From Desulfohalovibrio reitneri (lineage in GTDB: Bacteria > Desulfobacterota > Desulfovibrionia > Desulfovibrionales > Desulfovibrionaceae): a stretch of DNA of 64,000 nucleotides. Numbering within the stretch: position 1 is the first letter of the stretch; the number at the start of each line of letters is the position of its first letter. The stretch covers positions 558,001-622,000 of the forward strand of contig NZ_JOMJ01000004.1 of the NCBI RefSeq assembly GCF_000711295.1. Reading direction: 5' to 3'. The position numbers and the translations under genes were made by a program. This document shows, in pieces, positions 1-64,000 of this stretch. The notes below the pieces were generated by a model, which saw only the letters and a program-made list of their open reading frames with translations, was not told where the DNA came from and did not search any database.

Positions 1-2
1 AT

Positions 3-1298
3 TCGCGAGCCGTTTTTCCTGTGACCGGCACCACCCACTCCCTCAGCCGGGCGGATTACGCCCAGGCCCTGCTGCCGCACTTCTCCCCGGCCACCACGCC
101 GCGCGACTGCATCGTCTGCACCTCCAGCGCGGCTGAGAGCGCTGTGGGGCGGCTGTTCAGCCATTTGCGCTCCGGCCTGGGGCTGGATGAGGACCGGTTT
201 CCCGGTCCCAGCCTGCGCCGTGTGCCCCTGGGAGTGGACACCGGGGAGTTGGAACCCGCCAGCCATGGGGAACGCGCCGCCGCCCGCGCGGAATGGGGGC
301 TGGACGAGGCTCCGGCCGCGCTGTGCCTGGGACGACTCTCCCACCACGCCAAGATGGACTTGCTGCCGCTGTTGCAGGCCGCACGGAGGCTGAAAGCGGA
401 CGGCACGGAGTTGACCCTGCTGCTTGCGGGGTGGGCCACGGAGGAGGACGAACCCTTTCTGGACACCCTGCGCGAACTGGCGGCCAACGCCGGGCTGGAC
501 GCGCGTGTGTTGCCCAGACCCGGCGAGGCGGAGAAGCGGAGCCTCTTCCAGGCGGCGGACTTCTTCGTCAGCCCATCGGACAACCCCCAGGAGACTTTTG
601 GCCTGACCATGCTGGAGGCGGCGGCCTGCGGCCTGCCGGTGGTTGCCTCGGACTACGACGGCTACCGCGATTTGGTGCTTGACGGCGAGACCGGCCTGCT
701 GGTCCCGACCCTGTTCCGCGAGCACACCGAGGCGGACGACGCCCTGGCCCGGGTGCTCTACGATAATCAATACCACCTGCTCCTCTCTCAAACCACGGCC
801 GTGGACGTGCCCGCCCTGGCCAGGGCCATGGAGCGGCTGGCCACGGACCCCGGTCTGCGCCGGGAGATGGGCGCGGCCGCCCGGACCCGGGCCGAGGAAT
901 ACGGCTGGAGCCGGGTGGTGGAGATGCACCTGGACCTGTGGGACGAACTGTGGCGGCTGGACCCGGGCAAGCCCGGCGACGCCCCGCACCCCCTGCACGT
1001 GCCGTACGGCCGGGTTTTCGCCGACTTTCCCAGCCAATCCGGCCTGACCGGGACCACTCTGGTTTGGAGCGGATACGGCCGGGCGGTGTATCAGGGCCGC
1101 GACTTTCCACTGATCTACGGCGGGCTGTCCCACGTGGTCACGCCGGAGTTGGTCAAGGCGCTGCTGTTCCGGGCGCGCAAGCCCATGGACGGCGCCGAGT
1201 TGGCCGCGTTGCTGGCGGCCACGCAGCAATTGAGCGCCGATGAGGCGGAAAGCCTGGTGGTCTGGGCCTTGAAGCAGGATTTGCTGGAGCGGGCGTGA
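3..1298 (+). CDS. GT4-family glycosyltransferase, 5'-truncated by the window edge
   Basis: The frame is open to the first bases of the window, so the N-terminus is missing. A GTG at 21 is available, but residues upstream of it continue into the conserved-looking stretch before VTGTTHSLS. The C-terminal half has the GT-B nucleotide-sugar domain: a beta-strand ALCLGRLSHHAKMDLLP, then ETFGLTMLEAAACGLPVVAS, which carries the EX7E pattern of retaining GT4 enzymes. It probably transfers a sugar from a nucleotide-sugar donor during cell-envelope polysaccharide or glycan synthesis. The acceptor cannot be read from sequence. About 100 residues after the GT-B core form an extra C-terminal module I do not recognise. 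The next glycosyltransferase starts inside its stop codon (GTGA overlap), so the two are translationally coupled. Confidence 0.85.
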   Translation, partial: SRAVFPVTGTTHSLSRADYAQALLPHFSPATTPRDCIVCTSSAAESAVGRLFSHLRSGLGLDEDRFPGPSLRRVPLGVDTGELEPASHGERAAARAEWGLDEAPAALCLGRLSHHAKMDLLPLLQAARRLKADGTELTLLLAGWATEEDEPFLDTLRELAANAGLDARVLPRPGEAEKRSLFQAADFFVSPSDNPQETFGLTMLEAAACGLPVVASDYDGYRDLVLDGETGLLVPTLFREHTEADDALARVLYDNQYHLLLSQTTAVDVPALARAMERLATDPGLRREMGAAARTRAEEYGWSRVVEMHLDLWDELWRLDPGKPGDAPHPLHVPYGRVFADFPSQSGLTGTTLVWSGYGRAVYQGRDFPLIYGGLSHVVTPELVKALLFRARKPMDGAELAALLAATQQLSADEAESLVVWALKQDLLERA

Positions 1299-2401
1299 CC
1301 GGCCGAGGCTCCCCCCTGGTGGTCCAGCACAGCCTGCTGGAATCACGCGGCGGCGCGGCCAGAGTGGCGGACATGCTGGCCGCCGGACTGCCCGGACTGG
1401 GCTGGCGCTGCCGACGGACCTTCGAGATGGCCGAAACCCAGGAAGGGGCGGACGCCCTGGCCAGAGAACCGTCGGAAATCCGTCTTGCCCGGGCCGTGGA
1501 ATCCGGGGCCATCCTCCATCTGCATTCCAGCCTGGACTGGCCCGGACTGCTGGGCGGGCTGCGGGGCGCTCCCCTGGTTGTCCACCTGCACGACTGCCGC
1601 CTGTTCACCGGCGGCTGCCCCTTCCCGGTGGATTGCCGGGAACACGAGCGCGGCTGCCCCGATCCCTGTCCCCGTGGTCACGCCGGGTCGCGGGCCCTGG
1701 CCGAGGCCTCGCTGGCGGCCGTGGAGGACGCGGCCCCCACGCTCGTCGCCCCCTCCCGCTGGATGGCCAAGCTGGCCGGAGGCGTTCTGGAGCGCCCGGT
1801 GGAGGTGGTTCCCAACGGGGTGGAGTGGCCGGACGAGCGGCCCTCCCGGGCAAAGGCGCGCCACGCCCTGGGAATCGCCGAACGGGCGCGGGTGGCGCTG
1901 TTCGCCGCCCATGGCGCGGAGAAGGCCGGGTTCAAGGGCGGGGAGCGCTGGCGCGGCGTGTGGGAGCGCATCGCCGGGGAATTGCCCGACGTCCTGTGCC
2001 TCATGGCGGGCGGCGGGGAGTCCGGCAGGGAAGGGCGACTGCTGCGTTTCCCCTATCTGGACCAGCCCAAACTGCGGCTGGTCATGGCAGCGGCCGACCT
2101 GCTGCTGTACCCCACCCTGGCGGACAACCATCCCCTCATCATTCTGGAGGCCATGGCCTCGGCCACCCCAACGCTGGCCTTCGCCGTGGGAGGCATCCCC
2201 GAGCAGATCGAGCCGGGGGAGACCGGCTTTCTGGCCCGGCCGGGAGACTGGAAAGCTCTGGGCCGGATTGCCGTGGAGTTGCTGGGGTCCAGGCATTCTT
2301 TGACCGAGGCCGGAGCGAGGGCCTTCACCTCGGGTCGTGAGCGATTCAGCCTCGCGGCCATGGCCTCGGCGCAAGATATAATCCTGCGCCGGAAAATCTA
2401 A
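1295..2401 (+). CDS. GT4-family glycosyltransferase
   Basis: This 368-aa protein has the two Rossmann domains of GT-B glycosyltransferases. A Cys-rich stretch after VVHLHDCRLFTGGC (more Cys near CREHERGCPDPCP) resembles the HDxWxxTGxC region of colanic-acid-type GT4 enzymes. The donor-binding signature is NHPLIILEAMASATPTLAFA, followed by GGIPEQIEPGETGFL. It starts at a GTG overlapping the stop of the preceding glycosyltransferase by four bases. The pair probably acts on the same surface glycan. Specificity is unknown. No terminator was seen between it and the downstream chemoreceptor. Confidence 0.88.
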   Translation: MTGRGSPLVVQHSLLESRGGAARVADMLAAGLPGLGWRCRRTFEMAETQEGADALAREPSEIRLARAVESGAILHLHSSLDWPGLLGGLRGAPLVVHLHDCRLFTGGCPFPVDCREHERGCPDPCPRGHAGSRALAEASLAAVEDAAPTLVAPSRWMAKLAGGVLERPVEVVPNGVEWPDERPSRAKARHALGIAERARVALFAAHGAEKAGFKGGERWRGVWERIAGELPDVLCLMAGGGESGREGRLLRFPYLDQPKLRLVMAAADLLLYPTLADNHPLIILEAMASATPTLAFAVGGIPEQIEPGETGFLARPGDWKALGRIAVELLGSRHSLTEAGARAFTSGRERFSLAAMASAQDIILRRKI

Positions 2402-2504
2402 TTGCGCGAGAAGGCCTACCGGCTAGGCTGTGGTCCGTGGCCCGGTTCCCACGGGGAGTGACGGGCTTGAACAACCACAGCTTCAGCACGGGGGCCTCGC
2501 CGCA

Positions 2505-4310
2505 ATGTTCGGAAAACTCAGCATTAAATGGAAGATTCTTTTCATCGCGGCCATGGGCCCGATACTCCTGCTGGCGGCCAGCTTCTATCTGGAAAGCAAG
2601 ACCATCCAGAGCCTCAGCATCGAGTCCATCCGGGAGAAGGCGGAGTCAATCGTCCTCATGGCCGAGGCCACGCGCGAGAAGATGTCGCAGAAGCTGGAAG
2701 AGGGAGTCATCCGGCCCCTGGACCAGCTGCCCAAGGAGAAGGTCATGGAGGCGGTGCCGGTCATCACGGCCATCCAGACCGCGGCCATGAACGCCGATGA
2801 GGCGGGCTACACCTTCCGCGTGCCCAAGGTCAGCCCCCGCAATCCCACCAACGAGCCCACGCCGTTCGAACTGGACGTGCTCAAGGAACTCAAGGCGGAA
2901 AAGCTGGCTGACAAAACGATCGTCACCGACGATTTCGTGTACTATTTCCGGCCCATCCGCCTCTCCCCGGAGTGCATGTACTGCCACGGCGAGCCCAAGG
3001 GTGCCAAGGATGTCACCGGGGGCACCAAGGAGGGCTGGAAGGTGGGCAGCATCCACGGCGCTTTTTCCGTCCGCTACCCACTGGCCGAGACCAAGCAGGA
3101 CATGGCCGCCTCGCAGATTCGCACCCTGGGCATTTCCGGAGCCATTCTGCTGCTGGTGCTGGGACTGTGCTTCACCCTGACTAAGCGTGGTGTGCTGAAG
3201 CCCCTCTACACAGTGCGCGACTATGCCGGGAAGGTGGCCGCGGGCGACCTGGACGCCACCTGCGAAGGCGAGTTCAAGGCGGAGTTCGGCACGGTGAAGG
3301 GCTCCATCGAGTCCATGGTGGCCAGCCTCAAGGCCAAGATGGAGGAGGCAGACGCCCAGGCCTACGAGGCGGAACAGGCCAAAAAGGAGGCGGAGTCCTC
3401 CATGGAGAAGGCCCAGATGCAGGAGGCGCGGGTCAAGAAGCTGCTCGACAAGCTTTCGGCCATCGCCTCGGACGCCGCGGGTGTGGCCGAGAGCGTGACC
3501 TCCGCGGCGGACGAGTTGACCGCCCAGGTGGAGGAGGTTAAGCGGGGCTCGGAAGTGCAGAGCCAGCGCACCGGCGAAACTGCCACGGCCATGGAGGAAA
3601 TGAACGCCACCGTGCTGGAGGTGGCCAAGAATTCCTCCTCGGCCGCCGAGAGCACAGAGGCCGCCTCCCACAAGGCCAACCAGGGCGCGGAAGTGGTTGA
3701 GGAGTCGGTGCGGGCCATCAAGCGCGTCTACGAGCAGGCCCAGCAGCTCAAGACGGAGATGGACCAGCTCGGTCAGCAGGCCGAAGGCATCGGACGCATC
3801 ATCGACGTCATCAATGACATCGCCGACCAGACCAACCTGCTGGCGCTCAACGCGGCCATCGAGGCGGCCCGCGCGGGCGAGGCCGGGCGCGGCTTCGCCG
3901 TGGTGGCCGACGAGGTGCGCAAGCTGGCGGAAAAGACCATGGAAGCCACCAAGGAAGTCAGCTCCGCCATCAAGGCCATCCAGACAGGTGCTCGCCGCAA
4001 CATCGAATCGGTGGAGGAAGCGGACAAGTCCATCGAGGAGGCCACGGGACTGGCCAACCAGTCGGGGCAGGCCCTGCGGGAGATCGTGCGCCTGGTGGAC
4101 GAGTCCGCCGACCAAGTGCGCTCCATCGCCACCGCGGCCGAGGAGCAGTCGGCCGCCTCCGAGGAGATCAACCGGGCGGTGGAGGACATCTCCCAGGTCA
4201 CCCAGGAGACCAGCGAGGGCACGCGCCAATCCGCCGAGGCGGTGGAAGAACTGGCCCGCCAGGCCCAGCGGCTGCAGCAGCTCATCGAGCAGATGAACGA
4301 GAACACGTAG
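2505..4310 (+). CDS. Methyl-accepting chemotaxis protein with haem-type (DUF3365/Tll0287-like) sensor
   Basis: I place the start at ATG 2505, since residues encoded from the upstream GTG (2430) look like leader DNA and [13 protein letters not shown] gives a normal membrane anchor. Order of parts (601 aa): TM1 at about 8-30; a periplasmic DUF3365-like domain to about 210 containing ECMYCHGEP at about 156-164, a CxxCH haem-c attachment motif; TM2 ([17 protein letters not shown]); HAMP; a long coiled coil; and the signalling tip [20 protein letters not shown] followed by [18 protein letters not shown]. It probably senses redox potential or a gaseous ligand through bound haem and signals to CheA/CheW. 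No C-terminal CheR-docking pentapeptide is seen. Confidence 0.93.
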
Positions 4311-4354
4311 GGGGAATGGCGCGGGATCAGCGAGGGACCCGCCAAGCCGGATAC

Positions 4355-4394
4355 AAAAAGCCGCCCTCCGGAGCGAACCCGGGGGGCGGCTTTT
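4355..4394. terminator. Bidirectional intrinsic terminator
   Basis: A GC-rich stem (AAAAGCCGCCC pairing with GGGCGGCTTTT) with a 17-base loop has A-rich and T-rich sides. It can end both the plus-strand chemoreceptor and the minus-strand Mth938-like gene that converge here. Confidence 0.85.
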
Positions 4395-4416
4395 CCGGTG
4401 TCCGAGGGTGGCCCTT

Positions 4417-4764
4417 TCAGCAGGTCAAATGGAAGGCCCCGGCCACGTCGCGGCCTTCTTTTTCCAGCTTGTTGAAGGTCTGGTACGCCTCGCCGGTTTT
4501 CTGGGCGATGAGTTCGATGCCGCGCTTGTCCAGTTCGTCCTTCAGGCGCGGGTCCACCCGCATGACGCCGTTGGCCCCGGTGCCGATGACCAGCACCTCC
4601 GGCCCGGCCTGGAGGATGTCCTTTACGTCCTCCGGGGCGCAGTTGTGTCCCTCCTTGCGCCACCAGTCGTCGTTCACCCGGCCCTGGATGATCTTCACGT
4701 CGTTGCGGGCCTGTTTGCCGTCCACCTTCATGTTGCCGAAGGAGTAGGTGTTGATTTCCGTCAT
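4417..4764 (-). CDS. Mth938-like domain protein (DUF498 family)
   Basis: This 115-aa protein matches the small Mth938/AAMDC fold: an N-terminal YSFGNMKVDG strand, the conserved EVLVIGTGANGVMRVDP core, and a C-terminal GAFHLTC ending. The biochemical role of the family is not established; relatives sit near respiratory-chain assembly and oxidoreductase genes. Its start overlaps the stop of the upstream flavoprotein gene by four bases (4761-4764), so the two are co-transcribed and coupled. That context suggests a redox or metabolite-sensing role, which is inference. The gene ends before the bidirectional terminator at 4355-4394. Confidence 0.85.
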   Translation of the reverse strand: MTEINTYSFGNMKVDGKQARNDVKIIQGRVNDDWWRKEGHNCAPEDVKDILQAGPEVLVIGTGANGVMRVDPRLKDELDKRGIELIAQKTGEAYQTFNKLEKEGRDVAGAFHLTC

Positions 4765-6467
4765 GTTGTCGCCTCCGTGGCGTCTTGGTCGGATTCCATG
4801 CGCTTGAGGTCCTCGAACACGGTCATGGCTGCAGCGGAGCCGTCGCCGATGGCCGTGACGATCTGCCGCACCCCGCCGGTGACGTCGCCCGCGGCGTAGA
4901 TTCTGGGGATGGATGTGCGGCCGAAGCGGTCGGTCTCGATGGAGCCGTCGTCCAAAAGCTTGAGGCCGAGCTGGCGGGCAAGCTGGTTGTTGGGCTTTTC
5001 GCCGATGGCCAAAAAGAGCCCGGCCGTCTCCTCCTCCCAGGTCTCCCCGCTGACCACGTTGCGCAGCCGAACGCGCTCCAGTTCCTCGTCGCCCAGCATC
5101 TCCTCCACCACGGTGTTCCAGTGCACCGGCACGCCCTCGCGCTGGATGGAGCGCTGCAAGTGGTCCTGGGCGCGGAAGGCGTCGCGGCGGTGGACCACGG
5201 TCACGTCCGCGCCGAGGTTCTTCAGGTGCAGGGCGTCGGTCAGGGCTGTGTTGCCGCCGCCCACCACCAGCGCCTTGCGGCCCTGGTACAGGTAGGCGTC
5301 GCAGGCCGCGCAGTGGGACACCCCGCGCCCGTAGAACTTCTGCTCGCCAGGAACGCCCAAAAAGCGCCAGGTGGCCCCGGTGGCCAGCAGCACCGCCCGG
5401 CAGCGGTACACCGTGCCCGGCGTGACCACTTCGATGTCCCGGCCCACCTTGATTTCCCCGACCTCCACGCCCTCCAGCACGTCCACGTATTGCCGGGCGT
5501 GCTGGGCCAGCACCTCCACCAGCTTGGAGCCGGGGGTGCTCAAAAAGCCGGGGTAGTTCTCCACCACCGGGGTCACGGCCACCTGACCGCCCACGTTCTT
5601 GCGTTCCAGGACCACGGTGCGCAGCCCGGCCCGCACGGCGTAGATGGCACCGGCCAGTCCGCCCGGGCCGCCGCCCACGATGACCAGGTCGCGGTCCACC
5701 ACCTGGGGGCCGTGGTCGTGGTGGTGTTCGTGGTCATGGTCGTGTCCGCCGTACTTCTCGGCCAGCTCCTCGGCGGTCATCAGAAAGACCATTTCGGCGA
5801 CGAACCGCTCCTGCTGCTCCATGCCCAGCAGGTCCAGTTGTTCGTTGATGGTGGTGTGCGGCACGCTGCCCACGTTGAAGCGCCGGGCCAATTCCTGGTT
5901 CTCGGCGATCTCCACAACCTGCACGGAGACAAGCTCCGGCTTGGCCATGTGGGCGGCCAGGGCGTTGGCCACCTGGCCGGGGCAGTAGGGGCAGGTGGGG
6001 GAGACGAAAACCCGCACCCGCCGCTCGTCGCGCAACTCGTCCAGCACGTGCCGGGAGGTATCGGAGAGGTCGTCCCGGCCTTGGCTCATGGCCGCAATGG
6101 CGTCCACGATTACACGCGCCTCCTCGCCCGCCGGAGTGCCGGTATAGGCCAACTTGTACGGCTCGCGGGAGAGGAGCAGGGTGGGCGACTCGGCGATGCC
6201 GGACTCCTTGCCGGCTTCGGAATCCAGGTCGATTTCCTCCAACCGTACCTTCTCCCCCAGCCGTGCCAGGTCGCGGCAGAATTTGCGGCAGAAATCGGCG
6301 TACTGCTGGTTGCCATCGGCGCGCAGGTACAATCGCAGATCGACCGGCTCCTCCATTTTCTCGAACAGCCCGGCCACGTAGTCGCGGCTGTCTTCTGGCA
6401 GCAGCCAGCCGTTGTCCTGGCCGCCGTCGTTCTTCTTCTTGCCGCTCAGCTTGTCCAGAATGCCCAT
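4761..6467 (-). CDS. AhpF/thioredoxin-reductase-like flavoprotein with N-terminal thioredoxin-fold pair
   Basis: This 568-aa protein has two N-terminal thioredoxin-like folds, about 25-125 and 145-235. The second bears the redox motif TCPYCPGQ (Cys159/Cys162). A His/Asp-rich linker follows (about 242-252, GGHDHDHEHHHDHG). The rest is a TrxR-type FAD/NAD(P)H module: FAD Rossmann motif VGGGPGG, active-site pair HCAACDAYL (Cys386/Cys389), pyridine-nucleotide motif VVGGGNTALTDAL, and terminal FAD motif IYAAGDVTGG. This matches the AhpF architecture, in which electrons pass from NAD(P)H through FAD to the Trx-like domain and then to a peroxiredoxin or other disulfide partner. No ahpC gene is adjacent, so the partner is unknown. 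It lies 9 bases downstream of sppA. Confidence 0.9.
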   Translation of the reverse strand: MGILDKLSGKKKNDGGQDNGWLLPEDSRDYVAGLFEKMEEPVDLRLYLRADGNQQYADFCRKFCRDLARLGEKVRLEEIDLDSEAGKESGIAESPTLLLSREPYKLAYTGTPAGEEARVIVDAIAAMSQGRDDLSDTSRHVLDELRDERRVRVFVSPTCPYCPGQVANALAAHMAKPELVSVQVVEIAENQELARRFNVGSVPHTTINEQLDLLGMEQQERFVAEMVFLMTAEELAEKYGGHDHDHEHHHDHGPQVVDRDLVIVGGGPGGLAGAIYAVRAGLRTVVLERKNVGGQVAVTPVVENYPGFLSTPGSKLVEVLAQHARQYVDVLEGVEVGEIKVGRDIEVVTPGTVYRCRAVLLATGATWRFLGVPGEQKFYGRGVSHCAACDAYLYQGRKALVVGGGNTALTDALHLKNLGADVTVVHRRDAFRAQDHLQRSIQREGVPVHWNTVVEEMLGDEELERVRLRNVVSGETWEEETAGLFLAIGEKPNNQLARQLGLKLLDDGSIETDRFGRTSIPRIYAAGDVTGGVRQIVTAIGDGSAAAMTVFEDLKRMESDQDATEATT

Positions 6468-6476
6468 GTCCGGCTC

Positions 6477-7463
6477 CTAGCGGGCCTGCGGCAGCCAGAG
6501 ATGGTGGAAGCCGGTTTGCAGGTTCCGCGCCGCCTCGGCCGGGCCCAGGTCCAGAATGCGGGGGTCGCGGCCGCCGGGGCCGCTGGTCACGGGGTTGTAG
6601 GCGGTGTCGTCGGCGTAGACCGTGCGGCGGTAGGCCACCACCCGGGCGTCGTCCGGCAGTCCGGCCAGCGTCCTGGCTCCGTCCAGGGCGTCCTCAAGAA
6701 AGCCGATCTCGTCCACCAGCCCGATGGATTGGGCCTGCCGGGCGGTGAAGATGCGGGCGTCCGCCACCCTGGTCAGGTCATCCTTCTTCACCGGCCTGGA
6801 GGCGGCCACCAACTCCAGGAAGCGGCCGCTGTACTCGTCGATGAGGTCCTGGAAGATGCGTTGTTCCTCGGGAGAGGGGTGTCGGAAGGGGGAGCCCATG
6901 TCCTTGTGCTCGCCCGAGGTGTAGGCCCGGACCTCCACCCCCAGCTTGTCCAGCAGCCCGGCCACCTGCGGCTGGATGAAGATGGTGCCCACGCTGCCGG
7001 TGACGGTGGTGGGGTGGGCGTAGATGCGGTCCGCGGGCAGGGAGACGTAGTAGCCGCCGGACGCGGCCACGTCGAGCATGCAGACCACCAGCTTCTTGCC
7101 CGTTTCTTCCTTGAAGCGGGTGAGCTGGTGGTGAATGACGTCCGAGGCCGTGACCCCGCCGCCGGGCGAGTTGACGGTGAGCACCACGGCTTTGATTTCC
7201 GGGTCCTTGCGGGCTTTCTTGAGGTGGGCGGCCACCTCCTGAACCGTGCCGGGGCGGGTGGTGAACACGCCCCGGTCCGGCTCGTGGGTGATGACGCCCC
7301 GGATGGGCAGGAGCAGCACCTTCTCGTCCGCATCGCCCCGCAACACCACTTCCCGCAGGGGATCGGTGTAGTCGTCGAAGACCTTGACCTTTGTGGAGCA
7401 GGAGGCGGCCAGAAGGGACAGGGCCAGGACCAGCAGCAGAGGGAGGGGAGGACGGCGTTTCAT
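6477..7463 (-). CDS. sppA: Signal peptide peptidase SppA (S49), lipoprotein type
   Basis: The frame extends upstream to 7631 across deoC, but the real start is ATG 7463 (328 aa): MKRRPPLPLLLVLALSLLAA is a type-II signal peptide with the lipobox cysteine at 22 (AASCS). The S49 Ser/Lys dyad is visible: Ser135 in DVAASGGYYVS and Lys187 in YTSGEHKDMGSPF, with the substrate-groove motif VNSPGGGV before it. It digests cleaved signal peptides in the membrane. It leads a probable minus-strand operon with the AhpF-like flavoprotein and the Mth938 protein, and is divergent from deoC across 82 bases. Confidence 0.93.
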   Translation of the reverse strand: MKRRPPLPLLLVLALSLLAASCSTKVKVFDDYTDPLREVVLRGDADEKVLLLPIRGVITHEPDRGVFTTRPGTVQEVAAHLKKARKDPEIKAVVLTVNSPGGGVTASDVIHHQLTRFKEETGKKLVVCMLDVAASGGYYVSLPADRIYAHPTTVTGSVGTIFIQPQVAGLLDKLGVEVRAYTSGEHKDMGSPFRHPSPEEQRIFQDLIDEYSGRFLELVAASRPVKKDDLTRVADARIFTARQAQSIGLVDEIGFLEDALDGARTLAGLPDDARVVAYRRTVYADDTAYNPVTSGPGGRDPRILDLGPAEAARNLQTGFHHLWLPQAR

Positions 7464-7545
7464 GCTCCGCTTTCTATCACATCTTCGTCGCAAAGCCAGG
7501 GGGCTGGTGCTGGTTTCCAGGGCCGTTTTGCGGTAGTCGGGAAGA

Positions 7546-8217
7546 ATGGAACAGCCAGACGTGACGCGGGCGGCCCTGGCCGCGCGCATCGACCACACCC
7601 TGCTGGACGAGGCCACCCCGGAAGAGGCCATCCGGCGGCTCTGCGAGGAAGCCGCGGATTTCGGCTGCGCCGGGGTCTGCGTCTACTCGGCCCAGGTGGG
7701 CCTGGCGGCGCGGCTCCTGGAGGGAACCGAAGTCATTCCGGTGGCCGTGGCCGGGTTTCCCTCCGGCCTGGACGAGACGCGCGGCAAGGCCGCCGAGGCC
7801 AGGCGAGCGGTGGCCATGGGCGCGCGGGAGGTGGACATGGTGGTCAACCGCGACCTGCTGGCCGCCCGCCGCCACCACGACTTCCTGGCGGACGTGGCCG
7901 CCGTGGTGCAGGCGGCCGCTCCCTGGCCGGTGAAGGCCATTCTGGAGACCGCCGCCCTGGACGCGGAGGACAAGGCCGCTGCCTCCGCACTGGCCCTGGC
8001 GGCCGGGGCGGCCTTCCTCAAGACCTCCACCGGATTCGGCCCGGGCGGAGCCACGGTGGAGGACGTGGCCCTTTTGCGGCGCATGGCCGGGGGCCGGGCG
8101 CGGGTCAAGGCCTCCGGGGGCATCAAGACCTTCGAACAGGCCGTGGCCATGGTCCGCGCCGGAGCGGACCGACTGGGCTGTTCGGCCACCGGAGATATAC
8201 TCGCGGGGGCGGACTAG
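7546..8217 (+). CDS. deoC: Deoxyribose-phosphate aldolase
   Basis: This 223-aa protein has the DeoC TIM-barrel landmarks: IDHTLLDEATPEE at the N-terminus, the Schiff-base Lys159 in FLKTSTGFGPGGAT, the second catalytic lysine in RVKASGGIKTFEQA, and a C-terminal ADRLGCSATGDIL phosphate site. It cleaves 2-deoxyribose-5-phosphate to glyceraldehyde-3-phosphate and acetaldehyde in deoxynucleoside salvage. No deoA, deoB or deoD gene is near. It is transcribed divergently from sppA. Confidence 0.95.
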   Translation: MEQPDVTRAALAARIDHTLLDEATPEEAIRRLCEEAADFGCAGVCVYSAQVGLAARLLEGTEVIPVAVAGFPSGLDETRGKAAEARRAVAMGAREVDMVVNRDLLAARRHHDFLADVAAVVQAAAPWPVKAILETAALDAEDKAAASALALAAGAAFLKTSTGFGPGGATVEDVALLRRMAGGRARVKASGGIKTFEQAVAMVRAGADRLGCSATGDILAGAD

Positions 8218-8272
8218 GCTTCTTCGCCGCCAACCCCTTGCAATTCGCGCTGTTTCGGGCATAGTTGGCAGC

Positions 8273-9841
8273 ATGGAAAAGACCTCGTTCCGCGTTTGCG
8301 CTCTCGCTGCCCTTTTGTTTCTGCTCGCCGCCCTGCTGGTCTGGGCTCCCCCCGCGCACGCCCGGCAGGGGAACACGGACGACGCGCGGGGCGGGAACGG
8401 GAAGGCCGAATCCCCGCCGCCCGACACCCGGGCCGTCACCCGGCACGAAATCGAGATCGACGGCCGGGTCTACAGCTACAACGCCACCGCCGGGCTGACC
8501 ACGGTCAGCCTGCCGGGCGATGACGGCCCCAAGGGCCGCATGTTCCACGTGGCCTATCAACTTGAAGCCGCGGAACCGGGAGAGCGGCCCGTGACCTTCG
8601 CCTTCAACGGCGGCCCGGGGTCCTCGTCCATCTGGCTGCACCTGGGGCTCATGGGCCCCAGGCGGGTAGTGCTCAACGAGGACGGCACCGCGCCGGCGCC
8701 GCCCGCCAGGCTGACGGACAACCCCTCCTCCTGGCTGCCCTTCACCGACCTTGTGTTCATTGACCCCGTGGGCACGGGCTTCTCCCGCGCCCAGCCGGAC
8801 AAGACCGAAGCGGCCAGAAAGTTCTGGGGCGTGGAGAAGGACATCGACTCGGTGGCGGAGTTCGTGCGGCTGTGGCTCACTCGCAACGACCGCTGGACCT
8901 CGCCCAAGTTCGCCGCTGGCGAGTCCTACGGTACCCTGCGGGCGGCCGGGCTGGCGGACAAGCTGTACGACGCCTACGGGGCGCGCTTGAACGGGCTGGT
9001 GCTCATCTCGCCGGTGCTGGACTATGCCACCATTTTCTACACGCAGGGGCACGATCTGGCCTACGCCCTGGCCCTGCCCACCTACGCCGCCACCGCCCAC
9101 CACCACGGCCGTCTGCAGGGCGAGCTCAAGGACGTGCTTGCCCGGGTCGAGGAATTCGCCTCCAGGGACTACCTGCGGGGGCTGTTCAAGGGGCAGGCCT
9201 TGGGCGGCGCCGAGCGGAAGGAGTTGGTGCGGCGCACGGCGGAACTTACCGGACTTTCCGAGGAGTACGTGGAGCGCATGGACCTGCGGGTGGACGCCGG
9301 TGCGTTCACCACCCGCTTCCTGCGCGGCGAGAACAAGGTGGTGGGCCGCATGGACACCACCGTGACCGCGCCAAACCCCCGCCCGGACGAGGCCCGCGCC
9401 TGGTTCGACCCGTCACTTGAGCCGCTGTTCGGCCCCTTCTCCGAGGCCATCAACCACTACCTGCGGGAAGAACTGCGGGTGAAGAACGACGAGGCGTACG
9501 AGCCGCTTTCATCCGAGGTCAACAGGTCATGGGATTTCGAGAGCGCCCTGGAGGGCGGTCAGGGATTCGCCGACACGGCCCGCGCGCTGCGCCAGGCCAT
9601 GTTCGACAACCCCGGCCTGCGGGTATTCTGGGCCTGCGGGCGTTATGACTTGGCCACCCCGTACTTCGGCGCCAAGTACACCGTGAACCACCTTTTCCTG
9701 CCCGAAGGGCTGCGCGGGAACATCGACATGGCCTTCTTCCGGGGAGGCCACATGATGTACACCCGGCCGGCTCCGAGGGAGCGGCTGACGGGCGAGGCGG
9801 CCGCCTTCTACCGGCGGAGCCTCGACGCGGGGGAGGACTAG
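8273..9841 (+). CDS. Secreted serine carboxypeptidase-like protein (peptidase S10)
   Basis: This 522-aa protein begins with a Sec signal peptide (ALAALLFLLAALLVWAPPAHA). S10 landmarks follow: the oxyanion motif FAFNGGPGSSSIWLHLG, the nucleophile Ser218 in AAGESYGTLRA, Asp459 in CGRYDLATPYFGA and His493 in RGGHMMYTR. It is predicted to be an exported alpha/beta-hydrolase carboxypeptidase that removes C-terminal residues from peptides, typically at acidic pH. It stands alone after deoC, and its stop overlaps the convergent DUF493 gene by four bases. S10 enzymes are uncommon in anaerobic sulfate reducers, which makes its presence mildly unusual. Confidence 0.88.
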   Translation: MEKTSFRVCALAALLFLLAALLVWAPPAHARQGNTDDARGGNGKAESPPPDTRAVTRHEIEIDGRVYSYNATAGLTTVSLPGDDGPKGRMFHVAYQLEAAEPGERPVTFAFNGGPGSSSIWLHLGLMGPRRVVLNEDGTAPAPPARLTDNPSSWLPFTDLVFIDPVGTGFSRAQPDKTEAARKFWGVEKDIDSVAEFVRLWLTRNDRWTSPKFAAGESYGTLRAAGLADKLYDAYGARLNGLVLISPVLDYATIFYTQGHDLAYALALPTYAATAHHHGRLQGELKDVLARVEEFASRDYLRGLFKGQALGGAERKELVRRTAELTGLSEEYVERMDLRVDAGAFTTRFLRGENKVVGRMDTTVTAPNPRPDEARAWFDPSLEPLFGPFSEAINHYLREELRVKNDEAYEPLSSEVNRSWDFESALEGGQGFADTARALRQAMFDNPGLRVFWACGRYDLATPYFGAKYTVNHLFLPEGLRGNIDMAFFRGGHMMYTRPAPRERLTGEAAAFYRRSLDAGED

Positions 9842-10104
9842 AGGGGTATGAGGCCCGAGATCCCGTCCATGCGTTGGTACACTTCGATGACGTCGTCGGC
9901 GCAGGCCATGCGGCCGACGGCGGTCACGCTGATGTACTTGCCGGTGCGGGATTCGCGGGTGGAAATGGAGAAACCCTCTTCCAGGGGGGAGAGCACCTGG
10001 TCCACGTTCTGGCAGGGAACGATGAACTTGAAGGTGTACTCGCAGGGCCAGTCTTCACATTGTTCCAGCGTGTCCCGAAGGCGGGACAGGGAGTCATCGG
10101 CCAT
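9838..10104 (-). CDS. DUF493 (YbeD-like) family protein
   Basis: This 88-aa protein has the ferredoxin-like ACT-type fold of DUF493: PCEYTFKFIVPCQNVDQVLSPLE, then GKYISVTAVGRMACADDVIEVYQRM. In Escherichia coli the homologue YbeD is encoded beside lipB, but no lip gene is seen here and the function is unknown. It is divergent from the HU-like gene across 78 bases and converges on the S10 peptidase gene. Confidence 0.85.
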   Translation of the reverse strand: MADDSLSRLRDTLEQCEDWPCEYTFKFIVPCQNVDQVLSPLEEGFSISTRESRTGKYISVTAVGRMACADDVIEVYQRMDGISGLIPL

Positions 10105-10182
10105 ACATTTCGTTCCTTCGGTTTTCGAGCGAATTGAAGGGACAAGCTAACGACGCGCTCCGCCACGTCAAGAGGAGGCTGC

Positions 10183-10734
10183 ATGAGCAAGGATTTCATC
10201 GTTTCATTCATCAAGGAGCAGGCCGACCTGCCGACCCTGAAAAAGGCCGAGGACGCCTACGAGGCCATTCTGGACACCATGACCAGGTCCCTGGGCGAAG
10301 GGGAGGAAGTGCGCCTGCGCGGTTTCGGCACCTTCCACGTCAAGCACCGCGCGGCCCGCACCGGCCGCAACCCCTCCACAGGGCAGCCCATGACCATCCC
10401 GGCCCACGATACGGTGGTCTTTTCCACCGGCAAGGAGCTGGAGACCCTGGCCAAGAAAGCGCAGACCGGCGAAGCCCACGGCTGGCTGGAGAACAAGCAG
10501 TTCATGCGCCGGGCCCAGGAGCAGCTGGACCACTTCAGCCAGCGGCTGACCACCGCCCGCAAGAGCTGGGACGATGGCGTGGACAATCTGGGCGAGGCGT
10601 ACGAGACCGCCCGCTACAAGCTGGACCTGCTGCGCCGGGGCGGCTCGGAGGCCTGGGGCGATGTGCGCAAGGGGCTGGAAAACGCCCTGGGCGAACTGCG
10701 CCGCGCCTTCGGCAAGGCTTCCGACAGGTTCTAA
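10183..10734 (+). CDS. HU-family DNA-binding protein with ~90-residue C-terminal extension
   Basis: Residues 1-92 form an HU/IHF fold: SFIKEQADLPTLKKAEDAYE dimerisation helices, then EVRLRGFGTFHVKHRAARTG and RNPSTGQPMTIPA, the DNA-intercalating beta-arm with its proline. The remaining ~90 residues are charged and helix-forming (repeated aromatic/Lys/Arg/Glu, e.g. QFMRRAQEQLDHFSQRLTTA, RKSWDDGVDNLGEAYETARY). HU proteins are normally about 90 aa, so this one is twice the usual length. The tail could dimerise, bind RNA/DNA or contact another protein; this is inference. RBS AAGAGGAGGCTGC precedes ATG 10183. Confidence 0.88.
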   Translation: MSKDFIVSFIKEQADLPTLKKAEDAYEAILDTMTRSLGEGEEVRLRGFGTFHVKHRAARTGRNPSTGQPMTIPAHDTVVFSTGKELETLAKKAQTGEAHGWLENKQFMRRAQEQLDHFSQRLTTARKSWDDGVDNLGEAYETARYKLDLLRRGGSEAWGDVRKGLENALGELRRAFGKASDRF

Positions 10735-10742
10735 GGGGCTGT

Positions 10743-11111
10743 ATGGACCCCGAGGAGATCAGCCGGCTTCCCGAGAGGGTGTTGGACGGCAAGGTTGCGG
10801 AGGCTTTCTTCTCCAGCCGCGTCGTCTGGACTGACGGGGACGAGCCTGTCCGCGTGGACAAGGACCTGGAAACGGGCATGGACATGCGGGTGGAGGTGTC
10901 TCCCTACTCCGTGAGCATCGACCATGCCTGGCGCATCGTGGACCTGGCCCGGGCCAAGGGCTGGACCGTGTCCATCCATCTGCGGCCCGAGGACGTGGAG
11001 GTTGTCATGACCAGCGGCGAGGACGCGGAGATGGGCCGGGCCACGGCCGCCTACACCCCGCGCGCCCTGGCCGAGGCGGCCCTGCAGGCCGGGCTGCGCG
11101 GCATGCGGTAG
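10743..11111 (+). CDS. Hypothetical protein (122 aa)
   Basis: A longer frame opens at 10134, but it overlaps the HU gene out of frame. The credible start is ATG 10743, nine bases after the HU-like stop and after an AAGGGGCTGT Shine-Dalgarno. The soluble, acidic protein contains WTDGDEPVRVDKDLETGMDM and WRIVDLARAKGWTVSIHLRP, and ends in a short helix. No family is recognised. Co-transcription with the extended HU protein is likely from the spacing. Confidence 0.7.
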   Translation: MDPEEISRLPERVLDGKVAEAFFSSRVVWTDGDEPVRVDKDLETGMDMRVEVSPYSVSIDHAWRIVDLARAKGWTVSIHLRPEDVEVVMTSGEDAEMGRATAAYTPRALAEAALQAGLRGMR

Positions 11112-11114
11112 CCG

Positions 11115-11738
11115 TCAGCCCGCCAGGGCGAAGAGCAGGGATTGGAAGATGCCGATGGCCAGCCCCAGCAGGCCGCCCACCAGCTCAATGAAGCGGAACT
11201 CCCGCTTCATGATGGCGAAGAGGATGTCTTCCAGCTTCTCGATGCTGAAGGACTCCACCTTGTCCCGAACCACCTGGGAGACGTCGTAGCAGGTGGTCAG
11301 CTCCTGTCCGGCGCGGTCCAGCAGGTCGGGGATCATCTTCTCCATCTCGGGGACCAGCACGGCCTTGATGCGGTCCACCGTGGAGTCGCCCAGGAACATG
11401 GCCGCCATGGGCACGGCCTGGGTCAGCTTTTCCCGCAAAAGCCGGTCCACGTATTCGTCCAGGGTATCCCGCAGCCGGGGACCAAGGTCGGCGTCCTTGA
11501 GCGCCTCCACCATGTCCGAGGTGCTGACCAGCTCCCGGTCGATCATCTCTCCCAGCCTGGCGGCCAAGTCGCGCTGGCGCTTGGGAAAGACGCCCTGTAC
11601 CGTCACCGGGCCCACCTTCACCGGTCGGCGGGGGTGGAAGAGCATCTTTACGGCCAGGTGGTTGGTGAACCAGCCGATGAGCGCCCCGGCCACCGGGGCG
11701 AGCAAATATTTCCAGAAATCCGGCGGCAGCCATTCCAT
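11115..11738 (-). CDS. DUF445-family membrane protein
   Basis: I choose ATG 11738 (207 aa, Shine-Dalgarno AGGGAG 11 bases upstream), since the frame up to 11930 overlaps the methyltransferase gene. An N-terminal membrane helix WKYLLAPVAGALIGWFTN runs into HLAVKMLFHPRRP, the DUF445 signature, and a second hydrophobic segment ends the protein (LVGGLLGLAIGIFQSLLFAL). The middle is alpha-helical and probably cytoplasmic. The function of DUF445 proteins (YheB/YtwF-like) is unknown. It converges on the 122-aa gene with a 3-base gap. Confidence 0.85.
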   Translation of the reverse strand: MEWLPPDFWKYLLAPVAGALIGWFTNHLAVKMLFHPRRPVKVGPVTVQGVFPKRQRDLAARLGEMIDRELVSTSDMVEALKDADLGPRLRDTLDEYVDRLLREKLTQAVPMAAMFLGDSTVDRIKAVLVPEMEKMIPDLLDRAGQELTTCYDVSQVVRDKVESFSIEKLEDILFAIMKREFRFIELVGGLLGLAIGIFQSLLFALAG

Positions 11739-11829
11739 GTCGCGCGTAACTCCCTGAATGAATTCGGTTGTCCGGGAGGCGGTCCCGGCAGGCGGGCACC
11801 ATGGCCCAAATCGCGGACGGGGGCAAGGG

Positions 11830-12822
11830 CTACCAGCGGCGGCCCAGGCGGAGGAGCCAGTCCGGGTGAACCAGTCCGGTGTAAGGCTTACCCACTTGGG
11901 AAAGCTCCATGTCCCGGCCGTCCAGTTCAATGCCCTCGGCCCGCATGAGACGCAGGGGATAGCCGTCCGTCTCCGGGGCGAAGCGGTTGGCGGGCGTCAG
12001 GCGGACCCGTCCGCGCGGCCCGGCTTCGGCCGTCAGGGCGGCGGGGAAGAAGGCCGCTCCGCGCGTTTCGTCGGCCAGAGCCTGAAGGAGGGCGGCTGAG
12101 ATGGCGGTGAAATCCTCCTTCCACAGCCGACGCCCCTGGCTGGGCAGGGTCTCGTTGCAGACGAAGGCGATGCGCCGCCCGGCCATGCCAGCGAATGTCT
12201 CCGGCAGCTTGGCGTCTCCTGCGACAATGCGTCCAAGCCCGAGGGAGCGGGTCAGGCGGTCGCCCCGCTCCCGAACGGCGGGGTCGCGTTCGATGCCAAG
12301 GCACTCGGGGTGCTCGAACCCGTTGCGCCGAGCCGCGCCGTGCATGGCCGCCATGAGGATGCCGCTGCCCGCGCCGATGTCCAGGCCCAGAAAGGGGGCG
12401 GGGCCGGAGACTGGCGTGTTCAGCACCTCCCGCAGCACGTGCGCCGTGCGGGGCAGATCCAGCAGCATGCACAGGGCGAAGCCGGAGTGCAGCAGGTCGC
12501 GCCGCAGTCCTTCTTTTCCGCGCAAACTCTCCGCCCCGCGTCTGCGGTTGGCGAAACGGTCCAGAAAGAGCGTCAGATCATCGTCGTCCACGGAGTCGAA
12601 CTGGGAGCCGTGCGCGTAAGCGTGGCCGTATTTTGCCGCCAGGCGCAGCAGGAAGGGGCCATCCGGCTTGAAGTCGGGGGCGGCCAAGCGGTCCAGATCG
12701 TCCGTCAGCGAGGATGGCGGCGCGGCCGGTGCGCTCAGCAGGGGAACTCGCAGCCTGGGGCGTTCCAAAAGGCGGAGGGCCTGTTCCGTCAGCCGGGACA
12801 GGTCCGGGGACTGATGTTCCAT
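11830..12822 (-). CDS. SAM-dependent methyltransferase-like protein
   Basis: This 330-aa protein has a class-I methyltransferase core: motif I GLDIGAGSGILMAAMHG, then ECLGIERDPAVRERGDRL, and RIVAGDAKLPETFAG as the acidic adenine loop. Around it are an N-terminal helical region and a C-terminal beta-rich domain (GKPYTGLVHPDWLLRLG). The motif IV region reads FVCNETLPSQGRRLW, reminiscent of NxxP-type protein or nucleic-acid methyltransferases, but the substrate cannot be assigned. It stands upstream of the DUF445 gene on the same strand, 91 bases away. Confidence 0.75.
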   Translation of the reverse strand: MEHQSPDLSRLTEQALRLLERPRLRVPLLSAPAAPPSSLTDDLDRLAAPDFKPDGPFLLRLAAKYGHAYAHGSQFDSVDDDDLTLFLDRFANRRRGAESLRGKEGLRRDLLHSGFALCMLLDLPRTAHVLREVLNTPVSGPAPFLGLDIGAGSGILMAAMHGAARRNGFEHPECLGIERDPAVRERGDRLTRSLGLGRIVAGDAKLPETFAGMAGRRIAFVCNETLPSQGRRLWKEDFTAISAALLQALADETRGAAFFPAALTAEAGPRGRVRLTPANRFAPETDGYPLRLMRAEGIELDGRDMELSQVGKPYTGLVHPDWLLRLGRRW

Positions 12823-12919
12823 GACGCCGGGTACCTAGCAGTTTTTATGCCAGAGGGGTTAAGTAAACGGGTCATGCCGCCGAAAGGAAACATACGAACC
12901 TGATATCCCATGGATTGGG

Positions 12920-12929
12920 AAAGGAGGTG
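12920..12929 (+). promoter_or_regulatory. Near-perfect Shine-Dalgarno
   Basis: AAAGGAGGTG is complementary to almost the entire anti-SD of 16S rRNA and lies 4 bases before ATG 12934. It decides that start and implies high translation. Confidence 0.85.
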
Positions 12930-12933
12930 CACC

Positions 12934-13185
12934 ATGGATGTGAACCAAATCGGAGCGGGTCCCATGATGGATCTCGCGGTGCGCGCCCAGGAAAAGGATG
13001 TCCAAGCCCAGAAGGGTGAGTCCAACTCGGAGATGATGAAGGACATCCGCAAGGCCAGGTTGAACCGGCAGGTCCTCGCGGACCCGTCCCTGGCGGGTGA
13101 ACTGGTGGCCACCGAGGCCTCCGCCACCTACAACGCCAGTGGCGAGGTCATCCAGGCCGTGTCCACGGACCTGGGCGACGTCTAG
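12934..13185 (+). CDS. Small conserved-looking protein with very strong ribosome-binding site (83 aa)
   Basis: ATG 12934 lies behind AAAGGAGGTG, an essentially perfect Shine-Dalgarno at good spacing, so I prefer it over an upstream ATG at 12910. The protein is soluble, rich in Met/Gln/Lys in the first half (MDLAVRAQEKDVQAQKGESN) and Ala/Thr/Val in the second. There is no membrane segment or cysteine. The strong RBS and a dedicated terminator at 13230-13258 suggest an abundant monocistronic small protein. A loose resemblance of MDVNQIG to the N-terminus of small YjfB-like motility proteins is not enough to assign it. Confidence 0.7.
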   Translation: MDVNQIGAGPMMDLAVRAQEKDVQAQKGESNSEMMKDIRKARLNRQVLADPSLAGELVATEASATYNASGEVIQAVSTDLGDV

Positions 13186-13229
13186 GCCACCTTCCGCCGA
13201 GAGAAGGTTCCGCGTGATGCGGATGAGAG

Positions 13230-13258
13230 GCCGCCCCCCGGCGTGGGGGGCGGCTTTT
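13230..13258 (+). terminator. Intrinsic terminator
   Basis: GCCGCCCCCC and GGGGGGCGGC form a perfect 10-bp stem with a 5-base loop, followed by TTTT. It ends the 83-aa gene 44 bases downstream of its stop. Confidence 0.92.
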
Positions 13259-13289
13259 CATTTGGCGCGGGGGATGCCATGGAACGGAC

Positions 13290-13808
13290 ATGGACCTGAC
13301 CGCCCGCCTGAACGAACTCCAACAGCTTCGCCACCGCCTGCTGCGTATCTCGGAGGAAGCCCCGCCGTCCGCCTGGCGGGGTGAGGGCGGCTGGCGGTTG
13401 GGCCAACTGCTGGAGCATCTTACCCTGGCCGAGCGCGACATGCTGGGCAGATTGCCTACCGTCCAGGAACTGCGGCGAAGGCCCAACCCGCCGCGCGGGC
13501 CGGTGAGTTGGCTGCGCCGCAAGGCCAGCCTGGCCGTACTGGAGTGGCCGCTTCCCATGCCCGTGACCGCGCCCCGGCTCCATCCCGGTGAAGGAATAGG
13601 GCTTGAAGAGGCGCACGCGGCCTGGGCGGAGGCCATGGGCTGGCTGCGGCGAATCGTGGATGGACTGGGGCCGGATGCGCACCGGCTGGCGGTGCTGCGC
13701 CACGTTTCCGCCGGGCGGATAACCTTGGCCGAAGCGGTGCGCATCGACATGGGGCACTTCCGCTTCCACGCCGGGCGCATCGAGCGGCTAGCCCTGGGGA
13801 GCGGCTAG
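13290..13808 (+). CDS. DinB/YfiT-like four-helix metal-binding protein
   Basis: This 172-aa protein has the DinB-superfamily pattern: an N-terminal helix ending GEGGWRLGQLLEHLTLAERD, with a putative metal His, then a mid-helix WLRRIVDGL, and a C-terminal IDMGHFRFHAGRIERL containing the HxxxH metal pair. Relatives act in thiol-dependent transfer or are uncharacterised. Here the gene sits alone between a terminator and the convergent taurine-type permease gene. Substrate and partner are unknown. Confidence 0.72.
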   Translation: MDLTARLNELQQLRHRLLRISEEAPPSAWRGEGGWRLGQLLEHLTLAERDMLGRLPTVQELRRRPNPPRGPVSWLRRKASLAVLEWPLPMPVTAPRLHPGEGIGLEEAHAAWAEAMGWLRRIVDGLGPDAHRLAVLRHVSAGRITLAEAVRIDMGHFRFHAGRIERLALGSG

Positions 13809-13833
13809 GAAACGTCTTCCCGGTCCGAGGGAA

Positions 13834-14661
13834 TCAGGCCTTCCCCTTCCAGGGCACCAGCTTCCGTTCCGCCACCCGCAGCAAAAGGTCCGTGGCGAAG
13901 GCTATCAGCCCGATGATCAGGATGCCCAGCACGACGACGTCCGTCACGAGGAATTCCGCGGCGTTGAGTATCATGAAGCCCAGCCCCTGGGATGCGGCCA
14001 CCATTTCCGCGGCCACCAGGGTGGTCCAGGCGAAGCCCAGGCCGATGCGCATGCCGGTCAGGATTTCCGGCGTGGCCGCCTTGACGATGACGTGCCACAG
14101 CACCTGGGTGCGGGTGGCGCCCAGGCTGTAGGCGGCGTGGATCTGCTCCATGGTGGCCGAGCGCACCCCGGCGCGGGTGGAGATGACCATGGGCGCGAAG
14201 CAGGCCAGGTAGATGAGGATGACCTTGGAAACCTCGCCGATGCCGAACCAGATGATCATCAGCGGCAGGTAGGCCAGCGGGGGAATGGGGCGGTAGAACT
14301 CGATGGGCGGATCGGCCAGTCCCCGGGCCACGCGGGAGACGCCCATGGCCAGCCCCACGGGCACGGCCGTGAGGATGCACAGCAAGAACGCCCCGCCCAC
14401 CCTGGAGATGGAGGCCAGCAGGTGGGTTGTCAGGGTCGCTCCGGCGAATCCGTCGGAGGAGGTCTCCTTGAAGCACTGCCAGACCTCGCCGGGGCTGGGC
14501 AGAAAGAGCGGCTCCACCAGCCCGGAGGCGGTGACCGTCCACCAAGCCAAAAGCAGCAGCGCGGCGGAGATGAAGCTGAGGGCCAGGCTGCGCCCCTGGC
14601 CGGGCATCCCGTAGACCTGGCTGGTGCGGCCGGGGCCGAAAAGGGCGCGCACCGGAAGCAT
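13834..14661 (-). CDS. tauC: Taurine/sulfonate-type ABC transporter permease
   Basis: This 275-aa integral membrane protein has about six helices and the BPD_transp_1 EAA loop (the EIHAAYSLGATRTQVLWHV region, including AYSLGATRTQVL). It also carries the SsuC/TauC-type N-terminus FLPSPGEVWQCFKE and the segment AFATDLLLRVAERKLVPW at the end. It forms the inner-membrane channel of the transporter encoded by the three-gene minus-strand operon. Its ATG overlaps the TGA of the ATPase gene by one base. Assignment to taurine rests on the substrate-binding protein. Confidence 0.87.
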   Translation of the reverse strand: MLPVRALFGPGRTSQVYGMPGQGRSLALSFISAALLLLAWWTVTASGLVEPLFLPSPGEVWQCFKETSSDGFAGATLTTHLLASISRVGGAFLLCILTAVPVGLAMGVSRVARGLADPPIEFYRPIPPLAYLPLMIIWFGIGEVSKVILIYLACFAPMVISTRAGVRSATMEQIHAAYSLGATRTQVLWHVIVKAATPEILTGMRIGLGFAWTTLVAAEMVAASQGLGFMILNAAEFLVTDVVVLGILIIGLIAFATDLLLRVAERKLVPWKGKA

Positions 14662-15482
14662 CAGGCCGCTCCCGCCGTGAATGCGGCGGCGGACGCGCCG
14701 TTGGAGCCGAAGCCGCGCACCAGGGAGAGCACCTCCTCGCGGCGTTCGATGAAGTCCGGGCGGGACTTGATGGAGCGGGCGTCGCCCGTGCGCAGGTATT
14801 CGCTGCAGAAGGGCAGTTCCAGGGAGTGGACCACCCGCCCCGGCCTCGGCGAGAGCACCAGCAGCCGCGTGGCCAGGAAGAGGGCCTCCTCCACCGAGTG
14901 GGTGATGAAGAAGGCCATGGTCTCCTTCTCCGCCCAGATTTGCAGGATGAGCTCCTGCATGGACTCTCGGGTGAAGGCGTCCAGCGCGCCGAAGGGCTCG
15001 TCCATGAGCAGGATGCGCGGGTTGGCGGTCAGGGCGCGGGCCAGCCCGAGGCGCTGCTGCATGCCACCGGAGAGATGGTAAATCTGCTTGTGGGCGGCCT
15101 CGGCCAGCCCCAGCCGCTGGAGGTTGCGCATGGCCGCGGCCCGGCGCTCCTTTTTGCCCACGCCCTGCAGGCGCAGGCCGAAGGCGGCGTTGCCCAGCAC
15201 GTTTTCCCAGGGCAGCAGGGCGTGCTGCTGAAAGACCACGCCGCGTTCGCGGCCCGGCCCGGTGATGGGCTCGCCGTCCAGGGTCAGGCGGCCGTGGGTG
15301 GGGCGGAGGAACCCGGCCATGAGGTTGAGCAGGGTGGTCTTGCCGCAGCCGGAAGGCCCAAGCGCCACAACGAACTCCCCGTCCCGGATGGTCAGGTCCA
15401 CCTCGTCCAGGGCCAGGGTCTCTCCCTGGCCGTCCGGGTCGGAGTAGGCCAGGGAGACTTCCTCCAGAACCAGCTCGCTCAT
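14661..15482 (-). CDS. tauB: Taurine/sulfonate-type ABC transporter ATPase
   Basis: This 273-aa nucleotide-binding subunit has Walker A LGPSGCGKTTLLNLMAG, Q-loop GVVFQQHALLPWENV, signature LSGGMQQRLGLARAL, Walker B ILLMDEPFGALDAFT and the H-loop MAFFITHSVEEALFLA. It hydrolyses ATP to drive import through the permease. Spacing to the upstream tauA-like gene is seven bases, and the downstream permease overlaps by one base, so all three are one operon. Confidence 0.93.
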   Translation of the reverse strand: MSELVLEEVSLAYSDPDGQGETLALDEVDLTIRDGEFVVALGPSGCGKTTLLNLMAGFLRPTHGRLTLDGEPITGPGRERGVVFQQHALLPWENVLGNAAFGLRLQGVGKKERRAAAMRNLQRLGLAEAAHKQIYHLSGGMQQRLGLARALTANPRILLMDEPFGALDAFTRESMQELILQIWAEKETMAFFITHSVEEALFLATRLLVLSPRPGRVVHSLELPFCSEYLRTGDARSIKSRPDFIERREEVLSLVRGFGSNGASAAAFTAGAA

Positions 15483-15489
15483 TTGGCGG

Positions 15490-16494
15490 CTACCGCTCCT
15501 GAAGGGCGCGCTCGGCCCACTCCGGGTTGACGAATTTGGCGTAGCTCTCGGCCACCTGGGGAATCTTTTTCTGGCTCTTGAGGAACTTGGCCGTGGCGGT
15601 CAGGGCGCGGGCCGCTCCGCCGTCCTCGCCGCAGCCAAGCCACTGGCAGGACACCTGCTCCTCAAGGCTGGGGAAGCCGTAGCGGGAAAGCACGGTGGGC
15701 ACGTCCCCCGCGTTGCCGCCCACCATGGAAACGATGGCCTTGACCTCTTTGGAGTCCGGGGTGAAGGCCTCGGGATTATCGCGGTACAGGGCGCTGGTCC
15801 GGGCCAGAACCTTGACGAACTCCACCATGAACTCCGGGTTCTCGCGCGAGAAATCGGTGCGGGCCATGAGGCCGTCGAAGGTGGGCTTGCCCCAGTCGCC
15901 GAGCTGGCCGGAGGTGATGAGAACCTTGCCGTTTTCCATGATGCGGTCCAGGGCCGGGCTCCAGACGAAGGCGGCGTCGATGTCGCCGCGCTTCCAGGCC
16001 GCGGTGATGGCGTTGGGCTGCAGGTTCAGCAGCCTGACCTCGGACTCCGGGATGCCGAACTGTTCCAGGGCGAACAGGGTGTGGAAATGGGTGGTGGAGA
16101 CGAAGGGCACGCCGATGGTCTTGCCGCGCAGATCCTGCGGGGCGACGATGCCGGAGCCGTCGCGCACCACCAGGGCCTCGGCCCCCTCAATGGCCTCGTT
16201 GATCCAGAACAGCTCCACGGGCAGGCCGGAGGACGTGGCCGTGGCCACCGGGGTGGAGCCGCCCAGAGCGATGTCCACGTCGCCTGAGGCCAGGGCGGGC
16301 AGCACCTTGCTGCCGGAGTCGAACTGGCGGAAGTCCAGCTCCCAGCCGGTTGCCTCCTCGAACCATCCCTCGGCCATGGCGATCTTCCAGGGATTGAAGA
16401 TGAGCTGGTAGCCGATGGTGGCGGATTTCTCGGCGGCCGCGGCGGGCGCGGCCACAAGCAGTAAAAGCGCGCAGAGTACCAAGAGGCGGCGCAT
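15490..16494 (-). CDS. tauA: Taurine-type ABC transporter periplasmic substrate-binding protein
   Basis: I prefer ATG 16494 over the ATG at 16503 because GGGAG sits nine bases before it (334 aa). A Sec signal peptide (LLVLCALLLLVAAPAAAAEK) precedes the mature domain. The mature part closely resembles TauA: FRQFDSGSKVLPALASGDVD, then IGVPFVSTTHFHTLFAL, LNLQPNAITAAWKRGDIDAA and FVWSPALDRI, all diagnostic positions of taurine-binding proteins. It captures taurine or a related sulfonate. No tauD dioxygenase is adjacent, consistent with an anaerobe. Two Cys (QVSCQWLGCGED) are an unusual feature near the C-terminus. Confidence 0.88.
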   Translation of the reverse strand: MRRLLVLCALLLLVAAPAAAAEKSATIGYQLIFNPWKIAMAEGWFEEATGWELDFRQFDSGSKVLPALASGDVDIALGGSTPVATATSSGLPVELFWINEAIEGAEALVVRDGSGIVAPQDLRGKTIGVPFVSTTHFHTLFALEQFGIPESEVRLLNLQPNAITAAWKRGDIDAAFVWSPALDRIMENGKVLITSGQLGDWGKPTFDGLMARTDFSRENPEFMVEFVKVLARTSALYRDNPEAFTPDSKEVKAIVSMVGGNAGDVPTVLSRYGFPSLEEQVSCQWLGCGEDGGAARALTATAKFLKSQKKIPQVAESYAKFVNPEWAERALQER

Positions 16495-16564
16495 GGATAG
16501 CATCTCCCGAACTGGTGGTTAGAAGCGGTGCGAACCGAATCCGATGCTCTCTCTCCTGCCATGT

Positions 16565-16591
16565 TTTCCGCCTGATTTCCACCGGCGGAAA
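16565..16591. promoter_or_regulatory. Palindromic candidate operator upstream of tauABC
   Basis: A perfect inverted repeat TTTCCGCC-N11-GGCGGAAA, with a third TTCCGCC copy shortly to its right, lies about 70-100 bases upstream of the tauA start. It sits in the divergent region shared with the DUF748 gene. Its size and symmetry suit a dimeric regulator. No regulator gene is adjacent. Confidence 0.45.
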
Positions 16592-16665
16592 GGGGGAACA
16601 TGGTGATTCCGCCTCAGGCTTCCTGGAAATGCGAACGACCCTTGCCGTGGCTACCTCCTCGGAAT

Positions 16666-16696
16666 TTGACCTTCCACTCCTCTTGGCGCATATCTT
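16666..16696 (+). promoter_or_regulatory. Weak sigma-70-like promoter for the DUF748 gene
   Basis: TTGACC and TATCTT hexamers are separated by 19 bases, 43 bases before ATG 16739. The spacing is longer than ideal, so this is a tentative call. Confidence 0.3.
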
Positions 16697-16738
16697 GAAC
16701 ATGGATATTTCCGCTACAGCAAGCAGGCAAGGGGCGGC

Positions 16739-19700
16739 ATGAGCGCGGTGTTCAGCGGGAAAGGGAGGATTTCCGGCCGATGGAAGTCCCTGCGACGGGA
16801 ATGGAAGATAGCGGGCGTGCTCCTGGCCCTGTTCCTGGCCTACGCGGCCTTCGGCTTTCTGGTCGCGCCCTCCATCATCCGCTCCAACCTTGACTCCTCC
16901 CTGGAAAAGGCGCTCGGCCGCCAAGTGGAAGTGGGGGCGGTTTCCTTCAACCCCCTCACCCTGGAACTCGGTGCGGACGGTGTCAGCGTCTTGCAAAAGG
17001 AGGGCGACGGGGCGCTCTTGTCCCTGGACGGCCTGCGCATTGACCTGGACTCTTTTTCGCTCATCGAGTGGGCCGTGGTCATCGGCGAGTTGCGTTTGGT
17101 CCGGCCCGTTGTCCATTTTGTTTATTACGAGGACGGCAGCCACAACCTTTCTGATCTGATAGCCGAAGAGAGCGGAGACGATCGGGATGCGGGCGGCGGT
17201 GATGGCGGAATCTTCCCCGTGGTTCTGCGTCGCTTCGCCATCGAGGGCGGCGACATCACCGTGGAGGACCGCGCCCTGGGCAAGACGCATCGCGTGGAGA
17301 GGCTCAACCTCACCATCCCCTTCGCCTCCACCCTGGCTGAGCACGTGCAGCGGGAAATCCAGCCAACTCTGGACGCCGTGGTCAACGGCACGCCGGTCTC
17401 GCTGACGGGCCGTGCTCTGCCATTGGCCGACCCCCTGCGCGCCGAGTTCGACATCAAGATTAAAGGCTCCGACCTGACCCACTATTGGGCCTACTCTCCG
17501 CTGCCCGACACGGTGAACCTTGAAACAGGAACCCTCTCCTGCGATGCCAAGCTGATCTTCGAGCAGGGCGGGGACATCCTGCCCAGCCTGCTGGTGGGCG
17601 GCGACTACACCCTGCGCGACGTGGCCCTCACCGGCCTGGAAGGCGAGCGGATTCTGGCCTTCGATCGTCTTGCCCTGCGGCTCAAGGAGATCGGCGTGTT
17701 CGACCGGATAATCCGGGCCAGCAGCCTGGAACTCAGCGCTCCGTACCTCTCCGTGACGCGCCTGGAGGACGGCGGGCTGGACTGGAGCCGCTACCTGCCG
17801 GTTGTCCCGCCGGACACGGAAGCGGAGGAAATCGCGGAGGAGGCGGTGGACACGGTGGAAGAGGAAACCGAAGCCGCCATCCATTTGGAGACGGATCGGC
17901 TGACCGTCAGCGACGGGCGCGTGCGTTTCCGGGACAGGGTGGTGCCCGGCGGCTACGAGTACACCCTGGCCCCGCTGTCGGTGACGGCCGAGGGCGTGAA
18001 CACCGGCGACGAGGAGCCCGCCCGCCTGTCCGTTTCCATGGGAGCGGCGGAGGGAGGCCTCGTATCCGTCAACGCCACCTTCGGCGTGCTGCCGCTGCAA
18101 GCCCGTGGCACTGTGGGGCTGCGGGGAATACGGCCCACGGATTTCAAGGCCTACTTCCGCGACGCCCTGCCTCTGGAGCTGCGCTCCAGTATGCTGGACG
18201 GAAGCCTCGATTTCCTGGTGCCCAAGGGCCGGGCCGGGGAGTTCCGCGTCGAGTCCTTCGACCTGACGCTTGGCGGGGTGGCCCTGGCGACGAAGGGGGC
18301 GGAACAGCCGCAGGTTGAAGTCCCCGAACTGCGGTTGACGGGGGGGACCGTGGACCCCACGGACCGCGTCGTGGAGGTGGATTCCGTCTCCCTGGAGAAA
18401 GCCAGGGTTGCCATGACCAGGGAAAAGAACGGGTCCATCGATCTGCTGGCCCCCTTCACCGGAGAGGGGAGTGAGGAGCGGGATGAAACCAAGGTTGCTT
18501 CCGAAGGCGACGGGGGGGTGTGGAAGGTCTCGGTCAAGAAGGCCGCCATCTCGGAGGCCGCAGTGAGCCTGGACGACCGCGCCGCTCCCCGGCCCGGCGA
18601 GATCAAGCTGGAAAACATCGAGGCCGGGTTTTCTGACTTCCGCCTGGGTGAAAACGGTCCCATGCCCCTGCGGCTGGCGGCGCGGCTGGCCAAGGGCGGG
18701 GACATCTCCTTCCAGGGCAATGCCAATGCCGGGGGAGAGATCTCGGGCCGACTGGACCTGAATGGAATCGCCGTGAAGCAGGCGTCGATGTATCTGCCGC
18801 CCGAGTCCCCGTTGACCATTGCGGGAGGCGCGCTGAACGCCTCGGGCGATCTGCGTACCGGGAGCGGCGAAACGGCGGTGCGCTACACCGGCGGCCTGCG
18901 CTTGGCCGATCTGCTGCTGACCGAGGGAGAGGGCGGCGGGGAACTGCTCTCGCTCCCAAGCCTGGACGTCTCGGGTGTGGAGGTTGAAGGCGCGCCCTTC
19001 AACGTGCGCGTTCAGAACGTGGATTTTTCCGGGCTTGACGCGCTCTACGCCGTGGGACCGGACGGACGGACCAACGTGGACCGCGTGCTGGCCGGTTTCG
19101 GCGGGGACGGCGAAGAGGTGGATAAGGAGGGCGAAAGCGCCCTTGCCTCCCTGTCCATCGAAAGAATCTTATTGGCCGACGGTCGCGTGCGGTTCACCGA
19201 CCGCAGCGTTGACCCGGCCTTCGATACGGAACTGGCCGACCTTCGCGCCAGCCTGACCGGTTTGGCCCTTTCGCCGGAGCAGCGGTCGCGCGTGGAGGTG
19301 GCGGGGATTGTGGGCGGAAGCGCGCCCTTGGCGGTGGAAGGCACGCTGAATCTCATGCGCGCGGGCGCGGAGACCGATTTCCTGGCCAAGCTGGAAAACC
19401 TGGCCCTGCCTCCCCTCACGCCGTACAGCGTGAAGTACATCGCCTACCCCCTGACCAAGGGCAAGCTCTACGCGGACATGGATTTCACGGTGCGCGACCT
19501 GGTCATAACCGGGCAGAACCGCTTCCGCTTCGAGCAGCTCGAGGTTGGCGACAAGGTGGAGTCGGAAACGGCCGCGGACGTGCCCATCAAGACGGCCATG
19601 TCCCTGCTCACGGACAGTTCGGGCACCCTGGCCCTGAACGTGCCGGTGGAAGGCCGCCTGGACGACCCCCAGTTCCGGCTTGGCAAGATCATCTTCCGGG

Positions 19701-20323
19701 CCGTGGGCAGCATGTTCGGCAAGATCGTCACCTCGCCGTTCGCTTTCCTGGGAGCCATCTTCGGCGGCGATGGCGCGCCGGATAACATGGGTATACTGGA
19801 GTTCGACCCCGGAACGGTGGAGATGGACGATACCGACCGCCGCAAGCTGGACATCGTGGCCCAGGCCATGGACGACCGCCCCAATATCCACGTGGAACTG
19901 GCCGCCTACGTCGATCCCGAGGAGGACACGCGGGCGCTCAAGGACAGGGTGGTGGACAGGCTGGTCCGGAAGGCGAAGATGGAGGACATGGGGCTGCTCG
20001 CGCCAAGAGACCCGTCCAGAGTGGCGGTTACACAGCACGAGTACCCCGAATACCTGGCCGACGCCTACGAAAAGGCCACCGGAGACAAGGCCCGGGGCCG
20101 TCCGCCGGAAGTGCTTCGCGAGCTTATCCGGCAGCACATCACCCTGGAGCCGGGCGAACTGACCGACCTGGCCAAGTCCAGAAGCGCCGCCGCCCGCGAT
20201 TACCTGACCAAGACCAAGGGTATCGACCCAGGCCGCGTCTTCGTCCGCGAGGAAAACCACCTCGCCGAACCCGAAGAGGACGGCGTGTCCAAGCCCCGGG
20301 TGGAATTGGGGGTGACGCGATAG
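16739..20323 (+). CDS. Giant DUF748/AsmA-like envelope protein
   Basis: This 1194-aa protein has one N-terminal signal anchor (KIAGVLLALFLAYAAFGFLV). A long series of repeated beta-rich segments follows, of the DUF748/AsmA type: LEKALGRQVEVGAVSFNPLT, then many copies of blocks such as LSLDGLRIDLDSFSLIEWAV and IERILLADGRVRFTDRSVDP. Near the C-terminus are the family block GTLALNVPVEGRLDDPQFRL and an OmpA-like ending (EMDDTDRRKLDIVAQAMDD). Proteins of this group are predicted to bridge the periplasm and move lipids between membranes or affect envelope assembly. Acidic Glu runs (EAEEIAEEAVDTVEEETEA) interrupt the repeats. It is monocistronic, divergent from tauABC. Confidence 0.85.
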   Translation: MSAVFSGKGRISGRWKSLRREWKIAGVLLALFLAYAAFGFLVAPSIIRSNLDSSLEKALGRQVEVGAVSFNPLTLELGADGVSVLQKEGDGALLSLDGLRIDLDSFSLIEWAVVIGELRLVRPVVHFVYYEDGSHNLSDLIAEESGDDRDAGGGDGGIFPVVLRRFAIEGGDITVEDRALGKTHRVERLNLTIPFASTLAEHVQREIQPTLDAVVNGTPVSLTGRALPLADPLRAEFDIKIKGSDLTHYWAYSPLPDTVNLETGTLSCDAKLIFEQGGDILPSLLVGGDYTLRDVALTGLEGERILAFDRLALRLKEIGVFDRIIRASSLELSAPYLSVTRLEDGGLDWSRYLPVVPPDTEAEEIAEEAVDTVEEETEAAIHLETDRLTVSDGRVRFRDRVVPGGYEYTLAPLSVTAEGVNTGDEEPARLSVSMGAAEGGLVSVNATFGVLPLQARGTVGLRGIRPTDFKAYFRDALPLELRSSMLDGSLDFLVPKGRAGEFRVESFDLTLGGVALATKGAEQPQVEVPELRLTGGTVDPTDRVVEVDSVSLEKARVAMTREKNGSIDLLAPFTGEGSEERDETKVASEGDGGVWKVSVKKAAISEAAVSLDDRAAPRPGEIKLENIEAGFSDFRLGENGPMPLRLAARLAKGGDISFQGNANAGGEISGRLDLNGIAVKQASMYLPPESPLTIAGGALNASGDLRTGSGETAVRYTGGLRLADLLLTEGEGGGELLSLPSLDVSGVEVEGAPFNVRVQNVDFSGLDALYAVGPDGRTNVDRVLAGFGGDGEEVDKEGESALASLSIERILLADGRVRFTDRSVDPAFDTELADLRASLTGLALSPEQRSRVEVAGIVGGSAPLAVEGTLNLMRAGAETDFLAKLENLALPPLTPYSVKYIAYPLTKGKLYADMDFTVRDLVITGQNRFRFEQLEVGDKVESETAADVPIKTAMSLLTDSSGTLALNVPVEGRLDDPQFRLGKIIFRAVGSMFGKIVTSPFAFLGAIFGGDGAPDNMGILEFDPGTVEMDDTDRRKLDIVAQAMDDRPNIHVELAAYVDPEEDTRALKDRVVDRLVRKAKMEDMGLLAPRDPSRVAVTQHEYPEYLADAYEKATGDKARGRPPEVLRELIRQHITLEPGELTDLAKSRSAAARDYLTKTKGIDPGRVFVREENHLAEPEEDGVSKPRVELGVTR

Positions 20324-20552
20324 CGGAGATGAGAAAATTGGACCGAATTACTGGTAAACAAGAGTTGGCATTGGATTTGGCTAGCACACACCTAACTAGT
20401 TGGTACAATTAACACAGCCACACTGAGCAGGCCGCAACATGGCCTGACCTGTCAGGATGTCTTGATCTCTATTTTTCCCTGGGCTGTCGACCCTGGCCGT
20501 TGCTCCTTCCTGGCACGGACAACTTGCCCTTGATAAGGGAGTTGTTTAATCA

Positions 20553-20567
20553 GTCGGTCCTGAAAAA
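20553..20567 (+). repeat. IS5-type element left terminal inverted repeat
   Basis: GTCGGTCCTGAAAAA; it matches the right end (21996-22010) in inverted orientation at 14 of 15 bases. Confidence 0.8.
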
Positions 20568-20583
20568 GGCCTTTCAGATTGAA

Positions 20584-21882
20584 TCAGGCGTACTTTAGTC
20601 TGCCCCGACTCCAGGTTCCGAAGCAGAGCCAAGGGGCGAAAAGAGACAAAAAGTGCTTCAGTCCCCGCATCCACTTCTTGAAGTTGAACGCGGCTGCGGC
20701 CATCAGCAGGTTGATCGCATCACCGAGGGCCCCTTTCAGGAAGTTTTTGGCCATGCGGAAGTCGTGTTTGAGATGTCCGATCACCGGCTCGATGCCAGCG
20801 CGTCTGCGAAAACGTTGCCTGGCCTTTCGTCTCTGGTAGGGCGTGTCGCTTTTCTTCGGCCGGCCCGGAATCAGAATGCTCGTGTCACCGACTTTTTTGC
20901 GCCCCCTGTAACCCCGGTCACAGATGGCCGCCTCGGGGCAGGATTCCGTGATTTGCGAAACTTGCTCCAGAACATCCGGCAGGGTGTGACCGTCGAAAAC
21001 GTTCTCCTTGAAGGACATGGCTCCTACGATCACACCGGTGGTCTTGGTCCAGGCGATGGAGGCCTTGCGTCCGAACTCGTACTTTTTGTGCTCTTTGCCC
21101 TTGCCGATGCAAAGCACGTCCGGTTCGTGCAGGCTGTAGATCTTGTTCTTGTCGGTACGTTTCTGGTCATGGACCCGGCGGAAGAGCTGCATAGCTTCCC
21201 TGTGCCTGGCCAACGAATCCCTGGGCAGTTTGCGCTCAAGTTCGCGGATCAGGACGCCAGCCATGGTCCGAATGCGTTTGATGATCTTGCGACTCTTGAA
21301 TCGCTGGCGCAGGAGGCCTGGCAATTCACGGCGGAAACTGCGGCGCAAGCTGATTCCTTCGAACTCGGCGATGGCCCTGCATCGCTTGATGACCTTGGTC
21401 AGAAGCTTCACGTCAGTGGGGAAGGTGATGTTCTTCTCCTGGACCGTGGTGTCCACGGCGATCTCCCGCTCCATGGCGTCGTCGCCGTGCAGACCCACCG
21501 AGACCTCGAAGATCAAACGCGCCCCACCCTCGCCGATGCGTTTGCGGAAATAAACCAAGTCCGTGGGGTCACAAGGAAGCCTCCACCGGAAATGCGTCTC
21601 ACCGCAGAAGGCCTGATAGTAGGGGTTCCGGACCCAAGCCTCAATGACACGCTCGTCGCTCAGATTTTCAAGCTGCTTGAGGATCATGAGCCCGACCATG
21701 AGTCTGATGGGCTTTGCTGGACGACCATACTCACTATAGAGGCTAGAAAACTCCTGCTCGAACCTTTCCCAGGGGATGTTCGCTGCAAGCTTGAGCAGCG
21801 GGTCCTTGGGATTGAGCTGATCGATGAGGTCCTCGTAGAGGAAATTGCCCTGATCGCTTTTGGCTGGCTTGGCCTTCATCAT
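20584..21882 (-). CDS. IS5-family DDE transposase
   Basis: The start is set at ATG 21882 (a second ATG follows at 21879), behind GGGAG; the frame runs on to 21954 without RBS support (432 aa from 21882). The N-terminal DUF772 region (FEQEFSSLYSEYGRPAKPIR, LMVGLMILKQLENLSDERVI) is followed by an RNase-H-like DDE domain: EIAVDTTVQEKNITFPTD for the first Asp, EAAICDRGYRGRKKVG for the second, and RRRAGIEPVIGHLKHDFRM for the Glu. No frameshift or stop is seen, so it is probably active or recently active. Its base composition is lower in G+C than the flanking core genes. Confidence 0.92.
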   Translation of the reverse strand: MMKAKPAKSDQGNFLYEDLIDQLNPKDPLLKLAANIPWERFEQEFSSLYSEYGRPAKPIRLMVGLMILKQLENLSDERVIEAWVRNPYYQAFCGETHFRWRLPCDPTDLVYFRKRIGEGGARLIFEVSVGLHGDDAMEREIAVDTTVQEKNITFPTDVKLLTKVIKRCRAIAEFEGISLRRSFRRELPGLLRQRFKSRKIIKRIRTMAGVLIRELERKLPRDSLARHREAMQLFRRVHDQKRTDKNKIYSLHEPDVLCIGKGKEHKKYEFGRKASIAWTKTTGVIVGAMSFKENVFDGHTLPDVLEQVSQITESCPEAAICDRGYRGRKKVGDTSILIPGRPKKSDTPYQRRKARQRFRRRAGIEPVIGHLKHDFRMAKNFLKGALGDAINLLMAAAAFNFKKWMRGLKHFLSLFAPWLCFGTWSRGRLKYA

Positions 21883-21995
21883 CACTCCCGAACCGGTGAC
21901 GGCGCGACCGGTTTCTTGCAGAATCACTACAGTTCCTGGTCGAGAATGATACATTGAATGCTACACTTTGTTAATTCTTTTCAGTGTCATAGATG

Positions 21996-22010
21996 TTTTT
22001 CAGGGCCGAC
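21996..22010 (-). repeat. IS5-type element right terminal inverted repeat
   Basis: The reverse complement reads GTCGGCCCTGAAAAA, pairing with 20553-20567 with one mismatch. Confidence 0.8.
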
Positions 22011-22016
22011 TAATCA

Positions 22017-22223
22017 AATCTATGTTCCCATCACCACGCCTCTTCCGCTGCGGCGGCATTCGCCCCTGTAACAACGCGGAAGTCTCTTGGTGGGAACGAA
22101 TCTCTCCTGGGAGCCCCTCCTTTAGAAAAGGCGGACAAGACCAGGAGGATTACTAAGACGGACTTGGTGTCCGTCCACTTGGAATGTGAAGCCGGCTTCA
22201 TCACGTTTTTTCAGAGAGAATCG
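22017..22223 (+). other. Non-coding leader between IS5-type element and antiporter gene
   Basis: About 200 bases without a supported gene. They contain several GC-rich inverted segments and a good Shine-Dalgarno-like CCAGGAGGA at 22141 that is too far from the ATG at 22224. It would suit the TTG at 22164 instead. I recognise no riboswitch class here. Confidence 0.4.
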
Positions 22224-23870
22224 ATGCTTGTTATTCTGGTCAGTTTCGCTTTCGGGTTCGGTCTTGCTTTGGCGCGAATCGGGTTGCCTCCCATGGTGGG
22301 CTTCTTGATCGCCGGTTTCGCCTACAATATGGCCGGGCTTGCGCCGCCGGCTGGCCTGGACACCATAGCGAATTTGGGCATTACGCTGCTGCTTTTTTCA
22401 ATTGGACTAAAGCTGGACGTGCGCGGGTTGTTGAAAGCGGAAATATGGTCCGGCGCAACAACCCAGATGCTCTTTTCCATCGCTTTTATGTGCGGTGCTT
22501 TTTTGCTTGTGCGGGAAGCCTTCGGCGCTTCGTTGCTGGACGTTTCAATGGGGACGATTCTTCTTCTGTCGTTCGCGTTTTCTTTCTCCAGCACGGTATT
22601 CGCGGTGAAGGTTTTGGAGGACAAAGGCGATATGTCCGCCCTGTATGGACGGATAGCCATCGGCCTTCTGATTATGCAGGATCTATTCGCGGTCTTGTTC
22701 CTCAGCCTTACTGCGGGGAAGATTCCCAGTATCTGGGCCCTCGGACTGATCGGCCTGCCGCTCGTCAGGCCGGTGCTGTATCGCTTGCTGGACTTGGCCG
22801 GCCACGGCGAACTATTTGTCTTGAGCGGACTGTTTATCGCTTTGGGATTGGGCGCGGAACTCTTTTCGCTTGTTGGGATGAAAGCGGACCTGGGCGCGTT
22901 GGTGGTTGGAGTGCTACTGGCGGGGTATCATCGCGCCTCTGAGCTTTCCTACGCCCTCTTCAGTTTCAAGGAATTAATGCTGGTTGGCTTTTTCCTTTCC
23001 ATCGGCATGACCGGCCTCCCCACAATGGAAATGCTGCTGGCCGCGTTCCTGTTGTGCTTGCTGCTGCCCTTCAAGACGGGAATCTATTATTTTGTGATTT
23101 CACTGTTTGGGCTGCGAGCGCGCACCAATCTTTTTGCCTCCCTGACGCTCACTAATTATTCGGAATTCGGCCTTATCGTGGCTGCCATAGCAGTGGGGCA
23201 GGGATTGCTTTCTAGCGAATGGCTGATGATCGCCGCCATGGCGGTAAGCATTAGCTTCGCGCTCTCCGCCCCGTTAAGCATGCATGCCGAGCATGTTTAC
23301 AGGTTGATGCAAGGCTGGCTGTGCAAGTTCGAGCGCAAAACCTGTCATCCGCTTGATGCCCCCATCGATCCTGGTTCAGTGAGGGCGATGGTAATCGGAA
23401 TGGGGCGTATCGGCATGGGCGCTTACGACGAATTGCTTAAAACATACAGTGAAGACGACATTTGCGGCGTGGAGCATAATCCCAGCCGCGTTGACTCGAA
23501 CCGCGCCCAAGGCCGCAACGTCTTGCTGGGAGACGCCTGTGATACTGATTTCTGGTTGAAGCTGCGGAAAGACTTGAATCTCGAAATTGTGATACTGGCC
23601 ATGCCCAAACATCAAGGCAACATGTTCGCCGCGCGCCAACTTCTAAACTATGAGATAGAGTGCCGCATAGCGGCCATAGCGCATTACCAGGAGGAGGTGG
23701 AGGAGCTCTCGAGAATTGGCGTTTGCTCCGCCTTCAACATGTACGAACGGGCCGGAGCAGGGCTGGTCCGCATCGCCTTTGAAAGCTGCAAACTCCCGGA
23801 GTATCCGTCCCGCCAGGGCGGGGAAAGCGAAGGATTCGCTGAGGACGAGACGAAACCAGTCCTTTCCTGA
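22224..23870 (+). CDS. KefB-type cation:proton antiporter with RCK/TrkA-N domain
   Basis: From ATG 22224 the protein has 548 aa; TTG 22164, behind AGGAGG, would add 20 residues and cannot be excluded. About 11-12 membrane helices of the CPA2 family come first (GFGLALARIGLPPMVGFLIA opening, then LLLLSFAFSFSSTVFAVKVL). A cytoplasmic Rossmann RCK domain follows with VIGMGRIGMGAYDELLKTY and LLGDACDTDFW. It probably exchanges K+ or Na+ for H+ under NAD(H) or nucleotide control. No KefG/KefF partner is adjacent. Codon use (many TTG, TTT, AAA, GAA) and G+C of about 50-60% in sampled lines differ from neighbours, which suggests horizontal acquisition. Confidence 0.88.
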   Translation: MLVILVSFAFGFGLALARIGLPPMVGFLIAGFAYNMAGLAPPAGLDTIANLGITLLLFSIGLKLDVRGLLKAEIWSGATTQMLFSIAFMCGAFLLVREAFGASLLDVSMGTILLLSFAFSFSSTVFAVKVLEDKGDMSALYGRIAIGLLIMQDLFAVLFLSLTAGKIPSIWALGLIGLPLVRPVLYRLLDLAGHGELFVLSGLFIALGLGAELFSLVGMKADLGALVVGVLLAGYHRASELSYALFSFKELMLVGFFLSIGMTGLPTMEMLLAAFLLCLLLPFKTGIYYFVISLFGLRARTNLFASLTLTNYSEFGLIVAAIAVGQGLLSSEWLMIAAMAVSISFALSAPLSMHAEHVYRLMQGWLCKFERKTCHPLDAPIDPGSVRAMVIGMGRIGMGAYDELLKTYSEDDICGVEHNPSRVDSNRAQGRNVLLGDACDTDFWLKLRKDLNLEIVILAMPKHQGNMFAARQLLNYEIECRIAAIAHYQEEVEELSRIGVCSAFNMYERAGAGLVRIAFESCKLPEYPSRQGGESEGFAEDETKPVLS

Positions 23871-23880
23871 CACCGTCAGG
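23866..23880 (+). terminator. Hairpin overlapping the antiporter stop codon
   Basis: CCTGAC-ACC-GTCAGG forms a 6-bp stem over the TGA at 23868-23870. There is no T-tract, so terminator activity is uncertain. Confidence 0.35.
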
Positions 23881-24079
23881 AATTGTGCAATGAAATCGAA
23901 GCCCATGCATCCAACGAACAAGAAAAGGGGGGAGGGGCCGTTTATCTTTTTTGAGAAGTAATTCGTATGAATTACCGGAGATGTGATGATCTTCCGGCGA
24001 TGGTTACGGGATTTGATAACGTGCCGATGGAAGCGATTGGAGAGCTTCTGCCGTCATAGCGGGGAGAACATGAAGCAAG

Positions 24080-24113
24080 AAAAAGGGGCCAAGCCAATAT
24101 GGCCTAACCCCTT
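24080..24113 (-). terminator. Intrinsic terminator of tRNA-Arg
   Basis: On the minus strand, AAGGGGTTAGGCCA pairs with TGGCTTGGCCCCTT around a short loop, followed by TTTTT. It is placed just after the tRNA 3' end. Confidence 0.75.
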
Positions 24114-24121
24114 GAAATTCG

Positions 24122-24198
24122 TGGCGCGCCCGGGAGGATTCGAACCTCCGACCAACGGATTCGTAGTCCGGTACTCTATCCAGCTGAGCTACGGGCGC
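24122..24198 (-). tRNA. tRNA-Arg (anticodon ACG)
   Basis: The minus strand reads a full 77-nt cloverleaf: acceptor GCGCCCG pairing with CGGGCGC, D-arm with AGCTCAGCTGGATAGAG, anticodon loop CTACGAA, T-arm GGAGGTTCGAATCCTCC and an encoded CCA end. Anticodon ACG (first A expected to be inosine) decodes CGU/CGC/CGA. It lies 62 bases downstream of the FMN split-barrel gene on the same strand, and its 3' end faces the acquired-looking segment to the left. Confidence 0.97.
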
Positions 24199-24260
24199 GT
24201 AGCGAGGAGTGGAGAACTACAGCTTCACCCCCTGGCCGTCAAGGGCTTTTTGCGGATTTT

Positions 24261-24689
24261 TCATCGCAGCCGTTCGAAACGGGAGTCTGTGGCCCCGCGC
24301 AAAAGCTGGGCGGTATGCACCTCCATTTCCAGCACGTCCGAGTCGGGATGGGAGGCCAGCTTTTCAAGTTGCGGGTGGCGGGCCAGAATCTCCTGTTTCA
24401 GTTGTTCGCACCTTTCTCGGGACACCGGGCGGCAATCGCCTTCCAGGGTCAGGGCCATGGTCTCCTCGCGGGGAAGGCCGTCCTCGCGGTTGTCCACCAG
24501 CAGGCTGACGTGGGCGTTGCGGCGACAATTGCGGTATTTCTTGGTGCTGCGTGAGGTGAGCATGTAGATGCGCCCGCCGTCCTCCGAGGCGGCGTAGGCC
24601 ATGAGCGAGCAGTGGGGTGCGTTCTCCGAGGCCGTGGCCAGGACCCCGATGTCCTTGGCCCGAAGCAGGCGGAGCATGTCCTCGTGCAT
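24261..24689 (-). CDS. Pyridoxamine 5'-phosphate oxidase-like FMN-binding split-barrel protein
   Basis: ATG 24689 with GGAG five bases upstream gives 142 aa; the longer frame to 24968 enters ispG and is rejected. The fold is visible in RLLRAKDIGVLATASENAPH, then CSLMAYAASEDGGRIYMLTS and STKKYRNCRRNAHVSLLVDN. This matches small split-barrel flavin proteins of the PNPOx-like group. It probably binds FMN or F420-like cofactors; the reaction is unknown. It is divergent from ispG and lies upstream of the tRNA-Arg gene. Confidence 0.85.
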   Translation of the reverse strand: MHEDMLRLLRAKDIGVLATASENAPHCSLMAYAASEDGGRIYMLTSRSTKKYRNCRRNAHVSLLVDNREDGLPREETMALTLEGDCRPVSRERCEQLKQEILARHPQLEKLASHPDSDVLEMEVHTAQLLRGATDSRFERLR

Positions 24690-24924
24690 GGTTACTCCAT
24701 GGGATTGCGGGGAATCGGGCATTCGGCAACGCGTAGCATACTCCGAACGCCGCGCCAAGATGGACGGCAGCATTTCCGCACTTGTGCAAGGGAAGCCCCT
24801 CCGGGATGGGGCCCCGCGCCAACCGGTCCGCCGCCTCCGGCCTCGGGCGAGTACCCACAGGGCTTGGCTTGCGGCCGGTTTTGGACTAGTCTGCCTCTTT
24901 TCCATTCGAGAGGTGTGAGAATCC

Positions 24925-26019
24925 ATGGCATCCCGCGCTGCAAGCCAAGCGCCCGAACGGCGGGCCACTCGTCCGGTGCGCCTGGGACCCTACGTCATAG
25001 GCGGCGGACAGCCCATCCGCGTGCAGTCCATGTGCACCACGGACACCCGTGACACCGAGGCCACCCTGGCCCAGGTGCGCGATCTGGCCGCGGCCGGGTG
25101 CGAGATAGTGCGCTTGGCCGTGCCGGACGACCGCGCGGCGCGGGCTCTGCCGGCCATCGTGGCCGAGTCGCCAGTGCCCCTGGTGGCGGACATCCACTTT
25201 GACCACCGCCTTGCCCTGGCCTCTGCCGAGGCGGGCATGGCCGGCCTGCGCATCAACCCCGGCAACATCGGCGGAGCGGACAAGGTGGACGCCGTGGTGG
25301 ACGCGGCCAAGAAGCGCGGCCTGCCCATCCGCATCGGGGTCAACTCCGGCTCGGTGGAAAAGGATCTGCTGGCCCGCTTCGGCGGCCCCACGCCCGAGGC
25401 CATGGTGGAGAGCGCCCTCAGCCACGTGGCCATGCTGGAACGGCGCGGCTTCGACCAGATCAAAATTTCCCTGAAGTCCTCCTCCGTGACGGACACCATC
25501 CAGGCTTACCGACGCATGGCCGACCGGGCCGACTACCCCCTGCACATCGGCGTCACCGAGGCGGGCACACTGGTGCGCGGCGCGGTCAAGTCGTCGGTGG
25601 GGCTGGGGGTGCTGCTGGCCGAGGGCATCGGCGACACCCTGCGCGTCTCCCTGACCCATGAACCCACCGCGGAGATGGTGGTGGCCTGGGAGATTCTGCG
25701 CTCCCTGGACATCCGCGCCCGCGGCCCGGAAATCGTCTCCTGCCCCACCTGCGGCCGCACCGAGATCGACCTCATCGGCCTGGCCGAGGAGGTGGAGCGG
25801 CGGCTCAAGGACGTGGAGGAGATTTTCACCGTGGCCGTCATGGGCTGCGTGGTCAACGGACCCGGCGAGGCCCGCGAAGCGGACATCGGCGTGGCCGGGG
25901 GCCGCGACAAGGCCGTTGTCTTCCGCAAGGGCGAGGTGACACGCACCCTGCGCGGCGACGTGGTGTCCGGTTTCATGGAGGAGCTCGACCGCTATCTGAA
26001 CGAACTGCGAGGAACCTGA
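24925..26019 (+). CDS. ispG: 4-Hydroxy-3-methylbut-2-en-1-yl diphosphate synthase
   Basis: This 364-aa enzyme has the TIM-barrel part (GGGQPIRVQSMCTTDTRDTE, LVADIHFDHRLAL, LRINPGNIGG) and the C-terminal Fe4S4 domain with SCPTCGRTEIDL and MGCVVNGPGEAREADIGVAG, which contain the three cluster cysteines and the cluster-proximal Glu. It reduces MEcPP to HMBPP in the MEP isoprenoid pathway, so it depends on low-potential electrons such as ferredoxin. The stop is directly followed by the ATG of proS, and dxs and ispA lie 6-8 kb downstream. Confidence 0.97.
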   Translation: MASRAASQAPERRATRPVRLGPYVIGGGQPIRVQSMCTTDTRDTEATLAQVRDLAAAGCEIVRLAVPDDRAARALPAIVAESPVPLVADIHFDHRLALASAEAGMAGLRINPGNIGGADKVDAVVDAAKKRGLPIRIGVNSGSVEKDLLARFGGPTPEAMVESALSHVAMLERRGFDQIKISLKSSSVTDTIQAYRRMADRADYPLHIGVTEAGTLVRGAVKSSVGLGVLLAEGIGDTLRVSLTHEPTAEMVVAWEILRSLDIRARGPEIVSCPTCGRTEIDLIGLAEEVERRLKDVEEIFTVAVMGCVVNGPGEAREADIGVAGGRDKAVVFRKGEVTRTLRGDVVSGFMEELDRYLNELRGT

Positions 26020-27765
26020 ATGCGCTTTTCCCGACTCTACGCCCCCACCCTCAAGGAGGCGCCCCGCGACGCCGAGGTGGTCAGCCACAAGCTGCTCTCC
26101 CGGGCGGGCTACATCCGCCAGCTGACCAGCGGCATCTACACCTTCCTGCCCCTGGGCCTGCGCGCCCTGAACAACGTGGCCGACGTGGTGCGCGAGGAGA
26201 TGAACCGCGCCGGGGCGCAGGAGTTGCTGCTGCCCATGGTGCAGCCCGGCGACCTGTGGAAGGAGACCGGCCGCTGGACCCTTTACGGCCGCGAACTGCT
26301 CCGCTTCACCGACCGCAAGGACGCCGACTTCTGCCTGGGCCCCACCCACGAGGAGGTCATCACCGATCTGGTGCGCGGCGAGGTGCGCTCCTACCGGCAG
26401 CTGCCGCTGAACCTCTACCAGATCCAGACCAAGTTCCGCGACGAGATCCGGCCCCGCTTCGGCCTCATGCGCTGCCGGGAGTTCGTCATGAAGGACGCCT
26501 ACTCCTTCGACCGCGACGACGAGGGGGCGCAGGAGTCCTACCAGACCATGTTCGACGCCTACGTGCGCATTTTCCGCCGGCTGGGTCTGCGCTTCAAGTC
26601 GGTGGAAGCGGACTCCGGCGCCATCGGCGGCAGCCACTCCCACGAGTTCATGGTCACAGCGGCCACGGGTGAGGACGTGGTGGCGGCCTGCACGGCCTGC
26701 GAGTACGCCGCCAACCTGGAGAAGGCCCAGGCGGTCTGCTCCCTGTCCCAGTGCGACGAGACCTGCGCCGAGCCCGAGCGGGTGGAGACCCCCGGGGCGC
26801 ACACCGTGGCCGAGGTGGCCAGGATGATGGACGTGCCGCCCTCCAAGGTGGTCAAGACGCTGCTTTTCGAGGTAGACGGCGCCAGCGTGGCCGCGCTGGT
26901 GCGCGGCGACCGCGACCTGGAGGAGATCAAGCTGAAGAACGCCCTCAACGCCCAGGACGCGCGCATGGCCGACGCGGACAAGGTGAAGGCCTGGTCCGGC
27001 GCGCCGGTGGGATTCGCCGGACCGGTGGGCCTGAAGGTGGACCGCATCGTGGCCGATGTGGAGCTGTGCGGCGACACCGGCTGGGTTGTCGGGGCCAACG
27101 AGGCCGACGCCCACCTCAAGAACGTGGACCTGCCGCGCGACGTGGGCGTTACCGAGTGGCTTGACCTGCGCCAGGTGGTGGAGGGCGACGCCTGCCCCCG
27201 CTGCCGGACAAAGATGACCCTGGCCAGGGGCATCGAGGTGGGCCACGTCTTCAAGCTGGGCGAGAAATACTCCAAGGCCATGGAGGCCACCTACCTGGAC
27301 GAAAACGGCAAGGAGAAACTCCTGGTCATGGGCTGCTACGGCATCGGCGTGTCGCGCATCGTGGCCTCGGCCATCGAGCAGAACCACGACGACGCTGGCA
27401 TCATCTTCCCCCCGGCCATCGCACCGTTCGAAGCGGCGGTCATCTCCCTGGGCGGCAAGGACCCGGCCGTGGACGAAAAAGCGGCCGAGCTGCACGACCA
27501 GCTTGAAAGCCTGGGCATCGAGACCCTGTGGGACGACCGCGACGAGCGGCCCGGGGTGAAGTTCAAGGACGCCGACCTCATGGGCATGCCTTTCCAGCTC
27601 ATTGTGGGCGGCAAGGGGCTGGCCCGTGGCGTGGTGGAGGCCAAGGACCGCCGAACAGGCGAGAAGTCCGAACTGCCGCTGGACGGTTTCGCCGAGGCCC
27701 TTCACGCCTACCGCCGCGAGGTCTGGACGGGCTGGGGCCTTTCGCCGGACGGAGAGCTTGGATGA
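26020..27765 (+). CDS. proS: Prolyl-tRNA synthetase
   Basis: This 581-aa class-II bacterial-type ProRS has motif 1 around [20 protein letters not shown] and motif 2 in [20 protein letters not shown] with [12 protein letters not shown]. The INS editing domain (about 230-400, with a Cys-rich [14 protein letters not shown] entry) follows, then motif 3 [20 protein letters not shown] and the C-terminal anticodon-binding domain. It charges tRNA-Pro and edits mischarged Ala-tRNA-Pro. The gene abuts ispG and overlaps the hybrid kinase start by four bases. Confidence 0.97.
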
Positions 27766-29666
27766 CCGACCCCCAGGGCCCGCTGCCGGAACCCGCCTTC
27801 TTCGACCAGGCTCCCACCCCGCTGGCGGCCATGGACGCCTCCGGCGCGCTGCGTCGGGTCAACGCCAAGGCGGCGGGGTTGCTGGGCCTGGTGGATGTTC
27901 CCGGTGGAGCCTGCTGTCTGGTGTCAGCCACGGGGTTTGCCCGGCGGCTGCGGGACTTCGTGGCAAAGGTGCTGGAGGAGGGCGGCAGGCGCGAGACGAG
28001 GTTGGAGATGGACGGCGGCGGCATCCGGGTTGTCGGCGCGGCCATGGCGGGAGACGGCTCCCCCGAATCGCTGTGCCTGCTGCATTTCGAAGGCGGAGGC
28101 ATGGACTCCCCGGAGCCGGACTGTTTTTCCGCCCGCTTTCGCCGTGCTCAGGAGTTGGCGGGCGAAGGCTTCTGGGAGTGCGACGGACAGGGCTCCATGG
28201 ATTACCTGTCCGAGGGATTGATGAACCTGCTGGGCATCCGGGGGCCGCTGTTCGGCCGGGAAGCGGGCGAGGCCTTTCAGAAGCGTATTCACCCCCAGGA
28301 CCGCCAGGCCCTCATGGACGATCTCTCCAGGGCCATGTTTGACGACGCGCCTTTGGAGCGCGAGGTGCGTTTCTACCGGGGCGGCGAGGAGGAGCGCGTT
28401 GGGCTGGCCATGGGACGGCGTGTGTTGGCCTGTACCGGCGAGCCCGGCGTGTTCGGCGTGCTACGCGACATCACCGAGCGCAAGGAGCTGGAGCGCGAAC
28501 TGAACGAGGCCAGGAGGATGGCCGAGGACGCCTCCAAGTCCAAGAGCCGGTTCTTGGCCAACATGAGCCACGAGATGCGCACCCCCCTCAACGGCATCCT
28601 CGGACTCATCGGGCTGACCCTGGGGCAGGACCTTCCCAAGGAGGCGCGGGAGAACCTGCGCATGAGCCGCGACTCCGGCCAGAACCTCCTGTCCATCATC
28701 AACGACATCCTCGACATCACCAAGATCGAGGCCGGGCGGCTGGAGCTGGTCAAGGAACGGTTCGACCTGGACCAGGTGCTCAACTCCACGGTGCGGCTTT
28801 TCTCCATCGAGGCCAAGTCCAAGGGAGTGGCCCTGCGCTACGTCAAGTCCATGGAGGCCCCGCAGTTCCTGTACGGGGACCCGGTGCGGCTGCGGCAGGT
28901 GCTCATCAACCTGGTGGGCAACGCGGTTAAGTTCACCGAGGCGGGGGAGGTGGAGCTTTCCGTGCGTCCGGTGAACGATCCCATGGACGGCGGCGGGGAC
29001 ACGCTGCTGGAATGGACCGTGCGAGACACCGGCTGCGGCCTGGACGAATCCCTGCGCGCGGACATTTTCGACATTTTCACCCAGGCCGAGCCGGCCCGAA
29101 CCCGCACCCATCAGGGCACAGGCCTGGGGCTGGCCATCAGCAAGCGGCTGGTGGAGATGATGGACGGGGAGATCACCGTTTCCAGCGAGCCGGACTGCGG
29201 CTCGACCTTTACCTTCACCGCCCGGTTCGAGTGCGCCCCGGAGGAGTCGACCGCCAGGGACAGGGGGGAGAACCGGGGCATCGTTCTGCCCACGCTGCGC
29301 ATCCTCCTGGCTGAGGACAACCGGGTCAACCAGGCCTACGCGCGCCGCGCCCTGGAAATGGAGGGACACCAGGTCGTCTGCGTGGAGAACGGCCACGAGG
29401 CCCTTGAGGCCCTGTCCGGGGAGTCCTTCGACCTGGCCCTCATGGATATCCAGATGCCGCACATGGACGGCGTCACCGCCACCCGCGCTATTCGAAGCGG
29501 CGAGGCCGGCGTGCCGAGCGATTTTCCGGTGGTTGCCCTGACGGCCTACGCCATGAAGGGCGACCGCGAGGAATTCATGGAAGCGGGCATGAACGACTAC
29601 GTCTCCAAACCCTTCGACTCCAAAGACCTCATTCGGGTCATCGCCCGGGTCATGCTCCGTCCCTGA
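27762..29666 (+). CDS. PAS-containing hybrid histidine kinase
   Basis: ATG 27762 overlaps the proS stop (ATGA); the frame extends further upstream only as an overlap shadow (634 aa). Order of parts: two PAS-like regions (about 20-120 and 130-245), HisKA with the phospho-His in [19 protein letters not shown], and HATPase_c ([17 protein letters not shown], then [11 protein letters not shown] and [20 protein letters not shown]). A C-terminal receiver follows, with [13 protein letters not shown] and [11 protein letters not shown]. No membrane segment is seen, so it should be a cytoplasmic sensor. No HPt or separate regulator is adjacent, so the phosphorelay partner is elsewhere. Confidence 0.92.
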
Positions 29667-29670
29667 GGCC

Positions 29671-31044
29671 ATGCCGCACGTATTCGGCGTCAGCGAACTC
29701 ACCGAGGCCCTGCGCGACAACGTGGAGGCCGCCTTCCCCTTCGTCTGGGTGCGAGGTGAGGTGTCCAACCTGGCGCGCCCGGCCTCGGGCCACGTCTATT
29801 TTTCCCTTGGCGACGGCCGCGGCGTGCTGCCGGTTGCCTGGTTCCGTGCCAACCAATGCGGCCCCGGCGAGGCGCATCCCCTCACCGGCGAGGTGGCCGA
29901 AGAGGGCTGCCCGGACCTGGCCGACGGCATGGAGGTGCTCTGCGCCGGGCGGCTGACCGTCTACTCCGCGCGCGGCAGCTATCAACTGGTGGCCGAACTG
30001 GTGCAGCCGCACGGCGCGGGCGAACTGGCCGCGGCCTTCGAAGCCCTGAAGCGGGAACTGGCGGCGGAGGGGTATTTCGAGGAGTCGCGCAAGATGCGGC
30101 CGCCACCCGACCCCGCGCGGGTGGCCGTGGTCACGTCCCTGGGCGGGGCGGCCCTGCGCGATTTTCTCAAGCTGGCCTCGGTCCGGGGCACGGGCGCGGA
30201 GATACGCATCCACCCCGCCCTGGTGCAGGGGGACTCCTCTCCAGCCTCCGTGGCCCGTGCCCTGCGCGAGGTGGTGGAGCAGGACTGGGCCCAGGTGGTG
30301 GTTGTGACGCGCGGCGGCGGATCCCTGGAGGACCTGTGGGCCTTCAACACGCGCGAGGTGGCCGACGCGGTATTCGCCTGTCCCCTGCCCGTGGTCAGCG
30401 GGGTGGGGCACGAGATAGACCTGACCATAGCCGACCTCACCGCGGACGTGCGCGCCTCCACCCCGTCCCACGCGGCCCAGCTTCTGTGGCCCGAGCGGCG
30501 GGAGCTGGCCCAACGGCTGGACGAACGGGAGACTGCCCTGGTCACGACCTGGAACCGGCTGGAGCGCGCCAAGGCGGAGCGGTTGGAAACGCTGATCCGG
30601 GGCCTGCGCTGGCTTTCCCCGGCGCAGGGCGTGGAGCGCTCCCTGGAGCGGCTGGCCGCTCTGGAGCGAGGTCTGCGGGCGGCCTGGGACCGCCGGACCG
30701 AACGGGCCGGGGGGCGGCTTGAGGCCGCGTCGGAGAGACTGGCGCGCGCTTTCGGCCCGCCCGCGCTGCGAGCCAGGAATGAGCGGCTGGACACCCTGGC
30801 GCGTCGGCTGGAGTCCGCCGGGGAGGCGCACCTGCGGCGCGGGGAGCGGCGGCTGGAGAACTTGGCTGTGCGACTGCGGGCGGCCAGTCCAGAGGCCCCG
30901 CTGCAACGCGGCTTCGCCCTGGTGCGCAGGGAGGACACCGGCGCGTTTCTGCGTTCGCCGGACGAGGTGGCCCAGGGGGACGGCCTGGACATCCGGGTTC
31001 GTGACGGGCATGTTCGGGCAATTGTTACGCGAGGTGAGGAATGA
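29671..31044 (+). CDS. xseA: Exodeoxyribonuclease VII large subunit
   Basis: This 457-aa protein starts with the OB-fold domain (FGVSELTEALRDNVEAAFPF, VRGEVSNLARPASGHVYFSL). The nuclease core follows (VAVVTSLGGAALRDFLKLAS, VVVTRGGGSLEDLWAFNTRE, PVVSGVGHEIDLTIADLTAD, VRASTPSHAAQL), then a long helical C-terminal domain. With XseB it makes the ExoVII nuclease that degrades single-stranded DNA. An M23 peptidase gene separates it from xseB within one tightly overlapping operon. Confidence 0.97.
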   Translation: MPHVFGVSELTEALRDNVEAAFPFVWVRGEVSNLARPASGHVYFSLGDGRGVLPVAWFRANQCGPGEAHPLTGEVAEEGCPDLADGMEVLCAGRLTVYSARGSYQLVAELVQPHGAGELAAAFEALKRELAAEGYFEESRKMRPPPDPARVAVVTSLGGAALRDFLKLASVRGTGAEIRIHPALVQGDSSPASVARALREVVEQDWAQVVVVTRGGGSLEDLWAFNTREVADAVFACPLPVVSGVGHEIDLTIADLTADVRASTPSHAAQLLWPERRELAQRLDERETALVTTWNRLERAKAERLETLIRGLRWLSPAQGVERSLERLAALERGLRAAWDRRTERAGGRLEAASERLARAFGPPALRARNERLDTLARRLESAGEAHLRRGERRLENLAVRLRAASPEAPLQRGFALVRREDTGAFLRSPDEVAQGDGLDIRVRDGHVRAIVTRGEE

Positions 31045-31949
31045 ATTGCGCCATGTCGCGGGCCTTGGCCTGCTTGGTTTTTCTGCTGGTCTGCCTCGTC
31101 CCCCACGCGGCCTGGTCCGGTGCTCTGCGGCTGGAGGTCCCCGGAGAGGTGGGACACGGCGAGCCGTTCGCCGTCCGCGCCGTATCGGCCGAGCGCATGG
31201 AGGCGGTGCGGTTTTTCTGGCTGGACAAGGACGTGCCCGCCGAGGCTGATCGGAAGGGGGGCGGTTGGTCCGCTTTCGCTTTACTTGGTACGGATGTGAA
31301 GTGCAGCGAGCCCGGTGACAAGACCCTGGCCGTGGAGGCCCTGGTGGACGGTCGGCGTGTGCGAGCCGAGGCGGCGGTGGCTGTTCGGGGCAAACATTAC
31401 CCGGAACAGCGGCTGACGGTGAAGAAATCCATGGTTACGCCTCCAGAGGAGACGCTGGCGCGCATCCGAAGCGAATCACGGCAAGTGAAGAAGGCGCTGA
31501 ACACGATCAGCCCCACCCGCATGTGGCGCTTGCCCCTGGTGCGGCCGGTGGACGGCTCGGTGTCCAGCGTTTACGGACTACGCCGCTTCTTCAACGACCA
31601 GCCCCGCTCCCCCCACCGGGGGCTGGACCTGCGGGGCGCGCGCGGCACGCCTGTCAAAGCCGCGGCCTCTGGCAAGGTCATCCTCGCGGGCGACCATTAT
31701 TTCGCCGGGCGCAGCGTCTACCTGGACCACGGCCAGGGTGTGGTCAGCATGTATTTCCACCTCTCGCAGATCGGCGTGCGCGAAGGGCAGCTCGTCTCCG
31801 CCGGTGAGCCGGTGGGCGAGATTGGCTCCAGCGGCCGGGTTACGGGGCCGCATCTGCACTTCGGCCTGAGCCTGGCAGGACAGAGCGTGGACCCATCGTC
31901 CCTGTTCAAGAAGGATTTCGCCGCCCTGGCCTCGGAGGAGGAATCTTGA
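31041..31949 (+). CDS. Secreted M23-family peptidase (LytM/NlpD type)
   Basis: This 302-aa protein has an N-terminal signal peptide (ALACLVFLLVCLVPHAAWSG), an Ig-like/linker region (about 25-150) and a C-terminal M23 domain. The M23 domain has VYGLRRFFNDQPRSPHRGLD with the first zinc His/Asp pair and GRVTGPHLHFGLSLAGQSVD with the HxH motif. It is expected to cleave peptidoglycan crosslinks in the periplasm during growth or division. Its start overlaps the xseA stop by four bases (ATGA), and xseB overlaps its own stop. Confidence 0.93.
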   Translation: MNCAMSRALACLVFLLVCLVPHAAWSGALRLEVPGEVGHGEPFAVRAVSAERMEAVRFFWLDKDVPAEADRKGGGWSAFALLGTDVKCSEPGDKTLAVEALVDGRRVRAEAAVAVRGKHYPEQRLTVKKSMVTPPEETLARIRSESRQVKKALNTISPTRMWRLPLVRPVDGSVSSVYGLRRFFNDQPRSPHRGLDLRGARGTPVKAAASGKVILAGDHYFAGRSVYLDHGQGVVSMYFHLSQIGVREGQLVSAGEPVGEIGSSGRVTGPHLHFGLSLAGQSVDPSSLFKKDFAALASEEES

Positions 31950-32200
31950 GCGACAACGTGAACGGCAAGGAAGCGCCGCGATCCTTCGAGGAAGGGCTGG
32001 AGCGGCTGGAAAAGATCGTGGAAGCCCTGGAGAAGGGCGAGACCAGCCTGGAGGAGGGGGTGGCCCTGTACAAGGAGGGGCTGTCCCTGGCCACGGATTG
32101 CCGCGCCCGGCTGGAGAAGGCGCGGCACGAGGTGCGCGTCTTCCAGGACGGCAAGCTGCGGGAAGCGGAACAGGAGGAGCTTGATGCCGGTCAAGGATGA
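31946..32200 (+). CDS. xseB: Exodeoxyribonuclease VII small subunit
   Basis: This 84-aa protein matches XseB: RSFEEGLERLEKIVEALEKG, ETSLEEGVALYKEGLSLATD, then a coiled C-terminus. It starts at a TTG overlapping the M23 stop and preceded by GGAGGAGGAATC. XseB subunits coat the helices of XseA. Its 3' end overlaps the prenyl synthase start by 17 bases. Confidence 0.95.
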   Translation: MSDNVNGKEAPRSFEEGLERLEKIVEALEKGETSLEEGVALYKEGLSLATDCRARLEKARHEVRVFQDGKLREAEQEELDAGQG

Positions 32201-33065
32201 ACTGTTGGCCCGGGCCGGCCGGGTGCACGACTATCTGTCGGGCAGCCTGGACGGCAGGGACGTGCCGCCCAAGCTGCGGCGGGCCATGGAATACAGCCTG
32301 CTGGCCGGGGGCAAGCGGCTGCGGCCGGTGCTCTGCCTCTGCTGGTCCGGAATTTTCGGCGAGCCCGAGGAGCGGGTCATGCCCTTTGCCTCCTCCCTGG
32401 AGTACATCCACACCTATTCCCTGGTGCACGACGACCTGCCCGCCATGGACGACGACGACCTGCGGCGCGGCAAGCCCTCCAACCACAAGGCGCACGGCGA
32501 GGCCCTGGCCATCCTGGCCGGTGACGGCCTGCTCACCGAGGCCTTCACCCTGGCTTCCTCCGTGCCCCTGCCAGCCGAGCGGGTGCTGCCCGCGGTGAGC
32601 CTGCTGGCCCTGGCCGCCGGGGCCGAGGGCATGGTGGGCGGACAGGCCCTGGACATGGAGTACACCGGCAAACCCAAGGTGGATCTGGCCGAACTCAAGG
32701 GCATGCACGCCCGCAAGACCGGGGCGCTCATCCGCGTGGCCTGCGAGGCCGGGGCGGTGCTGGGCGGGGCGGACGCGCAGGGCCGGGCCAAGGCCCGCGA
32801 GTATGGCGTGCTCATGGGCGCGGCCTTCCAGATCGTTGACGACGTGCTGGACGTGGTGGGCGACGAGGCCGAGCTGGGCAAACCCGTGGGCAGCGACGAG
32901 GGCAAGGACAAGCACACCTATCCGCGCTTGCTGGGTCTGGAGGAAAGCCGCAAGCTGGCCCAGACCTACGTGGACAAGGCGGCCGGGATATGCGAGGGCT
33001 TCCCGGGCGACGATGCCGCCTTCCTGGGCCGCTTGGCCCGGTACATGACCCAGCGCGTGAACTAA
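32184..33065 (+). CDS. ispA: Farnesyl/geranylgeranyl diphosphate synthase-type prenyltransferase
   Basis: This 293-aa trans-prenyltransferase has the first Asp-rich motif DDLPAMDDDDLRRGK and the second motif DDVLDVVGDEAELGK. YSLVHDDLP and GQALDMEYTG are typical of IspA-type short-chain synthases. It condenses IPP with DMAPP to give FPP or GGPP for quinones, undecaprenyl and menaquinone side chains. ATG 32184 is favoured over the TTG at 32181 because of CAGGAGGAGCTT. Together with dxs it forms the isoprenoid half of this operon. Confidence 0.94.
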   Translation: MPVKDELLARAGRVHDYLSGSLDGRDVPPKLRRAMEYSLLAGGKRLRPVLCLCWSGIFGEPEERVMPFASSLEYIHTYSLVHDDLPAMDDDDLRRGKPSNHKAHGEALAILAGDGLLTEAFTLASSVPLPAERVLPAVSLLALAAGAEGMVGGQALDMEYTGKPKVDLAELKGMHARKTGALIRVACEAGAVLGGADAQGRAKAREYGVLMGAAFQIVDDVLDVVGDEAELGKPVGSDEGKDKHTYPRLLGLEESRKLAQTYVDKAAGICEGFPGDDAAFLGRLARYMTQRVN

Positions 33066-33075
33066 CGAGGGGAAA

Positions 33076-34983
33076 ATGGCCCATACCGAGGACCTCGCGC
33101 CTCTGTTGCCGAACATATCCGCTCCCGACCAGGTCCGGGAGCTTTCCATCGGGGAACTGGAGCAGTTGGCAGGTGAAGTCCGCCAGCTGATGATCGACAC
33201 CGTGTCCAAGAGCGGCGGCCATTTGGCCCCGGGGCTGGGCGTGGTCGAACTGACCCTGGCCCTGCTCAAGGTGTTCGATCCGTCCAACGACCGCCTGGTC
33301 TGGGACGTGGGCCATCAGGCCTACGCCTACAAGATCCTCACCGGCCGCCGCGACCGCTTCTCCACCCTGCGCACCCTGGGCGGGCTGTCCGGCTTCCCGC
33401 GTCCGGAGGAAAGCCCGGAATACGACCATTTCGGAGTGGGGCACTCCTCCACCTCCATTTCCGCCGCCCTGGGCATGGCCACGGCCCGCGACCTGGCCGG
33501 TGAGGACCGCAAGGTGCTGGCCGTCATCGGCGACGGCTCCATGACCGCCGGGCTGGCCTACGAAGGGCTGAACCAGGCGGGAGGCATGGAGCGCGACCTC
33601 ATCGTGGTCCTCAACGACAACGAAATGTCCATCGCCCCCAACGTGGGCGCGCTGTCCAGCTTCCTTTCCCGCAACCTCTCCAAGCCCTGGCTCATGCGGC
33701 TGAAGAAGGACTTCGAGAACCGCCTGCGCTCCATGGGCCGCATCGGCGAGGAACTGGCCACCTACGCCCGGCGCGGCGAGGATACCTTCAAGACCTTCTT
33801 CACTCCCGGCATGCTCTTCCAGTCCTTCGGCTTCACCTACGTGGGGCCGGTGGACGGCCACGACATCCGTGGCCTGGTGGACGTGCTCAAGCAGGTGCGG
33901 AACACCTCCGGTCCCATCCTGCTGCATACCATGACCAAGAAGGGGAAGGGGTACGAACCGGCCGAGACCAACCCCACCTACTTCCACGGCGTAGGCTGCT
34001 TCGAACCCGAAACCGGCGAGGCGGTCAAGTTCTCCGGCTGCAGCCTGCCGTCCTACACCGAGGTTTTCGGCCACACCCTGTGTGAGCTGGCCGAGTGCGA
34101 CGAGAAGATCACGGCCATTACCGCGGCCATGCCCGAGGGCACCGGCTTGGCCAGGTTCGCCGAACAGTTCCAGCATCGGTTCGTGGACGTGGGCATCTGC
34201 GAGCAGCACGCCGTGACCTTCGCCGCGGGCATGGCCAAGCAGGGCATGAAGCCGGTGGTGGCCATCTACTCCACCTTTCTGCAACGCTCCTACGACCAGA
34301 TCGTGCACGACGTCTGCCTGCAGAACCTGCCCGTGGTCTTCTGCCTGGACCGGGGCGGGCTTGTGGGCGAGGACGGGGCCACCCACCACGGGGCTTTCGA
34401 CCTCTCCTACCTGCGCCACATTCCCGGCATCACGGTCATGGCTCCGCGCGACGAGGGCGAACTGCGGAACATGGTGGCCACCGCCCTGAGCCTGAACAAG
34501 CCCGTGGCCGTGCGTTATCCGCGCGGCGTGGGCGTGGGTGCGGAGTGTACCGGCGAGCCGGTCATCCTGACCGAAGGGGAAGGGGAGATGCTGCGCGAGG
34601 GCGAGGGAGCCCTGGTCATCGCCCTGGGCAGCCGCGTGCACCCCTCGCGCGTGGCCGCCGAAGAAGTTGCCGCCGAGGGCGGGCCGGACGCGGCCGTGTT
34701 CAACGCCCGCTTCGTCAAGCCCCTGCCCGAGAAACAGCTCCGGGAGCTGGCCGAACGCTTCGACCACTGGCTTGTTGTGGAGGAGAACGCCATGGCCGGT
34801 GGCTTTGGTTCGGCCGTGGCCGAATTCCTGGCCGACACCGGCCTCGGCGCCAAGGTGCGGCTGCGCCGCCTGGGCCTGCCGGACCGCTTCATCGAGCACG
34901 GCAAGCAGAAGGAACTGCGCGCCCAGGTCGGCCTCGACAAGGACGGCATCAAGCGGGCCGTCAAGGAACTGGCGGAGGGCTAA
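33076..34983 (+). CDS. dxs: 1-Deoxy-D-xylulose-5-phosphate synthase
   Basis: This 635-aa thiamine-diphosphate enzyme shows the family blocks SKSGGHLAPGLGVVELTLAL, VWDVGHQAYAYKILTGRRD, the ThDP-Mg motif GDGSMTAGLAYEGLNQ ending in VVLNDNEMS, and the Glu-bearing VDVGICEQHAVTFAAGMAK. It condenses pyruvate with glyceraldehyde-3-phosphate, the first step of the MEP pathway. It lies ten bases after ispA. Its stop overlaps the convergent acyl-CoA synthetase stop by four bases. Confidence 0.97.
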   Translation: MAHTEDLAPLLPNISAPDQVRELSIGELEQLAGEVRQLMIDTVSKSGGHLAPGLGVVELTLALLKVFDPSNDRLVWDVGHQAYAYKILTGRRDRFSTLRTLGGLSGFPRPEESPEYDHFGVGHSSTSISAALGMATARDLAGEDRKVLAVIGDGSMTAGLAYEGLNQAGGMERDLIVVLNDNEMSIAPNVGALSSFLSRNLSKPWLMRLKKDFENRLRSMGRIGEELATYARRGEDTFKTFFTPGMLFQSFGFTYVGPVDGHDIRGLVDVLKQVRNTSGPILLHTMTKKGKGYEPAETNPTYFHGVGCFEPETGEAVKFSGCSLPSYTEVFGHTLCELAECDEKITAITAAMPEGTGLARFAEQFQHRFVDVGICEQHAVTFAAGMAKQGMKPVVAIYSTFLQRSYDQIVHDVCLQNLPVVFCLDRGGLVGEDGATHHGAFDLSYLRHIPGITVMAPRDEGELRNMVATALSLNKPVAVRYPRGVGVGAECTGEPVILTEGEGEMLREGEGALVIALGSRVHPSRVAAEEVAAEGGPDAAVFNARFVKPLPEKQLRELAERFDHWLVVEENAMAGGFGSAVAEFLADTGLGAKVRLRRLGLPDRFIEHGKQKELRAQVGLDKDGIKRAVKELAEG

Positions 34984-36659
34984 CCCTTCCGTTTGGCCAG
35001 CTCCTCGTCGCGCAGGGCGCGGCGCAGTACCTTGCCCACCAGGTTTTTTGGCAGTTCGTCGCGGATTTCCACCTGCCGGGGCACCTTGTAGGAGGCCAGC
35101 TTCTCCCGGCAGTAGTGCACCACCTCCTGGCGGTGCAGCTCCTCGCCCTCCAACGGCACCACGAAGGCCTTGATGGTCTCCCCGCGCAGCTTGTGCGGGA
35201 TGCCGATGACCACCGCCTCCTTGATCTTGGGGTGGCCGTGGAGCACCTCGTCGATCTCCCGGGGATAGATGTTGAAGCCCCCGGAAATGATGAGGTCTTT
35301 CTTGCGGTCCACGATGGTGAAGTAACCGTCCTCGTCCATGCGGGCGATGTCGCCGGTGTACAGCCAGCCGTTGCGCAGGGCTGTGGCGGTCTCGTCCGGG
35401 CGGTTCCAGTAGCCTTTCATGACCTGCGGCCCCTTGATGATCAACTCACCGTCCTTGCCCGGCGGCAGCGGGTCCGGGCCGCCCGCGTCCATGTCCACCA
35501 CCCGCGAGTCGGTGTCCGGCAGGGGAATGCCGATGGTGCCCGGCTTGCGCATTCCGTTGAGCGGGTTGAGATGGGTCACGGGCGAGGCCTCGGTGAGGCC
35601 GTAGCCTTCCAGGATCTCAGCCCCGGTGGCCTCCTTGAAGCGGCGCATGTGCTCGCGCGGCATGGGGGCGGAGCCGGAGACGCAGTAGCGCAGGGCCTTG
35701 AAGTCGGTTTCCGCGAACTCCTTTTGTCGCATGAGCGCTTGGTAGACGCTGGGCGCGCCGGGAAAGACCGTGGGCTTGACCTTGTCTATGGTGGCCAGCA
35801 CCTCCCCCGGGTCGAAGCGGGGGAAGGGCACCATGGTGGCCGCGATGGAGGTGGGGAAGGTGAGGCAGACTGTCAGGCCGTAGACGTGGAAGTAGGGCAG
35901 CACGCCCAGGAACACCTCGGCCCCGCCCCGGGCGGCGTGCAGGATGGCCCGGATCTGGGTCAGGTTGGCCCCGAGGTTGGCGTGGGTCAGCTCGCAGCCT
36001 TTGGCTTTCCCGGTGGTGCCGCCGGTGTACTGCAGCAGCGCCGGATCGGAGTGGGGCAGGATGTTGGCCTGGCTGTGCCTTCCGTGGCCGAAAAGAGTTT
36101 TCCACGGCCGCAGAACGTGGTCGTAGCCCAGACGGGGGCGCTTGCCCGCCCGCCACAACCTGTAGCGTGCCACCCAGGAGGAGATGCCGGGCAGGGCGTC
36201 GGACACGCGGGTGACGTAGGCCCGTTCCAGCTCCAGGCGATCCAGCAAGAGGGCGATCTTCTCCCAGAGCATGTCCAGGGTGATGAGCCGCCGCGCCCCG
36301 GAATCATGGAAAAGGTGGGTCAGTTCGTGCTCCATATAGAGCGGATTGGCCATGACGCAGACGCAGCCAGCCTTGAGCACGCCCCAGTAGGCGATGATGG
36401 CCTGGGGGAGGTTGGGCAGCATGATGACCACCCGGTCCCCGGCCTGGCAGCCGTCGGCACGCAGCCCGGCGGCCACTTCCTCGGCCAGTCGATGCAGGTC
36501 GCGGTAGCTGACCGAGGCGGTCTTGAAGGATATGGCGGTCTTGTCCGGGTGCTCGGCCGCGGCGCGGTCCAAGTGCTCGAACAGGGGGATGTTCTCGTAG
36601 TCCAGGCGCGGCGGCACCTCGGGATCGAGGTGCGTGTACCAGGGGCGGTCTTCGATCAT
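34980..36659 (-). CDS. Long-chain acyl-CoA synthetase-like AMP-forming ligase
   Basis: This 559-aa ANL-superfamily enzyme has the P-loop LLQYTGGTTGKAKGCELTHA, motif A5 EILEGYGLTEASPVTHLNPL, A7 GWLYTGDIARMDEDGYFTIV, A8 RKKDLIISGGFNIYPREIDE and the A10 lysine in PKNLVGKVLRRALRD. An extra segment (about 150-200, rich in Arg/Trp, YRLWRAGKRPRLGYDHVLRP) matches FadD-like enzymes. It activates fatty acids via acyl-AMP for beta-oxidation or lipid recycling. It stands alone on the minus strand, converging with dxs. Confidence 0.9.
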   Translation of the reverse strand: MIEDRPWYTHLDPEVPPRLDYENIPLFEHLDRAAAEHPDKTAISFKTASVSYRDLHRLAEEVAAGLRADGCQAGDRVVIMLPNLPQAIIAYWGVLKAGCVCVMANPLYMEHELTHLFHDSGARRLITLDMLWEKIALLLDRLELERAYVTRVSDALPGISSWVARYRLWRAGKRPRLGYDHVLRPWKTLFGHGRHSQANILPHSDPALLQYTGGTTGKAKGCELTHANLGANLTQIRAILHAARGGAEVFLGVLPYFHVYGLTVCLTFPTSIAATMVPFPRFDPGEVLATIDKVKPTVFPGAPSVYQALMRQKEFAETDFKALRYCVSGSAPMPREHMRRFKEATGAEILEGYGLTEASPVTHLNPLNGMRKPGTIGIPLPDTDSRVVDMDAGGPDPLPPGKDGELIIKGPQVMKGYWNRPDETATALRNGWLYTGDIARMDEDGYFTIVDRKKDLIISGGFNIYPREIDEVLHGHPKIKEAVVIGIPHKLRGETIKAFVVPLEGEELHRQEVVHYCREKLASYKVPRQVEIRDELPKNLVGKVLRRALRDEELAKRKG

Positions 36660-36711
36660 ATGCGGACTCGTCGTCCCCGGCGGCCGCTCCCCGGGGGGAG
36701 TCCGCCAGGGC

Positions 36712-37470
36712 CTAGCGGGGCTTTTTGGATTTGAGGATGACCCGGTCGATGCCCAGGGTGGCCAGTTTGGATTTCATGGCCTCGGTCTCGTCGGGTGTGC
36801 CCCGGAAATAAACCATCACCCGCTGCCAAGTGCTTCCCTTGACCTGGGCCGTGCGCAGCCCCGCCTTGAGGCCCACTCCTTCGATTCGCTTGATGAGGGC
36901 CACGGCCGAAGCGTCCTTCTGGAAGGAGGCCACCTGGTAGATGTAGTCGAACCGCTGGCCCTCTGGCTCGGCAGCGGTTGTTTCCGCCTTGGCGGCGGGA
37001 TCTTGCGGAGCGACTTCGGTTCGGCGTTTCTCGGGTTCGGGACCGGGTGTGGGGCCGGGCTCCGGCTCCGGTTTTGGAGCGGGCTCGGGCCTGGTTTCGG
37101 CGGTCTGGACCTCTTCAGCGCCGCCGGTCTCGTTCTCAACCGGTTCCTTGCGCAGGGAGTCCATGTAGTCCAGTTCTTCCGGCTTGAGAACCCGCTCCGG
37201 CTGTTCAGGGGCCTTGGCCTTCTCCGCGGAGGGCTCGGGCATGATGCGGGCGATCTCGGGCACGGCCTTTTCCGGCTGGTAGCCCCGGCCGAGCACGATG
37301 CCCAGGAAGAAGGCCCAGCCCAGGACCAGCAGGGCCAGAAAACCCAGGCCCACGGCCTTGCCCGTGGTCAGGCGGATGGTGAAGACGCGCTTTTCGCCGT
37401 CTCCGCCACTGCCGCCGTTGTTGCGGCCGCCCTTGCCGGGGCGGTTGTTGCGGGCGTTCTCCCTGGCCAT
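36712..37470 (-). CDS. SPOR-domain membrane protein
   Basis: This 252-aa bitopic protein has a short basic cytoplasmic tail (ARENARNNRPGKGGRNN) and one helix (AVGLGFLALLVLGWAFFLGI). A Pro/Glu-rich periplasmic linker follows (RPEPAPKPEPEPGPTPGPEP), then a C-terminal SPOR domain beginning YIYQVASFQKDASAVALIKR and ending GIDRVILKSKKP. SPOR domains bind denuded glycan strands at division sites. It is the last gene of the fabD-argS-SPOR minus-strand operon. Confidence 0.9.
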   Translation of the reverse strand: MARENARNNRPGKGGRNNGGSGGDGEKRVFTIRLTTGKAVGLGFLALLVLGWAFFLGIVLGRGYQPEKAVPEIARIMPEPSAEKAKAPEQPERVLKPEELDYMDSLRKEPVENETGGAEEVQTAETRPEPAPKPEPEPGPTPGPEPEKRRTEVAPQDPAAKAETTAAEPEGQRFDYIYQVASFQKDASAVALIKRIEGVGLKAGLRTAQVKGSTWQRVMVYFRGTPDETEAMKSKLATLGIDRVILKSKKPR

Positions 37471-37489
37471 GTGCAGCCCCTCGCGGCTT

Positions 37490-39142
37490 CTACATCTTTT
37501 CCGGCGCTTCGACCCCGAGCAGCCCCAGGCCGTTGGCCAGCACCCGCCGCACCGCGGCCAGCAGGGCCAGGCGGGAGCGGGTCAGGTCGGGGTCGTCCGG
37601 CGTGAGCACCTTGTTCACGGTATAGTAGCGGTGCAGCAGTCCGGCAAGCTCCAGCAGATAGGTGGCCACGTGGTGGGCGGAGAAGGTGCGGGCCGCGGCC
37701 TCCACGTAGCCGGGGTAGCGCTCCAGAAAGCGCAGCAGGTCCATGTCCGCCTCGGTGTCCAGGCGGGAGAGGTCGGCCCCGCCCGCGCCGGGCAGGTCAA
37801 GCCCCTGGTCCGAGGCCTTGCGGAACACAGAGCTGATGCGGGCCGAGGCGTACTGCACATAGTACACCGGGTTGTCCATGGACTGCTGCTTGAGCAGCTC
37901 CAGGTCCACGTCCAGCTTGCTGTCCGCCTTGCGGGAAAGGAAGATGAAGCGGGCCGCGTCCACGCCCACCTCGTCCACCACGTCGCCCAGGGTCTCGAAG
38001 GTCCCGGCGCGGGTGGACATGGCCACCTGCTCGCCGCCGCGCAGCAGATTGACCAGCTGCACCAGCACCACATGGAGCTGGTCGCGCTCCTTGCCCAGGG
38101 CCTCCACGGCGGCCTTCATGCGCGGCACGTAGCCGTGGTGGTCGGCGCCCCAGACGTCGATGACCAGGTCGAAGCCCCGGCGGTACTTGTCGTCGTGGTA
38201 GGCGATGTCCGAGGCGAAGTAGGTCAGTTCGCCGGTGGACTTGCGCAGCACCCGGTCCTTGTCGTCGCCAAAGGCGGTGGAGCGGAACCACAGCGCGCCG
38301 TCTTCTTCATAGGCCAGGTCGCGCTCCTTGAGCAGGGCGAAGGTTTCCTCGACCTTGCCCGCCTCGGTGAGGGATCGCTCGGAGAACCAGACGTCGTGGT
38401 CCACCTTGAAGTCTTGCAGGTCCTTCTGGATGCCCTCCAGGATGACCTTCATGCCGTGCTCGCGGCAAATGGCCAGGGCCTCCATCTCGTCCATGTCCAG
38501 CAGGCGTCCGTCGTGCTCCTCGATGACCTCGCGGGCGTGGTCCTTGATGTACTCGCCCTGGTAGCCGTCCTCCACCATGGGCACGTCGCGGCCCTGAAAC
38601 TGGTAGTAGCGGGCCAGGATGGAGGCGCCCAGCAGGTTCATCTGCCGCCCGGCGTCGTTGATGTAGTACTCGGTCTCCACCTCGTACCCGGCGGCGCGCA
38701 GCACCCGGGCGATGGAGTCGCCCACCGCCGCGCCACGGCCGTGGCCGATGTGCAGCGGGCCGGTGGGGTTGGCGGAGACGAACTCCACCTGCACCTTCTT
38801 GCCCGCGCCCAGGTCGGACAGGCCGTAGCCGCCGCCCTTGGCCAGGATGTCGTCCACCGTGGCCCGCCAGAAGGCCGGGGAGAGAAAGACGTTGATGAAG
38901 CCGGGCCCCGCGACTTCCACGGAGTCGATTTCCGCCTCCTGCTCCAGAACGTCCTTGATGGCTCCGGCCAGCTCGCGCGGGGGCTTGCCCGCCTGCTTGG
39001 CCAGCAGCATGGCCGCGTTGCAGGCCAGGTCGCCGAACTTCTTGTCCTTGGGCGGCTCAATGACCGTCTTTTCCGGCAGGGCCATGTCCAGGGAGGAAAC
39101 GGCCCGCTCCATGGCCTGGCGCAGGTAGGTCTGGGCGCGCAT
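37490..39142 (-). CDS. argS: Arginyl-tRNA synthetase
   Basis: This 550-aa class-I synthetase has the N-terminal Add-1 domain, the HIGH element in [20 protein letters not shown], the degenerate [18 protein letters not shown] in place of KMSKS, and the C-terminal DALR anticodon-binding domain ending in [13 protein letters not shown]. It charges tRNA-Arg, for example the tRNA-Arg(ACG) encoded at 24122-24198. Its start follows the fabD stop with one intervening base and GGGGAGGGA as RBS. Confidence 0.97.
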
Positions 39143-39143
39143 G

Positions 39144-40070
39144 CTATCCCTCCCCGCCGGTCAGGGAGGCGGCGTCCTCGGCCGAGGCGATGGTGACGGA
39201 CTCGAAGTCCGCGTCCTTGCCAAGGATGGCGGGGAGCATCTTGGCCAGCACGGCCTTGGGGCCGAACTCAAGGAAGCGGCGCGCGCCCTGCCCGTGCATG
39301 GCCTCCACCGAGGCCTGCCACAGCACCCCGGCGGTCATCTGGGCGCGCAGGCCGGTGCGGGCCTCGTCGGCCTGGGAGGCCGGGGAGGCGGTGGCGTTCA
39401 TGACCACGGGGAAGACGGGGTCGCGGAAATCGGTCTTGTCCAGAATGGACCGGAACTCCTTGGCGGCCTCCTCCATGAGGGGGGAGTGGAAGGCCCCGGA
39501 CACGGCCAGGGGAATGGCCCTGGCCTTCAGCTCCTTGGCCAGGCCGGAGGCGGCCTCCACAGCCTCGGGGTGGCCGGAGATGACGAACTGGGCCGGGGTG
39601 TTGCGGTTGGCCAGCACTAGTTCCTTGCCGGTGGCCTCTTTGGCCTTTGCCACGATGTCCTCGGCCTTGGCCTCGTCCACCTTGACCAGGGCGGTCATGG
39701 CTCCGCCGCCAGCCTCGTCCATGAGCCGTCCGCGCAGGGCGGCCAGCTCCACGGCCTTCTCGAAGGAAAAGACGCGGGCCGCGGCCAGGGCCATCAGCTC
39801 GCCCGCGCTGTGCCCGGCGGCGAAGGCGGGCTCCAGGAAATCGGCGCAGGCGCGGTAGAGGTTCAGCTCCACCACGGCCAGGGCGGGCTGCAGCCAGCGC
39901 GTGCGTGCGGTTTCCTCACCGCCGTCCCAGTATATTTCGCGCAGCCGTTCACCGGCCGCGTTCTCGGCGAATTTCCACAGGTCCATGGCCCAGGTGTTGG
40001 CCTCGGCCAGATCGCGGCCCATGCCGGGCTCCTGCGCTCCCTGTCCGGGGAAAAGAAGGGCGGTGCTCAC
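39144..40070 (-). CDS. fabD: Malonyl-CoA:ACP transacylase
   Basis: This 308-aa protein has the FabD motifs: [18 protein letters not shown], the nucleophile Ser in [17 protein letters not shown], and [17 protein letters not shown] with the catalytic His. It loads malonate onto acyl carrier protein for fatty-acid synthesis. It starts at GTG 40070 behind AAGGAG. It is the first gene of the minus-strand operon with argS and the SPOR gene, and divergent from rsmG across 80 bases. Other fab genes are not nearby. Confidence 0.95.
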
Positions 40071-40150
40071 TTTGCTTCGCTCCTTGTCTTTGCTATCGGC
40101 TTCGGTTCAGCGGGAATAGTGGATTGTCAACGCGCTTGCAAGGGGGAGCC

Positions 40151-40804
40151 ATGCAGCCCGATTCCGAAGAGGTCCGCGCCCTGGCCGCGGCGTGCGGCAG
40201 GGAACTGGACCAGGAGCAGGCCGGGCGGCTGGCTTCCTACCTGGGGCTTCTGGCCTCCTGGAACCGCCGCATGAACCTCGTGGGTCCGGCGGACTGGCGT
40301 GAGGTCCTGCGCACCCTCATCCCCGACGGCTGGGTGCTGGCCGACTTCCTGGAGCGCGAAGCACCGGAAGCCGGACTGACCCTGGATCTCGGCGCGGGCG
40401 CGGGCCTGCCCGGCATCCCCCTGCGCATGTTCTATCATTCTGGCCGCCACATCCTGGTGGAGCCCAGGCAAAAGCGCACCATCTTCCTGACCTACGTATT
40501 GGGCGCGCTGGAGCTGCCGGGCGTCGCGGTCCGCCGCTGCCGGGCCGAGGACCTGCCGGACGACCTGCGCCGGGCGGACGTCGTTCTTTCCAAGGCCTTC
40601 ATGCCCTGGCGGGAATACCTGGAGGTGGCCCGGCCGCTGCTGGCGGAGGACGGACTGTGCCTGGTGCTCTCCTCGGAGAAGCCTCCGGAGGAGCCGCCCG
40701 GGGGATGGCGCGCGGGAAGGTCGGTGGAGTACGAGGTCGCCGGGCGTTACCGCTCGGTGTGGTCCTTCACACCGGCCATTTGCTCCAGGAAAGACCCTTT
40801 GTAG
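40151..40804 (+). CDS. rsmG: 16S rRNA (guanine527-N7)-methyltransferase
   Basis: ATG 40151 behind AAGGGGGAGCC gives 217 aa, the RsmG size; the open frame upstream to 39905 overlaps fabD and is rejected. The pattern LLASWNRRMNLVGPADWREV, then LDLGAGAGLPGIPLRMFY and HILVEPRQKRTIFLTYVL, is typical of RsmG/GidB. It methylates N7 of G527 in 16S rRNA. Its last 58 bases overlap the convergent 78-aa gene, so the C-terminal ~18 residues share DNA with that gene. Confidence 0.92.
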   Translation: MQPDSEEVRALAAACGRELDQEQAGRLASYLGLLASWNRRMNLVGPADWREVLRTLIPDGWVLADFLEREAPEAGLTLDLGAGAGLPGIPLRMFYHSGRHILVEPRQKRTIFLTYVLGALELPGVAVRRCRAEDLPDDLRRADVVLSKAFMPWREYLEVARPLLAEDGLCLVLSSEKPPEEPPGGWRAGRSVEYEVAGRYRSVWSFTPAICSRKDPL

Positions 40805-40983
40805 ATGACCTTGGTGGCGGTCTCATCCGCCAACTCGGCCACGTCCATGAGTTTTTCCAGGAATTCCAGCATGCCGTGCTTGTTGGCTTCGGTGGCGTTC
40901 TCGAATTCCTTGGAGAACTGCCCCGAGGCCAGGTATTCTTCCAACCGTTCCAGGTAATCGATGTCTATGAGCGGGTTGTTCAT
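40747..40983 (-). CDS. Small protein of unknown function (78 aa)
   Basis: ATG 40983 gives an acidic helical protein, MNNPLIDIDYLERLEEYLAS then EANKHGMLEFLEKLMDVAEL. There is no membrane segment or cysteine. It is immediately downstream of rlmH on the same strand (39 bases) and overlaps the rsmG 3' end. No family recognised; the coding character (regular amphipathic helices, plausible start) supports a real gene. Confidence 0.65.
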   Translation of the reverse strand: MNNPLIDIDYLERLEEYLASGQFSKEFENATEANKHGMLEFLEKLMDVAELADETATKVIYKGSFLEQMAGVKDHTER

Positions 40984-41022
40984 GGGGGTTCCAATGCCAC
41001 ACCCGGGGTGCGGGCGCAACGG

Positions 41023-41490
41023 TCAGTCGTTGTGGTACGGGAATCCGCGCCAGATGGACACGGCCCGGTAGATCTGCTCCAGCAGCACCACTCGGGCCAG
41101 TTCGTGCGGCAGCGTCATGGAGCCCAGGGAAAGAACACGGTCCGCCCGCTCGCGCACTTGAGAGGCCAGTCCCAGCGGACCGCCGAGAATCAGGCAGGGG
41201 GTTCGTCCCGTTTCCCAATAGTCCACCAGCGTCAAGGAGAAGGCGCGCGAGTCCAGGGCCTTGCCCCGCTCGTCCATGGCCAGCAAGGGGGAGCGGGGGT
41301 CGCGCTTATCCAGCAGGGTGGCCGCCTCGCGCTGCTTGCGCTGGTCGTCCGGCAGCTTGGCCGGAGCGTCCCTGACCTCGGTTTCCGTAAGGCGCAGGTG
41401 GCGGGTCAGCAGGGAGCGGTAGTGGTCCGCGGCCTGGGCGTAGAAGGATTGCTTCAACTTGCCCACGGCCAGAAGGGTAAGTCGGGACAC
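41023..41490 (-). CDS. rlmH: 23S rRNA (pseudouridine1915-N3)-methyltransferase
   Basis: This is a SPOUT methyltransferase. GTG 41490 gives exactly the family length of 155 aa (SRLTLLAVGKLKQSFYAQAA); the TTG at 41517 adds nine residues without support. The core carries LLAMDERGKALDSRAFSLTL, the trefoil-knot LILGGPLGLASQVRERADRV, LSLGSMTLPHELARVVLLEQ and the C-terminal YRAVSIWRGFPYHND. It methylates N3 of pseudouridine 1915 in helix 69. It is divergent from the DUF4390 gene with only about 13 bases between starts. Confidence 0.95.
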   Translation of the reverse strand: MSRLTLLAVGKLKQSFYAQAADHYRSLLTRHLRLTETEVRDAPAKLPDDQRKQREAATLLDKRDPRSPLLAMDERGKALDSRAFSLTLVDYWETGRTPCLILGGPLGLASQVRERADRVLSLGSMTLPHELARVVLLEQIYRAVSIWRGFPYHND

Positions 41491-41503
41491 GGGGTATCCA
41501 GTG

Positions 41504-42145
41504 ATGCGAGTTGTCAACCAGGCGGGCCTGCGTTACTTTTCCCTTTCGGCCGTTTGTGGTCAAGCCTCTGCACCTGGGAGGGCATTCATTCCCGCTCGAC
41601 TGCTCCGCGTTTTCGCGGCGACACTTCTTTTCCTCACTGCGGCCTTGCCCGTGGCGGCTCAGAATCTGGTGCTGGACAATCTGGTGCTGGACAACCAGGC
41701 CGACATGGTCACGGTCCGCTTTGCCGTGCACGTGGACGAGGTGGACGAGGTGCGCCGGGAGCTTGCCTCGGGGTCCGAACTGGGTCTGACCTGCGTTGCC
41801 GAGCTTATCTCCCGCGGCGGCTTCATCCTGGACGAGACCGTGGCCGAGCGGGAGTACGTCAGTGTCATCCGCTACGACTCCCTGGCCGAGGAATACGTGC
41901 TGGACGTCCCCGGACGGGATCCCATGCGCTCCGCCGACCTTGGCAAGCTGCTGGCCCGGGGGTGGGGCGGCCTGTCCATGGACCTGGGGCCGTGGAATCT
42001 GCTCAAGCGGGGGCGGGAGTACAGCCTGGACTTCGAGGTGCGTCTGGCCCGGCGCGACGTGCCAAGATGGCTGAAAACGGCGCTCTTCTTCTGGTCCTGG
42101 GACGTCATCGGGGCGACAACCTACCGCCTGGACTTCAGCTTCTAA
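41504..42145 (+). CDS. DUF4390 periplasmic protein
   Basis: The start is uncertain: ATG 41504 gives 213 aa but leaves ~30 residues before the apparent signal peptide (FIPARLLRVFAATLLFLTAA), and no better ATG or GTG follows. The mature part matches DUF4390: LDNQADMVTVRFAVHVDEVD, EREYVSVIRYDSLAEEYVLD and YSLDFEVRLARRDVPRW. Genes of this family are commonly found directly upstream of NtrY-like kinases, as here (30 bases). It may modulate the kinase sensor in the periplasm, which is inference. Confidence 0.82.
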   Translation: MRVVNQAGLRYFSLSAVCGQASAPGRAFIPARLLRVFAATLLFLTAALPVAAQNLVLDNLVLDNQADMVTVRFAVHVDEVDEVRRELASGSELGLTCVAELISRGGFILDETVAEREYVSVIRYDSLAEEYVLDVPGRDPMRSADLGKLLARGWGGLSMDLGPWNLLKRGREYSLDFEVRLARRDVPRWLKTALFFWSWDVIGATTYRLDFSF

Positions 42146-42175
42146 CCTCCCGCGGGGGAGGCGGAACCGGCTGCC

Positions 42176-44377
42176 GTGACCCAGCGCGAACCCATCAAGG
42201 TCAGCGGGGACACCACCCGCGAGCGCAAGCGCCGCCAGCGCGAACTGTGGCTGGCCATGGGCGGGGCCGTGCTCATCGTGCTCCTGACCTGGGTGGAGCT
42301 GCAGTACATCGGCCTGGATTCCTACCTGTTCCTGGGCCTGTTCAACTTCAACTTCATCCTGCTGGCCGTCATTCTTTTCGTGGTCATCAGGAACATGGTC
42401 AAGCTGGTGCTGGAGCGTCGGCGCAAGGTGCTTGGCTCGCGATTGCGGACACGGCTGGTGCTGGCCTTCATGTCGCTGTCCCTCATCCCCACCCTGATCA
42501 TGTTCTTCATTTCCGTGCAGTTCGTGCAGACGGGCATCGACTATTGGTTCCAGACCCAGGTGGAGTCCTCCATGGACAAGGCCCTGGAGGTGGGGCAGAC
42601 GGCCTACTCACTGGCGCGCAAGCGCCCTGAGCGGGTGGGCAACTCCATGGTCTGGGACATTCGCGAGCGCCGCTTCGCCTGGGGCGGCAAGGGCATGGAT
42701 TCCTACATCGCGGAGAAGAAGAAGCAGTTCGACCTGGGCATCGCGGGCGTGCTCACCCCGGAGCGGGACCAGCAGAACTGGCACATGGACGAGGATTTCC
42801 AGGCCGCCTGGCAAGAGTTCCGCTCCAAGACGGACTGGGCCTCCCTGCGCGAGGAGCCACGCTACCATTCCATGATCGTTCCGGGAGTGGGCATGGACGT
42901 GGTCGTCGGCGCGCTGCCCGTGGACCAGGCCAAGACAGGTTTTCTGGTGCTGGGCGAAAGCCTGGGGCAGGGGCTTCTCTTCAAGATGGACCGCATCGTG
43001 CGCGGGGTGGAGGAGTACAAAAAACTCCAGAACCTCAAGGCACCGCTCAAGGTGGCTCTTTATTTGACCATGGGGCTGATGACTTTTTCCATCATCCTTG
43101 GCTCCATCTGGTTCGGCTTCCGCTTGGCCAAGGAGCTGTCCCAGCCGGTGCAGGCACTGGCCATGGGCACCCAGCGCATCGCCAGGGGCGACCTTGGGGT
43201 GCGCCTGGAGGACAAGTCATCTGACGAGCTGGGTTTTCTGGTGCAGTCCTTCAACCGCATGGCCGAGGACCTGCAAGAGAGCCAGGAGCGGCTGAAGCAG
43301 GCCAACCAGCGCCTGGGTTCCCAGAATCAGGAGTTGGAGGCCAGGGGCAGCTATATCGAGGCCCTGCTGGACAACATCACCGCGGGGGTTGTCTCCCTGG
43401 ACAGCCGGGGCCGGGTGAACACCGTGAACAAGGCCGCCGAAACCATGCTCGGCCTGGACGCCTCGGACATCATCGGCCGCACCCCCGTTGAACTGTTGGA
43501 GGGCGAGTACCGGGAGCGGGTGGAGGAGGTGCTGGCCCAACTGGAAAAGAGCCCCGGCCAGCAGTGGCAGCAGCAGGTCAACGTGGGCCTGGGCTCGCGC
43601 GAGGCCAAGTTCCTGGTCAACGTGGTGGGCCTGCGCACGCCGGAGGGGCGCGACGCCGGGCTGGTGGCCGTGTTCGAGGACATCACCGAGCTGGAGAAGA
43701 TGCAGCGGGTGGCCGCCTGGCGCGAGGTGGCCCGGCGCATCGCCCACGAGATCAAGAATCCCCTCACCCCCATCAAACTCTCCGCCCAGCGCCTGGAGCG
43801 CCGCTTCGCGGGCGAGGTCGAGGACCCGGTTTTCACCGAGTCCACCCGGCTTATCGTTCGCCAAGTGGAGAACATGCAGCAGATGGTGCAGGAGTTCTCC
43901 GCCTTCGCCAAGATGCCGGAGGTGGTGCTCAAGCCGGATGACCTGCCCTCGCTGGTCTCCGAGGTCGTGGACCTTTTCCGCCACTCCCACGCGTCCATCG
44001 ACTGGGAGTTGTCCGTACACGGCGAGTTCCCCCAGGTTCGCTTCGACCGCGAGGGCGTCCGCCGTGTGCTCATCAACATCCTGACAAACGCGGCCGAAGC
44101 CATGGGCGAAGTGCGGGACAGCCGGGTGGAGGTGGACTGCTCCTACGACTCCATCCTCAAGCTGGCCGTGGTGGAAGTGCGCGACAACGGTCCCGGCCTC
44201 TCCGACGAAGACCGCACCCGGCTGTTCGAACCCTACTTTTCTCGTAAGAAGGGCGGCACCGGCCTGGGCCTGACCATCGCCCGCTCCATCGTCTCAGACC
44301 ACCACGGTTACTTGCGCGTGCGCCCCAACCATCCCCGGGGAACCATCTTCGTGGTGGAACTCCCCCTGCAGGGTTGA
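42176..44377 (+). CDS. NtrY-like membrane histidine kinase
   Basis: This 733-aa protein starts at GTG 42176 behind GGGGGAGG. Helices at about 25-47, 50-72 and 92-112 precede an extracytoplasmic sensor region (to about 280). A further TM (LYLTMGLMTFSIILGSIWFG), HAMP (LAMGTQRIARGDLGVRLEDK), PAS, HisKA with phospho-His in VARRIAHEIKNPLTPIKLSA, and HATPase_c (LINILTNAAEAMGEV, VVEVRDNGPGLSDEDR, GGTGLGLTIARSIVSDHHG) follow. This is the NtrY architecture. The sigma-54 activator at 46926 is the probable partner. The stimulus (nitrogen or envelope state) cannot be read from sequence. Confidence 0.93.
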   Translation: MTQREPIKVSGDTTRERKRRQRELWLAMGGAVLIVLLTWVELQYIGLDSYLFLGLFNFNFILLAVILFVVIRNMVKLVLERRRKVLGSRLRTRLVLAFMSLSLIPTLIMFFISVQFVQTGIDYWFQTQVESSMDKALEVGQTAYSLARKRPERVGNSMVWDIRERRFAWGGKGMDSYIAEKKKQFDLGIAGVLTPERDQQNWHMDEDFQAAWQEFRSKTDWASLREEPRYHSMIVPGVGMDVVVGALPVDQAKTGFLVLGESLGQGLLFKMDRIVRGVEEYKKLQNLKAPLKVALYLTMGLMTFSIILGSIWFGFRLAKELSQPVQALAMGTQRIARGDLGVRLEDKSSDELGFLVQSFNRMAEDLQESQERLKQANQRLGSQNQELEARGSYIEALLDNITAGVVSLDSRGRVNTVNKAAETMLGLDASDIIGRTPVELLEGEYRERVEEVLAQLEKSPGQQWQQQVNVGLGSREAKFLVNVVGLRTPEGRDAGLVAVFEDITELEKMQRVAAWREVARRIAHEIKNPLTPIKLSAQRLERRFAGEVEDPVFTESTRLIVRQVENMQQMVQEFSAFAKMPEVVLKPDDLPSLVSEVVDLFRHSHASIDWELSVHGEFPQVRFDREGVRRVLINILTNAAEAMGEVRDSRVEVDCSYDSILKLAVVEVRDNGPGLSDEDRTRLFEPYFSRKKGGTGLGLTIARSIVSDHHGYLRVRPNHPRGTIFVVELPLQG

Positions 44378-44447
44378 TTTCCGGGCCCTCCGCCCATGAC
44401 AGGGCGAAGCGGTTGCGCTACATTGGCCCCAAAAGCCTGGAGTTGCC

Positions 44448-45362
44448 ATGCGCGTCATCATCACCGGCGGAACCGGATACATTGGAAGGCACCTCGTGGA
44501 GGCCCTGCTCGAACGGGGCGACGAGGCGGTCGTTCTTTCCCGCAGCCAGGGCAAGGTGCGAGAGGCCTTCGGAGGCCGGGCCAGCGCCGCCACCTGGGAC
44601 GGCCGCACGGCCGAAGGCTGGGGGCAGTTGGCGGACGGCGCGGACGCCATCGTTAATCTGGCCGGGGAGAGCATTTTCGGCGGTCGCTGGCTGCCGGTCA
44701 AAAAGAAGCGGATCATGGAGTCGCGGACAAATGCCGGGCGGGCTGTGACCGAGGCGGTCCGCCAGGCGGAGAAGAAGCCTTCCGTGGTGGTTCAGGGAGC
44801 GGCCGTGGGGTGCTACGGCGACAGGCCCCCGCCGCCCGCCACGGAGGACGCGCCCTTGGGCGAGGGCTTCTTGGCGGATGTCTGTCGCGAATGGGAAGCG
44901 TCCACCAGCGAGGTGGAGGACATGGGCGTGCGAAGGGCCGTGGCCCGCACGGGGCTGGTGTGCAGCCGCGACGGCGGGGCCCTGGCGGCAATGCTTTCTC
45001 CCTTCAAACTGGGGCTGGGGGGACCCATCGGCGACGGCAAGCAAGGCTTTCCATGGATAGCCCTGGAGGACGAGGTGGGGGCCATCCTGCATCTGTTGGA
45101 TACCCCTGAATGCCATGGTCCCTTCAACCTGACTGCGCCGGACGTGGTGGACAACCGCGCCTTCTCGAAAGAGCTGGCCCGGGCGCTGCGCCGTCCCTCG
45201 TTTTTCCGCGCCCCGGCCTGCGTGCTGCGCGCCCTGCTGGGCGAAATGGCCGAGGAGATGCTGCTGCAGGGGCAGTTCGTGGATTCCTCCAAGCTGCGGA
45301 ACAGCGGCTACGTTTTTCGGGAACCCGCACTACGGGATTTCCTTGAACGCTTATTCAGATAA
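44448..45362 (+). CDS. NAD(P)-dependent SDR39U1/TIGR01777-type epimerase-like protein
   Basis: This 304-aa extended-SDR protein has the nucleotide motif VIITGGTGYIGRHLVEALLE, LAGESIFGGRWLPVKKKRIM, VVQGAAVGCYGDRPP in the catalytic segment, and a C-terminal DUF1731 region (FRAPACVLRALLGEMAEEML, FVDSSKLRNSGYVFREPA). Family members (YfcH, SDR39U1) are poorly characterised. It is embedded between the kinase and the HD-GYP protein, spaced by 70 and about 106 bases, so it may belong to the same transcript. Confidence 0.88.
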   Translation: MRVIITGGTGYIGRHLVEALLERGDEAVVLSRSQGKVREAFGGRASAATWDGRTAEGWGQLADGADAIVNLAGESIFGGRWLPVKKKRIMESRTNAGRAVTEAVRQAEKKPSVVVQGAAVGCYGDRPPPPATEDAPLGEGFLADVCREWEASTSEVEDMGVRRAVARTGLVCSRDGGALAAMLSPFKLGLGGPIGDGKQGFPWIALEDEVGAILHLLDTPECHGPFNLTAPDVVDNRAFSKELARALRRPSFFRAPACVLRALLGEMAEEMLLQGQFVDSSKLRNSGYVFREPALRDFLERLFR

Positions 45363-45468
45363 GCCTTTACAGAGCGGGGAAGCGTGCCCTATTCTTTTGA
45401 ACATGGTGGGAGGAACGGGAACCGCGTTGCGACGGGTCGCTCAGGCCCCGGACCGGCGGGAGGCCGGC

Positions 45469-46863
45469 ATGGCTGAGGAAGGCGCCCTTCGCGTTCTGGT
45501 TGTGGAGGACGAGGGGGTCGTTTCCCTGGACATCCGCAACCGGCTCAAACGCATGGGCATGCAGGTGGTCGGGCAGGCGGACTCCGGCGAGGAGGCGGTG
45601 CGGCTGGCTGTGGAGCAGACGCCGGACCTGGTGCTCATGGACATCATGCTGGCCGGCGAGATGGACGGCATCGAGGCGGCCTCACGCATCCGCGACTCCG
45701 TTGGGACCCCGGTCATCTTTCTTACCGCCTACGCGGACGAGGCCACTCTTGACCGGGCCAAGATTTCCACGCCGTTCGGCTACATCGTCAAGCCCTTCGA
45801 GGATCGCGAACTGGCCATCAACATCGAGATGGCCCTCTACAAATACAAGATGGACCGCCGCCTGCGCGACAACGAGCGCTGGTTGGACACCACCCTGCGT
45901 TCCATTGGCGATGGGGTCATCACCACTGACCAGGACGGCCGCGTGACTTTCGTCAACCCCGAGGCCTTGCGCATATTGGGGCAGGACGGGGAGGAATGGC
46001 TGGGACAGAAGCTGGACGGGGTGCTGCGTCTGACCAGCGAGGAGACCGGAGAGCCTGTGCGGGACATGGCGGGCCGCGTCCTGCGGGGTGAGGAGGCCTG
46101 CTGCTCCTCGGACAATATGCTGCTTTTCCCGCCGGTTGGAGAGCCCGCTCCGGTGAACATCACCATCTCCCCCATCCGGCGCGGGCGCGAGGGGGACGTC
46201 ATGGGCGCGGTGCTGGTCATCCGCGACATCTCCGAGCGCAAGCACTCCGAGCAGGAGCTGCGCGCCTACGTGCGGCGGCTGAAAACCACCCTGGAGCAGA
46301 CGGTCAACGCCCTGGCCATCACCTCGGAGAAGCGCGACCCGTACACGGCTGGGCACCAGCAGCGTGTGGCCCAGTTGGCCTGCGCCATGGCAAAGGAATT
46401 GGGGCTGGACGAGGACAAGGTGGAGGGCATCCGGGTGGCCGCCCTGTTGCACGACATCGGCAAGATCTACGTCCCGGCGGAAATCCTTTCCAAGCCCGCC
46501 CGGCTGACCAATATGGAGATGGGCATTGTCAAGACCCACCCCGAGGTGGGCTACGACATTCTCAAGGAGGTGCCCTTCCCATGGCCTGTGGCGGAGATCG
46601 TGCTGCAGCACCATGAACGGGTGGACGGCTCCGGCTACCCTTCCGGCCTCAGGCGGCAGGACATCCTGCCAGAGGCGCGCATCCTCTGCGTGGCCGACGT
46701 GGTGGAGGCCATGTCCTCCCACCGCCCCTACCGAGCCGCCCTCGGCCCGGACCTGGCCCTCAAGGAGATCACCAAGAACCGTGGCCATCTGTACGACTCC
46801 GAGCTCGTGGATGTCTGTATCAGCCTGTTCAACGACGGCTTCAACTTCAAACAGTTCGACTAG
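45469..46863 (+). CDS. Response regulator REC-PAS-HD-GYP, probable c-di-GMP phosphodiesterase
   Basis: ATG 45469 behind CGGGAGG gives 464 aa; the frame reaches back to 45343 inside the SDR gene. Parts: receiver (about 8-120) with phospho-Asp in LVLMDIMLAGEMDGIEAASR and the Lys in GYIVKPFEDRE; PAS (about 135-250); HD-GYP (about 275-460) with VAALLHDIGKIYVPAEILSK and LQHHERVDGSGYPSGLRRQD. The HD and HHExxDGSGYP metal and catalytic motifs are intact. It should hydrolyse c-di-GMP in response to phosphorylation, likely from the NtrY-like kinase or another sensor. There is no GGDEF domain. Confidence 0.94.
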   Translation: MAEEGALRVLVVEDEGVVSLDIRNRLKRMGMQVVGQADSGEEAVRLAVEQTPDLVLMDIMLAGEMDGIEAASRIRDSVGTPVIFLTAYADEATLDRAKISTPFGYIVKPFEDRELAINIEMALYKYKMDRRLRDNERWLDTTLRSIGDGVITTDQDGRVTFVNPEALRILGQDGEEWLGQKLDGVLRLTSEETGEPVRDMAGRVLRGEEACCSSDNMLLFPPVGEPAPVNITISPIRRGREGDVMGAVLVIRDISERKHSEQELRAYVRRLKTTLEQTVNALAITSEKRDPYTAGHQQRVAQLACAMAKELGLDEDKVEGIRVAALLHDIGKIYVPAEILSKPARLTNMEMGIVKTHPEVGYDILKEVPFPWPVAEIVLQHHERVDGSGYPSGLRRQDILPEARILCVADVVEAMSSHRPYRAALGPDLALKEITKNRGHLYDSELVDVCISLFNDGFNFKQFD

Positions 46864-46925
46864 CCTGACGCCCGGTGGCGAATGGGCTTCGCTGGTCCGC
46901 TTCCCATCCCAAAGACGAGTCCGCC

Positions 46926-48317
46926 ATGAACACCATCCTGGTCGTTGACGACGAAGAGGGCATCCGCTTTTCCCTGCGCGGCATACTGGAGGACGAGGGC
47001 TACGAGGTGCGCGAGGCGGCCAGCGGCGAGGAAGCCCTGGAGGACGTGGCCGAGCGCCGCCCCGACCTGGTCTTTCTGGACATCTGGCTTCCCGGCGTGG
47101 ATGGCCTCAGTGTTTTGGGAACCCTGCAGAAGGACCTGGCCGATGTGCCGGTCATCATGATTTCCGGGCACGGGAACATCGAAACGGCCGTGTCCGCCAT
47201 CAAGAACGGGGCCTTCGACTTCATCGAGAAGCCCCTCTCCCTGGAAAAGGTGGTCATCGCCGCCAGCAAGGCGCTGGAGTTCAAGGAGCTCAAGCGCGAA
47301 AACCTCAGCCTGCGCGCCCGCATCAACACCGACCAGGTGCAGCGGCTCACCGGCGAATCCTCCTCCATCAAGCAGCTTCGGGAACAGATCGGCCGGGTGG
47401 CCCCCACCGACGCCTGGGTGCTCATCACCGGGGAGAACGGCACCGGCAAGGAGATCGTGGCCCGCATGACCCACGCCGAGAGCAAGCGGGCGGAGAAACC
47501 CATGATAGCGGTGAACTGCGCGGCCATCCCCGAGGAGCTCATCGAGGCGGAGCTCTTCGGCCACGAGAAGGGGGCTTTCACCGGCGCGGAGCGCTCCAGC
47601 GAGGGCAAGTTCGAGCTTGCCGACGGCGGCACCCTGTTCCTGGACGAGATCGGGGACATGAGCCTCAAGACCCAGGCCAAGATTCTGCGCATCCTCCAGG
47701 AACAACGGTTCGAGCGCGTGGGCGGGCGCAAGACCATTTCCGTGGACGTGCGCGTGATCGCCGCCACCAACAAGGATCTGACCGCGGAAATCGAAGCGGG
47801 CAATTTCCGCGAGGACCTCTACTACCGCCTGAAGGTGTTTCCCCTGCACGTGCCGCCCCTGCGCGAGCGCAGCAAAGACGTCCCCCTGCTCATGAAGGAG
47901 TTCACCGCCGCCATGAGCCGGGAACACGGCTTCAAGCCCATCGGGTTCTCGGACGAGGCCCTGCGGGTGGTAGAGGATTATTCCTGGCCGGGCAACGTGC
48001 GGGAGTTGAAGAACTTCGTGGAGCGAATGCTCATCATGTGCGGCGGCCGCACCGTGGGGGTGGACGATTTGCCGCCGGAGTTGGCCCGGGGCGCGCCGAC
48101 CTGTGCCCGCGGGGAAAGCGGGGAAGGGGACTTGGCAGGCCTGCTGCGTGAGGACGTGGACCTCAAGACGGCCAGGCAGCGGTTCGAGGCGCAATACCTC
48201 GCCTCGCGCCTGGCGGAGTGCGATGGCAACGTAAGCCGCTTGGCGGAAGTTGCCGGCGTGGAGCGTTCCACGCTCTACCGCAAGCTCAAGGCGCTGGGCG
48301 TGCAGGTTTCGGAGTAG
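46926..48317 (+). CDS. NtrX-like sigma-54-dependent response regulator
   Basis: ATG 46926 (463 aa) is chosen because the receiver begins at once (NTILVVDDEEGIRFSLRGIL). The phospho-Asp is in DLVFLDIWLPGVDGLSV. The AAA+ domain has Walker A LITGENGTGKEIVARMTHAE, the GAFTGA loop in FGHEKGAFTGAERSSEG, Walker B GGTLFLDEIGDMS and sensor motifs (RELKNFVERMLIM). A Fis-type HTH closes it (LAEVAGVERSTLYRKLKALG). It activates sigma-54 promoters, probably with the NtrY-like kinase upstream. No -24/-12 site is seen within this cluster. Confidence 0.94.
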   Translation: MNTILVVDDEEGIRFSLRGILEDEGYEVREAASGEEALEDVAERRPDLVFLDIWLPGVDGLSVLGTLQKDLADVPVIMISGHGNIETAVSAIKNGAFDFIEKPLSLEKVVIAASKALEFKELKRENLSLRARINTDQVQRLTGESSSIKQLREQIGRVAPTDAWVLITGENGTGKEIVARMTHAESKRAEKPMIAVNCAAIPEELIEAELFGHEKGAFTGAERSSEGKFELADGGTLFLDEIGDMSLKTQAKILRILQEQRFERVGGRKTISVDVRVIAATNKDLTAEIEAGNFREDLYYRLKVFPLHVPPLRERSKDVPLLMKEFTAAMSREHGFKPIGFSDEALRVVEDYSWPGNVRELKNFVERMLIMCGGRTVGVDDLPPELARGAPTCARGESGEGDLAGLLREDVDLKTARQRFEAQYLASRLAECDGNVSRLAEVAGVERSTLYRKLKALGVQVSE

Positions 48318-48335
48318 GGGAGAGGCCGTCCGCCG

Positions 48336-48998
48336 TTAGTCCAGCCAGTCGCGGAATGGGTCGTGGCCGCCGGCCAGGATCTCGAAGACCTCGGCGTATG
48401 CCCCGCCGGTGCGGCTCATGCGGCCCCGGTATCGGGCCAACCCTTCCATGGCCTGATCCACCTTGCGTCCCAGCAGCCCCTCATAGCAGGCGATGGCCCG
48501 CATCTTTCGTTCTATGGACTGGCCGATGGCCATGGTCAGGTCGAAGGTCTGCAATGGCGGCTTGATCTCGTAGCCCAGCACCGTCTCAACCCGCCAGGGG
48601 GCACCCTCGAGGTCGGGATTGCCCGGGTCGGCCGCGGCTGTCACCGCGGTCTTGACCAGGCAGCTCAGTCCGTAGCGGTCGGGCGCCGGGTCCTGGGAGG
48701 AGAAGGTGAATACCCGCTCAGGCTGGTGTTTTCTGATCTTGCGGGCCGCCTTGAGCATGGCCTCGCGGGAGAACATGTCCGGCCCGCCCTCCACCAGCAG
48801 GAAGGAGACGTCGGCCACGCCCAGAATCCCGGCGGCCTCCCGCGCCTCGCGGGCCAGGGTGGTCAGGTTTTCGCCGGAGTAGGCGGAAAAGACGTTGACG
48901 CACTTATACCCCTGGTTCGCAAGCAGGGCCAGGGAGCCCCCACATCCCATGGCGATGTCGCCCGGAGTCAATCCGAAAGAAAGGACGGTTTTGCTCAT
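48336..48998 (-). CDS. PIG-L/LmbE-like protein with degenerate catalytic motifs
   Basis: ATG 48998 (220 aa) matches the Rossmann-like PIG-L deacetylase fold: SKTVLSFGLTPGDIAMGCGG in the place of the AHPDDE motif, REAREAAGILGVADVSFLLV, and FTFSSQDPAPDRYGLSCLVK at the HPDH site. The zinc and catalytic His/Asp residues of active members (HPDDE, HPDH) are replaced, so it is probably not a normal zinc deacetylase; it may bind a sugar or nucleotide. GTG 49010 would add four residues. It stands upstream of no obvious operon partner. The alternative is a diverged deacetylase using different ligands. Confidence 0.7.
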   Translation of the reverse strand: MSKTVLSFGLTPGDIAMGCGGSLALLANQGYKCVNVFSAYSGENLTTLAREAREAAGILGVADVSFLLVEGGPDMFSREAMLKAARKIRKHQPERVFTFSSQDPAPDRYGLSCLVKTAVTAAADPGNPDLEGAPWRVETVLGYEIKPPLQTFDLTMAIGQSIERKMRAIACYEGLLGRKVDQAMEGLARYRGRMSRTGGAYAEVFEILAGGHDPFRDWLD

Positions 48999-49088
48999 GG
49001 TTCCCATCACGTGTGCGAGAATGTCCGCCTGTCTTTAGACCCATTTACGCCATGTTGCAAGGGCGGCACCCCCAAGGGCCGGGTTGGG

Positions 49089-49814
49089 TCAGGCGTTGAC
49101 GAGCTTCTTGAACTGCCTGGCGTTGGGCACCATGGCCTGGTTGTTGAAGTAGACCCGGTTGGGCCACTGTCCGGCGCAGACGCGCAGCACGTCGTACAAC
49201 TCGTCCTCGGAGTATTCATGGCGCGTGTTGTATGCGGGGCGGCCATGCAGGCGGAAGTATCGCAGTCCCCGGCCGGTTGGCTGGCGGATGAAGGGGTCGG
49301 CCGCGTGGACCAGGTCCAGCTCCATGACCAGGCTGGAGACCAGCTCGTCGGTCCACCCCTCGCCCCGGGGCTCGAATACCATCTGCATCCCCTCGCGGGG
49401 GGCCTCGCTGAAAAAGCGCCGCATCCGGTCCAGTTCCCGCTTGCCCGGATGGAAGCTGGACGGGCATTGAAAGACAATGGTCTCCGCCCGCAGGGACTTT
49501 GCTATCGCCAGTGTGCGGTTCCAGGCCATGCGGGTGGTGTCGTTCCACTTGAAGCCGCCGCACTGGTCGATCTGCCGCTGGCTGAGGTCTTCGGACAGCT
49601 TGCGGTAGGTGGGCGAGGAGGAGGCGTGGGTAATGAGCTGCCACGCCTTGAGGGAGAACACGAAATCCTCCCCGGCCTTGTCCCGCCATTTGGCAGCGGT
49701 CTTGGCCATGGGAGGCTGGTAGAAGGAGCGCTGCACCTCAAGGCAGTCGAACTCGCCGAACAGGTCGTCCTGGGCTTCGGCGAAGCCGCAGGTTCCGGTC
49801 AATATCTCGGACAT
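49089..49814 (-). CDS. DUF72-family protein
   Basis: This 241-aa protein matches the DUF72 TIM-barrel: ILTGTCGFAEAQDDLFGEFD, FDCLEVQRSFYQPP, FVFSLKAWQLITHASSSPTY, then TIVFQCPSSFHPGKRELDRM and YFRLHGRPAYNTRHEYSEDE. The family (YecE-like) is widespread but its reaction is unknown; a UV endonuclease-like fold has been proposed. Transcribed leftwards, it lies 90 bases upstream of the PIG-L gene and 70 bases downstream of the YjbQ gene. Confidence 0.88.
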   Translation of the reverse strand: MSEILTGTCGFAEAQDDLFGEFDCLEVQRSFYQPPMAKTAAKWRDKAGEDFVFSLKAWQLITHASSSPTYRKLSEDLSQRQIDQCGGFKWNDTTRMAWNRTLAIAKSLRAETIVFQCPSSFHPGKRELDRMRRFFSEAPREGMQMVFEPRGEGWTDELVSSLVMELDLVHAADPFIRQPTGRGLRYFRLHGRPAYNTRHEYSEDELYDVLRVCAGQWPNRVYFNNQAMVPNARQFKKLVNA

Positions 49815-49884
49815 AGGCTTCCCCCGTCGGAAACGAATACCTACCGCTACCAGGGAAGCGCGCCTTTGGGCAAATGCGCCAGGG

Positions 49885-50301
49885 TTACTCCCCGATGACC
49901 TTGACCAGCACCCGCTTCTTGCGGCGGCCGTCGAATTCGCCGTAGAAGATGCGCTCCCAGGTACCGAAGTCCAGGCGGCCTTCGGTGATGGCGCAGACCA
50001 CCTCGCGGCCCATGATCTGGCGTTTCATGTGGGCGTCGGCGTTGTCCTCGCCCACGTTGTGGCGGTAGCCGTCCACCGGTTCGTGAGGGGCCAGGCGCTC
50101 CAGCCATTCGTCGTAGTCCTGGTGCAGGCCGGGTTCGTCGTCGTTGATGAAGACGCTGGCTGTAATGTGCATGGCGTTGACCAGCACCAGCCCTTCCTTT
50201 ACTCCGGACTCGTCGATGGTCCGCTGCACGTCGGAAGTGATGTTGATGAAGCCGCGCCGGGTGGGGACCTCGAACCAGAGTTCCTTGCGATGTGATTTCA
50301 T
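49885..50301 (-). CDS. YjbQ/UPF0047-family protein
   Basis: This 138-aa protein has the YjbQ signature: [40 protein letters not shown] and [20 protein letters not shown] with conserved His/Asn/Asp for metal or phosphate binding. The family shows weak thiamine-phosphate synthase activity in vitro and forms trimers; its physiological role is unclear. It is the leftward neighbour of the citrate synthase gene on the same strand, 87 bases downstream of it. Confidence 0.92.
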
Positions 50302-50388
50302 GCCTCGTCTCCTTCACTTGGGCCGTGGAGCGAAAAAAGCCAGGCGGCCCGGCGTCTCCGCTTCAGCAGGCAGGGGCCTCTCCGGAGG

Positions 50389-51690
50389 TCAGCCCCGGGG
50401 CTCCCGGTCGTCGATGGCCACGTAGTCCCGCTGGACGGGGCCGGTATAGACCTGCCTGGGACGGTGGATTTTGGTCGGGCCGTGGTTTTCCTCGGCCCAG
50501 TGGGCGATCCAGCCGGGCATGCGGCCGATGGCGAACATGACCGGGTACATGTTCACCGGGATGCCCAGGGTGCGCAGGATGATGCCGGAATAGAAGTCCA
50601 CGTTGGGGTAGAGGCTGCGCTCGATGAAGAAATCGTCGGACAGGGCCGCGTTCTCCAGTTCCTTGGCGATCTCGAGCAGGGGGTCGTTGTGCTTGTCCTG
50701 CTCCAGGAGCAGGTCGTGGGCGGCCTGCTTGAGGATGCGGGCTCGGGGGTCGAAGCTTTTGTAGACCCTGTGGCCGAAGCCCATGAGCCGCATTTCCTTG
50801 TTTTTCACCTTTTCCAGGTATTCGGTGACTGTCAGGTCGCCCTGGCGGATGGACTCCAGCATGTCGATGACGGCGGCGTTGGCCCCGCCGTGAAGCCGCC
50901 CCCACAGGGCGCAGATGCCCGCGGAGATGGAGGCGAAGAGGTTGGCCTGCGTGGAGCCCACCATGCGCACGGTTGAGGTGGAGCAGTTCTGCTCGTGGTC
51001 GGCGTGCACCAGAAGGAAGAGGGAGAGCGCCCGCACCTGCGCCCGCGTGGGCTCGAACTCCTTGTAAGGGATGGAGAACATCATGTGCAGGAAATTGGCG
51101 CAGTAGGAGCGGTTGGGGTCGGGGTAGACCAGGGGCTTGCCCAGGGACTTGCGGTAGGCGAAGGCCGCGATGGTGCGCACCTTGGAAATGATTTTGCCCA
51201 CGGCCAGCCGAAATTCCTCCGGCGTCTGGATGTCCAGCAGGTCCGGGTGGTAGCTGGCGAAGGAGTTGATGACCGCCGAAAGGATGGACATGGGCTGCCC
51301 ATAGGGAGGGAAGCCCTCGAAGTGGTGCAGCAGGTCCTCGTGCAGCAACTCCTGGTTGATGAGCATCTCGCGGAAGGTGTCGCGCTCCCGCTGGGTGGGC
51401 AGCTCGCCGAAGATGAGGAGCATGACCGTCTCGATGAAGGAGCTGTGTTCGGCCAACTGCTCGACGGGATAGCCCCGGTGGCGCAGGATGCCCCTTTCGC
51501 CGTCCACGAAGGTGATGTCCGAGGTGCATGAGCCGGTGTTGGCGTAGCCGGGGTCGAAGGTGATGCAGCCGGAGTCGTTGCGCAGGTTGCGCACGTCAAT
51601 GGCCCGCTCTCCCTCGGACCCCACGATGACGGGCAGTTCGTACCGCTCGTCGCCAATGGTCAGAATGGCGTTTTGCGTGTTTTTGGACAT
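50389..51690 (-). CDS. gltA: Si-type citrate synthase
   Basis: This 433-aa type-II citrate synthase has the catalytic triad: His in LLVHADHEQNCSTSTVRMVG, the second His in GRLHGGANAAVIDML and Asp in YPNVDFYSGIILRTLG, with MGFGHRVYKSFDPRARILKQ binding acetyl-CoA/oxaloacetate. It makes citrate at the entry of the TCA route. Model Desulfovibrio vulgaris uses a Re-type enzyme, so a gltA-type gene here is a metabolic note. It is divergent from the sigma-54 activator, with about 180 bases between starts, which hold no clear promoter match. Confidence 0.96.
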   Translation of the reverse strand: MSKNTQNAILTIGDERYELPVIVGSEGERAIDVRNLRNDSGCITFDPGYANTGSCTSDITFVDGERGILRHRGYPVEQLAEHSSFIETVMLLIFGELPTQRERDTFREMLINQELLHEDLLHHFEGFPPYGQPMSILSAVINSFASYHPDLLDIQTPEEFRLAVGKIISKVRTIAAFAYRKSLGKPLVYPDPNRSYCANFLHMMFSIPYKEFEPTRAQVRALSLFLLVHADHEQNCSTSTVRMVGSTQANLFASISAGICALWGRLHGGANAAVIDMLESIRQGDLTVTEYLEKVKNKEMRLMGFGHRVYKSFDPRARILKQAAHDLLLEQDKHNDPLLEIAKELENAALSDDFFIERSLYPNVDFYSGIILRTLGIPVNMYPVMFAIGRMPGWIAHWAEENHGPTKIHRPRQVYTGPVQRDYVAIDDREPRG

Positions 51691-51872
51691 GGTATTCCCC
51701 CTGAAGCTCGAATGTGGCGTCAGCTTGTCGTATCGAGAGAGCGACCGGCCTGATCCGGCCGGACAGCTGGAAAACGATCAAAATCGGACGCAATGTAGGC
51801 CAAAGGAGGGGCTTTTGTCGAGTCCGCCCGTCTTGCCGCTGCCCGTGAAAGACGGTAGGTGGAGAGGTGCCC

Positions 51873-53618
51873 ATGCCTGCCAACCGTTTCGACGCCCCGC
51901 CCGAGGCCGACCTGTTCCGGGAGATTCTGGACGAACAGGCCGGCATGGTCCTCCGGCTCGACGAGGAGGGGCGCATCGTCTACGCCAACACCGCCTGCCA
52001 CGAGTTTTTCGGGCAGGACCTGCCCGAGCGTTTCGTCGAACTGTTCTCCCCTGTCTTGCGCCGTGACCTGGAAGACGCCCTGAACAAGCTGGGCGGCGAG
52101 AGGCAGCGCGCCTCCCGCGAGTTGCGCCTGGCCTCGGGAGGGGGGGAGCGGTGGCTCGAAATGACCCTGCGGGTGCTGCTGGACGCCAACGGGGCGCGGC
52201 GCGGCGTGCTGGTCGAAGGGCGCGACATCACCACCCGCAAGATCGCCCAGGAAGCCCTGCTGCAGGTCACGGGGGAGAAGGAGCACTTCCGGCTCAATCT
52301 GGAAGCCATCTTCCAGTCCATCCCCGACGGCATCGTCACCGTGGACCGCGACATGCGCGTTATCCGGGCCAACAAGAACCTTGCCGCCATCCTCGACCTC
52401 GACGAGGCCGGACTGGCCCCGGGCGAGGTCCTGAATGCCGACCAGGACCGCCCTTGCCGAGCGGGTTTGCGGCAGGTGGTGGAGCAGACGCTGGAAAACC
52501 GGCGCGGCGTGCGGGAGTACCGCGTCGACTGTCGCCAGGACCCACGCCCACGCGAGCTGGTTCTCAATTCCTCGCCCCTCATGGACCACCACGGAACATT
52601 CGCGGGCGCGGTGGTGGCCGTGCGCGACATCACCCGGCTGGCGGACCTGGAGCGCAAGCTCTCGGAGCGGCACAGTTTCCAGAACATCGTGGGCAAAAGC
52701 CAGGCCATGCGGCGGGTCTACGACCTGCTGGAGCAGCTGGCAGGAGTGGACACCACCGTGCTGGTGCTTGGTGAGTCCGGCACCGGCAAGGAGCTGGTGG
52801 TGGACGCCCTGCACTATTCCGGCCCCAGGGCGCGCGGCCCCCTGGTCAAGGTCAACTGTTCGGCGCTCACCGAGAACCTGCTGGAGAGCGAGTTGTTCGG
52901 CCACGTCAAGGGCGCCTTCACCGGGGCCACCCAGGACAAGGTGGGGCGCTTTCAGGCGGCCGAGGGGGGAACCATCTTTCTGGACGAGATCGGCGACATC
53001 AGCCCCCGCATCCAGCTCAAGCTGCTGCGCGGCCTGGAGCGCAAGGAGTTCGAGCGGGTGGGCGACTCCCGCACCTACCGGGTGGACACCCGCGTGGTGG
53101 CGGCCACCAACGTTGACCTGCTGCAAAAGGTCAAGTCCGGAGAGTTCCGCGAGGACCTGTACTACCGACTGAAGGTGGTCACGGTCCGTCTGCCGCCCCT
53201 GCGGGAGCGCAAGGAGGACATCCCCCCGCTGGTGGAGCACTTTCTCGAGGAGTTCCGGGGCGCCTTCGGCAAGGAGCTGGAAGGGGTGGACGAAAACGCC
53301 ATGGCCCAGTTCATGCGCTACTCCTGGCCGGGCAACGTGCGGGAGTTGAAGCACGCCATGGAGCACGCCTGCATTTTGAGCCGTGACAGCCGCATCGCGG
53401 TGGCCGATCTTCCCCAGGAACTCCAGGAGCAGGTGAGCGGCCAGCCGGAAGCCGGACCCGCGCCGTCCACCAGCCGCAAGCCTGCGGGCCTGGAGCGCGA
53501 GGACATTCTGCGCGCCCTGCGCGAGACGGGCGGCAACAAGGCCAAGGCCGCTCGGGTCCTTGGCATCAGCCGCCGCACTCTCTACCGCAAGATGGACGAA
53601 CTCCGCGTCGCGCCCTGA
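51873..53618 (+). CDS. PAS-PAS sigma-54 activator (enhancer-binding protein)
   Basis: ATG 51873 behind GGAGAGG is preferred to the GTG at 51867 (581 aa). Two PAS domains (about 10-115 and 135-245, with ILDEQAGMVLRLDEEGRIVY and SIPDGIVTVDRDMRVIRANK) precede the AAA+ core: FQNIVGKSQAMRRVYDLLEQ, Walker A VLGESGTGKELVVDALHYSG, FGHVKGAFTGATQDKVGRFQ and Walker B GGTIFLDEIGDIS. A Fis-type HTH (NKAKAARVLGISRRTLYRKM) ends it. There is no receiver, so it senses a ligand or redox signal directly. It likely controls the downstream promoter at 53767-53783 through the repeats at 53629-53688. Confidence 0.93.
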   Translation: MPANRFDAPPEADLFREILDEQAGMVLRLDEEGRIVYANTACHEFFGQDLPERFVELFSPVLRRDLEDALNKLGGERQRASRELRLASGGGERWLEMTLRVLLDANGARRGVLVEGRDITTRKIAQEALLQVTGEKEHFRLNLEAIFQSIPDGIVTVDRDMRVIRANKNLAAILDLDEAGLAPGEVLNADQDRPCRAGLRQVVEQTLENRRGVREYRVDCRQDPRPRELVLNSSPLMDHHGTFAGAVVAVRDITRLADLERKLSERHSFQNIVGKSQAMRRVYDLLEQLAGVDTTVLVLGESGTGKELVVDALHYSGPRARGPLVKVNCSALTENLLESELFGHVKGAFTGATQDKVGRFQAAEGGTIFLDEIGDISPRIQLKLLRGLERKEFERVGDSRTYRVDTRVVAATNVDLLQKVKSGEFREDLYYRLKVVTVRLPPLRERKEDIPPLVEHFLEEFRGAFGKELEGVDENAMAQFMRYSWPGNVRELKHAMEHACILSRDSRIAVADLPQELQEQVSGQPEAGPAPSTSRKPAGLEREDILRALRETGGNKAKAARVLGISRRTLYRKMDELRVAP

Positions 53619-53628
53619 CCGTGCGGGC

Positions 53629-53688
53629 GTGTGCCACTACCCTGCGTGGCACACATGTGTGACATTACACACCTGTGTCATGGCACAC
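53629..53688 (+). promoter_or_regulatory. Array of TGTGnCA half-sites: probable enhancer for the sigma-54 activator
   Basis: A perfect 9-bp inverted repeat GTGTGCCAC-N8-GTGGCACAC (53629-53654) is followed by TGTGACA (53658), TGTGTCA (53674) and the inverse TGGCACA (53682): five TGTG[C/A/T]CA half-sites in 60 bases. They lie 79-138 bases upstream of the -24/-12 promoter, at the usual distance for an upstream activating sequence, and directly after the activator gene. Confidence 0.7.
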
Positions 53689-53766
53689 TCGGGGCAAAAC
53701 GCTTCGCACTGGCATCTTTCTACATATCATACCAATATTACAGTAAAAAAATCAACTTTGGGAGAC

Positions 53767-53783
53767 TTGGCATCCTCCTTGCT
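53767..53783 (+). promoter_or_regulatory. Sigma-54 (-24/-12) promoter
   Basis: TTGGCATCCTCCTTGCT has the invariant GG and GC dinucleotides separated by exactly 10 bases and matches the YTGGCA...TTGCW consensus. It is 38 bases upstream of the thioredoxin-fold gene, which starts at 53821. Confidence 0.8.
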
Positions 53784-53820
53784 CATATCCAGGCAACAGG
53801 ACGTGAGGGGGGGAATCGAC

Positions 53821-54153
53821 ATGACGCCCACAGTACGGGGCGCGACAGAGTTCGAAGCGGAAGTTCTGGGCCAGGCCGATCCGGTCTTGGTGGCCTGCCT
53901 GGACGAGCGGGGGGAGATGGACGGCCTCGCCGAGGCCGTCCATACCGCCGCGAAAAGCTTCGAAGGGGAAATCAGGGTCCGCCTGGTGGACAGTGATCTC
54001 CTCCCCATGCTGCGGAACAGGCTGGGCGTCACCGGAACGCCCACCATCCTCCTCTTCAAGGAGGGGAGGGAATGCAGCAGGCTTCTGGGGCGGTTTGAAG
54101 ACGAGCACATTCTGGCCTTCCTGCGCCGCCACCTGGACGCCACGGCTCATTGA
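53821..54153 (+). CDS. Thioredoxin-fold protein lacking the CxxC motif (110 aa)
   Basis: ATG 53821 behind a GGGGGGGA tract. Order of elements fits the thioredoxin fold: ADPVLVACLDERGEMDGLAE where WCGPC normally lies (only one Cys, position 26), EIRVRLVDSDLLPMLRNRLG, then the cis-Pro strand VTGTPTILLFKEGRECSRLL and a C-terminal helix. It therefore cannot perform ordinary dithiol exchange. It might act as a chaperone or binding partner, or use a single Cys. It is the sole gene under the predicted sigma-54 promoter, and further members of the transcript may have been displaced by the ISL3 insertion. Confidence 0.8.
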   Translation: MTPTVRGATEFEAEVLGQADPVLVACLDERGEMDGLAEAVHTAAKSFEGEIRVRLVDSDLLPMLRNRLGVTGTPTILLFKEGRECSRLLGRFEDEHILAFLRRHLDATAH

Positions 54154-54418
54154 ACAGACAGGTATTTCGCTGCCGGAAACGCCGCGTTAGCATATCCGTC
54201 CGCTTCCCGAACACCGAAGCGGAGCGCGACCGAACAGTGTTCGGGCGCCTGGCATATGACAGCGAGGGGGGAAAAGGGCGATCCGGCAGCGTTCTTTCAG
54301 CAGCCGATAGCGTGCCTTCACTCGGGGTGAACAACCGGCGCGAAATATTCGGCGAATCGGGCGGAACCGCAACCAAGCGGGTTCCGGGGCGCACCTGGGG
54401 GGAGCGTCCCGGCCGCCC
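54154..54418 (+). other. Hairpin-rich non-coding region between the thioredoxin-fold gene and the ISL3 element
   Basis: No supported gene. Inverted repeats: CGCTTC/GAAGCG (54201-54221) and CCCGAACAC/GTGTTCGGG (54206-54245) share bases and are mutually exclusive; CGGAACC/GGTTCCG (54362-54386); CGGGGCGC/GCGTCCCG (54385-54411). The stretch ends in a T-run into which the ISL3 element inserted. It may be a structured 3' UTR or small RNA; I recognise no known class. Confidence 0.45.
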
Positions 54419-54426
54419 ATTTTTTT

Positions 54427-54453
54427 GGTCCTTCCGGGATTTCAGTGGGTGGC
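54427..54453 (+). repeat. ISL3 left terminal inverted repeat
   Basis: It starts GGTCCTTCCGGGATTTCAGT and continues to GGGTGGC. The right end matches it in reverse complement at about 21 of 27 positions. Confidence 0.8.
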
Positions 54454-55692
54454 TCCGGTTTTGCAGGCCGGATAGAGGTCCAATCCACCACAGAAGAAGT
54501 AGATCGCCGTCTTGAAGTGCTCTTTGTTCCTGTAGCCGCAAGCTCGGCGTTTGATTGCCATGATCTTGCTGTTCAGTCCCTCGGCCACGGCGTTGGTGAT
54601 TCGATGCCGGCAAAAGGTCACCACGTTGTCCATGTGAGCTCTCAAGGTCTGGGCCACCTTCTTCATCGGCGTGATCCGGGATCGCGTGGCCCAACCGCAC
54701 CATTTCTCCAGGAACCTCTTTGCCCAGCCAGGGCTCATGTAGCCCCACAGATCCTGCAGGCTTTCCTTCATGGCCCAGGCTTTGGCCGTCTTCAGGTTGG
54801 CCTGCTTGAGGTCATCGAACCGAGGTCTGTGCTTATCCGGCAGACGGCTTTCGCCGTAAAGCCACAGGTATCTGGTGCCCTTGAGGATTGACTCCCCTTC
54901 GGCCATCAGGGCCTTGTGTTCCTGACGCCGGACAGTGTCCACCGCTTTCCCCACGTGTTGCATGACGTGGAAACGGTCAAAGACGATTTTCCGGCTTGCC
55001 TCAGGGATCCACTTCATAGTGGCCGAAAAATACGGCTGCCACATGTCCATGCTCACGGCCCGCACTGCTTCCAGCTGCTCGCTACTCAGGCTTTGATAAT
55101 ACGCCTCGAGGCTCGCCGTTCGGCGATCTTCAGCAACATGCTCAACTGTGCCCCTCATCAGATCGCAGACGACGGTCATGTACTTGTGTCCCTTGCGGAA
55201 AGCCTTCTCGTCCACCCCGAGGTAGTGGATATTGCGCTGTTCCTTGCGGCTCAAGCCTCTTTTGACGGCTCGTTCCATGATCCCCCAGGTCTCGTCCCAG
55301 GAAATACGCAACAGCCTGCGTGCACCTTCGATGGTCGAACAGGCCGTAATCACGTCAATGGCCATGCGCTCCATGAGCAGGGTGAAACGAGAATGGGGAG
55401 CGGCCCAGGGGACCTGTGCTTGGCGTACGCCGTGATCAGGACAGTTAACTCGTGGAATACGTGCATGAAGAAATGTCTTGAACTGGCAGGTATCTAGATG
55501 TCTCCATGTCCGTTCTTCGGCATGATCCCGGCAAGCCAACTCTCGCCCGCACTCTGGGCAAGACCAAAGAGCGCCAGGCTCATGATCGATCCACACATCC
55601 ACTCGCCCAGCCCCAGTCTGGAGCTTCACGTCATCCACATGCCAGGGGTGGTCAATGCCAAGAATCTGAGCATAGAAATCGATGTCCCTCAT
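54442..55692 (-). CDS. ISL3-family DDE transposase
   Basis: ATG 55692 behind GAGGAG gives 416 aa. An N-terminal zinc-ribbon (SCPECGRELACRDHAEERTW, NCPDHG) precedes the helical ISL3 region and the DDE domain: LGVDEKAFRKGHKYMTVVCD for the first Asp, VSMDMWQPYFSATMKWIPEA for the second, and the C-terminal TNAVAEGLNSKIMAIKRRAC with Glu. The frame is unbroken. It sits within the 54427-55758 element. Confidence 0.95.
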   Translation of the reverse strand: MRDIDFYAQILGIDHPWHVDDVKLQTGAGRVDVWIDHEPGALWSCPECGRELACRDHAEERTWRHLDTCQFKTFLHARIPRVNCPDHGVRQAQVPWAAPHSRFTLLMERMAIDVITACSTIEGARRLLRISWDETWGIMERAVKRGLSRKEQRNIHYLGVDEKAFRKGHKYMTVVCDLMRGTVEHVAEDRRTASLEAYYQSLSSEQLEAVRAVSMDMWQPYFSATMKWIPEASRKIVFDRFHVMQHVGKAVDTVRRQEHKALMAEGESILKGTRYLWLYGESRLPDKHRPRFDDLKQANLKTAKAWAMKESLQDLWGYMSPGWAKRFLEKWCGWATRSRITPMKKVAQTLRAHMDNVVTFCRHRITNAVAEGLNSKIMAIKRRACGYRNKEHFKTAIYFFCGGLDLYPACKTGATH

Positions 55693-55731
55693 GAGCAATG
55701 TCTCCTCTAGAACAGAGGACTACCTCAGGCT

Positions 55732-55758
55732 GCTACCCACGACAATTCCGGAAGAACC
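55732..55758 (-). repeat. ISL3 right terminal inverted repeat
   Basis: The reverse complement starts GGTTCTTCCGGAATTGTCGT, pairing with the left end at 54427-54453. Confidence 0.8.
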
Positions 55759-55766
55759 ATTTTTTT

Positions 55767-55943
55767 TTGCCTGTGGCCTTCATTTCCTATGGATTTTTAT
55801 CTTCGCGGGGGGTACAAAGAAATCACCCCCTCCTGTCATGCGCCAGTCCTAACGGCGCATCACAGCCCCTTCGTCCGGTCGGACCGCCAGGTCCGGCCGG
55901 GCGAAGTTTATTTCGGCACCCGGCTGGAAGGGACCTCTTCCCA
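55767..55943. other. Intergenic region with strong hairpins right of the ISL3 element
   Basis: No gene is supported. ATGCGCC/GGCGCAT with flanking CTGT/ACAG (55834-55865) and GGTCGGACC/GGTCCGGCC (about 55879-55900) form stems. They may end the lipoprotein transcript arriving from the right, but there is no clean T-tract. Confidence 0.4.
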
Positions 55944-56378
55944 TTATTGTTTGGTCACGGTCACGTCGAGGGTGCGGTAGACGCCCAGCTTTCTTCCCGT
56001 CTTGTCGTCCAGGAGAATGAAGTCCACCGTGGTATCGCCCGGCTCCTGGGCGATGAAGGAATAGATGTACGCGCCGCCGGACTTCTCGCCGGATGTGGAG
56101 GTGGTGGGCGGTTCGTAGCGGAAGCCAGAATACATCAGCACCAGGGGCTTGTACTCCGGCCGCTCGGCCAAAAAGCCCTCAGCGGGCTGCTCGATGGTCA
56201 CGCTGAGATAATCCCCGGCGGGCAGGCTGGCTTCCTGGTCGGCGTCCTCGGCCTTGGGGAAGACCACGTGGTGGTCCTCCGGCTCCCACAATGGGCCGCC
56301 GCGTTCGGTGATGCCGCAGCCCGTCAGCGTGAACGATACGGTCAGCAGCAGGACGAGCAGTGCTGGGCGAAGGTTCAT
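55944..56378 (-). CDS. Small lipoprotein, periplasmic beta-rich
   Basis: ATG 56378 (144 aa) overlaps the YkgJ-type gene by four bases (ATGA); the frame continues to 57230 only as a shadow. The signal sequence LLVLLLTVSFTLTGCGITER has a lipobox LTGC. The mature domain is strand-rich, DYLSVTIEQPAEGFL, then LVLMYSGFRYEPPTTSTSGE, YIYSFIAQEPGDTTVDFILL and LGVYRTLDVTVTKQ, resembling protease-inhibitor-like or proteinase-binding PepSY/chagasin-type beta folds. I would not assign a name beyond lipoprotein. Confidence 0.8.
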   Translation of the reverse strand: MNLRPALLVLLLTVSFTLTGCGITERGGPLWEPEDHHVVFPKAEDADQEASLPAGDYLSVTIEQPAEGFLAERPEYKPLVLMYSGFRYEPPTTSTSGEKSGGAYIYSFIAQEPGDTTVDFILLDDKTGRKLGVYRTLDVTVTKQ

Positions 56379-57151
56379 TCGGTCTCCTCCGGATCGATCT
56401 TGCGCAGGTTCTCGCACTCGTTGAACAACACCAGTTCCACCCAATCCATGGCGAATTCCAGGGCGGCCTCCTCGTCGTCGAGAATGGCCTGTTGCCTCTC
56501 CTCGTCCACGTCCAGGCGGGAGAAGATGTTCATGTCGCGGATGAAGCGCTGGAAGTTGTCCAACTGGTACAGGGCCATCAGGGCCATGGTGGCCTTGCGG
56601 CCGTCGATGGCGGCCCCGGCGCGTTTCTGCCGCGCCAGCAGCTTCACGTAGCGGTCGTTGCTGGCGTTGTAGTCCTCCAGCCCCTGGTCGGCCACCCAGG
56701 TCTCCGGAGTCCACTCCACGTCCTGCTCGAAACCCCGGCAGTGCGGCTCTTGCACCAGGAAGAACTGTTCGATGATCTCGTCCTCTCCGCCCAGCTTGGA
56801 TGCCCGGCCAACGGGGTAGCCCCGGCAGGCGCTGGGGCGGTTGAGGTACACCTTGCAGCCCTCCTTGGAGACGAAGGGGCAGGGCTTGCCCTCCCCGTCC
56901 ATCATTTTCAGCCGCAGGGTGGGGAAACCGGTGTCCGGGGCCGTGGAGACCTCGGCCCGGCCCTGGATGAACTCCTTGCTGCCCTCGTTCAGCTCGCGGC
57001 GCAGCCGCAGGGCGTCGTAGGGGGTCAGCATCAGGGTCAGGTCGCCGCAACAGGCGTTGAAGCAGGGCACGTCCGGGTGGCAGGCGAAACGGAAGGTCTC
57101 GCCGGGCTTCACCTCGGGCAGGCTGTCGAGAAAGGCTTGGGAGTCGTCCAT
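56375..57151 (-). CDS. YkgJ-family cysteine cluster protein
   Basis: ATG 57151 (258 aa) is chosen because the family's conserved start region follows (FLDSLPEVKPGETFRFACHP). The Cys cluster is FACHPDVPCFNACCGDL, then KPCPFVSKEGCKVYLNRPSA with more Cys (CRGYPVG, PHCRGFEQ), the CxxxCC pattern of YkgJ/FliB-like iron- or zinc-binding proteins. It is followed by the helical GRKATMALMALYQLDNFQRF. The function is unknown; the cluster suggests metal binding. It is translationally coupled to the downstream lipoprotein gene. Confidence 0.85.
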   Translation of the reverse strand: MDDSQAFLDSLPEVKPGETFRFACHPDVPCFNACCGDLTLMLTPYDALRLRRELNEGSKEFIQGRAEVSTAPDTGFPTLRLKMMDGEGKPCPFVSKEGCKVYLNRPSACRGYPVGRASKLGGEDEIIEQFFLVQEPHCRGFEQDVEWTPETWVADQGLEDYNASNDRYVKLLARQKRAGAAIDGRKATMALMALYQLDNFQRFIRDMNIFSRLDVDEERQQAILDDEEAALEFAMDWVELVLFNECENLRKIDPEETE

Positions 57152-57247
57152 GGGTATCCTTGCGCCGTTGGCGCGGGCTTTGTCGGGTTTCGTTTCGGCC
57201 GCAAATAAACCCTGGCGGGCGCGGAGGCAACCCCGCACTCCGGTTGC

Positions 57248-57901
57248 CTACACCGCCAGGCTTGTCAAACGTAGCGTGTCGGTGAGGCGCAACGGGGCGT
57301 CGTTGACCTTGCTTTCGAGGAATCGCCGCATTTCACTCAGCTTCGCCTCGTCCTGAGGGTGATCGTAGTAGCTGAAGGCATACTCCACCACTTCGTGGAA
57401 ATCACGGAACACCCACTCGGTCGAGAACAAGCCGCTGGACAGGACGGACAGCCCGCATGCCTCCAATGCGCGCTGGGTGTTCTGAAGCTCGCTATCCTCA
57501 TTGCTGAAGATGTTGCACAGCCTTTGGACCTCTCCCTCCGGGGCCGGCTCCAGCGCAAGGATTCGTCCGCCGGGGGCCGTGACCCTGGCCGCTTCCTTCA
57601 AGGCGCGTTCGGGCCCGGGGTGGTGGTGCAGGGAGAGCGTGAAAAGGACGATGTCGAAGCCGCCTGAAAGTACGGGCAAATTTTCGCCGGAAGCTTGGGC
57701 GAACCGGGACTTCGGAACATGGCGGACAGCCTGGAGCGCGGCCGCGTGGTCGGGCTCCAGTCCGACGGTCGTTGCGGTGTCATCGGCGTACATGGCGGTC
57801 ACGCGGCCATTGCCGCAGCCCACCTCCAGGACCCGGGCCCCGTGGAAGTCGGCCCGCATGTAGAGTTCGCGCTGAGTGGCCAGTTCTTCGTCCTGTTTCA
57901 T
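57248..57901 (-). CDS. Class-I SAM-dependent methyltransferase
   Basis: This 217-aa protein has a standard methyltransferase core: motif I RVLEVGCGNGRVTAMYADDT, LEPDHAAALQAV, FAQASGENLPVLSGGFDIVL and motif post-II GGRILALEPAPEGEVQRL. The C-terminal part (FHEVVEYAFSYYDHPQDEAK) is helical. The substrate is not identifiable. It is eight bases downstream of the HcpR-like gene on the same strand, so it may be under the same control. Confidence 0.85.
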   Translation of the reverse strand: MKQDEELATQRELYMRADFHGARVLEVGCGNGRVTAMYADDTATTVGLEPDHAAALQAVRHVPKSRFAQASGENLPVLSGGFDIVLFTLSLHHHPGPERALKEAARVTAPGGRILALEPAPEGEVQRLCNIFSNEDSELQNTQRALEACGLSVLSSGLFSTEWVFRDFHEVVEYAFSYYDHPQDEAKLSEMRRFLESKVNDAPLRLTDTLRLTSLAV

Positions 57902-57909
57902 GTTCCGCT

Positions 57910-58599
57910 CTACAATCTGCTCAGGCCCCGGGCCAGGTCGTCGAGCGCGTCAGGGTCGACCACCCGCACCTTGCGACCATCCAGGCGGATGTACCCGGCC
58001 TCGTCCATCTTGCGCAGCATGCGTGACAACGTCTCCGGCTGGGCCCCCAGCAGGGCGGCGAGCTGGCCCTTGGGCAGGTCCAGCTCGAAAGCGTCCGCTC
58101 CGGTTTCGGCCCGCAACAGCAGGATGTGGGCGGCCAGCCGCTGAGGGGCCTCCCGCAGGCTGAGCGCTTCCACCTTCTGTGTGAACTCGCGCAGTCGTCC
58201 GGCCAGCAGCCCAAGCATGGCCATGGACAGGTCCGGCTCACGGGCCAGCAGGGAGCGGAAGGCGTCGCGCCCGAAAAAGAGCATCCGCGACGGCTCCAGG
58301 GTCATGGCCGAGGCGGGGTAGTCGCCCCCGGAAAAGACCGCGGCCTCGGCCAGCACGCCGCCGGGACCGAAGACATGCAGAATTTGCTCCTTGCCCGAAG
58401 GGGAGAGCTTGTAAACCTTCACCCGGCCTTCCACCACGGCGTAGAAGCCCTCGGCCCGCTGGCCTTCGTTGAAGAGCACACGATCCGCCGGGCGGGAAAC
58501 TTCCGTGGCCGTTGCCATGACCTTGTCCAGCTGCTCAGCCGAAAGGCCCTGGAAGAGGGGCAGAGAGGCGGCGGCGCGGGCGCTGTCCGTTTCCTGCAA
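57910..58599 (-). CDS. Crp/Fnr-family regulator, HcpR-like
   Basis: I choose TTG 58599 (229 aa): GAGG sits eight bases upstream, and the frame to 58671 would run through the palindrome at 58616-58629. A cNMP-like sensor domain (SLPLFQGLSAEQLDKVMATA, EGRVKVYKLSPSGKEQILHV) is followed by a dimer helix and an HTH with LPKGQLAALLGAQPETLSRM. There is no N-terminal Fe-S cysteine set as in FNR; HcpR senses nitric oxide, reportedly through haem. It is adjacent and divergent to hcp and probably controls hcp, frdX and itself. Confidence 0.88.
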   Translation of the reverse strand: MQETDSARAAASLPLFQGLSAEQLDKVMATATEVSRPADRVLFNEGQRAEGFYAVVEGRVKVYKLSPSGKEQILHVFGPGGVLAEAAVFSGGDYPASAMTLEPSRMLFFGRDAFRSLLAREPDLSMAMLGLLAGRLREFTQKVEALSLREAPQRLAAHILLLRAETGADAFELDLPKGQLAALLGAQPETLSRMLRKMDEAGYIRLDGRKVRVVDPDALDDLARGLSRL

Positions 58600-58615
58600 A
58601 ATTTTTTCCTCGCTT

Positions 58616-58629
58616 TTGACGTGGGTCAA
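58616..58629. promoter_or_regulatory. HcpR-type operator between the regulator gene and hcp
   Basis: TTGAC-GTGG-GTCAA, a perfect 5-bp palindrome (extended TTTGAC/GTCAAA), lies 17 bases before the regulator start and 69 bases before the hcp ATG. The same motif recurs upstream of frdX at 60370-60383. Confidence 0.8.
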
Positions 58630-58697
58630 ACCGCAGGCGTCGGAAATACCCCATGGTGGCCCCAACGACAAGGCAACCGAAACCCACGGAGGACATC

Positions 58698-60347
58698 ATG
58701 TTTTGTTACCAGTGCGAACAGACCGCCAGAGGCGAGGCCTGCACCAAGCAGGGCGTATGCGGAAAGAAAGGCGACGTGGCCGCCATGCAGGACCTGCTGG
58801 TCCACGTCGCCAAGGGGCTGTCCCGGGTGGCCCTGGCCGCCCGCGAGCAGGGCGTTTATGAACAGGACCTGGGCCATCTGACCGCCCGCGCCATGTTCGC
58901 CACCCTGACCAACGTGGACTTCGACCCCGAGCGGCTGGCCGAACTCGTGCGCCAGGTGGCCTCCCGCCGCGATGCCCTGGCCGAGAAGGTCCGCGCCAAG
59001 GGCGGAACCGTTCCCGAGAACGACGCCGTCACCCTCCAGCCCGCGGCCGACGTGCAAGGCATGGTGGCCCAGGGCGAACAGCGCGGCATCGAGGAAGACC
59101 CCGAGATGGACGCGGACATCAAGTCCCTCAAGCAGACCGTCATCTACGGCGTGAAGGGCCTGTGCGCCTACGCCGACCACGCGGCCATCCTGGGCCAGGA
59201 GGACGAGGACCTCTACCGCCAAGTGCACCAGCTGCTGGCCGACACCATGCGCATGGACCTGGAATTGGGCGCCTGGGTAGAGCGCGCCATGCAGACCGGC
59301 CAGGTGAACCTGCGCGCCATGGAGCTGTTGGACGCGGGCAACACCGGCACCTACGGCCATCCCACCCCCACCGAGGTGCCCCTGGGCCACAAGGCGGGCC
59401 CGGCCATCGTGGTCTCCGGCCACGACCTGCCCGACCTGGAGATGCTTTTGGAGCAGACCGAGGGCAAGGGCATCACCGTCTACACCCACGGCGAAATGCT
59501 GCCCTGCCACGGCTACCCCAAGCTCAAGGAGCGCTTCCCCCACCTGTGGGGCCACTTCGGCACGGCCTGGCAGAACCAGCAGAAGGAGTTCGCCGAGCTG
59601 CCCGGCGCGGTGCTCATGACCACCAACTGCCTCATGCCCCCGCGCGACACCTACATGGACAACCTCTACACCACCGGGCTGGTGGCCTGGCCGGGCGTGC
59701 CGCACATTGATGGCGGCGTCGACGGCAAGAAGGACTTCACCCCCGTCATCGAGAAGGCCCTGGCCCTTGGCGGCTTCGAGAGCGACGAGGACAAGGGCAA
59801 GGTGCTCACGGGCTTCGCCCGCGAGGCCGTGCTCGGCGTGGCCGACAAGGTCATCGACGCGGTCAAGTCCGGCGCGGTACGCCACTTCTTCCTGGTGGCG
59901 GGCTGCGACGGCGCCAAGCCGGGCCGCAACTACTACACCGAGTTCGTGGAGCAGGCCCCCGAGGACACCATCATCCTCACTCTGGCCTGCGGCAAGTTCC
60001 GCTTCTTCGACAAGCAGCTGGGCGACATCGGCGGTATCCCGCGCCTGCTGGACATCGGCCAGTGCAACGATTCCTACTCGGCAATCAAGATCGCCAGCGC
60101 CCTGGCCGAGGCCTTCGACTGCGGCATCAACGACCTGCCGCTGTCCATGGTCCTTTCCTGGTACGAGCAGAAGGCCGTGGCCATCCTGCTGACCCTGCTG
60201 GCCCTGGGCATCAAGGACATCCGCCTCGGACCCAGCCTGCCCGCCTTCCTGAGCGAGAACGTGCTCAACTACCTGGTGGAGAACTACGGCATCAAGCCCA
60301 TCACCACCCCCGAGGAAGACTTGGCCGACCTGCTGCCGGCGGCCTAG
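58698..60347 (+). CDS. hcp: Hybrid cluster protein (hydroxylamine reductase)
   Basis: ATG 58698 behind CGGAGGACATC gives 549 aa. The N-terminal CYQCEQTARGEACTKQGVCG holds Cys3, Cys6, Cys15 and Cys21 of the [4Fe-4S] cluster. The hybrid Fe-S-O cluster ligands are spread in YTHGEMLPCHGYPKLKER, VLMTTNCLMPPRD, FLVAGCDGAKPGRNYYTEF and LPLSMVLSWYEQKAV. Spacing matches anaerobe-type Hcp. It reduces nitric oxide (and hydroxylamine in vitro) and protects against nitrosative stress. It is regulated by the adjacent HcpR-like protein and terminated by the hairpin at 60351-60371. Confidence 0.97.
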   Translation: MFCYQCEQTARGEACTKQGVCGKKGDVAAMQDLLVHVAKGLSRVALAAREQGVYEQDLGHLTARAMFATLTNVDFDPERLAELVRQVASRRDALAEKVRAKGGTVPENDAVTLQPAADVQGMVAQGEQRGIEEDPEMDADIKSLKQTVIYGVKGLCAYADHAAILGQEDEDLYRQVHQLLADTMRMDLELGAWVERAMQTGQVNLRAMELLDAGNTGTYGHPTPTEVPLGHKAGPAIVVSGHDLPDLEMLLEQTEGKGITVYTHGEMLPCHGYPKLKERFPHLWGHFGTAWQNQQKEFAELPGAVLMTTNCLMPPRDTYMDNLYTTGLVAWPGVPHIDGGVDGKKDFTPVIEKALALGGFESDEDKGKVLTGFAREAVLGVADKVIDAVKSGAVRHFFLVAGCDGAKPGRNYYTEFVEQAPEDTIILTLACGKFRFFDKQLGDIGGIPRLLDIGQCNDSYSAIKIASALAEAFDCGINDLPLSMVLSWYEQKAVAILLTLLALGIKDIRLGPSLPAFLSENVLNYLVENYGIKPITTPEEDLADLLPAA

Positions 60348-60350
60348 ACA

Positions 60351-60371
60351 CCGGGAAAACCCGGGCCTTTT
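60351..60371 (+). terminator. Intrinsic terminator of hcp, overlapping the frdX operator
   Basis: CCGGG-AAAA-CCCGG followed by GCC and a TTTT tract. The T-tract merges into the TTTTGAC start of the operator at 60370, so the two elements overlap. Confidence 0.7.
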
Positions 60372-60383
60372 GACCCAGGTCAA
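60370..60383. promoter_or_regulatory. HcpR-type operator upstream of frdX
   Basis: TTGAC-CCAG-GTCAA, the same palindrome as at 58616-58629, 82 bases before the frdX start. A second GC-rich hairpin (AAGGG/CCCTT) follows immediately. Confidence 0.8.
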
Positions 60384-60464
60384 GGGGCCCGGCCCTTTTC
60401 AACCGCCGCAGCCGCCTTACATTGGTCGTCAGGAAAGACGAAGCCAACCAACGGAGAAAATACA

Positions 60465-61211
60465 ATGCCTGTCCGCAAGATCATCGAAATCGACGAAGAG
60501 CGCTGCGACGGCTGCGGCGCCTGCATTCCCTCCTGCGCCGAGGGCGCGCTGGAGATCATCGACGGCAAGGCCAAGGTCGTCCGCGACATGTACTGCGACG
60601 GCCTGGGCGCCTGCCTCGGGGCCTGCCCCCAGGACGCCCTGCGCATCATCGAGCGGGAGGCCGAGGAGTTCGACGAGGAGGCGGCCATGGAGTACGTGCG
60701 CCAGAAGCAGGAAGCGCGGGAGCCGCAAAAGCCCTTGGGCTGCGGCTGCCCCGGCAGTGCCGCGGCCAGCTTTGAGCCCGCCGCCGCGCCCAAGGGCGAG
60801 GCTGTCGAGGGGGGGGCGTCGCCCTCGGCCCTGAGCCACTGGCCGGTGAAGCTGAAGCTGGTGCCGCCCGAGGCTCCCTTCATCCAGGGGCGCGACCTGG
60901 TGCTGGCCGCGGACTGCGCCCCGGTGGCCCTGGCCGGGTTCAATCCCAACATCCTGGAGGGCAAGGCCGTGCTCATCGCCTGCCCCAAGTTCGACGACGC
61001 CCAGGCGCACTATGAGAAGCTCAAAGAGTTGTTCGCCAAGGCCAAGCCTCGCAGCGTGCAGGTCCTGCGCATGGAGGTGCCCTGCTGCACCGGCCTGTCC
61101 GCCATGGCCCACCAGGCCGCGCGCGAGGTGGGAGCGGATTTCGAGGTCGAGGATGTTGTCATCACCAGAAAAGGTGATATGAAGAAGGAACCTGCTGAAG
61201 CCTTGCTGTAA
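60465..61211 (+). CDS. frdX: FrdX-like ferredoxin protein
   Basis: This 248-aa protein has two [4Fe-4S] motifs at the N-terminus (DEERCDGCGACIPSCAEGAL and MYCDGLGACLGACPQDAL), a linker with CGCPGS, and a C-terminal domain with DCAPVALAGFNPNILEGKAV and VLRMEVPCCTGLSAMAHQAA. It has the domain layout of the FrdX proteins encoded next to hcp in Desulfovibrio and coregulated by HcpR. It probably supplies electrons to Hcp. RBS GGAG eight bases upstream. Confidence 0.88.
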   Translation: MPVRKIIEIDEERCDGCGACIPSCAEGALEIIDGKAKVVRDMYCDGLGACLGACPQDALRIIEREAEEFDEEAAMEYVRQKQEAREPQKPLGCGCPGSAAASFEPAAAPKGEAVEGGASPSALSHWPVKLKLVPPEAPFIQGRDLVLAADCAPVALAGFNPNILEGKAVLIACPKFDDAQAHYEKLKELFAKAKPRSVQVLRMEVPCCTGLSAMAHQAAREVGADFEVEDVVITRKGDMKKEPAEALL

Positions 61212-61237
61212 ACAAATAAACCCAAGGGAGCGAAACC

Positions 61238-61435
61238 ATGGCCAAGACGGTTTACATCGACGAAGACGAGTGCATTGGCTGCGAATCCTGCGTCGAGATC
61301 AGCCCCGACGTGTTCGCCTTCAACGAATCCATCGGCAAGGCCTACGTGACCGCCTCCGACGTGAGCGGCAACGAGGACGATGTGCAAGAGGCCATCGACA
61401 CCTGCCCCACGCAGTGCATTCACTGGGAAGAGTAG
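61238..61435 (+). CDS. Single-cluster [4Fe-4S] ferredoxin
   Basis: This 65-aa protein closely resembles Desulfovibrio ferredoxin I: DEDECIGCESCVEISPDVFA with the CxxCxxC set, FNESIGKAYVTAS, and the remote Cys near the end (IDTCPTQCIHWEE). RBS AAGGGAGCGAAACC. It is 26 bases after frdX and shares its promoter, so it likely serves as electron carrier for Hcp. Confidence 0.95.
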   Translation: MAKTVYIDEDECIGCESCVEISPDVFAFNESIGKAYVTASDVSGNEDDVQEAIDTCPTQCIHWEE

Positions 61436-61461
61436 TTCAGCCCTCCGGACGGAATGTCTGG

Positions 61462-61496
61462 AAAGCCCCCGCGAATCCGTTTCGCGGGGGCTTTTT
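61462..61496 (+). terminator. Intrinsic terminator of the frdX-ferredoxin transcript
   Basis: AAGCCCCCGCGAA pairs with TTCGCGGGGGCTT around TCCGT, followed by a T-tract. It also faces the convergent M20 peptidase gene and may work in both directions. Confidence 0.95.
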
Positions 61497-61498
61497 CG

Positions 61499-62626
61499 TT
61501 ATGTGGAGGAGGGGATGCACCAGGCGCGGGCCAGCCGCTCGAAGATGTCCGCGCACAACTCCACGTTGGCCGCGGGGCAGTATTCGTTCGGCTGGTGGGC
61601 CTGCTCCGGCAGGCCGGGACCAAGAATAATCGTCGGCGCGCCGCCGTATGCCCGTTTGAGCACCGAGGCGTCGGTGAAGTAGCTGGCCCCGGTTGTCTCG
61701 GACTCGTATCCCAGCACCTCGGCCGCGGCGTTCGCGGCCATGCGGGCGAAGGGGTGGTCCGGGGCGGTCCACAGGGCATCATGCCGCTCCCGCGCGGTAA
61801 TGACGACCTCCGAGCCGCAGGCGGAGCGGATTTCCTCCAGCAGGCCGTCAACGTCCTCGCCGGGCGAGAGCCGGACGTCCACGCGCAGCTCGGCGTGGTC
61901 CGGCACCACGTTGTACGCCTCGCCACCGCGCAGGGCGTTGACCGACAGCGTGGTTGGCCCGAGAACCGGATGATGGGTGCGGCCGGAGACGAGATTTTCC
62001 AGGGCCAGGGCGCAACGGGCCGCCTTGAGCACGGCGTTGTCCCCCAGTTCCGGCATGGAGCCATGGGCCGTGCGGCCGGTGGCCAGACCGCGCAGCCACA
62101 TGACACCCTTGTGGCCGCAAAACGGGGCCAGTGCGGTGGGTTCGGCCACCACCACGGCCCCGGCCCGGCCCAACAGCCCCTCCCGCTCCAGCCATTGCGA
62201 GCCTTCCAGGCTGTTTTCCTCCCCGGCGGTGAGGACCAGGCGCAGGCCGCGCCGCAAATCGGAATCCGCAAACCGCAGGGCGGCAACAACCAGGGCCGCC
62301 ACCCCGGCCTTCATGTCGGACGAGCCGCGCCCCAGCAGGTTGCCGTCGCGCACCTCGCCGCAAAGCGGATCGAAGGACCACTCACACTGGCCGAGGGGCA
62401 CGGTGTCCAGGTGTCCGGACAGGCAGAGGGCGTCCTCCTCCGGGCCGATGGAGGCCAGGAGATTGGTGCGTCCGGGGGCCATGTCGTGGCGTTCGACGCT
62501 GAATCCGGCTGGCTCCAGCAGATCGGCCAGCAAGTCGGCGGCCTTGTGTTCGTCGCCCGGCGGGTTGCGGGTGTCGAGGCGGATGAGTTGCTGAGCCAGT
62601 TCAAGCGGGTCGGGTATGGAAGGCAT
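61499..62626 (-). CDS. M20-family deacylase/peptidase (ArgE/DapE type)
   Basis: This 375-aa protein has the zinc sites LCLSGHLDTVPLGQCEWSFD, GRGSSDMKAGVAALVVAALR and TAGEENSLEGSQWL, then the AHGSMPELGDNA dimerisation-domain region and HQPNEYCPAANVELCADIFE with the last zinc His. It hydrolyses an N-acyl amino acid or dipeptide; choice between ArgE and DapE cannot be made. It lies back-to-back with a class-III aminotransferase, which is compatible with arginine or diaminopimelate metabolism. Confidence 0.9.
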   Translation of the reverse strand: MPSIPDPLELAQQLIRLDTRNPPGDEHKAADLLADLLEPAGFSVERHDMAPGRTNLLASIGPEEDALCLSGHLDTVPLGQCEWSFDPLCGEVRDGNLLGRGSSDMKAGVAALVVAALRFADSDLRRGLRLVLTAGEENSLEGSQWLEREGLLGRAGAVVVAEPTALAPFCGHKGVMWLRGLATGRTAHGSMPELGDNAVLKAARCALALENLVSGRTHHPVLGPTTLSVNALRGGEAYNVVPDHAELRVDVRLSPGEDVDGLLEEIRSACGSEVVITARERHDALWTAPDHPFARMAANAAAEVLGYESETTGASYFTDASVLKRAYGGAPTIILGPGLPEQAHQPNEYCPAANVELCADIFERLARAWCIPSST

Positions 62627-62736
62627 TGTTGGTCGCGTAGGGTTTTGTGCGATGTGTGCGATGTGCTAGGAAAGGGACGATACGTGCCCCTTGTCCGCAT
62701 TGCAAGGGGACGCGGAACCCAGCGAGGAGCGGAATT

Positions 62737-64000
62737 ATGGCGGATTTGCCGGGGCGGCGAGAGGAGGCTGTAGCCAGGGGCGTTACCAGCGGCCCCCTTG
62801 GGCTGGCCAGGGGCGAGGGTGCCCGGCTGTGGGACGAGAACGGCCGGGAATACCTGGATTTCAACGCGGGCATAGCGGTTATGGCGCTTGGCCACTCGCA
62901 CCCGCGCGTGGTGGAGGCCGTGCGGCGGCAGGCCGGTGAGTTGCAGCACGTCTGCTTCCACACCGCCCTGTATGAAGGGTACGTGGCCCTTGCCGAGAGG
63001 CTGTGCGGCCTGTACCCGGGCGGCGGGGCCAAGGCCGCCCTGTTCAACAGCGGGGCGGAGGCGGTGGAGAACGCGGTCAAGACCGCCCGCCGCGCCACCG
63101 GCAAGCAGGCGGTGGTGGCCTTCGACCACGCCTTCCACGGCCGCACCCTGCTGTCCATGGCGCTGACCGGCCTGGGCAAGACGGCCAAGACCGGCTTCGG
63201 CCCCTACCCGTCGGACATCCACCACGTGCCCTTCGCCACGTGCGCCCATTGCCCGCTGCGGCTGGAGTACCCGGACTGCGGCGTGGCCTGCGCCGAAATG
63301 CTCGACGAGTGTTTCCGCACCCGCGTCTCCCAGAAGGACACCGCCTGCGTGGTGGTGGAGCCGGTGCTGGGCGGCGGCGGGTTCCACGTGCCGCCGCCGG
63401 AGTGGCTGCCGCGCATCGCGGAGATTTGCCGGGCACACGGGGTGCTGCTGGTGGCGGACGAGATTCAGTCCGGCCTGGGGCGAACGGGCCGCATGTGGGC
63501 CTGCGACCACTACGGCGTGGTGCCGGACCTCATCTGCACGGCCAAGGCGCTGGGCGGCGGCCTGCCGGTCTCCGGCCTGGTGGGCCGGGCCGAGGTCATG
63601 GACGCTGTGGAGCCGGGCGGGCTGGGCTCCACCTTCGGCGGCAACCCGGTGGCCTGCGCGGCGGCCCTGGCCGTGCTGGACGTTCTTGACGAGGAAAACC
63701 TGCCGGGCAGGGCCGCAAGGCTGGGCGGCGAGGTTGCCGCGCGATTGCGCCAAGCGGAGTTGCCGCACGCCGAACCGCGCGGCCTGGGGCTTTTGCGCGG
63801 ACTCGCCGTTTCCACCCCGGATGGCGGGCCGGATGGCGAGCGGGCCAAACGGGTCGTGGCCGCCTGCCGCGAGGCCGGACTGCTCACCTCGCCATGCGGC
63901 CTGTCCGGCGACGTGGTGCGGACCTTGCCGCCCCTGACCATTCCCGAGGAGGAGTTGGCCCGGGGGCTGGACGTCCTGGTCCGGGCGGCGCGGGAGGCCT
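62737..64000 (+). CDS. Class-III pyridoxal-phosphate aminotransferase, 3'-truncated by the window edge
   Basis: ATG 62737 behind AGGAGC opens a frame with no stop to the end of the window (421 codons seen). The fold type I pattern includes FNSGAEAVENAVKTARRATG, FDHAFHGRTLLSMALTGLGK, VLLVADEIQSGLGRTGRMWA and the PLP-lysine in LICTAKALGGGLPVSG. GTGFGPYPSDIHH-like PTKTGFGPYP suits GabT-type 4-aminobutyrate or ornithine-like aminotransferases. It is divergent from the M20 gene across 110 bases. Exact specificity is open. Confidence 0.9.
   Translation, partial: MADLPGRREEAVARGVTSGPLGLARGEGARLWDENGREYLDFNAGIAVMALGHSHPRVVEAVRRQAGELQHVCFHTALYEGYVALAERLCGLYPGGGAKAALFNSGAEAVENAVKTARRATGKQAVVAFDHAFHGRTLLSMALTGLGKTAKTGFGPYPSDIHHVPFATCAHCPLRLEYPDCGVACAEMLDECFRTRVSQKDTACVVVEPVLGGGGFHVPPPEWLPRIAEICRAHGVLLVADEIQSGLGRTGRMWACDHYGVVPDLICTAKALGGGLPVSGLVGRAEVMDAVEPGGLGSTFGGNPVACAAALAVLDVLDEENLPGRAARLGGEVAARLRQAELPHAEPRGLGLLRGLAVSTPDGGPDGERAKRVVAACREAGLLTSPCGLSGDVVRTLPPLTIPEEELARGLDVLVRAAREA

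Follow-up and report, generated by a model that had tools for sequence, protein, structure and literature searches.

The stretch from 51873 to 54153 of the window (the 64-kb length of Desulfohalovibrio reitneri DNA that was analysed as a whole) is best explained as a single-target sigma-54 switch, with an estimated probability only slightly above one half (about 0.52). On this reading, the product of the switch would be a non-redox partner protein, its likeliest target would be the activator, and the transcript would perhaps also act as the antagonist of a small RNA. In the proposed mechanism, a PAS-PAS activator would sense a signal and bind five half-sites located just 3' of its own gene. 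The bound activator would then open a single sigma-54 promoter (53768-53783), as predicted from its sequence and its conservation, and the transcript would yield a thioredoxin-fold protein without CxxC, acting as a dedicated protein partner. The likeliest target of this small protein would be the activator itself, as no other neighbour recurs at nearly every locus. For the window and its closest kin, the transcript would extend into a 3' region whose sequence is complementary to that of a neighbouring small-RNA-like element (E2), and complementarity and conservation suggest that E2 may be tied up when the module is switched on. The components of the module are as follows.

51873-53618, + strand: PAS-PAS-AAA+-Fis sigma-54 activator (one-component enhancer-binding protein), 581 aa (Pfam PAS_4/PAS, Sigma54_activat and HTH_8)
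53630-53636, + strand: half-site TGTGCCA (pattern match)
53647-53653, - strand: half-site, reading TGGCACA on the + strand (pattern match)
53658-53664, + strand: half-site TGTGACA (pattern match)
53674-53680, + strand: half-site TGTGTCA (pattern match)
53681-53687, - strand: half-site, reading TGGCACA on the + strand (pattern match)
53768-53783, + strand: predicted sigma-54 promoter TGGCATCCTCCTTGCT, GG-N10-GC (pattern and consensus score)
53821-54153, + strand: CxxC-less thioredoxin-fold protein, 110 aa, 333-nt gene (PF00085 and structure model)

The presence of a PAS-PAS activator gene, proposed in a first-pass annotation made from the sequence alone, was confirmed by Pfam, which detected two PAS folds, a Sigma54_activat domain (PF00158, 1.8e-66) and a Fis-type C-terminal HTH (PF02954 HTH_8, 4.5e-15, residues 540-576). 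The GAFTGA and Walker A (GESGTGKE) motifs were both present, and an AAA+ domain with these motifs together with a Fis-type HTH is what characterises a sigma-54 enhancer-binding protein of the NtrC/NifA type. The product of 51873-53618 is thus a sigma-54 activator by its domains, and its activation of a promoter in vivo is a prediction.

The 202-bp gap between the activator gene and the small gene contained exactly five TGTGnCA/TGnCACA half-sites, the number first reported. When the gap was subjected to 20,000 dinucleotide shuffles, no shuffle contained five half-sites and 12 contained four. A 9-bp inverted repeat with its arms at 53629-53637 and 53646-53654 encloses the first two half-sites, and the array (53630-53687) accounts for five of the ten half-sites in the 64-kb window. 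The genome (a 3.39-Mb assembly, 96.9% complete) was searched with two patterns: TGTGNCA-N4-28-TGGCACA gave four matches, three of them within the array, and TGTGYCA-N2-30-TGTGNCA gave three, of which two were within the array. Outside the array each pattern gave one lone half-site pair (C4:303028 and C3:372628), and no cluster larger than a pair was found by the two patterns anywhere else in this assembly. A wider regulon for the activator was considered and dropped, with one half-site pair per pattern beyond the array; by eye, no sigma-54 promoter was seen in 3,000 bases near the pair at C3:372628. The predicted owner of the half-sites is the activator encoded just before them.

The promoter TGGCATCCTCCTTGCT has the exact GG-N10-GC spacing that had been described for it. 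The pattern TGG[CT][AC]N6TTGC[AT] was matched in 83 of 20,000 shuffled versions of the gap; the 64-kb window has two matches, the second being inside an open reading frame (45343-46863). Judged by the shuffles of the gap (0/20,000 for the array and 83/20,000 for the promoter), both elements exceed chance. A sigma-70-like match (9/12) is also present on the + strand upstream of the small gene, at 53703-53730, and it might conceivably serve this gene as a sigma-70 promoter.

The small gene has a G-rich stretch at the position of a ribosome-binding site. Its 110-aa product matched PF00085 (3.2e-8, 34 bits, with a cut-off of 23.5), and its structure was predicted with a pLDDT of 84.0 and a pTM of 0.76. 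The best solved-structure match of the model was a thioredoxin (Z 16.2, rmsd 1.8, 104 residues), and thioredoxins were also the best matches in Foldseek (E 1.6e-8). The protein shares with PF00085 thioredoxins the fold, the cis-proline GTPT loop and a score above the cut-off, and therefore belongs to the thioredoxin superfamily, with the proline (P74) conserved in 59/59 members of the set described below. Unlike the redox thioredoxins (TrxA/TIGR01068), it has no CxxC at the active site, and its TIGR01068 score of 27 bits is below the curated cut-off of 96.8 bits.

The relatives of the small protein were collected with a profile (A1) built from six CxxC-less small proteins and run on 288 genomes of the family. 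Matches at E<=1e-6 were obtained in 265 of the 288 genomes, and those below approximately 50 bits included ordinary thioredoxins. The locus set was therefore composed of all 59 loci with at least 50 bits, window included, from 56 genomes and 11 genera. This cut is a close one: G018, at 49.7 bits, carries WCGPC (L017), and G228 and G230 of genus g8 (48.8 and 48.3 bits) are possible further members outside the set of 59. A first contig search with the small protein of the window as query had returned no relative. Two of ten extra loci (L171 and L172, Nitrospira group) were dropped as WCGHC proteins.

A small thioredoxin-fold gene without the usual redox motif had been predicted in the first-pass annotation, and this stood, together with the absence of the motif. 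The further description of WCGPC as replaced by a single cysteine was imprecise. In an alignment set by eye against the CGPC thioredoxin of the same genome (L160), VLVDFWAPWCGPC of the small protein aligned with VLVACLDERGEMD, and the CxxC positions read GEMD. This alignment places C26 at the phenylalanine of strand beta-2, off the active site. C26 is not conserved: in the 59 relatives its column contained F in 37, C in 15 and Y in 5. A second cysteine (C85) is present in the protein. The view of the cysteine as a remnant of the active site is not supported. None of the 59 members had a CxxC at the active-site position; three had one elsewhere (L116, L130 and L140, at residues 18, 45 and 50). 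Six residues (G72, P74, G82, E84, R87 and G90) were invariant in all 59. Judged from these sequences, the missing redox site is a trait of the whole small-protein family. What the alignments establish is the loss of CxxC, and at the usual site the small protein is probably incapable of dithiol chemistry.

In 58 of the 59 loci, a P0002-related activator was found upstream of the small gene and on its strand. The exception (L138) starts 183 bases from a contig end, and an activator of its genome ends another contig (L065). The gap between activator and small gene was 118-548 nt in 57 loci; in L069 it was 2,618 nt, with another reading frame in between. None of three control loci for thioredoxins (L160-L162, with CGPC, CGPC and CMPC) had a related activator in the stretch fetched. 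At E<=1e-12, matches were present in 47 of 247 genomes of the order, all belonging to the family of the window, the share of the 247 that is outside this family not being given. Both the linkage in 58/59 loci and the restriction of the half-site array to this one place by two patterns are in agreement with the dedicated sigma-54 unit with one local target that had been suggested.

In a tree of 85 activators, 58 linked and 9 unlinked activators formed a group of 67 (support 100/99), with the 18 others apart. One of the nine unlinked activators in this clade reflects a contig split, leaving 8. The label 'linked' required 6 changes on the tree, which indicates repeated gain or loss of the small gene; the sampling favours linked activators, because it was the small gene that served to select the loci. 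Among 39 genomes searched with the activator at E<=1e-112, there were 15 matches including the window, of which 7 had the small gene when the contig split was counted. From the sequences compared, the activator does not always come with the small gene, given the 8 unlinked activators and one locus (G293:C67, described below) without the gene.

The order of activator gene, half-sites, promoter and small gene recurred in the three nearest relatives (L133, L146 and L147), and the half-sites and promoter were thus not missing from all relatives carrying the gene pair. The TGTGnCA half-sites themselves were kept in the window and in these three loci. Before the same gene pair in other genera the variants TGTCTCA, TGTCCCA, TGTCGCA and TGTAACA were found. 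No TGTnnCA-type half-site was found in 3 of the 24 loci outside the Pseudodesulfovibrio groups (L123, L140 and L153) or in 22 of the 28 main-clade Pseudodesulfovibrio loci, the other main-clade loci having one to three each. Sigma-54 promoters were scored with our own weighting of the consensus (threshold 17 of 18.8, at 20-120 nt before the start codon), a score that was reached by 0.4% of mononucleotide shuffles. With L138 omitted, a match was obtained in 17 of the 24 loci outside both Pseudodesulfovibrio groups (23 from other genera plus L155, the second copy of a g5, or Pseudodesulfovibrio, genome). The second Pseudodesulfovibrio group had a match in 0 of its 6 loci, and the main clade had one in 1 of 28. 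With 1/28 sigma-54 matches and 22/28 loci without half-sites, the small gene is not everywhere controlled by the activator beside it. The persistence of the pair beyond these DNA elements in the relatives is read here as pointing to a relation between the activator and the small protein themselves, and likewise to control by the neighbour not being general.

The main-clade loci (L112-L148) presented another conserved element between the activator and the small gene, TTATAAYC..TAACG..TGATNTRATGCA, with a TGnTATGnT-like motif further on. This element was single-copy per genome in 6/6 genomes searched.

The genes 3' of the small gene varied by lineage, as assessed by Pfam on nine proteins from six loci. 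In L152, L154, L156, L158 and L159 the next gene encodes a Tat-type FAD_binding_2 protein, and genes for cytochrome c3-like and cytochrome b561/c7 proteins come after it wherever the fetched sequence extends far enough. Together these downstream genes resemble a periplasmic flavocytochrome reductase; Pfam was applied here to three L159 proteins and to one from L152. In L070, L110 and L141 a chemoreceptor-like gene begins at or near the stop codon of the small gene, and the protein of L070, the one that was tested, has a zinc-binding CZB domain. In other lineages an HD-domain response regulator follows the small gene. No metabolic client common to the annotated loci was found. Thioredoxin-fold chaperones of the HyaE/HupG type also have no CxxC and are used for protein binding, and the small protein shares with them a thioredoxin fold without a redox site. 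Unlike the setting of HyaE/HupG, no hydrogenase gene was encountered among the nine downstream proteins tested. The part of chaperone or signalling partner suggested in the first-pass annotation would be a candidate function of the small protein.

In the window, the surrounding genes included gltA upstream (50389-51690) and, on the opposite strand, genes for a lipoprotein and a CxxCxxCC-domain protein (55944-57238) and for a CRP-type regulator, all syntenic in L133, L146 and L147. The CRP-type regulator and hcp occupy 57910-60347; hcp is likewise syntenic in L133 and L146, and the sequence fetched for L147 does not include it. The names hcp, HcpR, YkgJ and gltA are putative assignments.

Further elements were found 3' of the small gene.

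54249-54271, + strand: E1 (CTGGCATATGACAGCGAGGGGGG), a conserved element of the 3' region with complementarity to the E2 5' end
54360-54426, + strand: hairpin and T-run, possible terminator of the sigma-54 transcript (fold energy; the T-run is the target of the insertion)
54427-55758, - strand: ISL3-type insertion sequence, 1,332 bp (DDE_Tnp_ISL3, 1.6e-77; ends and repeats)
54442-55698, - strand: transposase open reading frame of the ISL3-type insertion (DDE_Tnp_ISL3)
55825-55910, + strand: E2, small-RNA-like element of approximately 85 nt (fold z-score and covariance model)

The ISL3-type insertion is flanked by 8-bp repeats ATTTTTTT (54419-54426 and 55759-55766). It entered the T-run after E1 and now separates E1 from E2. 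The insertion is outside the module, with the promoter, the small gene, E1 and E2 all located beyond its ends.

E1 lies approximately 100 nt past the small gene and is kept in L133, L146 and L147 amid diverged sequence. E2 has an unpaired C-rich 5' end (ACCCCCUC), one hairpin and a long terminator-like last hairpin. Its fold z-score was -9.05, with 0/200 shuffles as low, and the window matched its covariance model (R1) at 90.5 bits. With E<=0.01 and strict filters the model found E2 in 5 of 288 genomes from 3 genera, namely the four loci used to build it and G293. All five stand behind a P0002-type activator and have the long last hairpin; the T-run that follows it reads TTTATTT in the window, and L146 and L147 have T4. 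In Rfam, the best matches of window positions 53600-55960 and of L146 positions 4300-5100 were far under the gathering scores. On the basis of fold and conservation, E2 is predicted to be an expressed small RNA, and one transcript probably runs through E1.

The fifth locus, G293:C67 (L191), has an activator frame (2505-4352), a promoter (4497), E1 (4648) and E2 (4859). Its activator is 57% identical to P0002 over 580 aa and has its best hits in L133, L147 and the window. The half-sites TGGCACA and TGTGCCA, the sigma-54 promoter TGGTACGTGGCTTGCT, E1 and E2 are all kept, and the syntenic CxxCxxCC-domain gene is also present. No match to a thioredoxin-fold gene better than E 0.095 was found within 10 kb. 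The distance from promoter to E1 was 489-532 nt in the other four loci (489 in the window) and 151 nt in G293; the difference of 338 nt between the window and G293 is near the 333-nt length of the small gene. The picture of a dedicated unit given in the first-pass annotation was supported in its sigma-54 part and incomplete in its extent, as an E1 complementary to E2 follows the small gene and is also present in the gene-less G293:C67.

E1 was the best pairing site for E2 in all five transcripts (-38.6 to -45.2 kcal/mol, versus -26.0 to -32.9 kcal/mol elsewhere). With short segments, E1-E2 pairing was -30.4 to -39.1 kcal/mol in the five loci, and of 2000 E1 sequences shuffled by mononucleotide 0, 0, 0, 4 and 4 paired equally well. 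The own partner was best in both directions for two of the five loci only (window and L133), and E1 of L147 pairs better with E2 of L146. The sequence after the small gene was also scanned blindly for long-range complementarity in 60 loci, with three block shuffles each. E1/E2 was the top pair in the window, L133 and G293, and in L146 and L147 other pairs had lower scores than E1/E2; by excess over shuffles, L122, L158 and L132 were above L146, G293 and L133. By this ranking, the scan neither singles out E1/E2 nor reveals such pairs elsewhere.

A T-run is present between E1 and E2 in all five loci. The 60 nt before the T-run at 54360-54426 fold with -35.9 kcal/mol (13/300 shuffles as low). For the hairpin between E1 and E2, 0/300 shuffles were as low in L133, L146 and L147, and 141/300 in G293, which is chance level. 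A generic terminator scan listed none at the 54360-54426 stretch.

Other roles for these sequences were tried and rejected. E1 can be read as the start of a small open reading frame (ATG/GTG, ACA or, in L133, ATG, then GCG AGG GGG/GGA), with a continuation that by eye is unconserved. E1-like sites elsewhere, as targets of the small RNA, were sought with one mismatch in 5 genomes and occurred at 16 places versus 9 for the control. Four of these places are copies of E1 proper (the G293 one and three exact matches), and without them the comparison is 12 versus 9; E1 of L133, which differs at two positions, is outside the one-mismatch list. An excess of G-runs complementary to E2 was unconvincing, as 350, 138, 19, 54 and 463 of 1000 shuffles reached the count.

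The main alternative to a feedback switch is an ordinary one-target sigma-54 regulon, with the small protein as the effector (for example a client chaperone), no feedback, and the RNA elements adjacent by accident. This is plausible but less likely than the feedback switch. Targets beside the activator gene are described as common in Desulfovibrio in the consulted part of PMC4641369, the reductase or chemoreceptor encoded after the small gene might serve as its client in some lineages, and the rarity of E2 (5/288 genomes) and the outcome of the blind scan would fit an accidental adjacency. Counting against it are the client-type neighbours, which vary by lineage whereas the activator is constant, and the position of E1 and E2 behind the activator even without the thioredoxin-fold gene in G293:C67. 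The latter locus could also mean that this lineage uses the switch mainly to produce RNA, the transcript being chiefly an antagonist of E2 and the thioredoxin-fold frame a losable passenger: activator, half-sites, promoter, E1 and E2 are retained there without a thioredoxin-fold match, and the promoter-to-E1 distance is shorter by about one small gene. The thioredoxin-fold gene, however, is spread over 11 genera and E2 over 3, and we consider this explanation distinctly unlikely.

The half-sites might instead belong to the nearby CRP-type regulator (57910-58671), which is probably HcpR, rather than to the activator. An HcpR site reported in a relative is TGTGA-N6-TCACA, according to the part of PMC5701242 consulted, and two overlapping places in the array (53656 and 53658) differ from it at 2 of 10 positions. 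Pfam classes this regulator as CRP-type; its gene lies 4 kb off and is syntenic in L133, L146 and L147. An equally good match, however, occurred in 325 of 2000 gap shuffles, the five half-sites are in mixed orientation, and the motif differs in other genera before the same gene pair, which makes this ownership very improbable.

The closest known systems share some features with the module. Desulfovibrio vulgaris has one-component sigma-54 activators with neighbouring targets, among them DVU0569 and DVU3142 (Kazakov et al. 2015, PMC4641369, in the portion consulted). They share with the present module a sensor-AAA-Fis protein and a sigma-54 promoter adjoining the activator gene; several of their predicted motifs have TGT and ACA halves, as in TGTGnCA, and the DVU0569 promoter is likewise downstream of the activator gene. 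Thioredoxin is absent from the main text of that paper, and the thioredoxin-fold target is a difference of the module described here. DVU0679 is a sigma-54 response regulator with its target small RNA directly downstream (Rajeev et al. 2011, PMC3333781, as far as the consulted text goes). In both cases an activator gene is followed by a small RNA, a controlled one in that Desulfovibrio and a small-RNA-like element here; unlike the present activator, DVU0679 is two-component, and neither an antisense pair nor a thioredoxin-fold gene was seen in the consulted portion of that report. In Campylobacter jejuni, the 3' region of an RpoN-dependent mRNA is processed into CJnc230, a small RNA repressing mRNAs (PMC11187230, consulted in part). 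An RNA function of the 3' region of a sigma-54-dependent mRNA is thus shared, as a prediction in our case, where unlike CJnc230 the 3' region is complementary to a separate small-RNA-like element. In the parts of the open-licence literature consulted, neither a thioredoxin-fold target of a sigma-54 activator nor this module was found in print.

In its most specific form, the feedback switch would produce a dual-function transcript, encoding a redox-dead protein that acts on its own activator and carrying a 3' RNA sponge for a small RNA with a C-rich, anti-Shine-Dalgarno-like 5' end, and PAS-type sigma-54 activators of the Desulfovibrionaceae would have in the family a partner specific to their clade. 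This full combination is speculative and rather unlikely. The CxxC-less family occurs almost exclusively next to a single clade of PAS-type sigma-54 activators and is a candidate dedicated partner, and as the parts are few and adjacent, the circuit could be rebuilt in a laboratory host. The locus G293:C67, without the thioredoxin-fold gene, offers a natural comparison. If the pairing of E1 with E2 is true, protein output and small-RNA control would be joined in one transcript.
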